This document shows, one piece after another, positions 1 to 64,000 of a stretch of 64,000 nt of DNA. A model generated the notes under the pieces. It had not been told where the DNA came from. It ran no database searches and saw only the letters and a list, made by a program, of their open reading frames with translations. The stretch is from Phalacrocorax aristotelis. Taxonomy: Eukaryota > Chordata > Aves > Suliformes > Phalacrocoracidae. The translations under genes were made by a program, and so were the position numbers. Location: NCBI RefSeq assembly GCF_949628215.1, contig NC_134298.1, positions 372,001 through 436,000 on the forward strand. The letters run 5' to 3'. The first letter of the stretch is position 1. Every line of letters starts with the position of its first letter.

Positions 1-1233
1 CCCACCTAGTGGCCTTCCATGATGGAGTGACTGCATCAGTGGACAAGGGAAGAGCTACGGATGTCATCTATCTGGACTTCTGTAAGGCCTCTGACATCAT
101 CCCCCACAGCATCCTTCTCTCTAAGCTGGGGGGAGGTTTGGATTTGATAGGTGGACTGTTTGGTGGACAAGGAATTAGTCAGACAGTCACATCCAGAGGT
201 TAGTGGTCAATGGCTCAATGTCTACCACCAGTGACAAGTGCTGTCCCTCAGGGGTCTGTACTGGGACCAGAAGTGTTTAACATTATCACCAATGACTTAA
301 CGGGATTGTGTCTCAGCAAGTTTGCAGATGACACCAAGCTGAGCGGTGACATGCCAGAAGGACAGGATGTCATCCAAAGAGACCTAGACAAGCTGGAGAG
401 GTGGGCCTGTGAGAACCTCATGAGTTTCAAAAAGGCCAAGTATAATGTCCTGCACCTGGGTCAGGGAAACCCCCTGGCATCAATACAGGCTGGGGGATGA
501 AGGGATTGAGAGAAGCCCTGCAGAGAAGGACTTGGGGGTACTGGTGGCTAAAAAGCTGGACGTGAGCCAACAATGTGTGCTTGCAGCCCAGAAAGCCAAC
601 TGTATCATGGGCTGAATCAAAAGCAGCTTGGCCAGCAGCTCAAGGGAGCTGATTCTGCCCCTTTGCTCTGCTCTGGTCAGACCCCACCTGCAATGCTGCA
701 TCCAGCTCTGGAGCCCTCAGCACAGGAAGGACATGGACCTGTTGGAGCAGGTCCAGAGGAAGACACAAAAAAGACCGGAGGGCTGGAGCACCTCTCCTAC
801 GAGGACAGGCTGAGAGAGTTGGCATTGTTCAGCCTGCAGAAGAGAAGGCTGCAGGGAGACCTTGTTGCAGCCTTTCAGTACTTAAAAGGGGACTATAGGA
901 AAGATGGGGACAACCTCTTTAGTCAGGCCTGTTGTGACAGGACAGGGGTGATGGTTTTAAACTAAAGGAGAGTAGATTTAGACTGGATGTAAGGAAAAAA
1001 TGTTTTACGATGAGGGTGGTGAAACACTGGCACAGGTTGCCCAGAGAGGTTGTGGAGGCCCCATCCCTAGAAACACTCACAGTCAGGTTGGATGGGGGTC
1101 TGAGCAACCAAGCAACCTGATGTATTTGAAGATGTCCCTGCTCACTGCAGGGGGCTTGGACTAGGTGACCTCTGAAGGTCCCTTCCAACCTAAACCATTC
1201 TAAGATTTTATGATTCTATGAATCTATGATTCT
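1..1233 (+). mobile_element. CR1 LINE fragment, 3' half of ORF2 to tail
   Basis: This is a 5'-truncated CR1 retrotransposon, cut by the window edge. Broken frames give reverse-transcriptase text such as a PQGSVLGP-type stretch and the catalytic FADDTKL motif near 318-340. The 3' region ends in the CR1 tail with repeated TGATTCTATG. Several stops and frameshifts (for example TGA at about 613-615) mean it is dead. Its last 701 bp are almost identical to the copy at 55661-56361, while the middle part is clearly more different. It joins an LTR fragment directly at its 3' end. Confidence 0.93.
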
Positions 1234-1235
1234 AT

Positions 1236-1557
1236 AAAAAGGATATTCCATGCCATATATTGGCATGTTCTGCAATAAATTGGAGGGGAGGGTTTCTTAG
1301 GGGAAGGTACCCATTTTTCAGAGACTGGTTGGGCACTCGTAGGATATTGTGATTGTGTTTGCAACACATTTTGTGTTGCTGTTGTTGTACTTTTTTCTTT
1401 ATCCTTCCTCTTTCCTTCCCTTATTAAACCATTTTTATCTTGACCCACCATTTATCTTGCTCTTTTTCTTCATATTTTCTCCCCTGTCCTGATGTGGGGT
1501 GGAGGGGAGTGAACAAGCAGTGATGTGGTGCTTAGCTGCTGGCCAGGGTCAATGCCC
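1236..1557 (+). mobile_element. ERV LTR fragment, 5'-truncated
   Basis: The sequence matches the second half of the LTR family seen complete at 13631-14214 and 16193-16709. It has the shared GATATTCCATGCCAT block, a TTATTAAACC polyadenylation-type segment, the 'TATCTTGACCCACC' block and the terminal GGGGAGTGAACAAGCAG region. The first part of the LTR is missing where the CR1 tail abuts it. No internal ERV sequence follows. Confidence 0.75.
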
Positions 1558-1754
1558 AGCGGATGTCTAATGCAACTGGAGGCAAATTCTATTACTGCCT
1601 TTAATAAATTTTTAAAAACCACTGTAGTCTGATTAGATTTTTTTTCCCATAAATTTGTCCTTTAGTTTAAATACAGATTTGAGCTTTTAGGTAATCTTGA
1701 TTTTCTTGCCTAGGAAGCTGAGAAAAATTACAATGTTCTCTTATTCTCCAGTAC
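1558..1754. other. Short unassigned spacer
   Basis: AT-rich sequence between the LTR fragment and the next CR1 piece. I see no coding frame, RNA gene or repeat in it. Confidence 0.4.
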
Positions 1755-2090
1755 TGTTTCCTAATGTCCATTGCCAAACACCATGTCACTGGGTACTAGG
1801 GAGAAAAGGCCAGCTCCTTCCTCTTCATGTACCCTTCTAAGGAAGCTGTAGAGAGCAATGAGGTCACCCCTCAGCCTCCTTTTTTCTAAACTAGACAAAC
1901 CCAGAGTCTTCAGCCACTCCTCATAGGACATTCCTTCAATCCCTTTCACCAGCTTTGTTGCCCACCTCTGGACACATTCAAGTACCTTCACATCCTTAAA
2001 TTGTGGGGCTTAGAACGACATACAGTACTCAAGGTGAGGGTGCACCAATGCTAAATACAGTGGCATAATCACCTCATAGGAATGATTTCT
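1755..2090 (-). mobile_element. Old CR1 fragment (minus strand)
   Basis: The minus strand encodes a decayed C-terminal CR1 ORF2 segment: [20 protein letters not shown] followed by [18 protein letters not shown]. These are the hallmark 3' ORF2 residues of CR1. It ends without a clear tail. Confidence 0.85.
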
Positions 2091-2094
2091 TCCC

Positions 2095-2325
2095 AGTGTC
2101 CAGCATAGGAATGGTTCAAAGCTGCATCAGGGAAGTATTTCTTTACAGACACGGTAGTCAAACAGTACAACACACTTCCTAGAGAGGTGGTTGATGCCCC
2201 AAGCCTGTCAGTGTTTAAGAGGCATTTGGGCAATGCCCTTAATATTATGTTTTAACTTTTGGTCAGCCCTGAAGCAGTCTGGCAGTTGGACTAAATGATA
2301 ACTGTGGGTCCCTTCCAACTAAAAT
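2095..2325 (+). mobile_element. CR1 3' end, pentamer-tail type
   Basis: A plus-strand CR1 3' untranslated end. It shows the TTTCTTTACAGACACGG, AGAGAGGTGGTTGATGCC and GCAGTTGGACTAAATGATAA blocks and finishes GGTCCCTTCCAACTAAAAT. It is followed at once by a pentanucleotide repeat, as expected for CR1 subfamilies with an ATTCT-type tail. Confidence 0.8.
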
Positions 2326-2512
2326 TTTCCTCTTCTCTTCTCTTCTCTTCTCTTCTCTTCTCTTCTCTTCTCTTCTCTTCTCTTCTCTTCTCTTCTCTTC
2401 TCTTCTCTTCTCTTCTCTTCTCTTCTCTTCTCTTCTCTTCTCTTCTCTTCCCCTCCCCTCCCCTCCCCTTCCCTTCCCTTCCCTTACCTCACCTTACCTC
2501 ACCTTACCTTCT
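2326..2512. repeat. (TTCTC)n pentanucleotide microsatellite
   Basis: About 25 near-perfect TTCTC units run from 2332 to about 2450, then degrade into CCCTC, CCCTT and ACCTC variants to about 2512. The array starts where the CR1 3' end stops, so it most likely grew from the CR1 tail. The frame across it (a Leu/Phe/Ser repeat) is not a gene. Confidence 0.95.
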
Positions 2513-2525
2513 AATATTATAGTTC

Positions 2526-2665
2526 ACATATTGTATTTTGGCCTTTTTTGCTGCAATGGTGCACTGCTGGCTCATGGTCAGCTTGTTGTCTCCCAGGACT
2601 CCAGGTCCTTTCCTACAGAGCTGCTTTCCAGTTGGCCAGCCCTCAGTATGTACTGTATTCAGTTG
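2526..2665 (-). mobile_element. Short CR1 fragment (minus strand)
   Basis: It matches the conserved CR1 block that reads on the plus strand as GCTGGCTCATGGTCAGCTTG, then a ccaggactccaggtcc run, then GAGCTGCTTTCCAG. This is the antisense of the ORF2 segment just after the RT thumb. Only about 140 bp remain. Confidence 0.75.
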
Positions 2666-5559
2666 CTGTAGTCAGACCTCTTCTCATTACATATGCATGC
2701 ACACACACAGACAATTGGACAGCTTGCCCAGGACTGTGGTTTCCCTAGTAGCAGGGTCTCAGACTCTGTCTATCCAATATTTAGCCTCAAGGCCTATGGT
2801 ATATCTGGTAGTTGGTTTGCAGACTTGTTCTCCTATTTCCTGGCTAGCCCAGCTTGAACTTCACTAGTGTCAAACGCCTCAAAATAGAAGCCACTCTTAT
2901 TCAAGAAAATAATTGGAATAAATTTAAATAAGAAGATAGGACAGACTGGTGGCTAGGCTCAGGACTTGGCCAGACAAGCATACTAACCAGCAATCTGTTT
3001 ACACTGCACTGGCCCCTTTATCACCTATTTCTTCTATTTTCCCATACTCCTCCCCAGTTCACCTTGGTCTCTCTCTTGCCCTGGTTGTTATCTTTCCCTT
3101 AAACTTCACAAAATCCCCTTAAAACTTCCCATAATAAATTTTCCACAATCCCAAAGTGCTTTTCCTCCTGATCCTGTAGTCCTGTACCCCCTTCAGTCTG
3201 CATGGAGTTTGGTGTGGTTGACTCAGCTTGATGGGTTTCACATCAGGTGCAAGAGGGTAAACGTACCCCTTGGATAACTGTAGGAGTAGTCAATTCATTG
3301 TTCCCTGTGTTACTGATTAAGTTACTACGGTTCCTCTGTCTATCATTGTTCCCCAGTCTTTAACTGATCTTTGTGTTTATGGTGAGTAGCTTTTAACCAT
3401 GCAAATATAGCACATTACACTTGTTTTGTAACTGTGGCTCTGCAGGCAAACAAACTTTCATTCTATTGTCAAAAGTTACAAGTTTCTAGCCTCTTCCATT
3501 GTGGGAGTTTCCATAACTGCTCAAACTTGTCTCTAGTTGTCCCTCCTTCACTATGTGATGGGGTTCAGGTTCTTGGTCCTTCAGGGTCAGAGAAAGTCTG
3601 TGTTGCTATTCTGTTCCTCCTGCCTGACAGTGCAGTCTGTTCAACTCTTTCCACAGCTCCTTCATCGGGTACTCAAGACATCAACTGAAACACACATCAT
3701 CCATGTGAAGCTATCAACATTCCCAGCCTCAGGGAGAGACACAAGGTACTGCTTATACCCAGAGACCTAGATGCTTCTCTCTCAGGAATTCTGTCTGGGT
3801 AAAGGCCTCAAGGACAGTTGGTTCAGATGTTGCCAGAGATGGTGTCACTTGTTTCTCTAATCTGTTCATTCATACACTCTGAATCCTGTACTGGTTAATA
3901 CTTAGCCCAGAGGAATCCCAGCAGAGGCAGAGATGGCTGCTTGACTTCCTTTCTTGCTACAAATGCTCACCGTGTAGGTGTGGCTCCATAAGACAGCCCA
4001 GCATCTGCTAAGATAATGCCAAAATGAAAGCACACTGACAAAATCATCAGAGGGAAGCTTCTTACCTTGTGATTAGTGCCCATGGTGTATTTTCATTCTG
4101 ACTGCAGACAGGTCCACAATATATACATTTATGTAACAGCAACTTTTGATTAACCAAAAGAAAGTCTCAAATATGAATCTTCCTACAGATGTATGTATTG
4201 GACAGAAGAAAAAGGGTTCCATTCAAATGAAAATAAACCAGCCAATAATACAAATGAAAACTTTGTTTAACTGAGAATCAATTCATAAGCATCATTTTGG
4301 AAGCAATCTTCAGCTGGTAAAGCTACTGCAATAGTTTGCAACATCACTGCACATAACAAAGATCTTTGATGCTCCAAGGCCCCATCACCTCTTACTGGAT
4401 CTGTCATGACATGAAATGCACTACCATAAAGTAACTTAAACATTTTTAAGGTGTTTTAATATTAAAAAGCTTCATAATATATTGAAAACAATGAGATGTT
4501 TGCTCACAGTTCTCCACATGCACATAGGCATGCAGAAAGACGTGTCATAAGAAAATGGAGTTCAGTGCTACGAACATCGTTGGAGGACCTGCCTGGGTGA
4601 AAATAATGTGGTGTCCTTCAGTGGTGTTTCTAATATGGATTAGTGGAGTCCTGCCTTTACTAATCTAAAAAATTACATATTCTGAGGTTTTCACTGGGGA
4701 AAAAACTTTGTTGTTCCACTTCAGAAGAATCCCAGGACTTAATGTAGCCTGTGTGCAGCTTAGATAATTCAGGAACTGAGTGGGAAGGGAAAGGTAGAAA
4801 GATTCAGTCTGACACTGTAGTCACTTTCAGTAGCCCTTCTAAACTGTACTTCTTAAATCATTGAGACCTATATATTTTGGATCCCTTTGTAACTGCTTGT
4901 GAAAACTCATCTGTTTTACAATGTCTTAATTATAGAGCCTGGAATCAGGTCAGAGTATGATACTGTGGACTGGTGGGCTTTGGGTGTGAGAATGTCTGTG
5001 TGTCTATAGGGAAAAAAGCATGGGGAGGTCAGCTATGGAACCAGAGGAGTCCTAGCCATCTGCATGTATGTGTTTGTGATGGTCTGTAACAGCAACTGGA
5101 GTAGGACTGCTGTCCCAGGTGCTTGTATGTCTGGATGCCAGTCTGAACCTGGGCCAGCTACTAGAAAGATTGAGTGACTGAACCTGACTGCTGGAGGAAT
5201 ACACCTTGTACATGTGTCTATACACACACACACAATATATATATTCTCACTGGTGGACATCCATTCTTCTTAGCCATACAGGGGAGCAGGGTGAGGCCAT
5301 TGGTGCTATGTTTGTGTAGGTGCTCTGAGTGTCTGTGATCTGTGTGGCCAGCCATGGACATGTGTGCATATATGCATACATGTATGTATGTATTGTATAT
5401 GTGTGCTCGGTGTGCATGGGCCTGCTGGGGATTCAACTTCAGCCCTGGGGGACATGGAGTCACAATAGCCTTGTCTCTCTCAGGCTATTAAATCCAGCAT
5501 GATATATTTTTCTCTAACACTCAAAACATTGGAATTTGTGACTAGAGGCACATATCCTT
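2666..5559. other. Intergenic, no gene recognised
   Basis: Moderately AT-rich unique-looking DNA. Short open frames exist but none resembles a known protein, and none has exon-like borders that I can defend. A mixed (CA)n/(TA)n microsatellite lies at 5221-5245. Confidence 0.5.
5221..5245. repeat. (CA)n(TA)n microsatellite
   Basis: A run of CA dinucleotides passes into TA dinucleotides. Related TG/TA-rich sequence follows at 5360-5410. Confidence 0.85.
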
Positions 5560-5569
5560 AGAGATATTA

Positions 5570-5690
5570 AAAACTTTACTGAACAGGTCCCTGGGCAACC
5601 TGACCTAGTTTGCCATGCTGCTAGTAGGAGTTCAACCAGACAACCTCCAGAAATCCCCTCCAACCTAAATTATTGTATTATTCTAAAATT
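5570..5690 (+). mobile_element. Old CR1 3' end
   Basis: The degenerate CR1 3' end signature is visible: CTGGGCAACCTGACCTAGTT, then ACCTCCAGAAATCCCCTCC, then CAACCTAAATTATTGTATTA. It is strongly diverged. Confidence 0.65.
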
Positions 5691-8600
5691 AATATGTTTG
5701 GGATCAAGCAGAGACACTCTATTCCCAGCATCCCCTTTGGGGTTTATGATAACATTTGCTCTCTAACATGTAGGACATATACTGTGATGTATTTCTAGCA
5801 GCCTCTTTTACAGTTTGTTATAGAAATGTTCCTCTTATCAACCCCATTATTAATGACTGGTTTCCAGTTTGGAGTGAGTGCGGACAGGGGAAGGATTTCA
5901 AAACCCCTTTTCTAGAGACTCTGCTGCAGCTAAATGTAGCATTGGATATCAGGAAATTAAAATCAGCTCTTATAATCCCTCTCTGATAAGCTACTTGATT
6001 ATGTCTGCTAATAGTGAGAGGCAATCAGTCAGAGCACAGCCCAAATTCTGGCAGATGGTGCCTGGGTGTGGATGGAGGTTTAGGAAATTCCAGGACACAT
6101 TAGTTACAGACAGTTTAGAAATATATATCTAATTTAAGAGTGTAAAAGACTTTAATGTTAGAGACGTGGTTCTTTTGTATGCCAGTTGGTCTCAAAGCTA
6201 GAAAATGGTCTTGGTACATTTTATTTGCCAATATAGACTGCTTAACATGTTGACTCACTGGTGCATCACCACTGAAAAAAAACCGGAGTAAATCTCTCTG
6301 CTCCAGGAATGTGGAGTTCCCACAAGGTCCTGTTGTCCAATTACAAGTGCTCCACAGATGTCTCAGATATCTTGAGGCATCTAAATAGCTATAGATGCCT
6401 TCGTGTAAGTAGCTGAATCACTCTTGCATACCACTCACAGAATCCAGTTTGGGTTGAGTCCTACCCAGTGATATTCTTACTCCTGCAACCCAGTGTTCCA
6501 TTATGAACAGCTGCTCAGATTTTGGTTCATGTACTGTCTTGGAAAATCCTCCTTTAAAAGGATCAGGTCCTTTGACAGAAGAACCTGATTGTTTTTTACC
6601 ATTGCTTGAGAGAGTAGCACCAGGATGCAGAGCTATTCCTTGTTTGTACAGGGATGACACAGGGAAGACCTCTGTCTTACTATGGTCCTTTCTCATGCAA
6701 ACATAGTGTGTCTAATGGTCTTACTTCTGACCCGTACTGCTCTGAATGAAAGGAAAATTGGTCTTTTTCTGTTTGTGAGAAAGTATATGGAAATCATGAG
6801 TCCAAATCAGTCCTCTGTTTCTGGAGCACAGATGGTATGAATTAACCTATCTGCTCTGAAACAAGACAATCATTCTTGTGCTAAGAAGCAAATTATTTTG
6901 ACTTTAAATTGGGACAGATCAGGAACTAACTGCAGTGTGACAGTGTTCACACAGATGACAGCCTCAGGTGCACCTAAGGTGAGAAACACTGATGCATTTT
7001 AGACACGGGGCAAATAACAGCAGGGTTTGGACCTCAGATTTTCCAAATGATATTAAAAGTATCTTGAATTTGCATGTCTTTCAGTTTCTCCAGCTCTTCC
7101 CCTCTGCCTTTGTTCACAACCCTTACTTCTTTTCCCCTTTTCCCAAGACAGTGAAGTTTCTTTCCAAGATGCTGAATGCATTCATCCCAAGGCACTAGAG
7201 TTTCACCAAATTTTAACTAGGCCTTTGTGCTTAGCTGAGTCCCCCCCCAGGGGAGGCACTGGGCTGTAGAGAATTGGGGAGGGGGCCAGTCAGCAGCTAG
7301 GAAAGTTTTTAATTGCAGGAGTGAGTCTAATCCCAGAAGTGCTTGTTAGCTCCAGTTAATTGCTCTTAGTTTTTTACTGAAAACAAATATTTCACTGTCT
7401 GAAGACAAAAAAGCAGCGTCACTTCAATCCAAATCTAGATGTGACTGGAAACACCAGTCTTTCTGACATTACACCCTTGTAACATCAGAGCTGGAGAGTT
7501 AGGGTTTTTCAAAAACTTCTGAACAGCTCCAAGGGCTGTCAGGACATTGCACTGGGGTCACTTGGCCAGCATGCAAATAGGGCCTTGCTTAACCCTGGCC
7601 AGAGAAATCATAACATTATTTAACAACCCCCAGGAGCAAGGATCAAAGGCAGCAAATATTGCTTCTCCGCAAGGGAGAGAAAACATAGGTAATATTCCTG
7701 GCTGGTGTAAATTGCTTTAACCAAAGCTGATGCACTCCTACTGAGTCAGGCTCAAAAGTTCAAAGCCACATGCTCCAGTGTAAACAGAAATATCTCCACT
7801 AGAACCAGCAGGGCAGAATGTCCTCCTGTATCTCATAGTGTAAAATAGCAATGAGTGCCCTGGAAACCCTCAGACTAAACCTCCTCTTTCTCACCATTGC
7901 CAGTACATAAGGAGGTATATTACAAATTGTTCCTTTCCTTTCAATGTACTGATTTCCTTTTTTACACCAGATTCCCTCACTTGGTCTGCTGTACCAAATA
8001 CAGTTCTTAGTTGTCTGGCTTGTGTTGCCCAACTTCAGTGTCCCCTGCTCCAGCTGCTGTCTGAATTAATGGAATACCCTTGCCTGGCCTATTCACCATG
8101 CCCCATTGTCAATGACTTAGTCTGAACTTAGTCCCCTATTGACTCTAACCATTTCCCTAGCCTTCTCTATTAATTTCATATTATTTTTTCCTACTGCCCC
8201 AATATGCCCTGACCATTATGCTCTATGCATTGGCCTTGGACATATTCCTCATCCTTCTGTCCTTGTACTGTCCATACTATCTCTGCTCTGGCCTTATCCA
8301 TTTTTCATTCCTTCTCTACCTCAGTTCAGCGCATCTGGGTTAACCTATTGATGTAGCCTTTTCCACCCCTGTCAAAACAGATTCTTGTCTAGTGAACACA
8401 TTTGATTCCTCTGTCATACCAGACCCTTGACCCTAAATCACTGTTCTAAAATTCCCCATTCTGTTGTCCTGACTTGGTCTGTCCACTTCATTGTATGCCT
8501 TTATCCTGCTCCAACTATGTTTACCACACCACTGACAGCTGCGACTTCATCATGCATCATGGCTGTTTGAACAAGACCTTCAGCCTTCAGAGACATACCA

Positions 8601-9375
8601 ACCATCTGTCCTTGTGCTATACATCCCTAATAGCCTTTTCCCTCCCAGCCATGTCCATTTCTGCCTCCCACTACGCCACCTGAGTCCATCATTGCTCCAT
8701 GGTGGACTGAAATACCTCTTCCATGCCTTGGTTCCTCCATTTCCACTTACCCCTTAGAAAATCACACTGGATTAAAACTGACTGAAATCAAGGTCTTGTT
8801 CAGCAAATAGAACTATGACAGTCAGCATCAGCTGTGCTCTACTGTGTTGATAACCACACATGCAAAACCCTTTGGATTTCTTTATCCACAATTTTCAGTA
8901 TGTATCTACAGTGTGAGCCTCCTGATGTTTTGTCATGCAGAGAAAACCAAACTCTGCAGGCATGGATTAGGAAAATAACCTTGAACATGCTCATATGTAA
9001 GAGGTTACCAGTAGGATGAAAGAGGTACTAGTTGCCTGAATTGATGGTCTGGGGCAACTGGAAGCAGAAGTGCAGAGCAGGAAGAAGTGTGAGTGTGGAA
9101 GAGTATTTCTGCTGAAACCCAGCAGTATCTGACTTGGAGAACACAGCCTATTCCAGCTTAATGAGCTAATCACATTTGAAAGTGTCTCCAGATTTGCCTG
9201 GGAAGACAGCTGTTTGCTTTCCTTGCAACGTGTGTTGTTATAAGCCTTACCTCATTCTTCAGTTGTGTATTATGTTGTGATTCGATCCCCTGAACATAAA
9301 TCACAGCCTTTCCTTAGCTTGCTCCATCACTGTTTCAGCCTCCACATTACACCACTCTATAGAGTGTTAACCTAA
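5691..9375. other. Intergenic, no gene recognised
   Basis: No convincing exon, RNA gene or young repeat is visible. From about 8040 to 8760 the sequence is pyrimidine-rich and keeps returning to words like CTGGCC, CTGACC and GTCCAT, a texture that recurs at 10190-13400. Confidence 0.45.
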
Positions 9376-9775
9376 CTGCCAAGTCCACCACTAAACCATG
9401 TCCCTAAACACCACTTTTAAATACCTCCAGGGATGGAGACTCAACCACTTCCCTGGGCAGCCAGGTCCAGTGCTTGACAACACTTTCAGTGAAGAAGTTT
9501 TTCCTAATATCCAATCTAAACTCCCCTGGTGCAACTTGAGGCCATTTCTTCTTGTCCTATCACTTGTTACTTGGGAGAAGAGACTGACACCCACCTCACT
9601 ACAACCTCCTTTCAGGTAGTTGTGGAGAGCAATAGGGTCTCCCCTCAACCTCCTTTTCTCCATGCTAAACACTCCCAGTTCCCTCAGCCATTCCTCATAA
9701 GATTTGTGCTCTAGATCCTTTACCAGCTTTGTTGCCCTTCTTTGAACAACAGTTCAAACCCATAGTTTCCAGATG
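9376..9775 (-). mobile_element. CR1 3' fragment (minus strand)
   Basis: The minus strand encodes [20 protein letters not shown], then [20 protein letters not shown], then a frameshifted [13 protein letters not shown]. This is the C-terminal part of CR1 ORF2 plus 3' end, with frameshifts. It is close in sequence to the split CR1 at 45955-46865. Confidence 0.9.
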
Positions 9776-12700
9776 CCTGACAGCAGTGCAACATCTTCTT
9801 TGATCTAGTGTATCCATAGTGACTCTCAGCTGCTTAAGTCCTCCTATTTGCTGGATAACCCCGGTGCAGTAGGGCTAGAGGAAGATTACTTCAGGCTGCT
9901 GCTTTCTGTTTGTCATGCTGGCTCACAGGCAAGAAATAGCTTGCAATGAACGCTGATGGGCAGTAGATGGAAGCAGTAGCCTAAGTATGTGTTGCAGGCA
10001 CCACTTCCAGAGACAAGAGTGCCAAGTGCTAGAGCTGCTACTGCAGAAGGAAGAGCTGCGGCGGGGGTGGGTGGTTCATCAGAATTGCAGGACTGTGCCA
10101 CAAGTACTGGAGTTATTTCTGAAGGTGGCTTAGTGTACAACTGGGAAATTCATTGGCAGTGGAGAACAGTGTGGTGACAAGATCGACTTTTGTCTCCTTC
10201 CTTAGCTTGACTCACTTGTCTATCACAGCTAACGTCATCTGGCTTCATATTTTGACCACTACCTCGATCGTTATGAATGCTGCCCTGTTCTGGTACATTC
10301 ATTTTTACTTATAGCCTAGCCTGGTCCATATATATTTTCTTAGATGGATAGCCCATGCCCTGGTCCTATCAAACCTGACCCACAGCCTAGCATCTCTATT
10401 TCGAGTCCATACTTTCCATCTTAAGCCACTGATTTATCCTGCTATAGATTAATCCACAGGTCACAAGACACTGCCCTGTTCTGATTCATACTTGTCACTG
10501 ACTTCTTGGTCTGTTCCACCTTATCAGCTTCACACTTAGCCTGTTACATCCACCACAATTCCCTGACATAACCAGTCCTTCTACATTTACCAGCTGGACT
10601 GGTCCGGTCTGTTAGTATTCCACTGCCCTGGACAGGTTCAGCTACATGCCTTTTCCTCCCTCAGGTGCCAATGAAAATACGCTGTCCCCCATTCACTCAG
10701 TTTCCCTTGTGAGAAAACTGGCTCCTGCTTGGGAATTCTTTTGGATGCATTGCATCAAATTTCCTTCAAACACTTAGCTGACAAAGTCTACCAGAGAGTG
10801 AGTCTGACCTCTGAAGGCAACAAAGTGTGAGTCCTGTCTTACATTCTCTGACTACAGATCCACCTGCATTTCAGATTCCTGCAGCCAATGGATACAGAAG
10901 CTTGTAATGGACTTATATAAGCTCTAGGTGGCGTTTATAACCTAAAATATGCAACAGGCGGCTAATGTGCTTAGCTGCAAGATATATTTTTCCAGGAAGA
11001 GGAATTTATATAGGAGTCTTCATTCTCCTTCAGAAAGTCCTGAGGCTTCAAGAGCCTTTGTCTTACAGGGCCTCTGTCCTTTAGTGTCAGGTGTTAAAAG
11101 CCAAAGATTTCTGAAGGTGGCACAACTTTTAGTAAGAAGACAAACAAGCAGAAAATAATTAATTCCTACTGGGAGCATGGACCAATAACTTGTACTGCTG
11201 CCTTGCCCTGATCCATTCAGTTTAACAAAATGACAGAACTGGCCTACAATAGCCCTTTGATTTGGTGTGTTGAACCCTAATGCAATTCCTGGCTTGGACA
11301 GATCTTAGTACATAATACAAACATGGTTCCAAAAATCAATCAACTGCCTCAACTCATTCAAAAAGAAAAAAAAAAGGGGTGTGGGGGGGCAGAAATTACT
11401 ATTACAGCCTTGTCCACTCCTAATAATGTAGTACCTTGGCCCAATACATGGAAATTATTGTGATGACCTGAGTTAGCCCACCCACGGTACACCAGTCCCT
11501 AGCCTAGGTGCCTCTGGTCGTCATTCTTCTCTAGGGAAGCTGATTAACTTAAGATAGAGGATTAATTGATTAGTTGGTTAATTAAAATATTATGAAGCAG
11601 AGCTCTGATGCCCATTATTATAATCTGGGACTTCTTGGATCTGAAATTTTATCCTTATCTTTACAGAAGTGGGGTTAGCTTGTTGGCCCTAAAACATATT
11701 GATCTTGGATCCACTCCTGAGGACTAATCTATCTAGTCATGATTGAAAGTCCTACAAGCTAATCATTGGTGGCTTGGGACAAAGGTTTTCTAAGAGCTCT
11801 TAGCCAAATATTCTAGCCCTGTATCAGCTTTATTACAGGCAGGGTGAAAATCATAGCACTGTTATTCTACATCAGTAATAGATATGAGTGCAGAGAAAGC
11901 AGTGGAGCTATCTTGATTACATTAACTTGACATTTTCTCTCATTAAAGATGGTTAATGGGATATGGATATCTGGTGCACATTCTCTGCCTTGAGAGCAAA
12001 ATTCTTTACTTCTTATTTGAGTCCTGATGGAAGCAAGAACTGTGAGATTATCTTCAAACTATGTCCTGGCTTTATCTATAAATTTTATCTTTCTGCTCTG
12101 CCTGGTCCTATTTGTTACTGTTTGTGCTCAATTTTGATCCAAGTTAGTTCCAAGTGTGAACATCTGCGCCTAGTCCACTATTCTTATGAGCCAGTCAACT
12201 ATCCTACTCATTTCTTGCCCAGATCCATCACCCTTAGTTCATTAGTTTAGTTTGTTTTGTTCATTTTACACCCACTGCCACAATCTGGTTCAAATCTGTT
12301 GTTTCACTGACTTCCACTAGCCCCAACAAAACAAAATAGAGTCTCCTTTGGGCTGACTTATCCATGTGCAGTTCCTATACACTATTCAAAAAAGATAGTA
12401 GAAAAGAAAAGATAGTATTCAAGATAGTATTCAAGAAAAGATATAGAGCAAGATTTAGTGTGGATGGAAAACAAGAGCATTGTGATAGCAGTAGATTATC
12501 CATATTACCTGAACCTGAGATTTAATAAGAAGCTTTTAACATACAAACATGGGCACCTGGCTCTCATTCACTCAAGCGAAATAATCTATTTTCCTCCTAC
12601 AGGGACCAGCAACTTTGTTACCCATTGAAGTATGCTGGGTTACACCAGTGAGATCTTACCTCATTCATACCAAAGAAGTAGTAATAATTTACCTCAGAGA

Positions 12701-13630
12701 TATCACTAATGTATTTCAGGAGACCTACTCTACCTAATTTATGTCACAGAACACTTAAGTAGAAAGTTACTAAGGGAGTGAAAGAAATCTACTCCAGCTC
12801 CCAGTTTGAGCCAAAATACCCTGGCACATATTCAAGTTTGGTGGAAATCTGGACACAAGTTTTTCACTTGCCAATTCAGTGTTGACAAGTACATGGAGCT
12901 AAAAAGATCCCGGATATTTGTTCTAGACAGCTGGGACTACTGAGGAACCTAAGGAAATGAGGAGACTGATTTTATTTTGCCTCTTCAATTCTCTTTTAAG
13001 CTCTGAAAGGCATCCTGGTTGAGCCTTACTCCTAGGTTAGGAGCAATGAAGACTTTTTGCACTGTTCTGACCTATCAATTTTAACTTTCTCTCCTGGGTT
13101 CTTTCGCCCACATTATTGCAGTGTAACTCACTGGCATATCCCAACTCACTGTCTGGCCTAACATGGGTATGTCAGCTCCTTATTCTTGCCTGACCTCTCA
13201 AGCAAAACAACTCCATCTGGTCTCTACATACCCTCATTACTAGGTCCTTATAGCTCTTCCTGTATGAGAGGTGGAACAGACCACAGGAGTAGGTTACAAT
13301 ATCCATAACCCGTTCCATCTCTAATAATGGAAGGCCTTGGCCTTGTCAACACACTATGACCTGCTAATGTGTGTCAGATGGTCCAGGAGGCTAAACTATT
13401 TGTTAGCCTTTAGAGACTGACTTCTTATTCCAATGGGGCCAGATTTGGGAAGCTAGTGAGGATAAATCTCACCAGAAATCTTTATAGTGCCTTAAAAGTT
13501 TGATTGCAACTCAGCACAGACAAACTATTAAACCATCCCTTGCAGCTAGGTGTTTGACTGAATGGAAATCATAGTAAATGACATTTACTATGACCTTTTG
13601 GTATCTGGCCCACACTCACTCTCAGGCTGT
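9776..13630. other. Intergenic with recurring degenerate motif, no gene recognised
   Basis: No gene is seen. Stretches at 10190-10720, 11160-11490, 12070-12360 and 13060-13400 share spaced CTGGTCC, CTGACC and CTTGGCC words about 35-50 bp apart. They may be remnants of an old tandem array, but the units are too diverged to align by eye. Confidence 0.4.
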
Positions 13631-14214
13631 TGTCCTGATTTCAGCTGGGATAGAGTTAGTTTTCTTTCTAGTAGCTGATACAGTACTGTGTTTTGTATGT
13701 GGCTTTTTTTGTGTTTAGTATGGGAATAATGTTGATAACACACCAATGTTTTAGTAGTTGCTAAGTAGATTAGTGCTTACACTAATCAAAGGTTTTTCAG
13801 CTTCTCATGTCCTGCCAGTGAGAAGATGGGAGGGGGCTCAGCCGGGACTGCTGATCCAAACTGGCCAAAGGGATATTCCATACCATATGATGAGATGCTC
13901 ATTACATAAATTGGGGGAATTTGGCTGGCAACTGTTGATCAGGAACCGACTGGGCATTGATCAGCAGGTGGTGAGCAATTGCATTGTCCATAAATAATTT
14001 TGTATATTCTTTTATCATCATTAGTACAAGTAGTAGTAGTATTACTATTACTATTAGTATTATTATGGTTCCTTTCTTTTCTGTACTATTAAACTCTCTT
14101 TATGTCAACCTACAAATTTTACTAATTTTTCCCAATTGTCTCCCCCATCCCACTGTGGGGGTAATGAGTAAACGGCTGTGTGGTGTTTAGCTGCCTGCTG
14201 GGTTAAACACAACA
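13631..14214 (+). mobile_element. 5' LTR of a decayed ERV
   Basis: It begins TGTCCTGATTTCAGCTGGG and ends GGGTTAAACACAACA, the same termini as the minus-strand LTRs at 30170 and 38870. It contains GGGATATTCCATACC, a TATTAAACTC polyadenylation-type signal and the U5 block GGGGGTAATGAGTAAACGGC. It is followed immediately by a primer-binding site, so this is a 5' LTR. An (ATT/AGT)n expansion sits inside it at 14031-14067. Confidence 0.88.
14031..14067. repeat. (AGT/ATT)n trinucleotide expansion inside an LTR
   Basis: Runs of AGT then ATT/ACT triplets interrupt the R/U5 part of the LTR. The other LTR copies in this window lack them. Confidence 0.8.
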
Positions 14215-14221
14215 GTCCTTT

Positions 14222-14239
14222 TGGCATCCAACATGGGGT
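14222..14239 (+). promoter_or_regulatory. Decayed tRNA-Lys primer-binding site
   Basis: TGGCATCCAACATGGGGT lies eight bases after the LTR end. It differs at a few positions from the intact site at 31725-31742. This identifies the element as lysine-primed and orients it plus. Confidence 0.85.
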
Positions 14240-15427
14240 ATGAAGGTTTGAGATAATGCGAGGTCTTACCAGAGCATGTTAAAGCAAATTTGTGATAAGC
14301 ATTCATTATACTCGTTTAATAATTGCTGGTCACAATGTTGATTTATTTGCTCTCAAAGTTGCATTATGTAATACTTTACTTGCAGTATATATTCCCTGTT
14401 GTGCTGCTTATCACCTCTGGGAACTGGATCAAGGTAATAATTTTGCTGCCCTGTGTAATACTAGTTTATGATATGGTAAAATTATTTGGCCATGAGACTA
14501 ATTTGGTATTTGTACACAGCATTGCCATCATCTCAGTACCTTGGGAGCCACCTCTTGGAAACTATTAATAATTACACTCTTTACCTTTTCTCCTTGGAGA
14601 ATCAGTCTATGGTGGAGATAAGGGGGGACACTTTCCCCCTACTCTTTTACCTTCTCTTTTTCCTTCAGCCTAGTTACAACAGCTTTTGTGAAATTTGAAT
14701 GTCCTTTGGATGTTCAAACCAGCATGTTCCTATTGCTGTGTCTCCTGAATGTGGTTCAGGTCTTGTTTAGGGTTAAACAATATTTAAGAATAACATCCAA
14801 AGATCTACCCCCATGGCACCACTGCAGCTACTCCAACCCCGGCGACTGGCACTGCAACTGAACCTGTGCCAGTATCAGTTGTGTCTGTGCACAAGAAGAA
14901 ATGCACAAGAAGAAATACACAAGAAAATCAGCTCATTTAGTAAGGAATGAAGACAAACCAGGGCCATAACGAGAACAGGAGGAGGAAGAGGCAGAACCTA
15001 TAAATGAGGTGGGTTCCTATACCTGATACATATTCCTGAGTGAGCTGCAAGATACATGAAAATATTTCAGTCTCCATCCAGACAAGCACACTGTCACCTG
15101 GCTGCTCTGACGCTGGAATAATGGGGCTAGTAGCCTTGAATTAGAAGGAAAGGAAACAAGCACCTGGGATTTCTAAGGAAAGGGGAGATTGACAAAGTAA
15201 TCAAAAAGGGGCTCAAGTCCTCAGCTCTGGAGGAGACTACTGTCAGGTGGGAAGGAAAGGCATCCCTTCAAGTGGATCACCATTAAGGGACGTATCCAGT
15301 ATCAGAGGGAATTAGCTATGCTCGAGGTAACTTATGATGACCTGAACAATAAGCAGTTATCCAAAGATCCAGATGAAGTCAAGTGCACACAACACAGATG
15401 GCAGAAGCTCATACGGAGCTCTCCATC
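14240..15427 (+). pseudogene. Gag remnant of the lysine-primed ERV family
   Basis: This is the decayed counterpart of 31743-33150 in the young ERV. The N-terminal hydrophobic module survives in pieces (ETINNYT and MVEIRGDTF, near 14555-14630). The Thr/Pro/Ala-rich linker is at 14815-14890. The capsid-like segment at 15090-15425 has the WLL-type helix, the block that in the young copy reads LWRRLLSGVKERYPF, and SKDPDE, all frameshifted. It stops abruptly at a minus-strand CR1. Protease, pol and a 3' LTR of this copy are not seen nearby. Confidence 0.85.
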
Positions 15428-16090
15428 AAACCATGCCCTGAAATGCAACATCTACAGGTTTTTTGAACACCTCCAGGGATAGTGACTCCCCCGCCTCTCT
15501 GGGCAGCCTATTCCAATGCCTGACCACTCTTGCAGTAAAGAAATTTTTCCTTATAACCAATATAAACCTCCCCTGATGCAGCTTGAGGCAGTTTCCTCTC
15601 GTCCTATCACTAGTAAGCTGGGGGAAGAGCAAAGAGTACACCCGTCCAAGACATGAGCTGCCAGCTTCTCTAGGAGGGTGCTGTGGGAGACAGTGTCAAA
15701 GGCTTTGCTAAAGCCCAAGCAGACAACATCCACAGCCTTTCCCTCATCCAGTAGGTGGGTCACCTGGTCATAGAAGGAGATCAGGTTGGTCAGGCAGGAC
15801 CTGCCTCTCATGAAGCCGTGCTGACTGGGCCTGATCCCCTGGTTGTCCTGCACATACCTGGTGTGCTCACTCAAGCTATATCACTCCAGAATCTTCTCTG
15901 GTACCACAGTCAGGCTGACAGGCCTGTAGCTCCCTGGATTCTCCTTGTGGCCCTTCTTGTAGTTGGGCGTCACATCGGCAAGCTTCCAGTCACCTGGGAC
16001 CTCCCCTGTTAACCAGGACTGCTGATAAATGATGGAGAGTGGCTTGGTAAACTCCTCTGCCAGCTCCCTCAGTACTCTACGATTCTCTGA
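15428..16090 (-). mobile_element. CR1 with internal deletion (minus strand)
   Basis: Read on the minus strand, this has the RT start ([39 protein letters not shown]), then jumps from the HVLDGCTLC segment straight to the 3' end ([26 protein letters not shown]). Roughly 750 bp present in the 19160-21545 copy are missing. The two copies share unusual residues (CLGF, GCTLC), so they belong to the same subfamily. It truncates the ERV remnant on its left. Confidence 0.92.
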
Positions 16091-16099
16091 TTAATATTG

Positions 16100-16190
16100 A
16101 CGTAGTCAATATATGTATATTGTCTGTATAATGTATATATATACACATATGTATATATTCTACAATATAATGTATAATTTATTACATGTT
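16100..16190. repeat. AT-rich (TATA/TGTA)n microsatellite
   Basis: Interrupted TA and TG dinucleotide runs fill the space between the CR1 and the solo LTR. Confidence 0.75.
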
Positions 16191-16192
16191 AT

Positions 16193-16709
16193 TGTGCTGG
16201 TTTTGGCTGAGAAAGAGTTAATTTTCTCCACTGTAGTGCCTGTGGTGGTCAGGGACCTTTCCAGCTTCCCGCGCTCTGCCACGTGGGCAAGAGGCTGGGA
16301 GGGGCGGAGCCATGGCAAAAACAGCTGACCCCGACTGGCCAATGGGATGTTCATTCCATACCATGTGATGCCATGACCAGTCTATTAGCTGGGGCAGTTG
16401 GTGGGGGAGGTCAGCTGGGGCTTGGGGAGGCATGGCGTCAGGTCGGCGGGTGGTGAGCGGTTGCGTCATGTGTGGTTTGATTTGGTGGTTCATTCCCCTT
16501 CCCCGCCTCCCCCCAACCCGGGGTTTTGTGCCTCTCATTGTATTCCTTTCCACTGCGTTTCTGTTGTTGTTGTTATTGTTTTATTTTAATTATTAAACTG
16601 TTTTTATCTCAACCCATGAGCGTTACCCTTCTGATTCTGTCCTCCATCCTGCTGGTGGGGGAGTGAGCGAGTGACTGTGTGGGGCTGAGTTGCTGGATAA
16701 ACAACAACA
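16193..16709 (+). mobile_element. Solo LTR, same subfamily as the young ERV
   Basis: It starts TGTGCTGGTTTTGGCTGAG and ends ATAAACAACAACA. It aligns end to end with 31219-31717, including the ACCCCGACTGGCCAATGGGA block with a CCAAT box, the GC-rich middle, ATTAAACTG and the terminal GGGGGAGTGAGCGAG. No internal ERV sequence adjoins either end. I find no clear target duplication, so the ends may have decayed. Confidence 0.9.
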
Positions 16710-16829
16710 CCCTAGATCATGCTGGAATTAGAAATGTTGTTCATGTTACCTTCAGCCTGTAACACTTTCACATGAGTCTATGATTTTTAACTGTACACCT
16801 GGTCACTGTGGAGTACCACAATTCACCAG

Positions 16830-17674
16830 ATGAATTTGTACTTCTGCGACCTCCCCTGCATGCAAGTTCTTATTTTATTGTTTATCTTGGTAATCTATAC
16901 TGCAGCTGTGGTGGGGAATATGGGACTGATCACAGTCATTGTCAGTAATCCACAACTCCGCACTGCACCTGTGTACTTCTTTGGTAATATTCACTTCGTA
17001 GATGCTTCTTACGCCAGCAGTGTTGCCCCCGAAGTCCTGGTCAGGGCACAAAGGCATTTCCTATAATGGCTTTGCAACTTGATCTTTCTTTGGAGGACCC
17101 TTTGTTTCGACTGAATGCTTTCTTCTTGTGACAATGTCTTACAACCACTTCACAGCCATCTGCAATCTTCTGCTCTACCAGACTATCATGTCTTAGAGGG
17201 TGTTACCTGCTGGTTTTGGTTACCTACCTTTGTGGCAGTTTAAACACTGTAGTACAAACCAGTAATCTTTCAGCCAAACTTCTGTGGGTCCAATGAGATT
17301 GATCACTGCTTTTCTGAGCTCCTATCACTTCCAAAGCTCTCCTGCAGTTAAACTTATGTCAATAAGGCTGTGCTTTTCCTATTTTTCTCTTTCTTTTTTA
17401 CCACTTTATGCTGTGTGATCCTGGTGTCCTACTGCAACATTTTCTCAAAGCCTTCTTTACCTGTGCTCCCTACTTTATGACAGTAGCTCTGTATTTTGGC
17501 ATAACATTTGAAATGTACGCCATTCCTTCTGACTCCTCTTCACCAGACCAGATCAAATTAGTGTCCATGTCATACCATCTTTTCATGCTTATGTTAAACC
17601 CCATCATCTCTAGCCGAAGGAAGAAAGATGTGAAAGATTTTCTAAAGAAAACACTAGAAAGGAAATTATTCTAA
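16830..17674 (+). pseudogene. Olfactory receptor pseudogene
   Basis: Class II OR fragments lie in order with stops and frameshifts. First comes TM1 with GNMGLITVIV, then a TM2 block YFFGNIHFVDASYASSV, a decayed TM3 end [11 protein letters not shown] (normally MAYDRYVAIC), and a TM6-TM7 part with YFGITFEMYAIP and LMLNPIIS followed by KKDVKDFLKK. The N-terminal frame stops at about 17066 and the last frame starts at 17408. The length matches a normal OR, so this is an intact-length dead gene, perhaps from an OR5/8-like group. Confidence 0.9.
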
Positions 17675-19159
17675 GGAATTACACCTGTTAAGTCACATGC
17701 TTTCAAAGAAAGCTTTTTCAGAAGCAGACAGAAGCAAAGAGGAACAAAGCAAAGTCTCACAATGAATTTTTCCAATCAAAACTCAAGCTCTCTGTTCATC
17801 TCAATTTGAAAATTTTTCTAATTTCAAGCATATTTTCCTCAAAATTATCGTGCAAACCACTGCTGCATGTTCTCTTGAAGTCACTCCTGAAAGTAAAGTA
17901 GGTTTAGCCAATACTGGAAGTGCTTCGGTACAAATAAAATGTCGCCAATACTTCGTCATGAAGAGATGACTTTGGGAAGCTTGCAAGCTAAAGAGACATT
18001 AGGTAACAATTTATTTCAGCTCATTTGGTGTGGAAACATAGGAGAAGGGGGAAATTCCTGCTATGTCTCTCCATACCTCTTTTATGCACCTAATAGGGTG
18101 CCTGTGGGTGCAGGAGGAGATAGAGAAAAAGGGAGGTGGGCAGAAGAGAAAACATCTGAACTTCAGGGGTTTTGATGGAAAGACAAATCAACAATCACAG
18201 ACAACAGGTGGGGAGTTTTGAAAGTAGTTATCTCTACCATTTCTCTCTTCATGACAAACAGCAGAAAATTTTTCCTCTATTTTGTTTTTCCAAAGACATA
18301 AACAATAATTTTGGGGGTTTATTGACAATTGCAGAACCAGTGCAAGGAATTTTCTGCACTTGTACGTCTACTACTTTTTAATTACTCCCTGGTTGTACAA
18401 TATCAGTATCTGAGACTGGGCCTCTACTGAAGATCTTTGATTCACCCAGGTTTCTCTTTGGAACATTTGGTATGTTTAAGTGGGGAGTCAAACTATCATC
18501 TTGTTTTCTAAGTTAACAAAAGTAATCTCACTTCAGTTAAGTCCCTGTTGCTCACATGCTAGACTTATACTATTCTTTTATGCTTCAGAGAGAAATTAGC
18601 CCACAGAAAAGGAAAATGAGGCCTACGATAGACCAATACAGCTTCAAGCTGCACCGTCTGGCTGCAGCGTATTTAATTTATTTGGCTTTGGAAAACTAAG
18701 CTTGCAGAAGAAAGAAAAGTTAGTGACGATGACAAATACATAACTGAAAGAGAAAGGGATTTCCAAAACTGTTTCTCTTACCAGAAAGGTGAATCATATC
18801 CTGGAAGTGTCTGTCAGTTACCACAATACATAAAATGAGATTATATTAATAAACTAAGCACAATTATAAACCCAGGGTGGAGACTGTAATTGCTGAACAC
18901 CACAAGTACTTTTCAAAAAAAACCCTGTTCCTTCTTTGATTGTTCTTTTGAGGGGACACAATCGGAAGTAGCACTAAATGCTGTCCTGATTTTAATGCCG
19001 TACTGTTTGGTACAAATTATCTCACCCTTTGATTATGAATCTTCCACCAAATCAAGTTTCACCAATATTCCTAACCAAATAAAATCTGAGCAATAAACAT
19101 TTCGGGGGGATTAAACTAAGCCAAAAATAGATTTCTGAAATTTATGGGGAAGTGTTCTC
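17675..19159. other. Intergenic, no gene recognised
   Basis: AT-rich DNA between an OR pseudogene and a CR1. No coding frame or RNA gene is supported. Confidence 0.45.
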
Positions 19160-21545
19160 CTGGATTTGCAATAGGAATCATATTGCTTCCTATTCCTATT
19201 CCAGAAGGTTCCTGGAGTGTGTGGGAGATAAGTTCCTGACGCAGCTGGTAAGTGAGCCTACCAGGGGAGGTGCCTCCCTTGACCTCCTGTTCACAGAGGA
19301 CTGGTGGGAGATGTGGCGGTCAGAGGCCCTCTTGGGCTTAGTGACCATGATATGATTGAGTTCTCAGTCCTTGGTGAAATAAGCAGAGGGGTCAGCAGAA
19401 CAACTACCATGGAATTCCAGAGGGCAGATTTGGGCCTGTTCAGGGCACTGGCTGGGAGAGTCCCTTGGGAGGCAGTCCTGAAGGGCAAAGGGGTCGAGGA
19501 AGGCTGGGCTTTCTTCAAGAAGGATGTCTTGAAGGCACAGGAGCAGGTGTCCCCAAGTGCCACAAGACAAACTGGCAGGGAAGACTGGCCTGGCTGAACA
19601 GGGAGCTTCTGCTGACACTCAGGAAAAAAAGGAGAGTCTAAAAGTTTTGGAAGAAGGGAAAGGTAAATCAAGAAGAGTACAGAGATCTCATTAGGTCTTG
19701 CAGAGAGAAAATGAGACAAGCAATAGCCCGGCTAGAACTCAACCTGGCCACTGCTGTAAGGGACAACAAAAACTGCTTTTACAAATACATTAACAACAAA
19801 AAGAAAACCAAAGAGAATCTCCATCGTCTATTGGACGCGGAAGGGGAACATTGCCACCTAGGACAAGGAAAAGGCTGAGGTATGAAATGCCTTCTTTGCC
19901 TCAGTCTCCAACTGCCAGACCAGCTATCCCCATGGTATTCAGCCCCTGGAGCTGGAAGGCAGGGATGGGGAGTGGAATAAACCCCCCATAATCCAGGAGG
20001 AAGCAGTTTATGACCTGCTGAGCCACATTAACACTCACAAGTCTGTGGGGCCATACGGGATCCACCCAAGAGTACTGAGGGAGCTGGCGGAGGAGTTTAC
20101 CAAGCCACTCTCCATCATTTATCAGCAGTCCTGGTTAACAGGGGAGGTCCCAGGTGACTGGAGGCTTGCCGATGTGACGCCCAACTACAAGAAGGGCCAC
20201 AAGGAGAATCCAGGGAGCTACAGGCCTGTCAGCCTGACTGTGGTACCAGAGAAGATTCTGGAGTGGTATATCTTGAGTGAGCTCACTAGGCATGTGCAGG
20301 ACAACCAGGGGATCAGGCCCAGTCAGCACGGCTTCATGAGAGGCAGGTCCTGCCTGACCAACCTGATCTCCTTCTATGACCAGGTGACCCACCTACTGGA
20401 TGAGGGAAAGGCTGTGGATGTTGTCTGCTTGGGCTTTAGCAAAGCCTTTGACACTGTCTCCCACAGCACCCTCCTAGAGAAGCTGGCAGCTCATGGCTTG
20501 GACGGGTGTACTCTTTGCTGGTTAAAACCCTGACTGGATGGCCGAGCCCAGAGAGTTGTGGTGAACAGAGTTACACCCGGTGGTGGCTGGTCACGAGCGG
20601 GGTTCCCCAGGGCTCAGTGTTGGGGCCAGTTATGTTTAATATCTTTATCAATGACCTGGAGGAGGGGATCGAGGGCACCCTCAGTAACTTTGCAGACGAC
20701 ACCTAATTGGGCGGGAGCGTTGATCTGCTCGAGGGAAAGAAGGCTCTACAGAGGGACCTGGCCAGGCTGGATCAATGGGCCGAGGCCAATTGTATGAGGT
20801 CTTGCCCTTGGGTCACACCAACCCCAGGCAACGCTCCAGGCTGGGGCAGAGGGGCTGGGAAGTGCCCGGTGGAGAAGGCCCTGGGGGTGCTGGCTGACAG
20901 CCGGCTGGGCATGAGCCAGCAGTGCCCAGGGGGCCAAGGAGGCCACCAGCCCCCGGGCTTGTGTCAGCACTGGGGTGGCCAGCAGGAGCCGGGCAGGGAT
21001 GGGGCCCCTGTGCTCGGCACTGGGGAGGCCCCACCTTGAGTGCTGGGCTCAGGATTGGGCCCCTCAGGTCAAGAAGGGCCTTGAGGGGCTGGAGCGTGTC
21101 CAGAGAAGGGCAGCGGGGCTGGGGCAGGGTCTGGAGCACAAGCGTGCTGGGGGGTGTCTGAGGGAGCTGGGGGGGTTTAGCCTGGAGAAGGGGGGGCTGA
21201 GGGGAGCCCTTCTCGCTCTCTGCAGCTGCCTGAGAGGGGCTGGAGTGAGGGGGGGGTTAGTCTCTGCTCCCAAGTCACCAGTGACAGGACGAGAGGAAAC
21301 GGCCTCAAGTTGTATCAGGGGAGATTAAGGTTGGATATTAGAAAAAATTGCTTTACTGCAAGAGTGGTCAGGCATTGGAACAGGCTGCCCAGAGAGATGG
21401 TGGAGTATCTATCCCTGGAGGTGTTAAAAAAATATGTAGACATGGCACTTCAGGGAATGGTTTAGGAGACATGGTAGTGTTAGGTTGATGGTTGGACTTG
21501 ATGGTCTTAGAGGTCTTTTTCAATCTTAATGATTCTATGATTTTC
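19160..21545 (+). mobile_element. Long CR1 LINE copy, 5'-truncated, inactive
   Basis: About 2.4 kb of CR1 ORF2 in order. First comes the end of the endonuclease domain (RFLECVGDKFLTQLVSEPTR, LGLSDHDMIEFSVLGE), then a linker, then RT from 20045 (GIHPRVLRELAEEF, SRPSQHGFM-type block, [24 protein letters not shown] near 20690). The C-terminal part and CR1 tail follow (GATGGTCTTAGAGGTC, ATGATTCTATGA). Stops include one right after FADDT at 20704-20706 and frameshifts from 20520. The 20800-21300 part is strikingly GC-rich. Confidence 0.95.
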
Positions 21546-22850
21546 TCTATATTATCAGCTGAAAAAGTGGACTTTTTTTTTTACATTTACTTTATGATTT
21601 ATTCATTTTCCCCCCTGAAATATATTTATAAGAAGAAGAAAATCCAAGAAAAATGCACAGGCTAGCATCAGTGACACAGGGACTAAAGGAGCCCTCTAGC
21701 ATTCTTGAATAGCAGCAGCAGTCTGACAGAGTACCATACAGCTATAAAATGGTATTGCGTATTTGTATTTTGCCACCTCTATTGCTGCCTTTTAAGTAAC
21801 TGAAGGTAGGCAAATGAAATTTAATTCTGAGACAGATAAATTTCAAATTGGTATTATCTGTTTACATCTAGATACTGTGAGATTGCTTCATCTGAATCAG
21901 TTATGTATAGTACTTCTACAATAAATTTAACCCTTCTTAAAATCACTACTCTTCTAAAAAATTAGGTATTTATATGACTGTTCTCTTAAATTGCTTATTT
22001 CTCTGCAATAGCCATACAGGGAAGATAGACAGTTGCCTCAGATATGAATGCTAACAATGCAAAATATACAGTATTTATTATTTTTATTTATACTTAGAAC
22101 AAAAAAAAACCCTGCTATTTCTCCTTATTTAAACTAATTTAATTTATTGTTTGTTTGTTTGTTTTTTCTTAGATTAAGGTGATCATGAATATGAATGTAA
22201 ATATAAGTTTAGGAATATAAATATGAGCCCATAAATTAGGCTAGAATAGAAGCCAAATTCTCAGTGATCGTTAGATAAAATAAAGATAGATAATCTGCTT
22301 TCTTTTAATCACAAGAAAGGTTGAATTATATGAAAAATTGGCTTCACTGGTACATCTGCGTTCAAAGGGAGATAGAATAAATTTAATTTCAATAGTGTTT
22401 TTCAAAAGTAAAACTTCTTTGGAAATAAACAGAGATTAGAAACTATACTAAATTTCCACTTGATTATTAATTTACTATGATCTTTTCCATTTTCACCAAT
22501 TCCCACTTCAAAAAGGGAAAGGGAAAGATGAAAGGGGGAAAGTTAAAATTGTTTCTTGGGTTTCTTTTGTTTGTTTATTGTCTTTTGTTAATTATCCAGA
22601 TAAATATAACTTGTGGTAATAATATGGGAGAATGAAAATAATGTATTATGTTTACATATCATGATGCATATGCACAGGTATATACATTATGGTGTGTATG
22701 TGTATTATATATATATGAATTTCTATGCATACACTTACATGAATAAACCCTTGGCTGTTTTTACCTCTCAGCTGAGGTAGAAAGCAGAAATAACTCCAAG
22801 ATGAACTCAGCTTTATTCTGTTAACTTTTTTTCTTCATCAGGGTTCTGCC
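21546..22850. other. AT-rich intergenic DNA
   Basis: Very AT-rich, with short A/T homopolymers and a TA-rich stretch near 22690-22715. No gene or repeat family is recognised. Confidence 0.45.
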
Positions 22851-23475
22851 ATGGAAAATTGCTGCACGGTGACTGAGTCCACACTGATGGGGTTCAAAAT
22901 CAGCTAGAACCGAATATCTTTCTTTCATTGTCTTCCTACTGCTGTATGTCTTGGGAAAGAATACCATGACTGTAATAATTTGTATAAACACTCGTCTATT
23001 ACCAAACAACCATATATTACTTCCTCAAGAACCTTTCCATCTGGGACCTCTGCCACACCTCTCTCATCACCGCTCCTTGGACCGCTTCTTTGCTGAGAGG
23101 TAGGCCATTTCCTGTGGTGGTTGGTTAGCCCAGCTGATGTTGTTTCCTCTCTTTGTCACCAGAGAGTACTTCCTCATGGTGTTCGCAGCTTATGACTGCT
23201 TCATGGCCATTGGTAACCCACTGTTCTACCTCCCCAAGTTATCAAAAAATGATGCCATCAGCTTGCGTTGGTATCCTACATCTGTGGCTATGCCAACAGC
23301 ATTCTACAGACTGCAGTTCTGTATTGGCGGCTAAATGAACCACTTCTTTTGTCATATCCCAGCTGCTATGATTTCTTCCCTTTAAAGGCAATTTAATAAC
23401 ATCCATCAGCACAAAAGTGATATTCACCTCATACACGTATGTCATCTCCACTGCCCTAAAGTCAGAGTAAAATGG
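22851..23475 (+). pseudogene. Olfactory receptor pseudogene, N-terminal to TM6 part
   Basis: It begins with a start-like MENCCTVTESTLMGFKIS followed by a stop at 22903-22905. It continues in shifted frames with YYFLKNLSIWDLCHTSLITAP (TM2) and the TM3 end AAYDCFMAIGNPLFY near 23187-23232, a decayed MAYDRYVAICNPLHY. The extracellular NHFFCHIPA segment and the TM5 end TSYTYVIST follow at about 23337-23455. TM7 is not found. The frames are broken repeatedly. Confidence 0.88.
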
Positions 23476-23714
23476 GCAGCAAGTCAGGAAATACCCATCA
23501 GTTGAGGCTCATCTATCTCAGTGTGGGTATCTGTAATACAGACATCTCTGTCTGGACTTTATTTAAAATGACCATTGTATACATAGACTTACTGCAGCAT
23601 AAATTTTCAGGTTCTACAGCAAGAAAGTGCAACTGTGGCAACCAGATGAGGTGAACAAAAATTAGAGCTGCTTCCTTTGCTGCAATATATTTTGGGCCTA
23701 ATGTGAACATCTTC

Positions 23715-24600
23715 AAAGGACAATCTGAGAAACTACAGATCATTCAACATCCTCAATTCTGCTCCTGGGAAAATAATGGAGTAATTCTTCTTGGAACACA
23801 CTTCTGGTCACGTGAAGAAGGAGGTGACTGGGAGCAGTCAGCAGAGATTTACCAAAAGTAAATAATTCCTGGTTAGCGTAAATCTGCCATGAAACCACCA
23901 GATTTGTGGATGAAGTAAGAGCAGCAGATACCATTTACATGAACTTTAGCAAGAGTTTCAACACTGTCGTCCATCGTATTGTAGTCAAGTTATGATTTTA
24001 GGATCTGGATGGATGGACAACTAGATGGATTAAAAGGCTGGTTGGATTATCAGGCTCAGAGAGTAGTGGTCAATGGATCATACTCTACCTAGAGTAGCCA
24101 AGGGGTCTGTTCTACCCTGAAATACTGCAGAAGGAGGTGAAGGAGTGCTTACCCACCAGGTTTACTGATGACACCAAATTGGGGGAGGGGGAGGGGAATG
24201 ATGCTCAAGGGCATAGTCTGGCTGGAAGAATTGGCCAATAGGAACTGCCTGACATTCAACAAGGACGCAAAAACAATGCAAATTCCTGCATGTGGCAAGG
24301 AATAACCCCTGGCAATGACTCAGGCAGGGGACTGACTGGCTAGGTAGAAGCTCTGCAGAAGAGAAGGATCTGGGAGTCTTAGTAGACAGCAAGCTGAACA
24401 TCAGTCATCAGAGTGCCCTGGCAGCAAAGCAGCTCAACTGTATTCTGGGCTGTATACACAGCACAATAGCCAGTACATCAAGGGAATTGTTTATCCCCCT
24501 CAATTTAACATTCATTAGACTGCACCTGCCTTGAGCAGGAGGTTGTACTTCAGATCTCCTGAGGTCCCATCCAGCATAAATTATACTATGAGTCTATAGA
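23715..24600 (+). mobile_element. Old CR1 copy
   Basis: Degenerate CR1 ORF2 is readable in pieces: YMNFSKSFNTVVHRIVVKL near 23937, FTDDTKLGEG near 24160 (an FADDTKL relative), then the post-RT block and a 3' end with AGATCTCCTGAGGTCCCATC. The divergence is much greater than in the CR1 copies at 19160 and 54893. Confidence 0.82.
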
Positions 24601-27600
24601 AGGCAAGGACAGGATTCATGTGCCTATATGTTATTAGGTATTGACATTTTAGGTGTCCCAGAGCATGACACCTGGCTTCCTGCTCCCACTGAGGAAGAAT
24701 ATAATTTAACATATGTCTTGTACAGAAGTGTCAAATACCCTAAGACATGCAAAATATTACTCTGTGCCTGTGTTAGACAGCTCACTTGCTCCTTTAGCAT
24801 ATGCCAGGCTAATCATGGTAGCTTTCTTTCTAGTTCTGAGAGAGTCACTAAATGCTGTACATGGATTCTAAGAAGTAGTAAATCTCATTGTAATGCACCC
24901 ATTCAAAACAGAACAGATAAAGGGAATTCTAGATTACTATGTCATGTATATATATAAGTAGAAGAGCCAAATCCTGTCTATTGTAAGTAAAAACTAGTGT
25001 TTTCCCCTTGGCACAAAGTCTGTGTGGACCTGATTTGCTTATCAGTTCTCAAAGTGGAAGTTCTTGTACTGCAACTTTGGTCTACTTGAAAAAAAATGAG
25101 AGCAGTGTCAGTGACCACAGGAGGAATGGTTTTTTTACCTCTCATGTTGGAGAAAGAGGAGCAACTCAACATATGGAACTCAAATTGGTCCCTAAAGAGA
25201 GAGAGGTTCATTTTTCCCATGCAACAGAAGAGGAAACAGTGCTCTCCCAGCCTTGTCTAATTCTTGATCTGTAACTTCTAATTTAAAAAAAAAATTTTCT
25301 ATGAAACTTCTTTTTTTAATCTGCAGATTCCTATTTTCATGCCTTAAAAGACATTTGTTCTGCGACATTTCTTTTTCTTTTCATCAGCTATTTCAAACAA
25401 ACATCAAGAAAAAAATAGGCTGGTATGTTCATCTTCATCCTTTTCTCTCAAGTAAGTAGTGATTTATATTGTAGCATGTTAATGCACATTTATTATAGAA
25501 ATATCTTTTCCCATTGTCTGTCTTTCCTTCCTTCCCTCCTTCCTGCCTTTCCACTTTTTAATTTTTCACTTGTTTATAATTTATTTTCTTTTCTTTCTTC
25601 CTTTTTCCTCAGAGTTGTGTGGGATGAGATTAATTTCCCTTAAGTGTACGTATCTACATCAGTAACAACAGCACAGCCCCCTCCATAGTTTATTGTCAAT
25701 ATCTCTTTTGTCAACTACTCTTTGAATACAATTCACCTGAATTATTTTGAAGTCTACTTCAGGTGCTTCATGCTACATGCTACAGAGAGGTAACCTTCTG
25801 TAGAATTCATTGATTAAAATCTGTATTTAATATTTGGATTGGTGAGACTTCTCTTATGAGTAAAGTTTATCCATCTTGAAATTGACCTCACATGAGATTT
25901 TCCCTGCCTGTGACTTACAGTAGAGCAGGCTGTTATCAAATCTCTCTGACAATTTCTCCTGCATAGAGGTTCATGATTCATTGGCATCATAATGTTTTTG
26001 AATCCAGTGGGCAATTGCCTAATTAAAGGGTGGAGTCAGACCTTCTGATGCCAAATTGAACTAATCTCATGAGAATTGCCTCTCATTTTTTGATAATCAC
26101 ATTTCCTTAAAGTGTCTTTAATTCAGAAGGAAAAAAAAGAAAAAAAAGGGCACTTCTTAAGAAATATTGCACATGATTATTTATTTTTAGAACTTGCACA
26201 CCTACACATGTCTATAATCACATTTCAGGTATGAAATACTTTTGCTTTCATTCATTTTCACAGCTATGCACATAGAGAGATAAAGATATGGAGGAACAGT
26301 ATAATATTAAAGTGGACAATTAAGAAGTCATGAAAAAAAGCAGTCTTCCTACCATGCTATATGGTGTATAGGTATGTGCAATCTACATTCTGTTTGTACA
26401 GCATATCCTTTCTGTCTGCCCAAATCTGATATTAGAAGCATATTTATAATACATATATAAAAGAAATATTATCAGCTAGACAGTGTTGATATGTTGGAAT
26501 AAGCATAGATGAATAAGTAGCTAAATATGTGTGTGTGTATGCTCTCTCACATAGCGCATTTGTGAAAGGGATTAACCTCACAGTTTGCCACAAATATGGC
26601 ATAATAGATGCATGTAAGATTTAACAAGCTGTCTGCATGCAAAACAGTGAGTTTGTGCATTTATGTTGGTTGTGTCTAATGACGGAATTTCTGCCACCTT
26701 GCTTAAACCATCCAGAAGATAGGTCAGGTTCATTGTAGTGAATTCATTAGTGGCTCAGTACAGTTACTAAAAATAAATTATTTTGCAGGTTATCCAAGGC
26801 ATCTGCACAGTGCCTTTAAATATCTTATACCTTTAAGTTTCTATATCCTTCAGAAGCAAGAGCTGAAAGCTGGGTGGCATAATCTTCATCATCTTTTGTG
26901 GCCACAAAAACATATTTTTAGGCAATGCCTGCTATCTCACTTCTTAATCATATCTACCGACAGAAGAGGAATTCAAGTACTTAAACACAGGCATCTCTAG
27001 TGTTATTTTAAACCTTTTGTGGTACTCTGCATGGCCTTCAGCCCTGCTCTGGAAGGACACAGATCTTCTGTGGGTCCCATATTATATTTGCCAACTCCAA
27101 GTGAGTGGCTAAGATATTGCTGGCAGCTAAAATTGCACGATCTCACTCTATATGGGTGCCTGAATATCACCATGAGTGCCTAAAGTGGAGTAACATGTGC
27201 AATGTTAGCTGTCTAAGCTCTGATTATAGTCATATAATTATACATAATAAAGTGTAAGCCATATAGATAACAGTGTCCAGTAATATTTAACCCATTCCTA
27301 ACTAGAATCCTATATAAGGCCAGATGAATCACTGTTCAGAGTCATGGACTGTATTAATTAGGATTTGATTTGCTGGTCCATGCACAGGCTCTCAGTGACG
27401 TTTTGAGAGGCCCTTTGTTCTCCACCAGAGGTGGAGGTGTCACTCCAGGTTCTGAATGTCCTGTAGTTTCTGTGTCCTAATTTTTTGCTCTGTATGAATG
27501 GCCCAAGTAACTACAACGTACAAAAGACATTACATGTATCCACAAACTCATATATGGACACTGAAGGTGGGATTCAAGAACCTAAACACAGCCATAGGAA

Positions 27601-28580
27601 AGCATCTGCCATGTGCTAGAGTGTTTCACAAATTCCTGCCAGGTATGACACAGAACCTATAGAAATCTCATCATCTTGTAGACTGAAAGCTAGAAGGCCA
27701 GGGTATCTATACCATCTCAAAACATGCTTATGTTTAGGTACCTAAATCACTAATATAGAATTTAGACACCCACCATGTGGTTAATTCCACACTGTTTGCT
27801 TAGAACAGGTTAACTTCACATTTGAATGTCCTCTTCTGGTCAAAGGAGAAAGACCAACACTTCAAGGTGGATTAATTTATTCTATTGTGTTTTATGAGAT
27901 ATTGTTACTTCTTAACAGTGTTTGTGTCTCTCTGTTAACTTTTCTATTCACTACATAACCAGATTATTCACAAGGAGATCCACCTAATATATTTAAGTAG
28001 AGACAGGTGCTGGTCTCAATCTTAAAGAATAACAATAGGAGAGATGGAAATGCATCTAGAAATTATGCCACAGGCATTTACAGGAAACGTATTAGTCATT
28101 CTGTGAAGATCCTAACTTACACAAGGATGACTAACCTTAAGATTTAGTGAGATGGCTTCATTATCTGAGTCCCTAATAGTTCAGAGGCTCTAAAGATCGA
28201 TGTCCAGAATAGTGTTATAACAGTAGCTTCTTAGAGTTCTGAATGAGGAGAAATGTGGAGGCTGGGTGAAAAACTCAAGTAAACAAATGAGTATGGAAAA
28301 AAAAATCCTAAGCACTGCACCCTTTCACGCACCTAGCACGTTTCAGATCATGCTGTGTTAGTATCATGAGATGCTTGAGGTCTCGATCAGAAATGTAACT
28401 CAGTTTTGTGAGCATGATCCTAACTATATTTACAAAAATGATCCTAGAAAAATCCTGCAGTCTACTTTGGAAAATTCCCCTTGTGCCTCAATAGTACTTT
28501 GTGAAGTTGCTATGTTGTCGCCATTGGTTGTTTTTTTCCATTATGAATCATTCATTGCAACTAATATTTTTATATTTTTT
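24601..28580. other. Upstream region of the OR gene, no gene recognised
   Basis: Long AT-rich unique-looking sequence without a convincing exon. A pyrimidine-rich run lies at 25520-25610. The 5' untranslated exon(s) of the downstream OR gene may lie here, but nothing in the sequence fixes them. Confidence 0.4.
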
Positions 28581-28590
28581 CTCAATCCAG
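28569..28590 (+). promoter_or_regulatory. Candidate splice acceptor before the OR coding exon
   Basis: A T-rich tract ends in TCAATCCAG at 28590, 109 bp before the OR start codon. Vertebrate OR genes usually have a non-coding 5' exon spliced just upstream of the single coding exon, and this is the best-looking acceptor here. Its use is inferred. Confidence 0.4.
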
Positions 28591-28699
28591 ACAGATCTAA
28601 TTACACAGATTTTCAAGTCACAGTGTGCGCATACAAGATAACTGCTGCTACATCTGCTTCTCCTGCAAAGTCTATAGCAGCTTCTGTATGATTTTCAAC

Positions 28700-29638
28700 A
28701 TGCCCTCAGGTAACTTGACGCAAGTGGTTGAATTCATTCTGGTTGGTTTTCCAGGTAAACAGGAAATGAGGCTTCTGCTCTTTTTTATGTTCTTCCTGGC
28801 TTATGTGCTGACAGTGATAGAAAATGCAATGATTGTTGTGCTTGTTTGGACAAATCTCCAGCTTCACAAGCCAATGTATTTTTTCCTGGGCAATCTTTCT
28901 TTTCTGGAGATCTGGTACGTCTCTGTCACAGTGCCCAAAGTGCTTGTGAGCTTGGTGACGAAGAGACAAGGCATCTCCTTCACAGGCTGCATGGCTCAGC
29001 TATTCTTCTTCCTGGCACTGGCCTGCAGTGAGTGCACTCTCTTGGCTGTCATGGCCTACGATCGCTATGTGGCCATCTGCAACCCATTGCATTACTCAGT
29101 CATCATGGATCACACTCTTTGCACCCACCTGGCCATTGGCTCCTGGATGAGTGGCTTCCTGATTTCCACAGGGAAGGTTTACTTCATTTCACATCAGACC
29201 TACTGTGGGCCTAATATCATCAACCACTTCTTTTGTGATGTCTCCCCCTTACTGAAGCTAGCCTGCACCAACATGTCAGTAGCTGAGCTTATGGATTTCT
29301 TACTGGCCCTGCTCATCCTTCTTGTACCACTCATTGTGATTATGGTCTCCTATGTGTGGATCATCTTCGCTGTCTTGGGCATCCCCTCAGCCCAGGGGCG
29401 TCACAAGGCCTTCTCTACCTGTGCCTCTCACCTCTTAGTGCTCACATTGTTCTACACAGCCTCCCTGTTTATCTATGCCAGGCCTCAGCCTATTGATTCC
29501 TTCAGCTCCTACAAACTGATTTCTGTGGTCTACACCGTACTGACACCCCTCATCAACCCGGTCATTTACTGCCTAAGGAACCAGGAATTCAAAATTGCTT
29601 TTAGGAAAACAATATACTGGAGCAACATCTCATCATAG
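28700..29638 (+). CDS. Olfactory receptor, family 6-like, intact
   Basis: A seven-transmembrane odorant receptor of 312 residues, a normal OR length, on one exon. It would couple to the olfactory G protein in the cilia of sensory neurons. Visible features are an N-glycosylation site (Asn5), TM1 Asn42 (ENAMIV, where GN is usual), KPMYFFLGN (57-65), Cys97 for the conserved disulfide, MAYDRYVAIC (118-127), the Cys169/179/189 extracellular set, KAFSTCASH (236-244) and NPVIYCLRN (286-294). The phrases FLEIWYVSVTVPK and INHFFCDVSPLL are typical of OR6 members. I start at ATG 28700 because MPSGNLTQVV is a normal OR beginning; the frame is open back to 28625. It is the only intact OR here. The exact orthologue is not determined. 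Confidence 0.95.
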   Translation: MPSGNLTQVVEFILVGFPGKQEMRLLLFFMFFLAYVLTVIENAMIVVLVWTNLQLHKPMYFFLGNLSFLEIWYVSVTVPKVLVSLVTKRQGISFTGCMAQLFFFLALACSECTLLAVMAYDRYVAICNPLHYSVIMDHTLCTHLAIGSWMSGFLISTGKVYFISHQTYCGPNIINHFFCDVSPLLKLACTNMSVAELMDFLLALLILLVPLIVIMVSYVWIIFAVLGIPSAQGRHKAFSTCASHLLVLTLFYTASLFIYARPQPIDSFSSYKLISVVYTVLTPLINPVIYCLRNQEFKIAFRKTIYWSNISS

Positions 29639-29710
29639 AAATTTCATCTAGGGTTTCTCTTATTTATTTAACTCCCTTTCTACTCTGTAAAAGTGATTTC
29701 TACAGGTCCT

Positions 29711-29716
29711 AATAAA
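29711..29716 (+). terminator. Polyadenylation signal of the OR gene (candidate)
   Basis: AATAAA lies 73 bp after the OR stop codon, the first canonical signal downstream. Confidence 0.5.
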
Positions 29717-30059
29717 TTACCTAGTGTTCATCTATAAGATTTGGGAGATCCTGAAGAAAGAGAGGAGAGAGTTCAGAGGAACTTGCACTACCTCCCATGA
29801 GGAAAGCTAGTGGTCAGGGGAACAGAGGCTAATCACAGGTAAAAAGTAAATTGCGGACAGCTGTGGGTCTTTGGTCCTGCTCCCAGTTTTAGTGCTCCCC
29901 AGCCCCATATGAGCCTTAATTAGCCTCAGAGCCCTATCCAGATCTAAGATCCCTAAGCTGGGAATAACTTTTTCTCTTGTTCCCACTAAAGATACTCTAT
30001 TTAGTAGTACTATTCTGTGAAGTCCTTAGGATAACATACACCTATATCATAGGAATCTA
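29717..30059. other. Intergenic spacer after the OR gene
   Basis: No gene, RNA or repeat family is recognised before the split CR1 begins. Confidence 0.4.
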
Positions 30060-30169
30060 GAATAGAATGACAGAGTTAGAAGGTATTCTAAGAGGTCTGT
30101 AGGCCAACCTCCTGCTCAAAACAAGCTCAGTTACATCAGGAACTTGTTCAGGTGAGTTTGCATACCTCC
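30060..30169 (-). mobile_element. Old CR1 3' end, left half of a CR1 split by nested ERVs
   Basis: On the plus strand this reads as antisense CR1: AGAGGTCTGTAGGCCAACC, then TCCTGCTCAAAACAAGCTC, then CAGGTGAGTTTGCATACCTC. The same element resumes at 39445 with CCTCCAAAGATG, the next part of the CR1 consensus, 9.3 kb away. The ERV nest lies exactly between. Confidence 0.8.
30165..30169. repeat. Target site duplication CCTCC (left copy)
   Basis: CCTCC directly precedes the left minus-strand LTR, and the same five bases follow the right LTR at 39445-39449. It marks the insertion of the outer minus-strand ERV. Confidence 0.88.
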
Positions 30170-30745
30170 TATCATGGTTTAGCCCCAGTCAGCAACCAAG
30201 CACCACGCAGCCGCTCACTCGCTCCCCCCTGGTGGGATGGGGGAGAGGATCGGAAGAGTAAAAGTGAGGCAACTCGTGGGTTGAGATAAAGACAGTTTAA
30301 TAGTAAAAGCAAAAGCTGCGCACGCAAGCAAAGCAAAACAAGGAATTCATTCACTCCTTTCCACGGGCAGGCAGGCGCTCGGCCATCCCCAGGAGAGCAG
30401 GGCTCCATCACGCGTAACGGTTACTTGGGAAGACAAACGCCATCGCTCCAAACGTCCCCCCTTCCTCCTCCTTCCCCAGCTTTATATCCTGAGCATGGCG
30501 TCGTATGGTACGGGATACCCCGTGGGTCACTTTGGGTCAGCTGTCCCGGCTGTGTCCCCTCCCAGCTTCTTGTGCACCTGGCATAGCACGGGGAGCTGAA
30601 AAAGGCCTTGATCAGTGTACACACTACTTAGCCACAACTAAAGCATCTCCACATTATCACCGCTGTTTCCAGCAAAAATCCAAAACACACCCCCATACTA
30701 GCTACTAAGAAGAAATTTAACTCTACCCCACCTGAAACCAGGACA
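30170..30745 (-). mobile_element. 3' LTR of the outer, non-autonomous ERV
   Basis: It aligns over its full length with 38870-39444, with about 37 differences in 575 bp by eye (about 6%). On the minus strand it runs from TGTCCTGGTTTCAGGTGGGG to the GCTAAACCATGATA end. Internal landmarks on that strand are a TATA box (TATAAA, plus 30481-30486) and an ATTAAA polyadenylation signal (plus 30296-30301). The polypurine tract abuts it at 30746, which makes it the 3' LTR. Confidence 0.95.
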
Positions 30746-30763
30746 GTATCCACCCCTTATTCC
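30746..30763 (-). promoter_or_regulatory. Polypurine tract of the outer ERV
   Basis: On the minus strand GGAATAAGGGGTGGATAC directly precedes the 3' LTR. It is almost the same as 37224-37241 of the inner ERV. Confidence 0.9.
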
Positions 30764-31017
30764 ATACCATTTACATCATGCTCAGGTTCCACACTATCCA
30801 ATACAACCACACTAACCTCCATCCCCCTTCCCATCCTTTGATAAAATACACAGATATCATTTAGTCCACGGCTTTGGGCTCCATCTCTTCTTGTGGTCAC
30901 GCAGGACAGGAGAGGTGGTGCATTGCGTGGAGTTACTGGGCACCAAAGCCAGCTCAGGTCGGGTCACTGCTGCGCTTGCACTGCTTCTTGAAAGGCTTGT
31001 CCTCCGTTGGTTCAGGT

Positions 31018-31187
31018 GGTTCCTGCTGTAGTAATTCCTACAACATGCAACTCAAATCACAGGTTGCAACAATTTAAAGGTATATCCACCAAAATCGCCA
31101 CCCCTGGCCCCTTTGGGCCAGGTTATAGGTTTTAACATTGCAGTGAACTCCTCCCCTTGCTCCCAGCCTGGCTAGCAACCAGGGGTT
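31018..31187. repeat. First of two direct repeats of about 170 bp in the outer ERV
   Basis: The unit contains ACTCAAATCACAGGTT, CAACAATTTAAAGGTAT, CACCCCTGGCCC and CAGTGAACTCCTCCCCTTGC. The same landmarks recur in the second unit, which starts at 31188, is split by the inner ERV, and continues from 37734 to about 37855. Confidence 0.85.
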
Positions 31188-31213
31188 TCTGCTATAGTAA
31201 TTTCCACAACAAG

Positions 31214-31218
31214 GAACT
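31214..31218. repeat. Target site duplication GAACT (left copy)
   Basis: GAACT precedes the inner ERV and recurs at 37734-37738. The uninterrupted first repeat unit reads GCAACTCAAATC at the matching place, which confirms the empty site. Confidence 0.92.
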
Positions 31219-31717
31219 TGTGCTGGTTTTGGCTGAGAAGGGGTTAATTCTCCTCACTGTGGGGGTCAGCTACCTTTCCAGCTTCCCGCGCTCTGCCGCG
31301 TGGCGTGGCAGGGGGGGCTGGGAGGGGCAGGGCCATGGTGGGGGCGGCTGACCCCGACTGGCCAATGGCAGGTTCATTCCATACCATGTGACACCATGAC
31401 CAGTATATTGAGGGGGGGCAGTGGCAGCGCGCAGGCGGCGCGGCGTCGGGTCGGCGGGGGGTGAGCGGCCGCGGCGCGTGCGGTTTGTTCCGGCGGTTCG
31501 CTCCCCCTCTCCCCTCCCTTCCCCCCTCCCCCGGGGCTTTGCGCCTCTCGTTGTTCTCCTTTACATTGCATTTTCTACTGTTGTTTCTTTTAATTTTCAT
31601 TATTAAACTGTTCTTATCCCAACCCACGAGCGTTACCCTTCTGATTCTCTCCCCCATCTACCGGTGGGGGAGTGAGCGAGCGGCTGTGTGGGGCTGAGCT
31701 GCCGCTAAACCACGACA
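31219..31717 (+). mobile_element. 5' LTR of the inner, young ERV
   Basis: A 499 bp LTR, TGTGCTGG...CACGACA. Compared with the 3' LTR I count five substitutions and one 7 bp indel (near 31456-31463), about 1% divergence. It holds a CCAAT box (31362-31366), a weak TATATT element (31404-31409), a long GC-rich middle and an ATTAAA polyadenylation signal (31602-31607). It acts as promoter and 5' end of the proviral transcript. Confidence 0.97.
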
Positions 31718-31724
31718 GTCCTTT

Positions 31725-31742
31725 TGGCGCCCAACGTGGGGC
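31725..31742 (+). promoter_or_regulatory. Primer-binding site, tRNA-Lys(1,2) type
   Basis: TGGCGCCCAACGTGGGGC lies 7 bp after the LTR. It is the sequence complementary to the 3' end of tRNA-Lys1,2 that several betaretroviruses use. Reverse transcription would start here. Confidence 0.93.
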
Positions 31743-31782
31743 ACGAGGGTTGGAGATAACAACAGCTGCTGGTCCCAGCACC

Positions 31783-33651
31783 ATGTTGTCCTTTTTGCAG
31801 TTGGTGTTAAAAATCGGTGTTGGTTGTTTGAGTCTGCTGTGTTCTGCTGTGATTAGTAATGTTTTGCCTACGAGATTTGTTATACAAACACTCGTTTTCA
31901 GCTTTATCTGGTATTTGGGGTTTTTGCTGAAACCGTTACTGTACTTCGGATACCACCTTGTTGAGGCAATTAGCAATTATACCTCCTCCTCTGAGAGATT
32001 TTATATGGAGGAAATACAGAATAATACCTTTGCAACTTTGTTCTATGATGTCTGTGCCTTTGTTACAACAACGTTTTTGTATCTTGAACATCCTTGGGTG
32101 GTTAAGGTGCAGTCATTGTTAGTTTTTGGGCATGTTGTTTTGGTTTTGACTAAGCAACTTAAGAATATCACCCAGAAATCTGCCCCGAGGCTTGATAGTT
32201 ACGAGTGGCAGGGCATGTGGGATAGCATGGGCAAATACCTAGGGCAGTGGGCACCCCCAGTGTTTTGGAGTTTCACCCCCGAGCAAGTGCAGAATCCTAA
32301 AAAACTAGTAGAATATTTAGAGAAAGTATGTTGTTACGCTGGGAACTCCAGAGAGACACAGATAACTGCAACGTGCTGGGGTCTGGCCCATGCATACCGA
32401 GCCCTGCTCAACAGTATTCAGTGCCCCCAGGGGGAAGAGAATGTCTCTGGATTGAAATGCAAAGTGACTGGCACTGTAGACAATCCAGCCCTGACAACAG
32501 GCACTGCAGCCACTCAAACCCCCACAACAAGTACCGGAGCTAGCTCAGAAAATAAACCCGTACCAGTATCAGTTGCCCCCATACATAAGACGAAATATTG
32601 GAAGCGGACATCAACTCGTTTAGAACGGGATGATGAAGAACCAGGGCCATCGCGGGGAGAGGAGGGAGAAGTAATAAATGAAATAGAGACCACCCGATCC
32701 CTGTCCTTAAGCGAGTTGCGAGATATGCGAAAAGATTATAGCCGTCGTTCAGGTGAGCACATTGCCACCTGGCTGCTCCGATGCTGGGATAATGGGGCCA
32801 GTAGCCTGGAACTAGAGGGAAAAGAAGCCAAACAATTGGGATCCCTTTCTGGGGAAGGGGGCGTTGACAAAGCAATTGGAAAAAAACCACAAGCCCTCAG
32901 CCTCTGGAGGCGACTCCTGTCTGGAGTGAAGGAAAGGTATCCCTTTAAAGAAGATGTTACATATCGCCCAGGAAAATGGACAACTATGGAGAAAGGCATC
33001 CAGTATCTCAGGGAATTAGCTGTGTTTGAGGTGATTTATGGTGACCTGGATGATCAACGGTCATCCAAAGATCCAGATGAAGCCGAGTGCACACGACCCA
33101 TGTGGCGGAAGTTTGTACGGAGCGCACCATCTTCACATGCAAACTCATTGGCAGTGATGTCCTGGAAAGATGACGAGACACCAACGGTGGCAGAGGTGAT
33201 AGATAGACTCCGGGATTATGACACAAATATCTCTTCCTCGCTTGTCTCTGCTGTGGAGAAACTATCCCAAGAGGTCCAGCAACTCAAAGAAGATCTGTCC
33301 TACTCCCCACCTCGACAGAGCAGTGTCTCAGCTGTTAGGAATAAGCGTCCTTTGGCTCAAAGAAGGGGATACACACCACGGGCCACCCTATGGTTCTACC
33401 TGCGTGACCACGGAGAGGACATGATGAGGTGGGATGGCAAGCCTACTTCGACCCTACAGGCACGAGTACATGAACTGCAAGGAAGAACAGTCACTCAGGG
33501 AGGCTCTTCCAGGAAAGCTGCTGCTCCAGTTTCCAGCGAGCAAGTCCCCAGACAGAGGAGTAGAAGCGCAGATTTTATTTCTAAGTGTAATAGAGGGACT
33601 CCTGATTCACATTTACAGGAAGTGAGTTGTGACTGCCATGATCAGGACTAG
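31783..33651 (+). CDS. gag: ERV gag-like polyprotein with hydrophobic N-terminus
   Basis: A 622-residue intact frame of the young ERV. I start at ATG 31783 (A at -3), the first ATG after the primer-binding site; the frame opens earlier but inside the LTR. Residues 1-125 hold three or four strongly hydrophobic segments and an N-glycosylation motif (NYT), unlike an ordinary matrix domain. A Thr/Pro/Ala-rich linker and a charged acidic stretch follow. The capsid-like part, at about residues 305-475, contains TWLLRCWDNGASSLELEG and LWRRLLSGVKERYPF, with a coiled-coil-like segment after it. The C-terminus is basic and has no CCHC zinc knuckle. The frame ends at TAG 33649-33651 and pol continues in the same frame. 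An older relative at 14240-15427 keeps the hydrophobic module. Confidence 0.88.
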   Translation: MLSFLQLVLKIGVGCLSLLCSAVISNVLPTRFVIQTLVFSFIWYLGFLLKPLLYFGYHLVEAISNYTSSSERFYMEEIQNNTFATLFYDVCAFVTTTFLYLEHPWVVKVQSLLVFGHVVLVLTKQLKNITQKSAPRLDSYEWQGMWDSMGKYLGQWAPPVFWSFTPEQVQNPKKLVEYLEKVCCYAGNSRETQITATCWGLAHAYRALLNSIQCPQGEENVSGLKCKVTGTVDNPALTTGTAATQTPTTSTGASSENKPVPVSVAPIHKTKYWKRTSTRLERDDEEPGPSRGEEGEVINEIETTRSLSLSELRDMRKDYSRRSGEHIATWLLRCWDNGASSLELEGKEAKQLGSLSGEGGVDKAIGKKPQALSLWRRLLSGVKERYPFKEDVTYRPGKWTTMEKGIQYLRELAVFEVIYGDLDDQRSSKDPDEAECTRPMWRKFVRSAPSSHANSLAVMSWKDDETPTVAEVIDRLRDYDTNISSSLVSAVEKLSQEVQQLKEDLSYSPPRQSSVSAVRNKRPLAQRRGYTPRATLWFYLRDHGEDMMRWDGKPTSTLQARVHELQGRTVTQGGSSRKAAAPVSSEQVPRQRSRSADFISKCNRGTPDSHLQEVSCDCHDQD

Positions 33652-33679
33652 AGGGGCCCTGCCTCCAGCCGGGTGGAGG
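33649..33679 (+). promoter_or_regulatory. Putative stop-codon readthrough signal between gag and pol
   Basis: TAG (33649-33651) is the only stop between two large frames in the same reading frame. Ten bases later lies a perfect 6 bp stem, CCTCCA (33662-33667) and TGGAGG (33674-33679), with a six-base GC-rich loop. Gammaretroviruses express pol by readthrough of an in-frame UAG upstream of an RNA structure, so this looks like the same solution. It has not been shown here. Confidence 0.6.
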
Positions 33680-36600
33680 AAAGGGATAACCGGGCTTACT
33701 GGACTGTGTGGATCCGATGGCCTGGCACGTCCGACCCACAGGAGTATAAAGCTTTAGTGGACACCGGCGCACAGTGCACCTTAATGCCATCAAACTATAT
33801 AGGGGCAGAACCCATCAGCATTGCTGGAGTGACAGGGGGATCTCAAGAGCTAACTGTATTGGAGGCCGAAGTGAGCCTAACTGGCAATGAGTGGCAGAAG
33901 CACCCCATTGTGACTGGCCCAGAGGCTCCGTGCATCCTTGGTATAGACTACCTCAGGAGAGGGTATTTCAAGGACCCAAAAGGTTACAAGTGGGCTTTTG
34001 GTGTAGCTGCCTTGGAGACGGAGGAAACTGAACAGCTGTCTACCTTGCCCGGTCTCTCAAAGGACCCTTCTGTGGTGGGGTTGCTGAAGGTCAAAGAACA
34101 ACAGGTGCCAATCGCCACCACAACAGTGCACCGGCGGCAATATCGCACCAACAGAGACTCTCTGATCCCCATCCATAAACTCATTCACCAACTGAGGAGC
34201 CAAGGAGTCATCAGTAAGACCCACTCACCCTTTAACAGTCCCATATGGCCAGTCCGGAAGTCTAATGGAGAGTGGAGACTAACAGTAGACTATCGTGGCC
34301 TGAATGAAGTCACTCCACCGTTGAGTGCTGCTGTGCCAGACATGCTAGAACTTCAATACGAACTGGAGTCAAAGGCGGCCAAGTGGTATGCCACAATTGA
34401 TATTGCTAATGCATTCTTCTCAATCCCTCTGGCAGCAGAGTGCAGGCCACAGTTTGCTTTCACATGGAGGGGCGTCCAGTACACCTGGAATCGACTGCCC
34501 CAGGGGTGGAAACACAGTCCTACCATTTGCCATGGACTGATTCAGACTGTACTGGAACAGGGAGAAGCTCCAGAACACCTTCAATACATTGATGACATCA
34601 TTGTGTGGGGCAGCACAGCAGAAGAAGTTTTTGAGAAAGGTGAGAAAATAGTCCAAATCCTTCTGAAAGCTGGTTTTGCCATAAAACAAAGTAAGGTGAA
34701 GGGACCTGCACGAGAAATCCAGTTCTTAGGAATTAAATGGCAAGACGGTCGTCGTCAGATTCCAATGGATGTGATCAACAAAATAGCAGCCATGTCTCCA
34801 CCAACTAGCAAAAAGGAAACACAAGCTTTCTTGGGCGTTGTGGGTTTTTGGAGAATGCATATTCCAAATTACAGTCTGATCGTGAGCCCTCTCTATCAAG
34901 TGACCCGGAAAAAGAATGATTTCAAATGGGGCCCTGAGCAACGACAAGCCTTTGAACAGATTAAACGAGAAATAGTCCATGCAGTAGCTCTTGGGCCAGT
35001 CCGGGCAGGACAAGATGTAAAAAATGTGCTCTACACTGCAGCCGGGGAGAATGGCCCTACCTGGAGTCTCTGGCAGAAAGCACCTGGGGAGACCCGGGGT
35101 CGACCCCTAGGGTTTTGGAGTCGGGGATACAGAGGGTCTGAAGCCCGCTATACTCCAACTGAAAAAGAGATATTGGCAGCATATGAAGGGGTTCGAGCTG
35201 CTTCAGAAGTGGTTGGTACTGAGGCACAGTTGCTCCTGGCACCCCGACTGCCAGTGCTGGGCTGGATGTTCAAAGGAAACATCCCCTCTACACACCATGC
35301 AACTGATGCTACGTGGAGTAAATGGGTTGCACTGATCACCCAGCGGGCTCGAGTAGGAAACCCCAGTCGCCCAGGAATCTTGGAAGTGATTATGGACTGG
35401 CCAGAAGGCAAAGATTTTGGATTATCACCAGAGGAGGAGGTGACACGTGCTGAAGAAGCCCCACTGTATAACAAACTGCCAGAAGATGAGAAGCAATATG
35501 CCCTGTTCACTGATGGGTCCCGTCGCCTTGTGGGAAAGCACCGGAGATGGAAGGCTGCTGTATGGAGTCCTACACGACAAGTAGCAGAAACTGCTGAAGG
35601 AGAAGGTGAATCGAGCCAGTTTGCAGAGGTAAAGGCCATCCAGCTGGCCTTAGACATCGCTGAACGGGAAAAGTGGCCAGTGCTCTATCTCTATACTGAC
35701 TCCTGGATGGTGGCAAATGCCTTGTGGGGCTGGCTGCAGCAATGGAAGCAAAGCAACTGGCAGCGCAGAGGCAAACCCATCTGGGCTGCCACATTGTGGC
35801 AAGATATTGCTGCCCGGGTAGAGAAACTGGTTGTAAAGGTACGGCATGTGGATGCTCACGTCCCCAAGAGTCGGGCCACTGAAGAACATCGAAACAACCA
35901 GCAGGTAGATCGGGCTGCCAAGATTGAAGTGGCTGAGGTGGATCTGGACTGGCAGCATAAGGGTGAACTATTTCTAGCTCGGTGGGCCCATGACACCTCA
36001 GGCCATCAAGGGAGAGATGCAACATACAGGTGGGCTCGTGATCGAGGGGTGGACTTGACCATGGATATTATTGCACAGGTTATCCACGAATGTGACACAT
36101 GCGCTGCAATCAAGCAAGCGAAGCGGGTAAAGCCTCTGTGGTATGGGGGACGATGGCTGAAATATAAATATGGGGAGGCCTGGCAAATTGACTATATCAC
36201 ACTCCCACAGACCCGCCAAGGCAAGCGCCATGTGCTTACAATGGTAGAAACAACGACTGGCTGGCTGGAAACATATCCTGTCCCCCACGCCACTGCCCGG
36301 AACACTCTCCTGGGTCTGGAAAAACAAGTCCTGTGGCGACATGGCACCCCAGAGAGGATTGAGTCAGACAACGGGACTCATTTCCGAAATAGCCTCATAG
36401 ACACCTGGGCCAAAGAGCACGGCATTGAGTGGGTGTATCACATCCCCTATCACGCACCAGCCTCTGGGAAAATTGAAAGGTACAATGGACTGTTAAAAAC
36501 CACACTGAGAGCAATGGGGGGTGGGACATTCAAGCACTGGGATACACATTTAGCAAAAGCCACGTGGTTAGTCAACACGAGGGGATCTGCCAACCGAGCT

Positions 36601-36837
36601 GGCCCTGCCCAGTCAGAAATCCTACATACTGTGGAAGGGGATAGAGTCCCTGTAGTGCACACAAAAAGTATGCTGGGCAAAACAGTCTGGGTTCTTCCTG
36701 CCTCTGGCAAAGGCAAACCCATTCGTGGGATTGTTTTTGCTCGAGGACCTGGGTGCACTTGGTGGGTGATGCGGGAGGATGGAGAAATCCGATGTGTGCC
36801 TCAAGGGGATTTGATTTTGGGTGAAAACAGTCAATGA
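33652..36837 (+). CDS. pol: ERV pol: protease, RT, RNase H, integrase
   Basis: An intact 1061-codon frame directly after the gag stop, without its own obvious ATG, so it is probably made as a gag-pol fusion. Counting from 33673, the order is as follows. Aspartic protease: VDTGAQCTLMP with Asp30. RT: active site YIDD at 305-308. RNase H: Asp614, Glu652, Asp676 and Asp746. Integrase: zinc finger His773, His778, Cys807, Cys810, and a catalytic core Asp840, Asp899, Glu935 with the canonical 35-residue D-E spacing. A C-terminal basic/aromatic domain with CTWWVMREDGE follows. I recognise no dUTPase. All catalytic residues are present and there is no break, so the enzyme may be functional. The closest general type is class III (ERVL-like). 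Confidence 0.95.
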   Translation, partial: RGPASSRVEERDNRAYWTVWIRWPGTSDPQEYKALVDTGAQCTLMPSNYIGAEPISIAGVTGGSQELTVLEAEVSLTGNEWQKHPIVTGPEAPCILGIDYLRRGYFKDPKGYKWAFGVAALETEETEQLSTLPGLSKDPSVVGLLKVKEQQVPIATTTVHRRQYRTNRDSLIPIHKLIHQLRSQGVISKTHSPFNSPIWPVRKSNGEWRLTVDYRGLNEVTPPLSAAVPDMLELQYELESKAAKWYATIDIANAFFSIPLAAECRPQFAFTWRGVQYTWNRLPQGWKHSPTICHGLIQTVLEQGEAPEHLQYIDDIIVWGSTAEEVFEKGEKIVQILLKAGFAIKQSKVKGPAREIQFLGIKWQDGRRQIPMDVINKIAAMSPPTSKKETQAFLGVVGFWRMHIPNYSLIVSPLYQVTRKKNDFKWGPEQRQAFEQIKREIVHAVALGPVRAGQDVKNVLYTAAGENGPTWSLWQKAPGETRGRPLGFWSRGYRGSEARYTPTEKEILAAYEGVRAASEVVGTEAQLLLAPRLPVLGWMFKGNIPSTHHATDATWSKWVALITQRARVGNPSRPGILEVIMDWPEGKDFGLSPEEEVTRAEEAPLYNKLPEDEKQYALFTDGSRRLVGKHRRWKAAVWSPTRQVAETAEGEGESSQFAEVKAIQLALDIAEREKWPVLYLYTDSWMVANALWGWLQQWKQSNWQRRGKPIWAATLWQDIAARVEKLVVKVRHVDAHVPKSRATEEHRNNQQVDRAAKIEVAEVDLDWQHKGELFLARWAHDTSGHQGRDATYRWARDRGVDLTMDIIAQVIHECDTCAAIKQAKRVKPLWYGGRWLKYKYGEAWQIDYITLPQTRQGKRHVLTMVETTTGWLETYPVPHATARNTLLGLEKQVLWRHGTPERIESDNGTHFRNSLIDTWAKEHGIEWVYHIPYHAPASGKIERYNGLLKTTLRAMGGGTFKHWDTHLAKATWLVNTRGSANRAGPAQSEILHTVEGDRVPVVHTKSMLGKTVWVLPASGKGKPIRGIVFARGPGCTWWVMREDGEIRCVPQGDLILGENSQ

Positions 36838-37223
36838 ACTGAATGGCACAATGTGAACTGCTATATAATATTGTGTGTCACCTCTGTGTTGTATCAATGA
36901 TATCAGAGTACGAGCCTCCCAACCCATGGAAGATCAACTATGAAACAAGCCGTGCAGCAGTGATGGAACGATGACTGACTCGGTATGCAGCAACCCAACG
37001 CCACACACCATCTCTCCCACCCGGAAAGACTGATACAACAGATGGAGCCCAGAGTCATGGACTGCGTGAACTCAATGGACATTTTAATGGACATTTTACA
37101 GGGAAGATCCATGAACTAAGGGAATGATGTCTGTGTATTATGTTAAAGGATGGGAAGGGGAGGGGTGGTGGTTGGTACGGTTGTATTGCATCATATGGGA
37201 CCTGGGCATGGTGTAAGTGGTAT
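36838..37223 (+). other. 3' untranslated region of the inner ERV (no env)
   Basis: Only about 390 bp separate the pol stop from the polypurine tract, too short for an envelope gene, and no env-like frame is present. The last 100 bp are shared with the outer non-autonomous ERV. Confidence 0.85.
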
Positions 37224-37241
37224 GGAATAAGGGGTGGAGAA
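37224..37241 (+). promoter_or_regulatory. Polypurine tract of the inner ERV
   Basis: GGAATAAGGGGTGGAGAA directly precedes the 3' LTR; it primes plus-strand DNA synthesis. Confidence 0.92.
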
Positions 37242-37733
37242 TGTGCTGGTTCTGGCTGAGAAGGGGTTAATTCTCCTCACTGTGGGGGTCAGCTACCTTT
37301 CCAGCTTCCCGCGCTCTGCCGCGTGGCGTGGCAGGGGGGGCTGGGAGGGGCAGGGCCATGGTGGGGGCGGCTGACCCCGACTGGCCAATGGCAGGTTCAT
37401 TCCATACCACGTGACACCGTGACCAGTATATTGAGGGGGGGCAGTGGCAGCGCGCAGGCGGCGCGGCGTCGGGTCGGCGAGCGGCTGCGGCGCGTGCGGT
37501 TTGTTCCGGCGGTTCGTTCCCCCTCTCCCCTCCCTTCCCCCCTCCCCCGGGGCTTTGCGCCTCTCGTTGTTCTCCTTTACATTGCATTTTCTACTGTTGT
37601 TTCTTTTAATTTTCATTATTAAACTGTTCTTATCCCAACCCACGAGCGTTACCCTTCTGATTCTCTCCCCCATCTACCGGTGGGGGAGTGAGCGAGCGGC
37701 TGTGTGGGGCTGAGCTGCCGCTAAACCACGACA
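37242..37733 (+). mobile_element. 3' LTR of the inner, young ERV
   Basis: A 492 bp LTR nearly identical to 31219-31717. It starts TGTGCTGGTTCTGG and ends AAACCACGACA, with its ATTAAA polyadenylation signal at 37618-37623. The target duplication GAACT follows. Confidence 0.97.
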
Positions 37734-37738
37734 GAACT
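37734..37738. repeat. Target site duplication GAACT (right copy)
   Basis: It matches 31214-31218 exactly. The sequence then continues the interrupted host repeat (CAAATCCCGGGTT). Confidence 0.92.
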
Positions 37739-38843
37739 CAAATCCCGGGTTAGAACAATTTAAAGGTATTTCCATTACAGTCTCCACCCCTGGTCCATTT
37801 GGATCAGACCATCAGGTTTGACGTTGCAATGAACTCCTCCCCTTGCCCCTGCTCTGGTTCGGACTTACCCACAGACTGTTGTCCTTTAGGGTTGTACCTG
37901 CTCCAAGTGGATCCTTACCCGGGAGCCACAGTCTCTCCAGGGGCACACCTGCTGCAGCATGGACTTATCCAGAGCCACAGTCGCTTTGAGGTGTGCCTGT
38001 TGCAGCGTGGCCTTCTGCATGGGCCTCAATGCTTTCAGAGCTATACTTGCTCCAGCATGGCCTTGGCCACAGCTGCAGTCCCTCCAGAAGTAAACTTGCT
38101 CCAACACGGCCTTGCCCATGGCTGTAGTCCCTCCAAAGCCTGCTCCAACATGGCTTTTCCCATGGCTTCAGTCCCTCCAGAACTAAGCCTGCTCTGTTGT
38201 GGGCTTATCCATGGCCACGCACTTTGAGGTGCTCCAGCATGACCTCATGCACAGCCACTGATGCTTCAAGGTGTACCTGCTGCAGCACGGACTCATCTAC
38301 AGCCACAGACACTTCGAGGTGTACCATCTCCAAGATGGATATATCCCTGGGCCACAATTGCCTCAGAGGTATACCTGCTGTGGCACAGACATAACCAAGG
38401 CCACAGATGCTTCGCGATATACCCGCTCTGGCACGGGCTTATACACAGCCACAGATGCTTTGGGGTGCCCTGCTCCCACATGGACCCATCCACAGCTCAC
38501 AGTCCCTCTGACTCGAGTTCGCACTGGAGTTCCAGCCTGTCCAGTGCAGCAGCACAGAAACAGCAGCAGGGCCCTGGCCATCTGCCAGCCCAGGCGCATC
38601 GCCATGGCTGTTATCAGAGTGTTCCCAGGCCCGGCAGGGGAAGGGGATAAGCAGTACAGCAGTACAGCGAGCAGTGAAAGCAAAAAGCACCACTAATGAG
38701 CACTAGATTTTAAGGCATGCAGTAAGTCAGGCGAGCCCCCAGCAAGCACAGAAGCCTGCCATACAATAACTGAACAGCAATAACCGCTATAAATTCCATC
38801 TAGCACATTCAAATAAAATCTGTCGTTATCTCAAACCTTTTGT
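37739..38843 (-). mobile_element. Internal region of the outer ERV, 5' part with minisatellite
   Basis: It continues the outer element after the inner insertion. First comes the rest of the second 170 bp repeat (to about 37855), then a degenerate minisatellite (37930-38490), then about 350 bp of leader. Together with 30746-31218 only about 1.6 kb of internal DNA exists, with no gag, protease or pol. Frames across the minisatellite are repeat translations, not genes. Confidence 0.88.
37930..38490. repeat. Minisatellite of about 45-65 bp units inside the outer ERV
   Basis: Roughly ten degenerate units share landmarks on the plus strand such as CTGCTGCAGCATGGACTTAT, CACAGCCACAG and CTTTGAGGTG, with unit lengths varying by internal loss. 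The landmark order is kept, but the units differ by 20-30% by eye. Confidence 0.85.
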
Positions 38844-38861
38844 GCCCCATGCTGGGCGCCA
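38844..38861 (-). promoter_or_regulatory. tRNA-Lys primer-binding site of the outer ERV
   Basis: On the minus strand TGGCGCCCAGCATGGGGC lies eight bases inside the LTR. It differs at two positions from the site of the inner ERV. It proves that 38870-39444 is the 5' LTR and that the element runs leftward. Confidence 0.93.
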
Positions 38862-38869
38862 AAATGGAC

Positions 38870-39444
38870 TGTCGTGGTTTAGCCCCATTCAGCAACCAAG
38901 CACCACGCAGCCGCTCGCTCGCTCCCCCCTGGTGGGATGGGGGAGAGGATCGGAAGAGTAAAAGTGAGGCAACTCGTGGGTTGAGATAAAGACAGTTTAA
39001 CAGTAAAAGCAAAAGCTGCGCACGCAAGCAAAGCAAACCAAGGAATTCATTCACCCCTTCCGACGGGCAGGCTGGTGCTCAGCCGTCTCCAGGAGTGCAG
39101 GGCTCCATCACGCGTAACGGTTACTTGGGAAGACAAACGCATCACTCCAAACGTCCCCCCTTCCTCCTCCTTCCCCAGCTTTATATCCTGAGCATGGTGT
39201 CGTATGGTACGGGATACCCCGTGGGTCACTTTGGGTCAGCTGTCCCGGCTGTGTCCCCTCCCAGCTTCTCGTGCACCCGGCAGAGCACGGGGAGCTGAAA
39301 AAGGCCTTGACCAGTGTAAGCGCTACTCAGCAACAACTAAAACACCTCTGCATTATCACCGCTGTTTCCAGCAAAAATCCAAAACACAGCCCCATACTAG
39401 CTACTACGAAGAAATTTAACTCTATCCCAGCTGAAATCGGGATA
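38870..39444 (-). mobile_element. 5' LTR of the outer, non-autonomous ERV
   Basis: A 575 bp partner of 30170-30745. On the minus strand it has a clear TATA box (GGATATAAAGC, plus 39180-39185 for TTTATA). The LTR borders are marked by the primer-binding site on one side and the target duplication CCTCC (39445-39449) on the other. Confidence 0.95.
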
Positions 39445-39504
39445 CCTCCAAAGATGTATATCTCACCACTTAGCTAGGTCCCTTATTACAATGTCTGATC
39501 ACTC
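39445..39504 (-). mobile_element. Old CR1, right half of the CR1 split by nested ERVs
   Basis: CCTCCAAAGATG continues the antisense CR1 3' text that broke off at 30169. The first five bases are the right copy of the ERV target duplication. Only about 60 bp remain before another CR1 3' end begins. Confidence 0.65.
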
Positions 39505-41870
39505 TCAGAATCACAGAAAGGCTGAGGTTAGAAGTGATGTCAGGAGATCGTCTAGTCCAATGTCCCTGCTTGAATAAATATCAACTAGAGTGGGTTGCTC
39601 TGGGTCATGTCCAGTCAGGGTTTGAATATCTCCATAGATGGAGACTCCACAAACTCCTTTGAAACTAGTTCCAGTGTTCAACAGGCCTCAGAGTAAAAAA
39701 GAAAATTTCCTATCTTTAAAAAGAATGTCCTGTATTTCAATTTGTTCTCATTGCCTCTTGTCCTTTTGCTAGGAACCACTGAGAATTCTGGCTCCATCTT
39801 CTTTACTATTCTCATCAGGTATTTATACATACTGATAAGAATCCTTCCTGAGGCTTTTCTTCTCCAGGTCAAACAATCCCTGCTTTCCTAGTCTTTCCTC
39901 ATATGGAAAATATTCCAATTGCTTAATCATCTTAGTGGCCCTTCTCTGGACTTGCTCCAGTAGCTCTGTGTGTTTTATGTGCCATGAGCCCAGAACTGAA
40001 CACAGTATGCTAGATGTGGTCTCACAAGTGCTGATGTCCCTCAACATACTATGTTCTTTCTAGTGCAGCTGAAAAAGCTGTTGGATTTTTGCAAGGCTGC
40101 ACTGATTTTCAGTTTGTTGTCAATGTGGATACACAGGCTCCTTTTTGCAAGGGTATTTTCCAGACAATAGTCCCCATAAAGTATTGGTGAATGGGGTTAT
40201 CCCTCCACAACGTCAGAGTCTAACACTCTCTGACCATGTTCTTTAAGATATTCCTCTCATGGACAGTTTAATGTCTTATTTGATGTTATTGGACATTATA
40301 CAGGATTTTTATTTAACATGATACAGCAATGTTCTTAAATCAGGATACAAGTATAAACTGCACATAGCAGAGAGTAGCAATTGGAATACCCAGTTGAATC
40401 ACAATGCAAATATGAATTTCATTACCTTTTTCTACAATATGCTGGTCATCTGCAGCCAATGAGAGGCAACACATGGGTTGAAACCATCTCAAGCTGACTG
40501 CTCTTTTGGAAGTTCTTTTTGATTGTTGTCCACTTTTAATATACTATATTGGGCTGAACCATGTAACCCTGCCCCTGGCTAAGTTAGGAAGATATATGCA
40601 CTCTTTTGATCAACTCAGAGACAAGTAATTATGCAGCTGTTTGATCTCCTCAACTGATATAGCTGGCTGATCTACTGCACTGATATAGCCATTTACCTAG
40701 AACCAAGGATACCCTCTGGTCTCCTTTGTGCGTAACTCCAGCTTTCTTTGCAACAGCTGCAGTCAGTAACTTCCTATGTTATTCCCAGACCTTCATAAGA
40801 ACAAACCCCTCTTCCATCTCCTCAGACCGTCCTGCCATTGTAGATGTTTGTTGACAGGTCACAACCAAGTGCAGGACTTTGCATTTCCCCTTGCTGAACT
40901 TCATAAGACACCTGTCTGCTTATTTGTCCAGCTTCTCAAGGTCCGTCTGAGCACAACAACCTAGTTTATCAAACACCTTTCACAGTTATGTATCACATGC
41001 AAACTTTTTGACAGTGCACTCTAACTCATCCATGTGGAATTTGCACCGCTGATCAAAACTCTCTAAGCCTAGCAGTTCAGCCAGTTTTCAATCCACTTCA
41101 CTGTCCACTTATGTAATCCACACTCCATGAATAAATTCATGAGGATGTTATGGGACACAGTGTCAAAAGCCTTGCTAAAGTCAGGGCAAAAATCATGCAC
41201 TGTTCTCCCCTCACCCACAGAGCTATTCATTTCATTGTGGATGTGCATCAGACTATTCAGGCATGCTTCCCCTTTCATACGTCCAAGCTGACTACTATCA
41301 ACCACTTTCTTGTCCTTCATATATTTGGAAATGGCTTCTAGGCACGTTTGACCAATCACCTTCCCAAGGACTGAGGAGAAGGTTGATTAGCCTGTAGTTA
41401 CCCAGATCTTCCTTCTTGCCCTTCCTGAAGGCAAGGGTGACCTTTGCATTCTTCCTGTCCTGAGGAACCTCCCCAGATCACAGAGACCTTTCAAGGACAA
41501 TTGAGGGTGGCCTTGAAATGACACTGCCCAGTTCCCTCAGCATTTATGGGTACATGCCATCAGATCCCATGGAATTCTGCAGGTCTAGTTTGTTTTACGT
41601 TCCCTAACCTGATCATCCTCCACTGACAGCAGGTCTTCCCTGCTCCAGATTTCCCATGAGTCTCAGGGTCCTGGGATTCCTGAAGGCAAATCTTATTAAT
41701 AAAGGTCAAGGAGAAAAAGGCTTTAACTACCTAACCTTTTCCATGTCCTTGGTAACTAGGTCTCCTCATCCGTTCAGCAGCAGGCCTACATTTTCCCTAG
41801 TCTTCCTTTTACTGCTGATATACCTGCAGAAGCTCTTCTTGGGCCTCTCAAGACTCAGGTCCAGAATAAT
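39505..41870 (-). mobile_element. Old long CR1 copy (minus strand), interrupted
   Basis: The 3' tail lies at 39505 (TCAGAATCACAGAAAGGCTG). Minus-strand pieces in order leftward to rightward are: LEQVQRRATKMIKQLEYFPY near 39900-39970; RT with VGEGRTVHDFCPDFSKAFD and TVSHNILMNLF near 41110-41220; and a region at 41380-41865 reading antisense as the RT N-terminal and linker (TCCTTCTTGCCCTTCCTGAA, CTGCAGAAGCTCTTCTTGG). About 40160-40830 does not resemble CR1 and may be an insertion or a lost part. Heavy decay indicates great age. Confidence 0.85.
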
Positions 41871-42119
41871 TTTTATTATCTTAAAGAAATGTTAATACAG
41901 AGAACAGTTCAGTCTGGTCTTACAGATTCCATCTTCCTTTTGTACAGCTATGAATAAGAAAGACTTTTTATGTGGAAGAATACATTTCCTTGCTTGATTC
42001 AGATATAGGTCTGAATGTAATCACTTGATCCATGTGTTCCTTTATTTATGAGGAAGGAAAACATGTAAACCAGATAAAAATCTTTTAAATTTCAACTTTA
42101 AACTCAATAGTCATTGAGT
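41871..42119. other. Short unassigned spacer
   Basis: AT-rich DNA between two old CR1 copies in opposite orientation. No feature is seen. Confidence 0.4.
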
Positions 42120-43100
42120 ATATTCGCCTAGAAGTGATTTACAAGCACATGAAGGACAGAAATGTGATGGGAAACAACCATCCAATTTAAAATTGTGCCC
42201 AACCAACCTTCATGCCTTCTATGAGGACATGACTGTCTTTGTGGATAAGCAGAGAACTGTACATTTTTATTTCCTTGACTGTAGCCTTTGAGATGGTCCT
42301 CTAAATTATATTTATAGCCATATTGGAGCATGGGCTGAATAAATGGACTATGAGATAGGCAGAAAACTGGATGGACTGCCAGGCTGAAAATGTTATGATC
42401 AGTGGTATAAGGCCTACAGGAAGGCCAGTCACAACTGGAATCCCACAATCATGAACTCTGGTGAACACCCTTATCACTGATCCAGTTGAAGGGATAGCAT
42501 GTACTCTCAGAAACTTCATACATGATACCAAATTAGAGAGAGAGGTCAATAGTCAGGATGACATGACAGCTCTTCAAAAGGACCTTGAAAGCCTCTATAA
42601 ATGAGCTGCAGGAACATCATGAAATTCAACAAGGGCAAATTCATGAAGTTCAGTAAAGGCAAATGTAAGCATTAAATTCACATAAGCAGACAGGCTGTGG
42701 GCCAATGTGTAAAAAACTGCTTTGCAGTGGTTCTTCCACTATACTCACTCCTTGTGAGACCGTAGGTGCAGTACTGTGTCCAGATTTGGGCTCTCCAGAA
42801 CAAGAAAGTCACTGACATCCTGCAGTGAGTTTACTGGAGGGCCACAAAGATGGTTAGGGATCTGAAGTATGCGATGTATAAGGAGAAGTTGATTGATAGC
42901 TGGATTTTTTCATCTTTGAGAAGGTGAAGGGTTGTTCTTCTTCCTGTCTTCTCCTACCCAATGGTACACAGTTAAGATGAGAAGCATCAGACACAAGTTG
43001 CAACATAGGAAACTCCAGACAGATATAAGGAAAAACTTTATCACCCTGAGAGACAGCATTCAATGGACTCAGCAGTTTTTGCACTGATGGGGGCATAAAT
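42120..43100 (+). mobile_element. Old CR1 copy (plus strand)
   Basis: Degenerate ORF2 text is readable: the pre-RT palm segment near 42210-42340, CATGATACCAAATTAGAGAG (an FADDTKL remnant) near 42520, AGTACTGTGTCCAGATTTGG near 42770, and the 3' part CAGATATAAGGAAAAACTTT near 43020. It is interrupted downstream by a solo LTR. Confidence 0.8.
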
Positions 43101-43184
43101 TCTGCTGAGTCCCATGTACATGTGCTCAAGAACAGTGGTGATGTGCTGCAGGGCATGGTCCCCAGCACAAACTGGAGCAACTAC

Positions 43185-43787
43185 CCTTGTGTTGTGGTTT
43201 AACCCCAGTACACAACTAAGCCCCAAACAGCTGCTTCCTCGCTCTTCTATTAGCAGGATAGGGGAAAGAAACAGAAGGGTAAAAGTGAGAAAACTCATGG
43301 GTTGAGATAAAAACATTTTAATAAGTAAAGCAAAAACTGCATGCACAAGCAAAGAAAAAGGAGTTCATTCACCACTTTGCATCAGCAGACAGATGTTTAG
43401 GCCTTTCCAAGAAAGCAGAGTTTCATTAGACCTAACAGTTACCTGGAAAGATAAACACCATAACCCTGAATGTCCCCCACTTCTTCCTTCTTTCCCCTAG
43501 CTTTTATTGCTGAGCAAGGTGTCTTATGGTGTGGAATATCCCTTTGGTCAGCTGGGGTCATCTGTCCCAGCTGTGTCCCCTGTCAACTTATTATGCACCT
43601 CGGGCCAACTCACTGCAGTGGCAGTGTGAGAAGCAGAAAAGGCCTTGACACTGTACAAGAACTGCTCAGCAACACCTAAAACTTTGGTGTATTATCAACA
43701 CTGTTTTGGTCACAAATCTGAAATATAGCACTATATGAGCTATATGAAGAAAATTAACCCTATCCCAACCAAAACCAATACACCTTG
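43185..43787 (-). mobile_element. Solo LTR with target duplication CCTTG
   Basis: The LTR spans 43190-43782 on the minus strand, from TGTATTGGTTTTGGTTGGG to the AAACCACAACA end. It is of the same subfamily as the outer ERV LTRs but more diverged. CCTTG at 43185-43189 is repeated at 43783-43787, a perfect 5 bp duplication, so this is an LTR-LTR recombination product. Confidence 0.93.
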
Positions 43788-43985
43788 GAATGGTACAGGT
43801 CTCATCTCAGACCAAGCTTCCAAGGGAGGATGCAGGTCTTCAGGCATCAAGCTACAGGGAATTCTTGGTGCCTCTCTCCGCACCAAGTGTCCTTGTCTGC
43901 AGGAAGTGTATAGTGGTTGAGGATCTGTGCCACCAAATTATGAACTATTGGAGGAGGCCAGAAGGCAATGTAGCACCAGAAATGA

Positions 43986-44026
43986 AAACAAAAACAAAAC
44001 ACAAAACAAAACAAAACAAACAAAAA
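43986..44026. repeat. (AAAAC)n simple repeat
   Basis: About eight AAAAC/AAAC units are seen; any frame through them is spurious. Confidence 0.85.
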
Positions 44027-45649
44027 CCCCAGCTGGTGGGTTATTCTCCAAGACCCTGCAGTTACAAGAGATTGAATCGCCAACTGTATGGAAGATGGGA
44101 CAGGCATATTCAGTGCTTATCAGATTGGGCAGTAGAGACTCCCTCTATGTAAAAAAATCAATTGTCTGCACAGAGCTGTCTGAAAATCAGCGATAAACAG
44201 GCTGAGAGCTTGTGGGTAAAAACTGACAGCCACAATGAGCTCTGTGGTTGGTTTTCTGCCACTCCCCATAGCACTGCAAGCACTGTGTAACTAATTAGGG
44301 AGCTCCCAGATGTGTTTCAATGAACAGCACAATTTTCATTTGTCATTGCTTTTAATTATGTATAATGAGGAGAATGGAAATTAAGAAATATTGAAAGGAA
44401 ATTAGGCAGGCTTTATATCCTGGTGGGAATCAGGCAGAAAGAGGAAAAGTATCTTTGTGATCAAGCAAGAAGTGACCAAAGTAAAAGTTAAATTCATGCG
44501 CTGGGAGTAAGACAGTTCTTATTACAGTCTGCTCTCTTGTCACTGCAGCCCACAGCAGTGTCAAAGGCTTTATTTGCAAAGTCTTTGTCTGCTCTAATTA
44601 GCACTGTCTTTACCTGTTGTGCTAACTAATCACAGACACAGAAGGAATATTCATTACAACTGCAAAAGAATTTCAAGACCTTTTTTTAATGAAAGAAGGA
44701 AAAACCTTATTTTAAAAAAAAAGTAATATCTTTTACCCTGGTCCCACTGAACTCCAGTTTCCTCAGGACATGAACCCTGAAAAGAGCTACCTCAGTGGAG
44801 AGAAAATTTCAGAGGCAATTAGATTAAGGAATGTTTAAACAATGGAATGGACAGAAACAAATAAAGAAAAACTGAATGCACATGCAGAAGAGAACGCCAT
44901 TGCCTTGCCAGATAATTTAGCAGATGGACAGGACAACTGGGTATCAACTTGACTGGTTTAGGAATTACAGAGGTAATGAGGTGGAACTACGGATAGGAGC
45001 GTTTGTTTGGCCTGGCTTTTTTTTTCTAAAGTTAACACCATTTTTCAACATTTCCATGATGGGAACATGGGAAGTTATAGCAAAGACATTTCAAATGTGA
45101 ACAATATGTTCAGCCAGAATAGAGGGAAGAATTCTTTGGAAATGTCAAAGTAATTGTTGGAATTGTTCATTTAAAATTCATATACTATTTATAGCCAAAA
45201 GAACCATTGTCAGCCAAACAAAACAAAAATATTATCATGAGCTAAACAATAGGAAAGGTAAATAGCAACATTTCTTACAGTTAAAAATGTATGGATTGTA
45301 AGAAAAATCTTTTGAGGGAGTGAAGTAGTATTTCCTTCTGAAGTGTATTGCTTGTTTCTTGCTTTTATTATTAAAGCATTCATAACATTTTGGTTTTGGG
45401 TATCAGTACTTATTTCAGGGATGGACTAAAGTAGCTTTCTTCTCCAAGCCTTGTATGTTCTGACCTTTCTAGAAAAGTACACAAGACTCCAGTTGATGTT
45501 CTCAGCAGGCTGACTTTTGCAGGAGCCTACATAGGCAGCTTAGACTTGAGGGTGTATTTTGGGTGAACTTAGTGGATTTAGCTGAAATGCACAAAAGAGC
45601 CTTTCTTACAGTGTGTACATAATAAAAGAGCCTGCAGTCTAGCTAGTCA
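44027..45649. other. Intergenic, no gene recognised
   Basis: AT-rich DNA with no supported exon or repeat family. Confidence 0.4.
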
Positions 45650-45725
45650 TTTGCAAAGTCCTGCACCTGGGACAAAATAAGCCCCCTCCAGAGGACAGGC
45701 TGGAGACCTGGCGAGCAGATTGTTG
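45650..45725 (+). mobile_element. Tiny CR1 fragment
   Basis: CAAAGTCCTGCACCTGGGAC followed by AAAATAAGCCCC and CAGGCTGGAGACCTGG fits the CR1 ORF2 block after FADDT. It is about 75 bp only. Confidence 0.6.
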
Positions 45726-45954
45726 AACCTGTCTCAGCAGCGTGCACTTCAGATGATGAAGGCAGACTGTCTATTGTGCAAAATAATTAGAAACTGCTTG
45801 CTTTATGCTGAAACACCTCTTGTCGCTTGTTGGGGGAGAATCAGGGAAGTTGTACTTTTCATTGTCTGTGCTCATTCTCTGGTTTTATTTTGGACACAAT
45901 GCTCACTTCTTAGGGCCTGCACTGATGTCTTTGACAGACACAAAGTTTAATCTG

Positions 45955-46178
45955 CATTTGGAGACCTACAGCATTTTTTGAAGTTCAGAAAGGGTGGAAT
46001 TCATCAGATAGGCAGGAGCGAGAAGCTCAAGTGACTCAACCACTTCCATGGGCAGCCTGTGCCAATGCTTGACAACTCTTTCAGTTAAGAATTTTTTTCC
46101 TAATATCCAATCTAAACTCCCCCCGTGCAACTTGAGGCCATTTCTTCTTGTCCTATTGCTTGTTACTTGGGAGAAGAG
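45955..46178 (-). mobile_element. CR1 3' fragment, left part, split by an LTR
   Basis: It reads antisense as the CR1 3' end and encodes on the minus strand [20 protein letters not shown] and a WILGKKFLTERVVKHW-type stretch. It resumes at 46748 after the LTR. It is very like 9376-9775. Confidence 0.88.
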
Positions 46179-46747
46179 TGTCCTGGTTTCAGGTGGGGTA
46201 GAGTTAAATTTCTTCTTAGTAGCTGGTATGGGGCTGTGTTTTGGATTTTTGCTGGAAACAGCGGTGATAATGCAGAGGTGTTTTAGTTGTTGCTGAGTAG
46301 CGCTTACACTGGTCAAGGCCTTTTTCAGCTCCCCGTGCTCTGCCAGGTGCACAAGAAGCTGGGAGGGGACACAGCCGGGACAGCTGACCCAAAGTGACCC
46401 ACGGGGTATCCCGTACCATACGACGCCATGCTCAGGATATAAAGCTGGGGAAGGAGGAGGAAGGGGGGACGTTTGGAGTGATGCGTTTGTCTTCCCAAGT
46501 AACCGTTACGCGTGATGGAGCCCTGCTCTCCTGGGGATGGCTGAGCGCCTGCCTGCCCGTGGGAAGGAGTGAATGAATTCCTTGTTTTGCTTTGCTTGCA
46601 TGCACAGCTTTTGCTTTTACTATTAAACTGTCTTTATCTCAACCCACGAGTTGCCTCACTTTTACTCTTCCGATCCTCTCCCCCATCCCACCAGGGGGGA
46701 ATGAGCGAGCGGCTGCATGGTGCTTGGTTGCTGAATGGGTCTAAACC
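46179..46747 (+). mobile_element. Solo LTR inserted in CR1, 3' end lost
   Basis: It starts TGTCCTGGTTTCAGGTGGGG and has GGATATAAAGC and ATTAAACTG like the outer ERV LTRs, but in plus orientation. It ends GTCTAAACC and lacks the expected final ACGACA. The following CR1 also lacks about 25 bp compared with 9580-9615. The shared AACC at the join suggests a microhomology deletion. Confidence 0.92.
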
Positions 46748-46865
46748 TCCTTTCAGGTAGTTGTAGAGAGCAGTAAGGTCTCCCTTCAGCCTCCTTTTCT
46801 CCAGAGTAAACAACCCCAGTTCCCTCAGCTTCTCCTCATAAGGCTTGTGCTCTACACCCTTCACT
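46748..46865 (-). mobile_element. CR1 fragment, right part
   Basis: The minus strand encodes [20 protein letters not shown] then [18 protein letters not shown], the CR1 ORF2 C-terminal segment that would precede the part at 45955-46178. Confidence 0.9.
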
Positions 46866-47164
46866 TGCTAGTGAACTCGCTGCAGCGTGGGTACCTCTCC
46901 ATGGGTTCACAGGTCCTGCCAGGAGCTTACTCAAGTGCTGGCTTCCCACAGGGTCACAGCCTCTTTCAGGCTTTGGATAAAAATTAAGTCCTTTTATATA
47001 ATAGGACAGAAGAGAGCATAAGGCACCTTCACTTTGAGCAGCCAACAAATACTGTTAATTTCTATTTTTCATCTGTAACAGTCAATAAGTGATGATGTTT
47101 TCTGTTTTTGCAGGCCAATTTTATTTTCCCAGACTGTTTACACTTTTTCAGATTACAAGTTGCT
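46866..47164. mobile_element. Probable ERV internal fragment (minisatellite-like)
   Basis: CTGCAGCGTGGGTACCTCTC followed by a CAGGTCCTGCCAGGAGC-type stretch resembles the minisatellite words in the outer ERV. The link is weak and the rest of the stretch is unassigned. Confidence 0.4.
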
Positions 47165-47289
47165 ATTACAGTTGCTTTGCTTGCATGTGCAGTTTTGCTT
47201 TACCTATTAAGCTGTCTTTATCTCAACCCACAAATTTTTACACTTTTACCTTTCCCATTCTCTCCCCCGTCTCACTGGGCATGAGAGAA
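47165..47289 (+). mobile_element. LTR 3' fragment
   Basis: TTGCTTTGCTTGCATGTGC followed by a TATTAAGCTGTCTTTATCTC run, AACCCACAAATTTT and TCTCTCCCCCGTCTCAC is the R/U5 end of the LTR family. The upstream half is absent. Confidence 0.85.
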
Positions 47290-47450
47290 CAATGAGATGA
47301 GCAGAATAAGTGGAAAAAGCTCTGCGATGACCTTGAACTGTTGGGATTCTGAGTATGATGGAGATGGTATAAGTGTAAGAGATCAGGGAGACAAAACATA
47401 ATCCAGGAATGACAAAAATAGAGAAGACAAAAGCTGTCATGTCAACCACA
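47290..47450 (-). pseudogene. Olfactory receptor fragment (TM5-TM6)
   Basis: The minus strand encodes FVIPGLCFVSLISYTYTISI then ILRIPTVQGHRRAFSTYSAH and LIVLS. This is the TM5 end, the third intracellular loop and the start of TM6, where KAFSTCASHL is normal. It is cut by a CR1 on one side and an LTR fragment on the other, and an open frame runs on into the LTR. It is a dead remnant. Confidence 0.85.
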
Positions 47451-47451
47451 T

Positions 47452-47663
47452 GGATATTAGGAAAAATTTCTTTACTGAAAGAGTTGTCAAGTATTAGAAG
47501 AGGCTTCTCAGCGAGGTGGTAGAGTCACCATCCCTGGAGGTGTTTCAAAAATGTGTAAACATAGCACTTCAGGACATGGTTTAGGAGGTATGGTGGTGCT
47601 GGGTTGACAGTTGGACTTGATGATCTTAGAGGTCTTTTCCAACCTTATTGATTCTATAATTCC
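47452..47663 (+). mobile_element. CR1 3' end
   Basis: GGATATTAGGAAAAATTTCT, then TCCCTGGAGGTGTTTC, then GACTTGATGATCTTAGAGG and the TGATTCTATAA tail. It is relatively young, with a recognisable tail. Confidence 0.9.
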
Positions 47664-47789
47664 TGCCCCAAGTTCCCTTTTTGTTGAGGCAGACATGCAC
47701 AGGAAGAAAAAACTGTTGGAAAGATTTGATAAAAAACTAAGTGTCCTCTTGGTGGACTTTTGAGGGTCTACCTTACAATGAAGGACTCT

Positions 47790-48245
47790 GTGGGAGGCAT
47801 CACAAAGGTCTGTCAGACACCGATGGCAAAAACTAAAGCGAAGACACTGAGTACTTCTGCCCTGTCTTCATCTGCTCTGTCTAAATCACAAGCCCCATTC
47901 AGCAGTGAGCCCATATTTTCCGTCTTTGTTCTTTCCCTGTTAATGCAGCAATAGAAGTTCCTCTTGTTGCCCTTGACATCTCTTGCAACTCTCAACTCCA
48001 GCTGAGCTTTGTTTTTCCTAACCACATCCCTGCATGCCAGAGCAATTTTTCTGTATTCCTCCTGTGTTCTGTTCCTACTTATACCTCTTTTACATGCTTT
48101 CTTTTGCATTGGAGCTCAGTTTTTTTGGCCAGGTTAGTCTCCTGATATGGACCATTTTTGTGCTTGAAAGAGATTTCCCTTGAAGACTTGTAAGCTCTTT
48201 TGAGCTCCTTTGCCCTTTACAGCAGATCCCTATGGGATCCCAGCT
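47790..48245 (-). mobile_element. Old CR1 linker/endonuclease-end fragment (minus strand)
   Basis: The minus strand encodes RKIALACRDVVRKNKAQLEL then VKGNKRNFYCCINRERTK and DEDRAEVLSVFALVF, which is the CR1 region between endonuclease and RT. Confidence 0.85.
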
Positions 48246-48249
48246 CCTT

Positions 48250-48500
48250 GGCAGCAGGAGCCACAATGGCAGGATGGGAGGCTGACAGCATCCTGGGCTG
48301 TATTGGCAGTAGTGCAGCCAAGTATGGACCAACCAGAAGTGGTTAGTCCACTTTACTCAGTACCCATCTGACCATATCTAGAACGTTGCATCCACTGTTG
48401 GGCTCCACAAGAGAAGGAAAATGTTAATGCACTGGACTGAGTCGAGCGGTGTGCCAGGAAGGTGGTTGGGGCTGGAGGAAATGGCCTATCATATGAATCT
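48250..48500 (+). mobile_element. CR1 fragment (plus strand)
   Basis: GAGGCTGACAGCATCCTGGG followed by CTGTATTGGCAGTAGTGCAG and, later, CATATCTAGAACGTTGCATC fits the CR1 ORF2 region after RT. It is short and diverged. Confidence 0.65.
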
Positions 48501-49780
48501 TTCCCACAAGTCCCCAGCTGGCCCTCTGCCCTCCTGTAGAATCGTTGTTCTTTCATGTAAATGGAAACCCCTTCCACTTCATCCTTGCCTGTCTTTCCCG
48601 TTTAGCCTTCACAGAGCACAGAAATCAGTCAAGTAAGAGCTCAGTTACTCCAGTGACATCACAGCTGTGCATTGGCTTGCAGAGCTCTGACTCTGTGTGT
48701 AGCTACTTACAGAAAGCCCAGTTTTATGCTGTTTTGTTTTTCCTGAGGGCTGTCCCACTCTCATTACCCTGCCCCATAGATTTACCACACTGTCCTCCGT
48801 TCCTGCCCTCACTTGTAGGCTGTGATCCCCAACCTCCAGTGTACCTTGTTTAAAGCTTGCCTCATCAGTCTGACTTCTTGACAGATTTCTCATTGCACTT
48901 CCAAAGGGGTGCTCCAAAGCAGCACCCCTTCCAGGTCTGGAGTTTTGGCATTCACTTTTCACAGGGGTATGGCTCCAAGCAAGCTCAGCAAAGTCTAGAA
49001 TAAAGATTCAAGATGCACATCTCTTCTTCTAAGGTTTCCTTGCTGGTCTAAAACTCTGTCCCTACCTGAATCCTCTTGGACCTGATGAGGCCCACTGGAA
49101 AAGGAAAAGTCAGGGGAGGGTGTCAGGAAGGCAGGCTGAAGTACCTGTGTGGGTGTACTTTGGCTGCAGGAATGGGATGGCTCCCTGCCCAGCAGCCACT
49201 TTCGCTTCTGGTGGGGGGGTGCTTCCCTCAGGGAACATGGGAGCCTTCCCCCACTCCACCCCTGCCAGCTCCAAACCCGCCCCCACCCAGGGCGGGCAGT
49301 ACTGGGCAGCACCCCCTCCCTCCTTTTCTTTCTTTCCCTCCCCTCTCCTCCCCTCCCCACGCGGGGCAACACTGCTGCAGTTTGCTCTGCAAAGCACCCC
49401 TGCTACACGCAAGAGGCCTTTCCTAGGCAACATCCCCATTTTGGAGCCTCCAGCACAGGGCCAACCCACAGCATGGTCTCTATTAATGCCTCTCCCTCCA
49501 GACTGGCTCCCCGATCTGGGCCCCAAAAGCACCCTCCGTGCTCCTGCTTTCCTCATGGCTCCACTGACTCCCCAGAGCTGCCCAGAACCTGGAGCACCCC
49601 TGCACACAGCGCCTCCCACCCGCCCCAGAAGACAGGGCTGGCAGCACCTCTGGTTCCCAAACATATATGCCAGAGTGCACGTTTGGCAGCATTCTCATTC
49701 TCGGAATCCACCCAGGCACTGCGGCAATGACCGCAGCTCCCATCCATCCCTGCCACTTCCTGCAAAGACCAGCCTTCTGC

Positions 49781-49817
49781 CTCCTCCTCCTCCTCCTCCT
49801 CCTCCTCCTCCTCCTCC
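49781..49817. repeat. (CTC)n trinucleotide repeat
   Basis: About twelve perfect CTC units. Translations give poly-Leu, poly-Pro or poly-Glu depending on frame and strand. Confidence 0.95.
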
Positions 49818-50473
49818 TTCTCCGAGAGCAGCTTTTCATGCTGAAACTGAAAACTACAGGTTTCAGTCCCGGTGCCATTGCTCCTGCTGCAGTCTGCCAT
49901 TCCATGGTGAGTGCGTTTGTCTGTGCATCCATCCATCCTTCCTTCCCTCCTGCAGACCTGTTCTGCGTGCATGTGTGCATTTGTTTGTCCGCGCTTGCCA
50001 TACCCTGGCAAAGACTTGGAGGCTTCTGTGTGTCTCCCTGTGTTTGCTGCCCCATCCTGCCAGGCCACTTAGTTCAAATGGTACCTACACATTTGGGCTC
50101 TTTAAGGTCAAGGATAGCAGACTAAGGTCCAAAATCACAAAGAGGTACACACACAAATCATTATATTTATATCATTATATATCTTACCTGACAGAAAAAA
50201 AAAATACAGGAACATGGATGTGCAAGCATATGAATTTTGCTATTGGGACCCTTAAAAGCAGTTGCCCATAAACTGGGATTTCTTCTGCAGACAAAGAATC
50301 ATATCTTTAGTTTTTTGTCAGTGTAGCATCTCTCTGTTTCATCAAATAGGGGCTATCTCCCCAGGAATTCCTCTGACGAAGGGGTCCTCCAGAATCCGGA
50401 GGATTATCCAACTACCATTTAAAGAAACTAACAGCAAGGATGACTGACTGAGGGTAGAAACCTCTGAGAGCAC

Positions 50474-50494
50474 CAGAGAGAGAGAGAGAGAGAG
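50474..50494. repeat. (AG)n microsatellite
   Basis: About ten AG units. Confidence 0.9.
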
Positions 50495-51099
50495 CACCTC
50501 CTGATATGAGTAAAGCAAGGAAAATTATACCTGTCCTTAAGTTCGGTGGTGAGTGAAGTCCAAGCCCCTGGTGTCCGGTTTGCACCTGCTGACCTTCCTT
50601 CCTTTCTTTTTTTTTCCTTTGACTTTTCTCACTCTCTGCTTTTGCTCCGCACAGACCCCAGACTTACGTGAGAAACTTACATTGATTCTTGTGGAGTCGT
50701 CTGAGATTTACATGTGGTAAGCAAAAGGGGCCGTTAACTCAGAAAGCCTGTCTGGGTCAGCACTGGCATAGAATAAAATACTGCTGGCAATGCTGGGCTG
50801 AGCCAGGGAAGTAGGAGATAATTCTGCGCCTGGGAACAAAAGGGAGGTGCCCAAGAGCCATTCCCTTGGAAATCTCACACCGAGCAGGATCAAGCGCTAA
50901 CAGCACCTCCCAGCTCTCTTGGTGCTGTTATTACCATGCCTGGGAGGGAACTGCACAATCATGCACCGCACCCTCCCGGCGGCAAGGTTAGAAAGACTTT
51001 TCGAGACAGTTCTTCTGCCCTCCACCCTGATTTTGTTACCAGTCGTGACTTTAGTCCTGGGGTAATGGGGCAGGTTTCCATGAATCAGGGTTACGTCTG

Positions 51100-51560
51100 C
51101 CCCAGTGCACAGCCGGGCCGTAGCCGCTGCTTGCTGTGCCGCTTCCGCTGCGTTACAAGCAGAGCGGAAGGGCGGCGGCCTGGGTGAGCCGCGCCGCAGA
51201 GGGGCCGCGCCTTCTCCGGGCTTCTTTGCAGGGAGGAGGACGCAGTTAAGGCAGGCACCTCTTCCCGGTGACCGGGGTGGGGCGGCCGGGGCCGATGCCC
51301 CGGGGCTCCGCGCTTCCCTTCCCGCCCCCTCCTTCCCCGCCTCCATCGCCGCCGGCCGCACGGATGTGCTGCTGTGCCCCATCCCCGCCGGGGTCCCCGA
51401 GGTCTCCCACCCCCGCTCGTGTCTCAGCGGTGCCCGGGACGGGCCGCCCGGTGCGACCCTTGCCCCCGCCCCGCCGCTCGCTGCCCGGGACCCCCTTGTG
51501 CTGCTGTTCCTGCAGCTCAGGCGAGGCCACTGCTTCTGCCCCAAACGTCGTCCTGTCCGC
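51100..51560. promoter_or_regulatory. CpG island, candidate promoter
   Basis: A dense CpG block with many GCCGCGCC, GGGGCCGC and CCCGCCCC words, unlike the CpG-poor surroundings and not inside a recognised repeat. A good splice-donor-like GCCTGG/GTGAGC lies at 51178-51188 on the plus strand. It could be the promoter and non-coding first exon of a gene, possibly the VWA5A-like gene 6 kb downstream, but direction and target are not shown. Confidence 0.6.
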
Positions 51561-53884
51561 TCCAAGCACGTTAGTAACAACCTAACACAGCACAGGTTTT
51601 CCTTGCCTTTTCCTTGCTCTGCCCCGTGTTTCTTGGGACACGTTAATACTTCAGGTAATACATTCAGATAATTCCTCCTCACCTTCCCAATTCACTGGGA
51701 AGACCATCTGGGCCAAGTTTCTTGTGACACAGCTCCCCATGGCTGAGTGCGGGAGCCAGCCAGGCTCTCAGTCTGTATCTTCCTCATTAGCCTTTCTCCA
51801 GAAAAGTATTTCTCACTGGCATCCACTGGCTGCACCAAATGTTTTGCCCCAGGAGGTGCTAGTTCACTACGACCCCAGTAAGAAAGACACTCCGATTCTG
51901 CAAAGTACTATTTGAAACGTCATTTTTTAGAGCTGACCCTATAAAGAAAGAGAGAATAGCATAGATAATCTTACATCTGCTCAGATGCTGGGAACCCTGG
52001 GCTGTGCAGCGTCCAACAGGCCTCCAGTCAGCATGCAGCGTATTACAGTGCACATGTTCCAGAGCCGCTCTGTTACAATCAGCTGGCTGAGGTTATCCTG
52101 CGACCATGGGGTTTGTGCAGCCCAGCACAGGCCTGAAGGCCAAGCTGTACGTGCAGACCAGCACAGTCCTGTGCATCCTCAGGTTAACTGCTACGTGTAT
52201 CACTAACTCAGCGTACAGCGGTCCGCCCTTTGGGATCACTACAGCAGAGAATGCACAACCCTCCTTCCCCTCGTCAGCCTACCCCTCCTCGCATCCCCCT
52301 TACTCCTCATTCGTTTGCCCCATTCTCACTCCCTCTTTCTGTGGCATCTGGAAAACCCCCTTGCCTGGGTTTAGAAGTTAATCTGAATGTACCTATTTTA
52401 AATACCTCCATTTATGTGTAATAATCTTGAACTGACTCTTACCCTTGTGCTAAGGAAGAGGCTCCTCCTCTTATTTAAATTTGGGGTGAGATGTAGTTGT
52501 TGAGATGTGGGTATCTAGTGTCATTTTAGATGTCCTGTCATTTCCAAGATAGATACATGATGCCAATACGCATAGCACAGGACCTACGGGAGACAGGTAC
52601 ATTGGATTTCCTCACCTTTGCAAGGACCACTCACCTGTGCTAGGGCTCCTTGCTGCACATGGCCCTCCTGTCCAGTGTTTTGACAACTGAGTTAAGGCTC
52701 CATTCAGTGTTGGAAGAGTTCTGACCTGTACACAGACCTGGTGGTTTTAGGTGCCTGATTGACAGATCAGTCACAAAACGGGCACTTTCTACCATCCTCT
52801 CCCTCACATTCCACACAACTGCATTTGGTCACCAATTACTCCAACACCCTCCTGCCCCCCACTTCCCTGGATGTGCATCCATGCATCCCAACTAAAAATT
52901 CATTCATCCATTCCCCTCCCCAGTTCCCTATATGGCCGCTATTTTCTGCAATGCACTCCCACTGCCACTAAATACCTCCCTATCCAACTACCCGTCTACA
53001 CCACTCTCCTCACACAAACCCATACATTCCTCCACCCATCCTCCTAGACCATGATTCACCTGCTCTCTGTCCATCCTTCTGCCCATTTCTTCCTCTGCCA
53101 ACATTGGTGTCCTCCAGGTGCACATATCACTGCTCATGCCCAAACTCATAAGGCACAGTATGTCTCGGGCTGTGACCCATCATTGTTCCCACATTCCCCG
53201 TGCACCAATGTCAATACAGCACCACACCCCATTGAACCAACAGACATTTTTGACACCTGCAATTCCCATCCCAGGCCTCTCTTCTAGTAATCTGCTACCA
53301 GGCTGGTGAGAGGGGGACAAAAACCATCCTGGGTTGGGATGTGAGGAAGCAAAGAGTCACCTTGGCCCATGTATGGAGGGAGGTGGGGGCGGAGCTCCAT
53401 ATCTTGGAGGAAGAGAAGGTAGAGTTGCCCCGCTTTTTTTCACAAGGTCCTCATAGGTCACTTTATGCTCTTTCCCACACAGAGGCTGTCTTCAACCAAA
53501 GAGTCAAGATGAGGAAGAGTGGCATCCTGACTAAATGCTGTATGTATAGGGGTGAGTTGGGGCTAGAAGGGTGCATCTGCGAGCAGTGGAGATTTTAGCT
53601 GGCAGAGCAATGTGGGAAGGAACTGATTTCATAGGTGGTTGACAGGGAGGCACACGTCACGATGTTCTGGCAACTAGGGGCATGGCCTCTAGGTAACCTT
53701 CACTTTTCTGGTTGGCATAGCGAAAGATGCTTTTTAATTGTGATTTATCTCACCCATAGTGTTGAAGGCTTTCCAGGGAAACCATCACGAAGTGGGAGGA
53801 TGATGCAGACGAGATGGCTACTACTGCAGGATGGGGGGCAACACTCCTCAGTGCTGTGATATTGCCTCTACTGTAGTGCTAAGT
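51561..53884. other. Intergenic or intronic DNA, no gene recognised
   Basis: Pyrimidine-rich on the plus strand at 52750-53300. I see no homology to proteins or repeat families. Confidence 0.4.
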
Positions 53885-54775
53885 CATAGAATCATAGAAT
53901 CATTAAGGTTGGAAAAGACCTCTAAGATCATCAAGTCCAGCTGTCAACCTAAGACTACCATGTCTCCTAAACCATGCCCTGAAGGGCCACAGCTACACAT
54001 CTTTTAAATACCTGCAGGGATGATGACTCTACCTCCTCTCTGGGCAGCCTGTTCCAATGCCTGACCACTCTTGCAGTGAAGAAATGTATCCTAGTATCCC
54101 ATCTAAACCTCCTCTGATGCAACTTGAAGCCATTTCCTCTCGTTCTATCGCTGGTGACCTGGGAGGAGAGACCAACCCCCAACTCACTACAGCCTCCTTT
54201 AAGGTAGTTGCAGAGAGTGAGAAGGTCTCCCCTCAGCCTCCTCTTCTCCAGGCTAAACCCCCCCAACTCCCTCAGCCACTCCCCAGCACACTTGTGCTCC
54301 AGACCCTGCCCCAGCTCCGCTGCCCTTCTCTGGACACGCTCCAGCCCCTCAAGGGCCTTCTTGTCCTGAGGGGCCCAAACCTGAGCCCAGCATTCGAGGT
54401 GGGGCCTCACCAGGGCTGAGCACAGGGGCCCCATCCCTGCCCGGCTCCTGCTGGCCACCCCAGTGCTGACACAAGCCCGGGGGCTGGTGGCCTCCTTGGC
54501 CCCCTGGGCACTGCTGGCTCATGCCCAGCCGGCTGTCAGCCAGCACCCCCAGGGCCTTCTCTGCCGCGCACTTTTCGGCCACTCTGCCCCAGGCCTGGAG
54601 CGTTGCATGGGGTTGGTGTGACCCAAGGGCAGGACCTGGCACTTGGCCTTGTTAAATCTCGTACAATTGGCCTCGGCCCATTGATCCAGCCTGTGCAGGT
54701 CCCTCTGCAGAGTCTTCCTGCCCTCAAGTAGATCGACGCTCCCGCCTAACTTGGTGTCGTTTGCAAAGTCATCAC
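53885..54775 (-). mobile_element. CR1 3' part (minus strand), GC-rich subfamily
   Basis: The tail is at 53885 (TCATAGAATCATAGAATCAT). The minus strand encodes [56 protein letters not shown] and a 3' end [19 protein letters not shown] in an open frame (53967-54458), and earlier [19 protein letters not shown]. It is the same GC-rich subfamily as 19160-21545. Confidence 0.93.
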
Positions 54776-54849
54776 CTACTGCATTGTTCATTGTTTGATT
54801 GGTGAGTTGCTTCATCCCCTCCAGGTGAACTATACCATCTTCTACCATC

Positions 54850-54885
54850 TTATATATATATATACACACCCCTATATATATATAC
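54850..54885. repeat. (TA)n with CA/CC interruption
   Basis: Two TA runs are separated by ACACACCCC, lying exactly between two oppositely oriented CR1 copies. Confidence 0.9.
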
Positions 54886-54892
54886 CTAAGAG

Positions 54893-56361
54893 AAACACTG
54901 TGCCCATCTTTAAGAAGGGTAGAAAGGAGGACCCAGGGAACTACTGGCCTGTCAGCCTCACCTCTGTGCCGGGGACGATCATGGATCAGATCCTCCTAGA
55001 AGCTATGCTAAGGCACGTGGAGGACAGGGAGGCAATCCGAGACAGCCAGCATGGCTTCACCAAGGGCAAGTCCTGCCTGACCCACCTAGTGGCCTTCCAT
55101 GATGGAGTGACTGCGTCAGTGGACAAGGGAAGAGCTACGGATGTCATCTATCTGGACTTCTGTAGGGCCTCTGACATCATCCCCCACAGCATCCTTCTCT
55201 CTAAGCTGACATCATCCCCCACAGCATCCTTCTCTCTAAGCTGGGGAGATATGGATTTTACGGGTGGACGGTTCGGTGGATAAGGAACTGGCTGGATGGT
55301 TGCATCCGGAGGTTAGTGGTCAATGGCTCGACGTCCACATGGAGCCCAGTGATGAGTGGTGTCCCTCAGTCATCTGTACTGGGACTGCTATTATTTAATA
55401 TCTTTGTCAATGACATAGTGGGATCATGTCCACCCTCAGCAAGTTTGCAGATGACACCAAGCTGAGCGGTGCGGTTGGCATGCCAGAAGGATGGGATGTC
55501 ATCCAAAGAGACCTGGACAAGCTGGAGAGTTGGGTCTGTGAGAACCTCATGAGGTTCAAAAAGGCCAAGTATAACATCCTGCACCTGGGTCAGGGCAAGC
55601 TCCAGCATCAATACAGGCCGGGAAATAAAGAGACTGACAGCAGCCCTACAAAGAAGGATTTGGGGGTACTGGTGGCTAAAAAGCTGGACGTGAGCCAACA
55701 ATGTGTGCTTGCAGCCCAGAAAGCCAACTGTATCATGGGCTGCATCAAAAGCAGCTTGGCCAGCAGCTCAAGGGAGCTGATTCTGCCCCTTTGCTCTGCT
55801 CTGGTCAGACCCCACCTGCAATGCTGCATCCAGCTCTGGAGCCCTCAGCACAGGAAGGACATGGACTTGTTGGAGCAGGTCCAGAGGAAGACACAAAAAA
55901 GACCGGAGGGCTGGAGCACCTCTCCTACGAGGACAGGCTGAGAGAGTTGGCGTTGTTCAGCCTGCAGAAGAGAAGGCTGCAGGGAGACCTTGTTGCAGCC
56001 TTTCAGTACTTAAAAGGGGACTATAGGAAAGATGGGGACAACCTCTTTAGTCAGGCCTGTTGTGACAGGACAGGGGTGATGGTTTTAAACTAAAGGAGAG
56101 TAGATTTAGACTGGATGTAAGGAAAAAATGTTTTACGATGAGGGTGGTGAAACACTGGCACAGGTTGCCCAGAGAGGTTGTGGAGGCCCCATCCCTAGAA
56201 ACACTCACAGTCAGGTTGGATGGGGGTCTGAGCAACCAAGCAACCTGATGTATTTGAAGATGTCCCTGCTCACTGCAGGGGGCTTGGACTAGGTGACCTC
56301 TGAAGGTCCCTTCCAACCTAAACCATTCTAAGATTTTATGATTCTATGAATCTATGATTCT
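54893..56361 (+). mobile_element. CR1 LINE copy, 5'-truncated
   Basis: The RT starts with [20 protein letters not shown] and [20 protein letters not shown], then shows the catalytic [17 protein letters not shown] and later ORF2 text with [20 protein letters not shown], ending in the same tail as the copy at 1-1233. A perfect 35 bp tandem duplication (55171-55205 and 55206-55240) shifts the RT frame. The last 701 bp differ from 533-1233 at three positions only. Confidence 0.95.
55171..55240. repeat. 2 x 35 bp perfect tandem duplication inside CR1
   Basis: The two 35 bp copies are identical; the related CR1 at 1-1233 has a single copy. Since 35 is not a multiple of three, it breaks the RT frame. 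Confidence 0.95.
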
Positions 56362-56363
56362 TT

Positions 56364-57333
56364 ACACTATCCCCTTCCAGGACATTACAGCAACTCCTAT
56401 GAAGGTCTTATAAATTCTTTTGCTAAGTGTCACTCTATTCCTACTACAGTGTTATGCCATTCTTGACTAAGACACTACTCCAGCATTGGCATTTTACCAC
56501 CAGGTTTGATGCACCACTGATGCAAAACCTTGCCCTAATATGAAATGCTCTTCATCTCAAACCAAGGGCAAATGTATGGAGAAGGTTATCTTTTGCATGG
56601 GCTGCTGTCAAAGCAGGAAGGGCGGTCATCAAATCTGTCTTCCAACCAAGTTCAGATCTACACATTGTTGGCCTTAAAGAAACCATAGCTACAGGTATGC
56701 CTGGTGAGAAAGGGAGGTCAGCAAGAAACATCTCCCCTGCTGACAGTGAAGAGGAGATGAGGTGACTTCCTGTGAATCTAACTTTGATGCCATGCTAAGT
56801 GCCCTTGGTAAGGCCCCACCTTCCCTTCCAGTAGTCCAAAACTAGAGGTTTATCTGCTTAAGTAGAAAACTGAGCTCGTCTCTTTGGAGCATTGGCCTCA
56901 AAGCGGGTGGTTAGACCTGCTCCTGTCTCTGAGATATAGTTTGGAGGTTTGAGGAGGTGTAGGGCACCTCCTGCCATTTGTGTGGAGCTCTATGGTGGGA
57001 CTGTCTCATGCTATGTTCTGGGGGACAGACAGACTCCTCTCAATGCCATGGTAGGCCTGAACTAAGATGAAGCATGGCACATTTAGATGATCTGAGGGCA
57101 CAGCTGCCATGTGTGTTGGACAGAAAAGGGCCTAGAGAGATGAGGAACTGTGATCTAAGGGAAACATGTTGGCAGCCTTACAGGGACCTTTCATTGCTAC
57201 TTGTCAGCTTCTGCAGCTGGCATTTCTGTGGCAGGTTTGGACACACAACCATTTCCCACTGCAAGCAGACACCTCAAATTTAAAGTTTTTGATGTGCAAC
57301 CAGGGAGTCTGAAAGCTCTTGTGTCTTCCTCAG
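56364..57333. other. Upstream flank of the VWA5A-like gene
   Basis: The initiating exon of the VWA5A-like gene should be here or further upstream, because the first recognised exon begins in the middle of a codon after an acceptor. No ATG-to-GT exon can be chosen with confidence. Confidence 0.45.
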
Positions 57334-57581
57334 GCTTATTCCAGAGGGGAATAAGGTTCTTTTCTTCCTGTCCTGAAGTGAAGCTGGAAGTTGTGACAGT
57401 AAATGTAACCATCCAGGACTTCATAGCTGATGTGGTGTCTGAGCTGTTTTTCCGCAATACGCAGCAAGTCTCTAAGGAGACCATGTTCATCTTTCCTGTG
57501 GACTCTCACACTGTTGTACACACCTTCTATGCTACCGTGGGAGACACTCGTATTGAAGCAATGCTTTGGGAGAAGGAGGAG
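57334..57581 (+). CDS. VWA5A-like exon a: VIT domain, first half
   Basis: The acceptor is TCTTCCTCAG before 57334 and the donor GTACTG follows 57581. The exon enters in phase 1 and leaves in phase 0. It encodes GLFQRGIRFF through TVNVTIQDFIADVVSELFF to MFIFPVDSHTVVHTFYATVG, the beta-rich first half of the VIT domain. Confidence 0.88.
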
Positions 57582-60500
57582 GTACTGGGATTGGGGTGGG
57601 AGGGGGTAGTCCACAGACTGGGATGAAGGGTGGAGTTGAGTGAATGGAATCCTGTGGAGACCTCAGTGACACATTACTCCCCCTTTGTGGCAGGCCCAGC
57701 AGCTGTGCAATGCCACTTCAGGCATGGAGAATTTAAGATACCTGCAGGACCAGTGGGATCTTTGGGGTCCTTTCTTCGCTTGTTTCCTGGGGACCCTGCC
57801 TCCTAACAGGGAGGTGGCCATCAGCCTGTGCTATGTCCAGGAACTGCCACTGCAGCCTGATGGAGCTGCCCAGTTTTGCTGGCCGTGCGAGCTGTTCCCT
57901 CCAGTTTACCCCATTGGTAAGTGATCCCCCAGGTGCATTCCCCAGGGAGGAACACTTCATTCCCCAGTATCCCTCTGGGGGGGACCCCCATCTCTGGACA
58001 CATGCTCAGTTGCATCTCACAGTCAGGGACACCATGGTGTTGCATTAATAGGTGAAGAAATTTGGCAGAAAATAAACCCCCTTGTGGTCCAGCTGGCCCT
58101 CAGGTGTCAGAGGGGCCTGGGGGAGGCTGGGCTTAGATTCTGAGTGATACCCAATTCAGTTGCAAGGTATTCACTAACAGGATGCTCACTATTAGCCTAG
58201 TTATGCCTAATGACTCTCACAGCCAGGTTCACCAATAGTGCAGTTTACTGAAGCAACAGAAATACAGGTTCTTATCAGATTGCTGGTGATAAATGCACTG
58301 TCTGCAAATGACATGCAAGTATAAAGCGCTGAAACACAAACCACAAAATGACAGGTTTGTTCTCTAAACTTCCCAGTGTCCATTCAGTATAACCAAGTGT
58401 TCGAGTCTTACCCAATGGTCCCTATGGGGGGGAAGAGAGGTTCAGCCTGTCATCTGATCCCAGTGGTCTGTGATGGTATCTTCCCTAACGTCCCTCTCTC
58501 TTTAGGTCATTTTATACTATTTTAAGTTTAGGTGGAGCTTGAGTGACTCTAGTCATACCTACTTTTGTTACTGATTGGTGTAGAAATTCCTTGCTTCGAT
58601 TTAAAGGTATAGACTAAGAGAAATTCAGAGCACATGCTCAGTGAGGGGTGGTCGTGCTTTGGAGGTGGGTAACTTTTGGATGGAGGCATGTGTTTTGGTA
58701 TTATAATGACCAAAGTTCGTCCACAGAGCATGATTGTATGGTGCTGGTCAGGGAATGGCTTCATGGTTCCATCTAGTTCTCAGATCTCCAGTGATTTATG
58801 GATGACTTTGGCCATGGAGCCTTTGCTCCGCTCCCTCCTCCAATTATCTCTCTTAGAACTAGTACACCAAGCACCCTCAGTGTTGCCAACATCTAAGAGT
58901 GCAGGTGATGTTGCTTAGGGAACAATCACTGAACCAATTTCCAGCGTGCCAATCACATTCCACTCTGGAAGTTAACTTTTATGAAATGTGGATATAACTT
59001 TAGCCTCAGTAATTTCATCCTCAATAATTTCACCCCCAGTAATCATTCCACGCACGGGTCTCCCCGTCCATCCCACAGCAAGAGATCCACACAGATCCCT
59101 ATACAAACCACAATGTGAGTCTACATACTCACCCCTACCCCCCCACCCCCCACTAAGCACCACAGTGAGGGATGTCTCAGATGCCACACTTCCCCGCTAG
59201 TGATGACAGACGTAGCTGTCCGCTGCCCTAGGGTCTCTTCTTTCACCTTCTCACACCTCTTTCTCGCTGCAGGCTTGTTGTCTTCTAAGGAGGAGTCGTC
59301 CGAAAAGCTGCACTTCAGCATCTGTCTGAAGTCAGCCCATGGTGTGTCCCATATAAACATTAACAGCAGCCACACCCCTCTGCAATACACAGCTCCAGAT
59401 CAGACGTCTGCTGAGGTACGGCCCTCCCAGATGCTAGAGCCTCAAAGGGGCAGAGGACGGAAGGGTCTGCAGCCTGCTGACACTCCTTAGGGCTCCTCAG
59501 TCCTTTTAGTTGGTTCTCTTTCCTCCTCACACCCTACTTGTCCTCAGGTCTCCTTGAAATTGCCACCCTGGTTGCAGACTGATCTGAAATTGCTGGTGTA
59601 TTACAGAGGTTCTCACACTCTCAGCGCTGTGGCAGAGAGGAGCGATCCCAAAGCCCCACCTGGTGAGTGAGGAGGGTGGAAGTGGGCATGAGGGAGAGGG
59701 TGTCAGGGAGGCAGGGGGGATTTCAGGCAATAGTTTAGAACTGGGGGCTATGTGGATGACAAAAGCAAAGAGATGGGGAAGGGGACTCCAACCTAAAAAT
59801 CCTCCTTGTTTCTCCCCACACACTCCAGGCTCTCTGCTGGGGGACCCTGTGGTGATGGTGACGCTGACACCCAGCATTCCTAAGGTGGCACCCAGTCCAG
59901 GCCAGCTTGGGGAATTCCTCTTTCTCATGGACCGCAGCCTCTTCCGGGATGCACAGGTACCACTGGAGGAGGTCTTCAGAGGGAATTTTCCACACTGGTC
60001 ATGCCCAGATGGTGGGGAGAGAGGCAAGATGCTTCATGTGGGCAGATGTTCTGCTGAACTTCCCCATCTGAGCTCTGTCTATCCCTCCATCTGTCCCCAG
60101 AACACACTTCTCTTCCTCCTCAAGAGTTTGCCTCTGGGCTGTTACTTCAACATCTACAGTTTTGGGGCCACGTTCAAAGCCTTCTATCCGTGAGTCGGGG
60201 TGATGATGGGGCAGGGCCAAGGGGTAAGTAGAGTATGACTTTTCTAAGTGAACCTATGTCATGAGATCTTGCTGGAGGGCAGTTATGGGGCAGGATATGT
60301 TGGGGGCAATGAGAGGGTAAATCCTCTTTCAGGGTGCTTCTGTAGCACTGGTAATGAGGTAGGGCTTTTCTAGGGTTCTCCCCCTTCTGATAATCTGGGT
60401 GCCCTCCCACAGGCAGAGTGTGGAATACACACAGGAAAGCATGGACAACGCAGTGGGGCGCATCTCCTCCATCTGCCCTGATCTGGGGGGCTGTGATCTG

Positions 60501-63195
60501 TTGGGCCTCCTAAGGTCTATCTACAGCACTCCTCTCCTTCATGGGCGTGCCCGCCAGGTACCAGGGGCCAAAGGGTTATGGGGAGAGGAATGGGTGTAAA
60601 CAATGGGGTAAAGGTAGCCTTCAGGGCTCAGGGTGAGATATTCTGCTGCTGTTTGCACTGGGAGTTGGCATGTGGAGGGGTGTCCTCATGGCAGAAAGTG
60701 ACACCACCTTTGGGATCGGCAGCGTGGGAGGGCTTCTCTGGAATTTGCCTGCACTTGGGGAAGGTGGATCTTCCTTCTGGGGTTGCCCCTTTGTGCTAAG
60801 AGTTGTCCTGGTGTTAATGAAAGGAGACACACGATCTCTTTTCCTGTTTCAAGGACAGTGGGTGCAAGAGGGTAAGGGAACAAACTGGGAAGGCTTCCTG
60901 CGTTTTAGGAAGGTGTCTTTCCTTTACGGGGGTGCCCAGCCCTGGCAATCTTTGTTTCCCCTCCTCTCTCCCTCAGCTTTTCATCTTCATCCAAAGGAAG
61001 ATCTCTAGTGAAGAGGAAGCTGTCATGGCTGAGGTCTACCGTTACCGGGACCACGACCGGTAATGGGGGAGCCCTGTTCCTGTCCCCTAACATGCTAATT
61101 CACAACCTTCCTCTCCCCCTGACTCTCCTTGAAACATTCTCCAGATCCTAGTCTGCCCTCTTCATCTCAATGGAACATCAGCAACAACCTACACACACAC
61201 ACTTTCCTTACCTCACTAAGACTGCCTATACTCTTCATCTATCGAGCCTCCTCTCCCAATCTTTCCCTGCTCTTCTCAGCACTTTTCCTCTTCCCCCTCA
61301 CCCTGAAATACCTCCATGTTCTAGGCAGGCCCAAAACCCATTCTCATGCTCTCCCTTTCCAGCAGGCAATTTCTCTCACCCCAGAGTGGATAAGAAAACT
61401 CTGAGTCAGTTTCATTTCTACGATTAGAAGCATTCTTACCTCTCCAGACTTTGTCCTTTGCACCACTCCTGTCCTTTGTGCCTCTCACCTTTGTTCCATC
61501 TCTAACCTCCCCCTCTTTTCCCATACAGGTGTTTCTGTTTCCCTACCGGCAGATGTGACAGCTTCAACCTTTCCCAGGCCATGGCCCTGGAGACCAAAGG
61601 AGAATGCGTGTGCATCCACTCTAAGATGGACATGGCATCCGAGGTAATGACCAGGTACCCCTCTGCTCTATTCAGTACATCCCATGGCTCTCCTAGACAT
61701 GCAAGGCAATTCAAATACCACCATCTACTCTAACTCAAGAGACCCCCTCCAACTTCCCCTCCGCCCAGAACTGGGAGGGAACCCAAGTTGTCTGCGCTCT
61801 CCGCTTCCCCTCACCAGGCAGTGAAATGCCTGCAGCGGGCTATGCAGCCTCTGGCAAGTGGGATCTCACTACATTGGGACCTTCCACCTGGCCTGGAGGT
61901 GTCAATGATCAGAAAAGCTCCTGAGATGATCTTCCAGGGACATAAGAGCTCCAGCTATGCCCAGATCCATGGGCAAGCACAGGTGAGAGTGATCCAGGAA
62001 CCATATGCACTGGGGCAGGGCTTTCTGAAGGTAAAGGACCTACTCCCTGTTTCACCTTCCCAGCACTAAGAGTCCTTCACCTCCACTAGACCTGAGAGAG
62101 ACCATGATCAGTGCTCTGCGAACCCTCTTCTTTCCCCCAGAGACACCACTGCTTCTGTTCCAACCATGGACATCTTCTACCTCAGTAGAGCAGGGTGGGA
62201 ACCTAGATAGCCAGGCTGCCTGTGCCCTGCACATGAACATTTCTGTCTGACTCTTTCCTTTGCATCACCAGGATCCAGCAGTGGGTGAGGGAGCCGTCAC
62301 CCTCCAGTACCACGTGGGCAGCCAGTCCTTCAGTTACACACTCAGGTTCTCACTGTCCCCATCATCAAACAACAGGTGAGAGGATAACACACTTGCCCAC
62401 AAGGCAGGGTGGCATTGGCAAAGTCTGGAGGAGGGACAGCAGGTGTCATTTGCTTGCATCCTTCCCACTGTAGCCTGAGGCGGGAAGAGAAGCTGGGCAT
62501 CCAGTGCTGTCTCCTTGTCCCCTCTGCCCTGAGCTTGGGAGAGGACCTGGGTGACCATTACCCCAGTGCCCCCTCTCTTTGCTCCACGTGTCCCATGCCA
62601 CTCCCCGAGGTGGAACCAAGGACTAACTCCCTGCCCCTGCAGGCTGCCTGTGCACCGCATGGCCATGATGCACCTACTGTGGAAACTGGCCTGGGAGAGG
62701 ACCAGCAGGGCAGAGAAGGACGTCCAGCACAGTGAAGTTAAGTCCAGCATCAGCCTGGGGATTCCGTCCCCCTTCACAGCCAGCGTGGCAGTAAGCATGA
62801 AACAGAGGGATGCCTGGCAGCATGGTAAGGCCAGAAACAGTGGGGATAGGACTGGGAGGAGAAAGCAGGACTTATTGGTCTGATGCCTCCTCACCACCAG
62901 CAGCACCCTATCCTGTGGGCCTGACCAGCCTTTTGCCTATCTCTAATACCCATGAGTCTAACCCCCATCTCCCTGCCTCTCTCCCCATATTCTTTGCCTC
63001 CAGAATCTGCCATGTTTTTCTTTCCCTCTTGCAACCTGGTTCCCTGCCAGCTGCTCTGGTTGCGTGGCTTCAGGCCTGTGTGGTTCAAGTCCACCAAGTT
63101 TTGGATGGTCCAGAAGTGCCAGTTCTGCCTTGAGATGCTTGGTCGCAAAGCCCCTGACACTGAGGCACTCACCCAGTTTTCAGCATCCTATAGCG
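57334..63195 (+). CDS. VWA5A-like: VWA5A-like gene (VIT + von Willebrand A domain), 13 exons, partial
   Basis: Thirteen exons with GT-AG borders and matching phases give 644 codons of a protein in the VWA5A (LOH11CR2A/BCSC-1) family, a cytoplasmic protein whose human form is about 790 residues. The exons are 57334-57581, 57694-57916, 59273-59415, 59548-59662, 59829-59956, 60101-60189, 60413-60557, 60977-61059, 61529-61643, 61818-61982, 62272-62375, 62643-62824 and 63004-63195. Order: VIT domain, linker, von Willebrand A domain, then the C-terminal part, which leaves the window. Family signatures include YVQELPLQPDGAA, GEFLFLMDRS, LKSLPLGCYFNIYSFG and WDLPPGLEV. The MIDAS metal site is degenerate (DRSLF for DxSxS, Cys for Thr, Gln for Asp), and about 18 residues after it are missing. 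There is no stop or frameshift, so it is probably a working but diverged paralogue. The start exon is unknown. Confidence 0.9.
57694..57916 (+). CDS. VWA5A-like exon b: VIT domain, second half
   Basis: Flanked by TTTGTGGCAG and GTAAGT; enters in phase 0 and leaves in phase 1. It encodes FLGTLPPNREVAISLCYVQE and LPLQPDGAAQF, matching the most conserved VIT strand of VWA5A. Confidence 0.93.
57917..59272 (+). other. VWA5A-like intron (1.36 kb), the longest in the gene
   Basis: No exon-like, RNA-like or clear repeat element is recognised. All other introns of the gene are 112-469 bp. Confidence 0.6.
59273..59415 (+). CDS. VWA5A-like exon c: post-VIT linker
   Basis: Acceptor TTTCTCGCTGCAG, donor GTACGG; phase 1 to 0. 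It encodes LLSSKEESSEKLHFSICLKS and ends APDQTSAE, which fits the DKTSAQ-type join before the next strand in VWA5A. Confidence 0.88.
59548..59662 (+). CDS. VWA5A-like exon d
   Basis: Acceptor TTGTCCTCAG, donor GTGAGT; phase 0 to 1. It encodes DLKLLVYYRGSHTLSAV, the strand just before the von Willebrand A domain. Confidence 0.9.
59829..59956 (+). CDS. VWA5A-like exon e: start of von Willebrand A domain
   Basis: Acceptor CACACTCCAG, donor GTACCA; phase 1 to 0. It encodes LLGDPVVMVTLTPSIPK and GEFLFLMDRSLFRDAQ. The MIDAS motif DxSxS is broken after the first Ser. The next intron is open in frame. Confidence 0.9.
60101..60189 (+). CDS. VWA5A-like exon f
   Basis: Acceptor TCTGTCCCCAG, donor GTGAGT; phase 0 to 2. 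It encodes LLKSLPLGCYFNIYSFGATF, strand beta-2 of the A domain, strongly conserved. Confidence 0.93.
60413..60557 (+). CDS. VWA5A-like exon g
   Basis: Acceptor CCCTCCCACAG, donor GTACCA; phase 2 to 0. It encodes QSVEYTQESMDNAVGRI and DLGGCDLLGLLRSIY. The Thr of the GGT MIDAS loop is Cys here. Confidence 0.92.
60977..61059 (+). CDS. VWA5A-like exon h
   Basis: Acceptor CTCTCCCTCAG, donor GTAATG; phase 0 to 2. It encodes LFIFIQRKISSEEEAVMAEV. The family TDGE turn, whose Asp completes the MIDAS, is replaced by IQRK. Confidence 0.85.
61529..61643 (+). CDS. VWA5A-like exon i
   Basis: Acceptor TTTTCCCATACAG, donor GTAATG; phase 2 to 0. It encodes CFCLPTGRCDSFNLSQAMAL and ends HSKMDMASE, corresponding to the final A-domain strands. 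Confidence 0.82.
61818..61982 (+). CDS. VWA5A-like exon j
   Basis: Acceptor CCCCTCACCAG, donor GTGAGA; 55 whole codons. It encodes CLQRAMQPLASGISLHWDLP then PGLEVSM and IFQGHKSSSYAQIHG, the post-A-domain segment of VWA5A. Confidence 0.92.
62272..62375 (+). CDS. VWA5A-like exon k
   Basis: Acceptor TTTGCATCACCAG, donor GTGAGA; phase 0 to 2. It encodes GEGAVTLQYHVGSQSFSYTL, a beta segment. Confidence 0.87.
62643..62824 (+). CDS. VWA5A-like exon l
   Basis: Acceptor CTGCCCCTGCAG, donor GTAAGG; phase 2 to 1. It encodes LPVHRMAMMHLLWKLAWER and the conserved SLGIPSPFTASVAVSMKQ, equivalent to the SSFTAFIAI block of VWA5A. Confidence 0.92.
63004..63195 (+). CDS. VWA5A-like exon m (last in window)
   Basis: Acceptor TTTGCCTCCAG, donor GTAAGG; phase 1 to 1. 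It encodes SAMFFFPSCNLVPCQLLWLR and ends TEALTQFSASYS. It is Cys-rich and poorly conserved, so this exon is the least certain. The rest of the gene is beyond the window. Confidence 0.72.
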
Positions 63196-63439
63196 GTAAG
63201 GAGGACCTTCTTAGCTGAGCATTCTCAAAATGTTCTGGACTAGGGTTGAACCCTCCTTTCAGCATTTATCTTCTCACCAGACTTCCTTATTGTCATTGTG
63301 CTGGGGATGGATGGAGTGACAGACAAAGCAAACTCCTACATCTCAACTCTGGGCTGGAAACCAAGAATCAAATTCCTTAATACTTCCCTTTTTCCAACTA
63401 TCCTTAACTCCATACACAAACACTTCAGTTTCTCACACT
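63196..63439. other. Intron of the VWA5A-like gene (part)
   Basis: No exon with homology to the family's C-terminus is seen. Confidence 0.45.
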
Positions 63440-63705
63440 TTCTTGGAAGTGCACAGCATTAGGATAAGAGGCAACAGACACAATTTGGAACATGGGAAAT
63501 GCTGAATGGGTATGAGGGAAATTTATTTTCCTTTAAAGCAAATGGATAATAAAAAACTGGTGGAATCTCTACCCTTAGAGTTATTCAAGACTTGACTACA
63601 CAGGTACCTGAGTGAGCTGTTCTAATGACACCTGCTTTGAATTGGGATTTGGATGAGATGACTTCCAGAGGTCCCTTTCAACCTCTGTGTACCTTTAGGC
63701 CAGCC
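63440..63705 (+). mobile_element. Diverged CR1 3' end
   Basis: AGCATTAGGATAAGAGGCAA, then CACAATTTGGAACATGGGAA, then GATGACTTCCAGAGGTCCC and TTTCAACCTCTGTG are the CR1 3' end landmarks in order. Confidence 0.8.
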
Positions 63706-64000
63706 TTAAATGACCCTTAGTCCTGCCTCAACTACTCCGTGCCTGAGTGCTTCTTTTTCTGCCCATAAAAGCTCTTAAATCTGCCCCAGAACTGAGCCAT
63801 GCCTGGGATAAAAATGACCATGGGCTGTGCTTGACCCTCCTCAGCTTCACTCTGTTGTGACGCAGTGCTGCTGTAGCTCTAATGAACTCTTACATCTTGG
63901 AATGTGGAAAGGAAAAGCTGATGCTGAGGCTGGTGGGTTTGAATGGATGATGGAGAAGGACCCCTGTGGGGGCCTCAGTGGTGAACATGAACCATAATTG
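63706..64000. other. Unassigned sequence to the window edge
   Basis: No exon or repeat is recognised. Confidence 0.4.

What the first reader, a model, noticed from the sequence alone, without database searches (positions are those of the whole stretch)
30746..38869. Non-autonomous ERV that shares only cis-signals with the young autonomous ERV
The outer element has LTRs, a tRNA-Lys primer site, leader, 3' untranslated end and polypurine tract but no gag or pol. About 100 bp before its 3' LTR and the first bases after its primer site match the inner autonomous element. The rest is replaced by 170 bp direct repeats and a minisatellite. This looks like a parasite packaged and copied by the helper family, now carrying its own helper inside it.
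Basis: partly seen in the sequence, partly recalled or inferred. Interest (0 to 1): 0.78.

Follow-up and report, generated by a model that had tools for sequence, protein, structure and literature searches.

The report
Gene-less bird retrovirus-like parasite family
A short retrovirus-like element with no genes of its own has spread through a bird genome, most likely by borrowing the proteins of related, gene-bearing elements; one copy was later interrupted by such a relative, which looks like an ordinary nested insertion.

Summary
The outer element is real: minus strand, about 2.76 kb without the insert, two ~575-bp LTRs, Lys-type PBS, PPT, target duplication CCTCC. It belongs to a coding-free family: 13 complete copies among 36 places read, LTR pairs 0.7-7.0% apart, exact 5-bp duplications in 6 of 11 copies with both flanks read, 83 exact 3' junctions genome-wide. 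The inner element is a gag-pol ERVL inserted antisense (duplication GAACT).

Corrections: (1) the LTRs of the two elements are themselves related; (2) the outer element keeps a 51-bp scrap of pol, so it descends from a coding ERVL; (3) its closest pol-bearing relatives by U3 (79-88%) and 3' UTR (83-90%) are other ERVLs of this genome, not the inner family, so 'carrying its own helper' is probably coincidence.

The named refutation was not found: of 38 pol-end copies newly read, 27 have other ERVL LTRs best, one a nested antisense outer LTR, 10 could not be classed.

Mobilisation in trans by ERVL proteins is the best reading but is inferred. Parallels: ETn/MusD, mysTR, MaLR. A second LTR element has captured the outer element's 3' half. 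New member of a known kind.

The parts
30165..30169 (.). target duplication CCTCC, left side of outer element
   Evidence: sequence
30170..30745 (-). outer element 3' LTR
   Evidence: 93.7% to the other LTR over 572 bp
30746..30861 (-). polypurine tract and end of 3' UTR, shared with the inner, x and y ERVL groups
30862..31048 (-). rest of outer 3' UTR; weaker match (70% over 76 columns) to the inner 3' UTR
31049..31213 (-). 170-bp repeat, unit 1
31214..31218 (.). target duplication GAACT of the inner element, left
31219..37733 (+). inner gag-pol ERVL provirus, inserted antisense in the outer element; LTRs 31219-31717 and 37242-37733 (1.0% apart)
31725..31742 (+). inner primer binding site (Lys type by recall)
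31783..33651 (+). inner reading frame in the gag position (first in-frame ATG to stop); no Pfam match
33673..36837 (+). inner pol reading frame: RT, RNase H, integrase; same frame as gag, one stop between
36838..37241 (+). inner 3' UTR and polypurine tract
37734..37738 (.). target duplication GAACT of the inner element, right
37735..37849 (-). 170-bp repeat, unit 2 (79% to unit 1 over 115 bp)
37900..38504 (-). minisatellite-like region; TRF reports ~48-bp units at 38048-38194 and 38230-38332
38505..38555 (-). 51-bp pol scrap, 78% to inner pol 34325-34375
38556..38843 (-). outer leader; first bases after the PBS shared with the inner and y groups, rest of unknown origin
38844..38861 (-). outer primer binding site (Lys type by recall), 2 mismatches to the inner one
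38870..39444 (-). outer element 5' LTR
39445..39449 (.). target duplication CCTCC, right side of outer element
   Evidence: sequence
46179..46747 (+). solo LTR of the outer family (95.8% to the outer 5' LTR)

Best explanation
The outer element is one copy of a non-autonomous ERVL family. An ancestral gag-pol ERVL lost nearly all of gag and pol; what remains is the LTRs, the PBS with a short piece of leader, a 51-bp scrap of pol, and the last part of the 3' UTR with the polypurine tract, while a minisatellite and a 170-bp repeat of unknown source fill the middle. Its RNA is made from its own LTR promoter, is taken into particles made by related ERVLs, is primed by the same tRNA, copied by their reverse transcriptase and inserted by their integrase with a 5-bp duplication. 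Shown: structure, family, 5-bp duplications, descent from a pol-bearing ERVL, and presence in the same genome of young pol-bearing ERVLs with matching ends. Inferred: transcription, packaging and copying in trans. The inner ERVL later inserted into this copy, antisense, as an ordinary nested insertion.
For: Of 36 outer-bearing places read (window, L001-L020, L024-L026, L066-L077) 13 have both LTRs: window, L004, L005, L012, L015, L017, L019, L024, L025, L067, L071, L072, L073; L024 and L073 run off the fetched end within the 3' LTR. No gag or pol match between their LTRs at the cut-offs used (1e-8, 1e-6); longest sense ATG frame 55-101 codons in the 11 uninterrupted internals measured. LTR pairs 0.7-7.0% apart. 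Exact 5-bp duplications in 6 of 11 copies with both flanks read (window, L015, L017, L067, L071, L072). 83 exact 3' junctions genome-wide, control 0. Pol scrap: best pol alignment starts at the same pol base in 12 of 12 copies. Pol-bearing relatives with homologous LTRs: L020-L023. Young relatives present: inner LTR pair 1.0%; y group with presumed LTR pairs 96% and 99% alike, pol end present in L081, PPT-LTR junction the same as the outer one up to TGTC. Inner RT is closest to Pr125Pol chains in the PDB (foamy virus by recall), fitting ERVL.
Against: No expression, packaging or copying was measured. Three complete copies, all on C35, lack matching flanks (L004, L005, L019); rearrangement may explain this. 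In L071 and L073 the pol-scrap score (27, 26) is itself within the shuffle range (maximum 29-32), and the 12 copies are relatives, not independent trials. The shared end of the 3' UTR is not more conserved among pol-bearing groups than the rest of the 3' UTR in 6 of 7 comparisons and shows no supported RNA fold, so its retention alone does not prove a cis function. Antisense ATG frames reach 55-252 codons in the same 11 internals; I take them for chance frames of the repeat region, but did not test them. Ten of 38 newly read pol-end copies could not be classed by LTR.
Confidence: 0.85

Rival explanations
1. The outer copies are independent deletion derivatives of a coding family with the same LTRs.
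For: A 51-bp pol scrap and the 3' UTR show descent from a pol-bearing ERVL. Older copies L025 and L026 keep a stretch of ERVL 3' UTR that the others lack. Ten of 38 newly read pol-end copies could not be classed; one of these (L054) ends at the start of an LTR-like stretch too short to tell.
Against: The complete copies share one internal design; internals are 90.6-93.7% alike to L071 in 9 comparisons and 84.6% in the tenth, L025. Of the 38 pol-end copies newly read, 27 had an x-type LTR best (their best match of 100 bp or more to an outer LTR is 82.6%), 1 (L035) an antisense outer LTR nested in an x-type one, 10 no LTR match. A pol-end plus TGTCCTGGTTT pattern gave 13 matches at 3 places, none outer-type where read.
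Confidence: 0.07
2. The inner ERVL family is the specific helper of the outer family.
For: Same PBS, end of 3' UTR at 79-84%, U5 81-86% (as close as the x group, 77-86%, and the y group, 80-85%), 5-bp duplication, and the family is young and abundant (1210 3' junctions within 1 mismatch).
Against: U3 barely aligns (159-163 columns with 198-206 gap columns), and the PPT-LTR junction differs (GGAGAA/TGTG against GGATAC/TGTC), while x and y share the outer junction up to TGTC; x is closest in U3 and 3' UTR.
Confidence: 0.2
3. Copies multiplied mainly as DNA (segmental duplication or satellite growth), not by retrotransposition.
For: C35 holds 45 of 83 exact 3' junctions in 31.3 Mb of 1279 Mb (my count of the list); L001/L002 and L010/L011 have the same layout and look like duplicates; ten PBS-leader hits with one score lie on five small contigs.
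Against: Six copies with six different exact 5-bp duplications lie on contigs C1 (two), C4, C6, C8 and C23, which are independent insertions.
Confidence: 0.05

Closest known systems
ETn / MusD of the house mouse (ERVK)
   Same: Coding-free LTR element with stretches of a coding relative, said to be moved in trans by it; seen as a passage in PMC10089650
   Different: ERVK, not ERVL; that passage cites trans-complementation work, whereas nothing was tested here
Non-autonomous mysTR-related families of the deer mouse (PMC10089650, passages)
   Same: Main homology to the coding families lies between pol and the 3' LTR, internal sequence replaced; the authors suggest recombination and a possible role of that stretch in mobilisation
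   Different: ERVK of a rodent; here ERVL of a bird, with a pol scrap and a minisatellite
MaLR (THE1, MST, MLT) of mammals
   Same: Non-autonomous relatives of ERVL, pol- and env-less (PMC11359688, passages)
   Different: MaLRs share gag sequence with ERVL; no gag was found in the outer family
TguERVL2 of songbirds (PMC6523648, section 3.4 read)
   Same: Like the inner element: ERVL of about 6.4 kb, two long frames in one reading frame, recently active
   Different: It is the coding kind, and a disrupted env-like domain was predicted in its gag frame; sequences were not compared here, so the inner element is not filed as TguERVL2

Membership tests
Non-autonomous LTR retroelement | two LTRs, PBS and PPT in place | tested here: met
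Non-autonomous LTR retroelement | target-site duplications at independent copies | tested here: met
   exact 5 bp in 6 of 11 copies with both flanks read; L012 4 of 5, L025 ambiguous, L004, L005, L019 none
Non-autonomous LTR retroelement | no coding capacity across the family | tested here: met
   13 complete copies without gag/pol match beyond the 51-bp scrap; short sense frames in 11
Non-autonomous LTR retroelement | mobilisation in trans by a coding relative | not testable with these tools
   needs RNA and particle data
ERVL lineage (outer element) | LTRs and 3' UTR homologous to pol-bearing ERVL elements | tested here: met
   x copies L020-L023: U3 79-88%, 3' UTR 83-90% against three outer copies; pol scrap
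ERVL (inner element) | RT nearest to spumaviruses, no env, 5-bp duplication | tested here: met
   best PDB hits are chains 7o0h_A, 7o0g_A, 7o24_A named Pr125Pol (foamy virus by recall); no plus-strand frame of 120 aa or more between pol and 3' LTR; GAACT
ERVL (inner element) | leucine tRNA primer, from which the L is taken (recall) | tested here: not met
   PBS is of Lys type by recall; this lowers only the literal label
MaLR | gag-derived internal sequence | tested here: not met
   no gag match at E<=0.1 in the 13 internal pieces searched; no gag alignment above shuffles in L071
TguERVL2 (inner element) | sequence identity with the published consensus | not tested
   consensus not held; only size and layout compared with PMC6523648

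The most novel reading that the evidence does not exclude
Birds have their own counterpart of MaLR and mysTR: a coding-free ERVL lineage that has gone further than MaLR by losing gag too, keeps only the ends of an ERVL, and has been promiscuous enough to be copied together with an unrelated LTR element, which captured its 3' half. Independent arrival of rodent ERVK and bird ERVL parasites at the same layout (LTRs, PBS, and the stretch between pol and 3' LTR) would then point to a general minimum set of signals for riding on ERV particles.
Probability: 0.3. Interest if true: 0.6.

Novelty: new member of a known kind. Interest (0 to 1): 0.42.

Why it matters
It adds a bird ERVL case to the known pairs of coding-free and coding ERVs, with an internal fossil that shows descent. 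Because possible helper groups of several ages sit in the same genome, it makes testable which cis parts are needed to be copied in trans. It is also a warning for annotation: the inner element inside the outer one looks like a functional pair but is more likely a chance nesting.

Tried and rejected
Inner element as progenitor: not favoured, x-type ERVLs are closer in U3 and 3' UTR; in U5 and first leader bases there is no difference. RNA structure in the shared 3' UTR: RNAalifold gave -1.6 kcal/mol and no covarying pair on 29 sequences. Special constraint on the last 135 bp of the 3' UTR: not seen in 6 of 7 group comparisons. Source of the minisatellite and 170-bp repeat: not found; in L071 two minisatellite stretches match 16-18 bp of pol in L022 with scores 30 and 29 against a maximum of 27 in 25 shuffles each, and the same place gave 15-19 bp matches at E 0.006-0.021; I treat this as unresolved, not as a source. 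L035 looked like a pol-bearing copy with an outer LTR, but that LTR is antisense inside an x-type LTR. The gag probe L020:4417-5130 did not complete and was dropped. The positive control pattern for one search did not complete, so the sensitivity is uncalibrated. A search with the chimera's LTR did not complete. Literature: searches (20 of 128 listed; 19 of 19; 2 of 2; 12 of 13; 15 of 370; 12 of 185; 10 of 33; 6 of 6) showed, in titles and starts of abstracts, no paper on a non-autonomous ERVL of birds; the library holds open-licence papers only, and Repbase/Dfam could not be searched. Passages of PMC5006616 and PMC4992247 on chicken repeats did not describe one either.
Full report
What is there. 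The stretch 30170-39444 is a nested pair. The outer element lies on the minus strand: 5' LTR 38870-39444, primer site 38861-38844, leader, a 51-bp pol scrap, a minisatellite-like region, a 170-bp repeat in two units, 3' UTR, polypurine tract, 3' LTR 30170-30745. It is flanked by CCTCC on both sides. Between the two repeat units sits the inner element, 31219-37733, plus strand, flanked by GAACT. Without the insert and its duplication the outer element spans about 2.76 kb (one search gives 2756, counted one base wider at the left end).

The inner element. It has two long frames in one reading frame separated by one stop; the second holds RT, RNase H and integrase, the first has no Pfam match. 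Among solved structures its RT is closest to three chains named Pr125Pol, which I take to be foamy virus. There is no plus-strand frame of 120 aa or more between pol and the 3' LTR. With the 5-bp duplication this fits ERVL. The 120 best of 547 protein matches carry bird names where a name is given, for example Grus japonensis, Mycteria americana (up to 96% identity), Theristicus caerulescens (95%). Its LTRs differ by 1.0%, and its 3' junction occurs 1210 times within one mismatch in the genome. It resembles TguERVL2 in size and layout (PMC6523648, abstract, passages and section 3.4), but sequences were not compared.

The outer element is a family. A 401-bp probe from its 3' UTR matched at 92-95% in the 39 other places scored, out of 1470 first-look candidates. 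I read 20 of those 39, 6 places from the list (three of them outer-type, L024-L026) and 12 of the 39 others scored with a PBS-leader probe. Not every probe hit is an outer element: 5 of the 20 (L008, L009, L013, L018, L020) carry only the outer 3' part inside another element. Of 36 outer-bearing places read, window included, 13 have both LTRs: window, L004, L005, L012, L015, L017, L019, L024, L025, L067, L071, L072, L073; the rest are cut, rearranged, chimeric or run off the fetched stretch. L017 holds a nested solo LTR. None of the 13 has a gag or pol match between its LTRs at the cut-offs used. LTR pairs differ by 6.3, 5.4, 7.0, 2.1, 1.7, 2.8, 5.3, 1.2, 6.6, 3.3, 0.7, 2.3 and 2.9% in that order. 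Exact 5-bp duplications are seen in 6 of the 11 with both flanks read (window, L015, L017, L067, L071, L072); L012 matches at 4 of 5, L025 is ambiguous, and L004, L005 and L019, all on C35, have none. The 3' junction occurs 83 times exactly and 228 times within one mismatch, with none for the reversed control. The larger figure overcounts: 7 of the 17 one-mismatch places listed read TGTCATGG, the y-type start, and some exact ones are the chimeras above. By my count 45 of the 83 exact places are on C35, a 31-Mb contig that I take to be the W chromosome, in line with the W as an ERV refuge (PMC8310711, passages).

Descent. Twelve of twelve outer copies align best to the inner pol from the same pol base (nucleotide 653 of the frame), over 50-52 bp in ten and 28-31 bp in two; the window copy matches over 51 bp at 78%. 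None of 300 dinucleotide shuffles reached the observed score for the window, L024 and L025, the three tested. The copies are relatives, so the twelve are not independent, but the match is well beyond chance. So the family comes from a pol-bearing ERVL. No other clear gag or pol trace, and no source of the minisatellite or 170-bp repeat, was found; a 16-18 bp match of the minisatellite to pol of L022 slightly exceeds the shuffles and is left open. L025 and L026 retain part of the ERVL 3' UTR that is missing in the others.

Which relative is closest. In four pol-bearing copies of another ERVL group, called x here (L020-L023), U3 is 79-88% and the end of the 3' UTR 83-90% identical to three outer copies; for the inner element the 3' UTR figure is 79-84% and its U3 mostly does not align. 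A third, young group, called y (L078-L081; pol end seen in L081), shares the outer PPT-LTR junction up to TGTC and has presumed LTR pairs 96% and 99% alike. U5 and the first leader bases do not tell the groups apart. In a tree of 37 LTRs the inner LTRs form one side of a branch at 100/100; the outer LTRs lie together with one unassigned window LTR (43189-43780) beyond a branch at 100/100. So the inner family is not the nearest relative.

I probed with the end of pol from L021: 40 scored of 1885 candidates. The 40 are L021, L023 and 38 others, and I read the 3' ends of those 38. By summed BLAST score against eight reference LTRs 27 are x-type, some narrowly (L030: 114 against 104 bits); their best match of 100 bp or more to the best-scoring outer reference is 82.6%. 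One, L035, has an outer LTR that proved to be an antisense insertion in an x-type LTR, and ten had no LTR match. L021-L023 also class as x, but L021 and L022 are themselves references. Of the ten, three run into an inner-type LTR start at the edge of the stretch, one (L054) into an LTR-like start too short to class, one has a PPT followed by other sequence, one only a poor PPT-like string, and four no PPT. A pattern joining the pol end to the LTR start TGTCCTGGTTT gave 13 matches at three places, eleven of them one tandem array on C36. The LTRs read there (one array unit, L083; L082; L037) score best with x and are at most 80% identical to an outer LTR over 100 bp or more. The positive control of this pattern did not complete, so a rare coding copy with outer LTRs cannot be excluded.

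Mechanism. The likely cycle is transcription from the outer LTR, packaging by ERVL Gag, priming by tRNA-Lys (PBS type by recall), and copying and insertion by ERVL enzymes. Shared ends, equal duplication length and overlapping ages support it; none of the steps was observed. The shared 3' UTR shows neither special constraint among pol-bearing groups nor a supported fold. The deer mouse mysTR case has the same layout, and its authors left the role of that stretch open (PMC10089650, passages).

A side find. In L008 a complete second coding-free LTR element (LTRs 321 and 317 bp, 96.9% alike; primer site of tRNA-Trp type by recall; longest sense open stretch 126 codons) contains the 3' part of the outer element up to about position 415 of its LTR; L009, L013, L018 and L020 share its 5' part and a shorter piece of the outer LTR. 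This suggests that outer RNA was once copied together with RNA of an unrelated element, though fusion at the DNA level is not excluded.

Judgement. The kind is known in mammals; I found no report for bird ERVL in the searches named, which cover open-licence papers only and were seen as titles and abstract starts.

Noticed in passing
L008 reverse strand 6819-9302; also L009, L013, L018, L020: A second coding-free LTR element with a Trp-type primer site (recall) contains the outer element's 3' part (repeat, 3' UTR, part of the LTR).
   Followed up: partly
G000 C36:52209576-52284482: Eleven pol-end matches of an x-type ERVL at a period of about 7445 bp: a provirus-derived tandem array.
   Followed up: partly
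G000 C35:11393937, 11400431, 11406925: Three y-group leaders spaced 6494 bp: a short tandem provirus array on the ERV-dense contig.
   Followed up: no
G000 C116, C123, C25, C143, C274: Ten PBS-leader hits of the outer family with the same score and extent (1-221 at 95%) on small contigs, suggesting an amplified copy; L075 covers one of them.
   Followed up: partly
window 13633-16709: Remnant of an old ERVL: LTR pieces 70-77% alike to outer and inner LTRs and a gag scrap at 14927-15427.
   Followed up: no
window 43189-43780 (-): Unassigned ERVL-type LTR, 71% to the outer LTR, lying with the outer LTRs in the tree.
   Followed up: partly
window 28625-29638 (+): Open olfactory receptor frame of 337 aa near the nested elements.
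   Followed up: no
L048, L049, L050: Copies found with an x-type pol-end probe run into an inner-type LTR start, which suggests recombination between ERVL groups.
   Followed up: no
internal regions of 11 outer copies, e.g. L019: Antisense ATG frames of 55 to 252 codons in the minisatellite-bearing internals; not tested for conservation.
   Followed up: no
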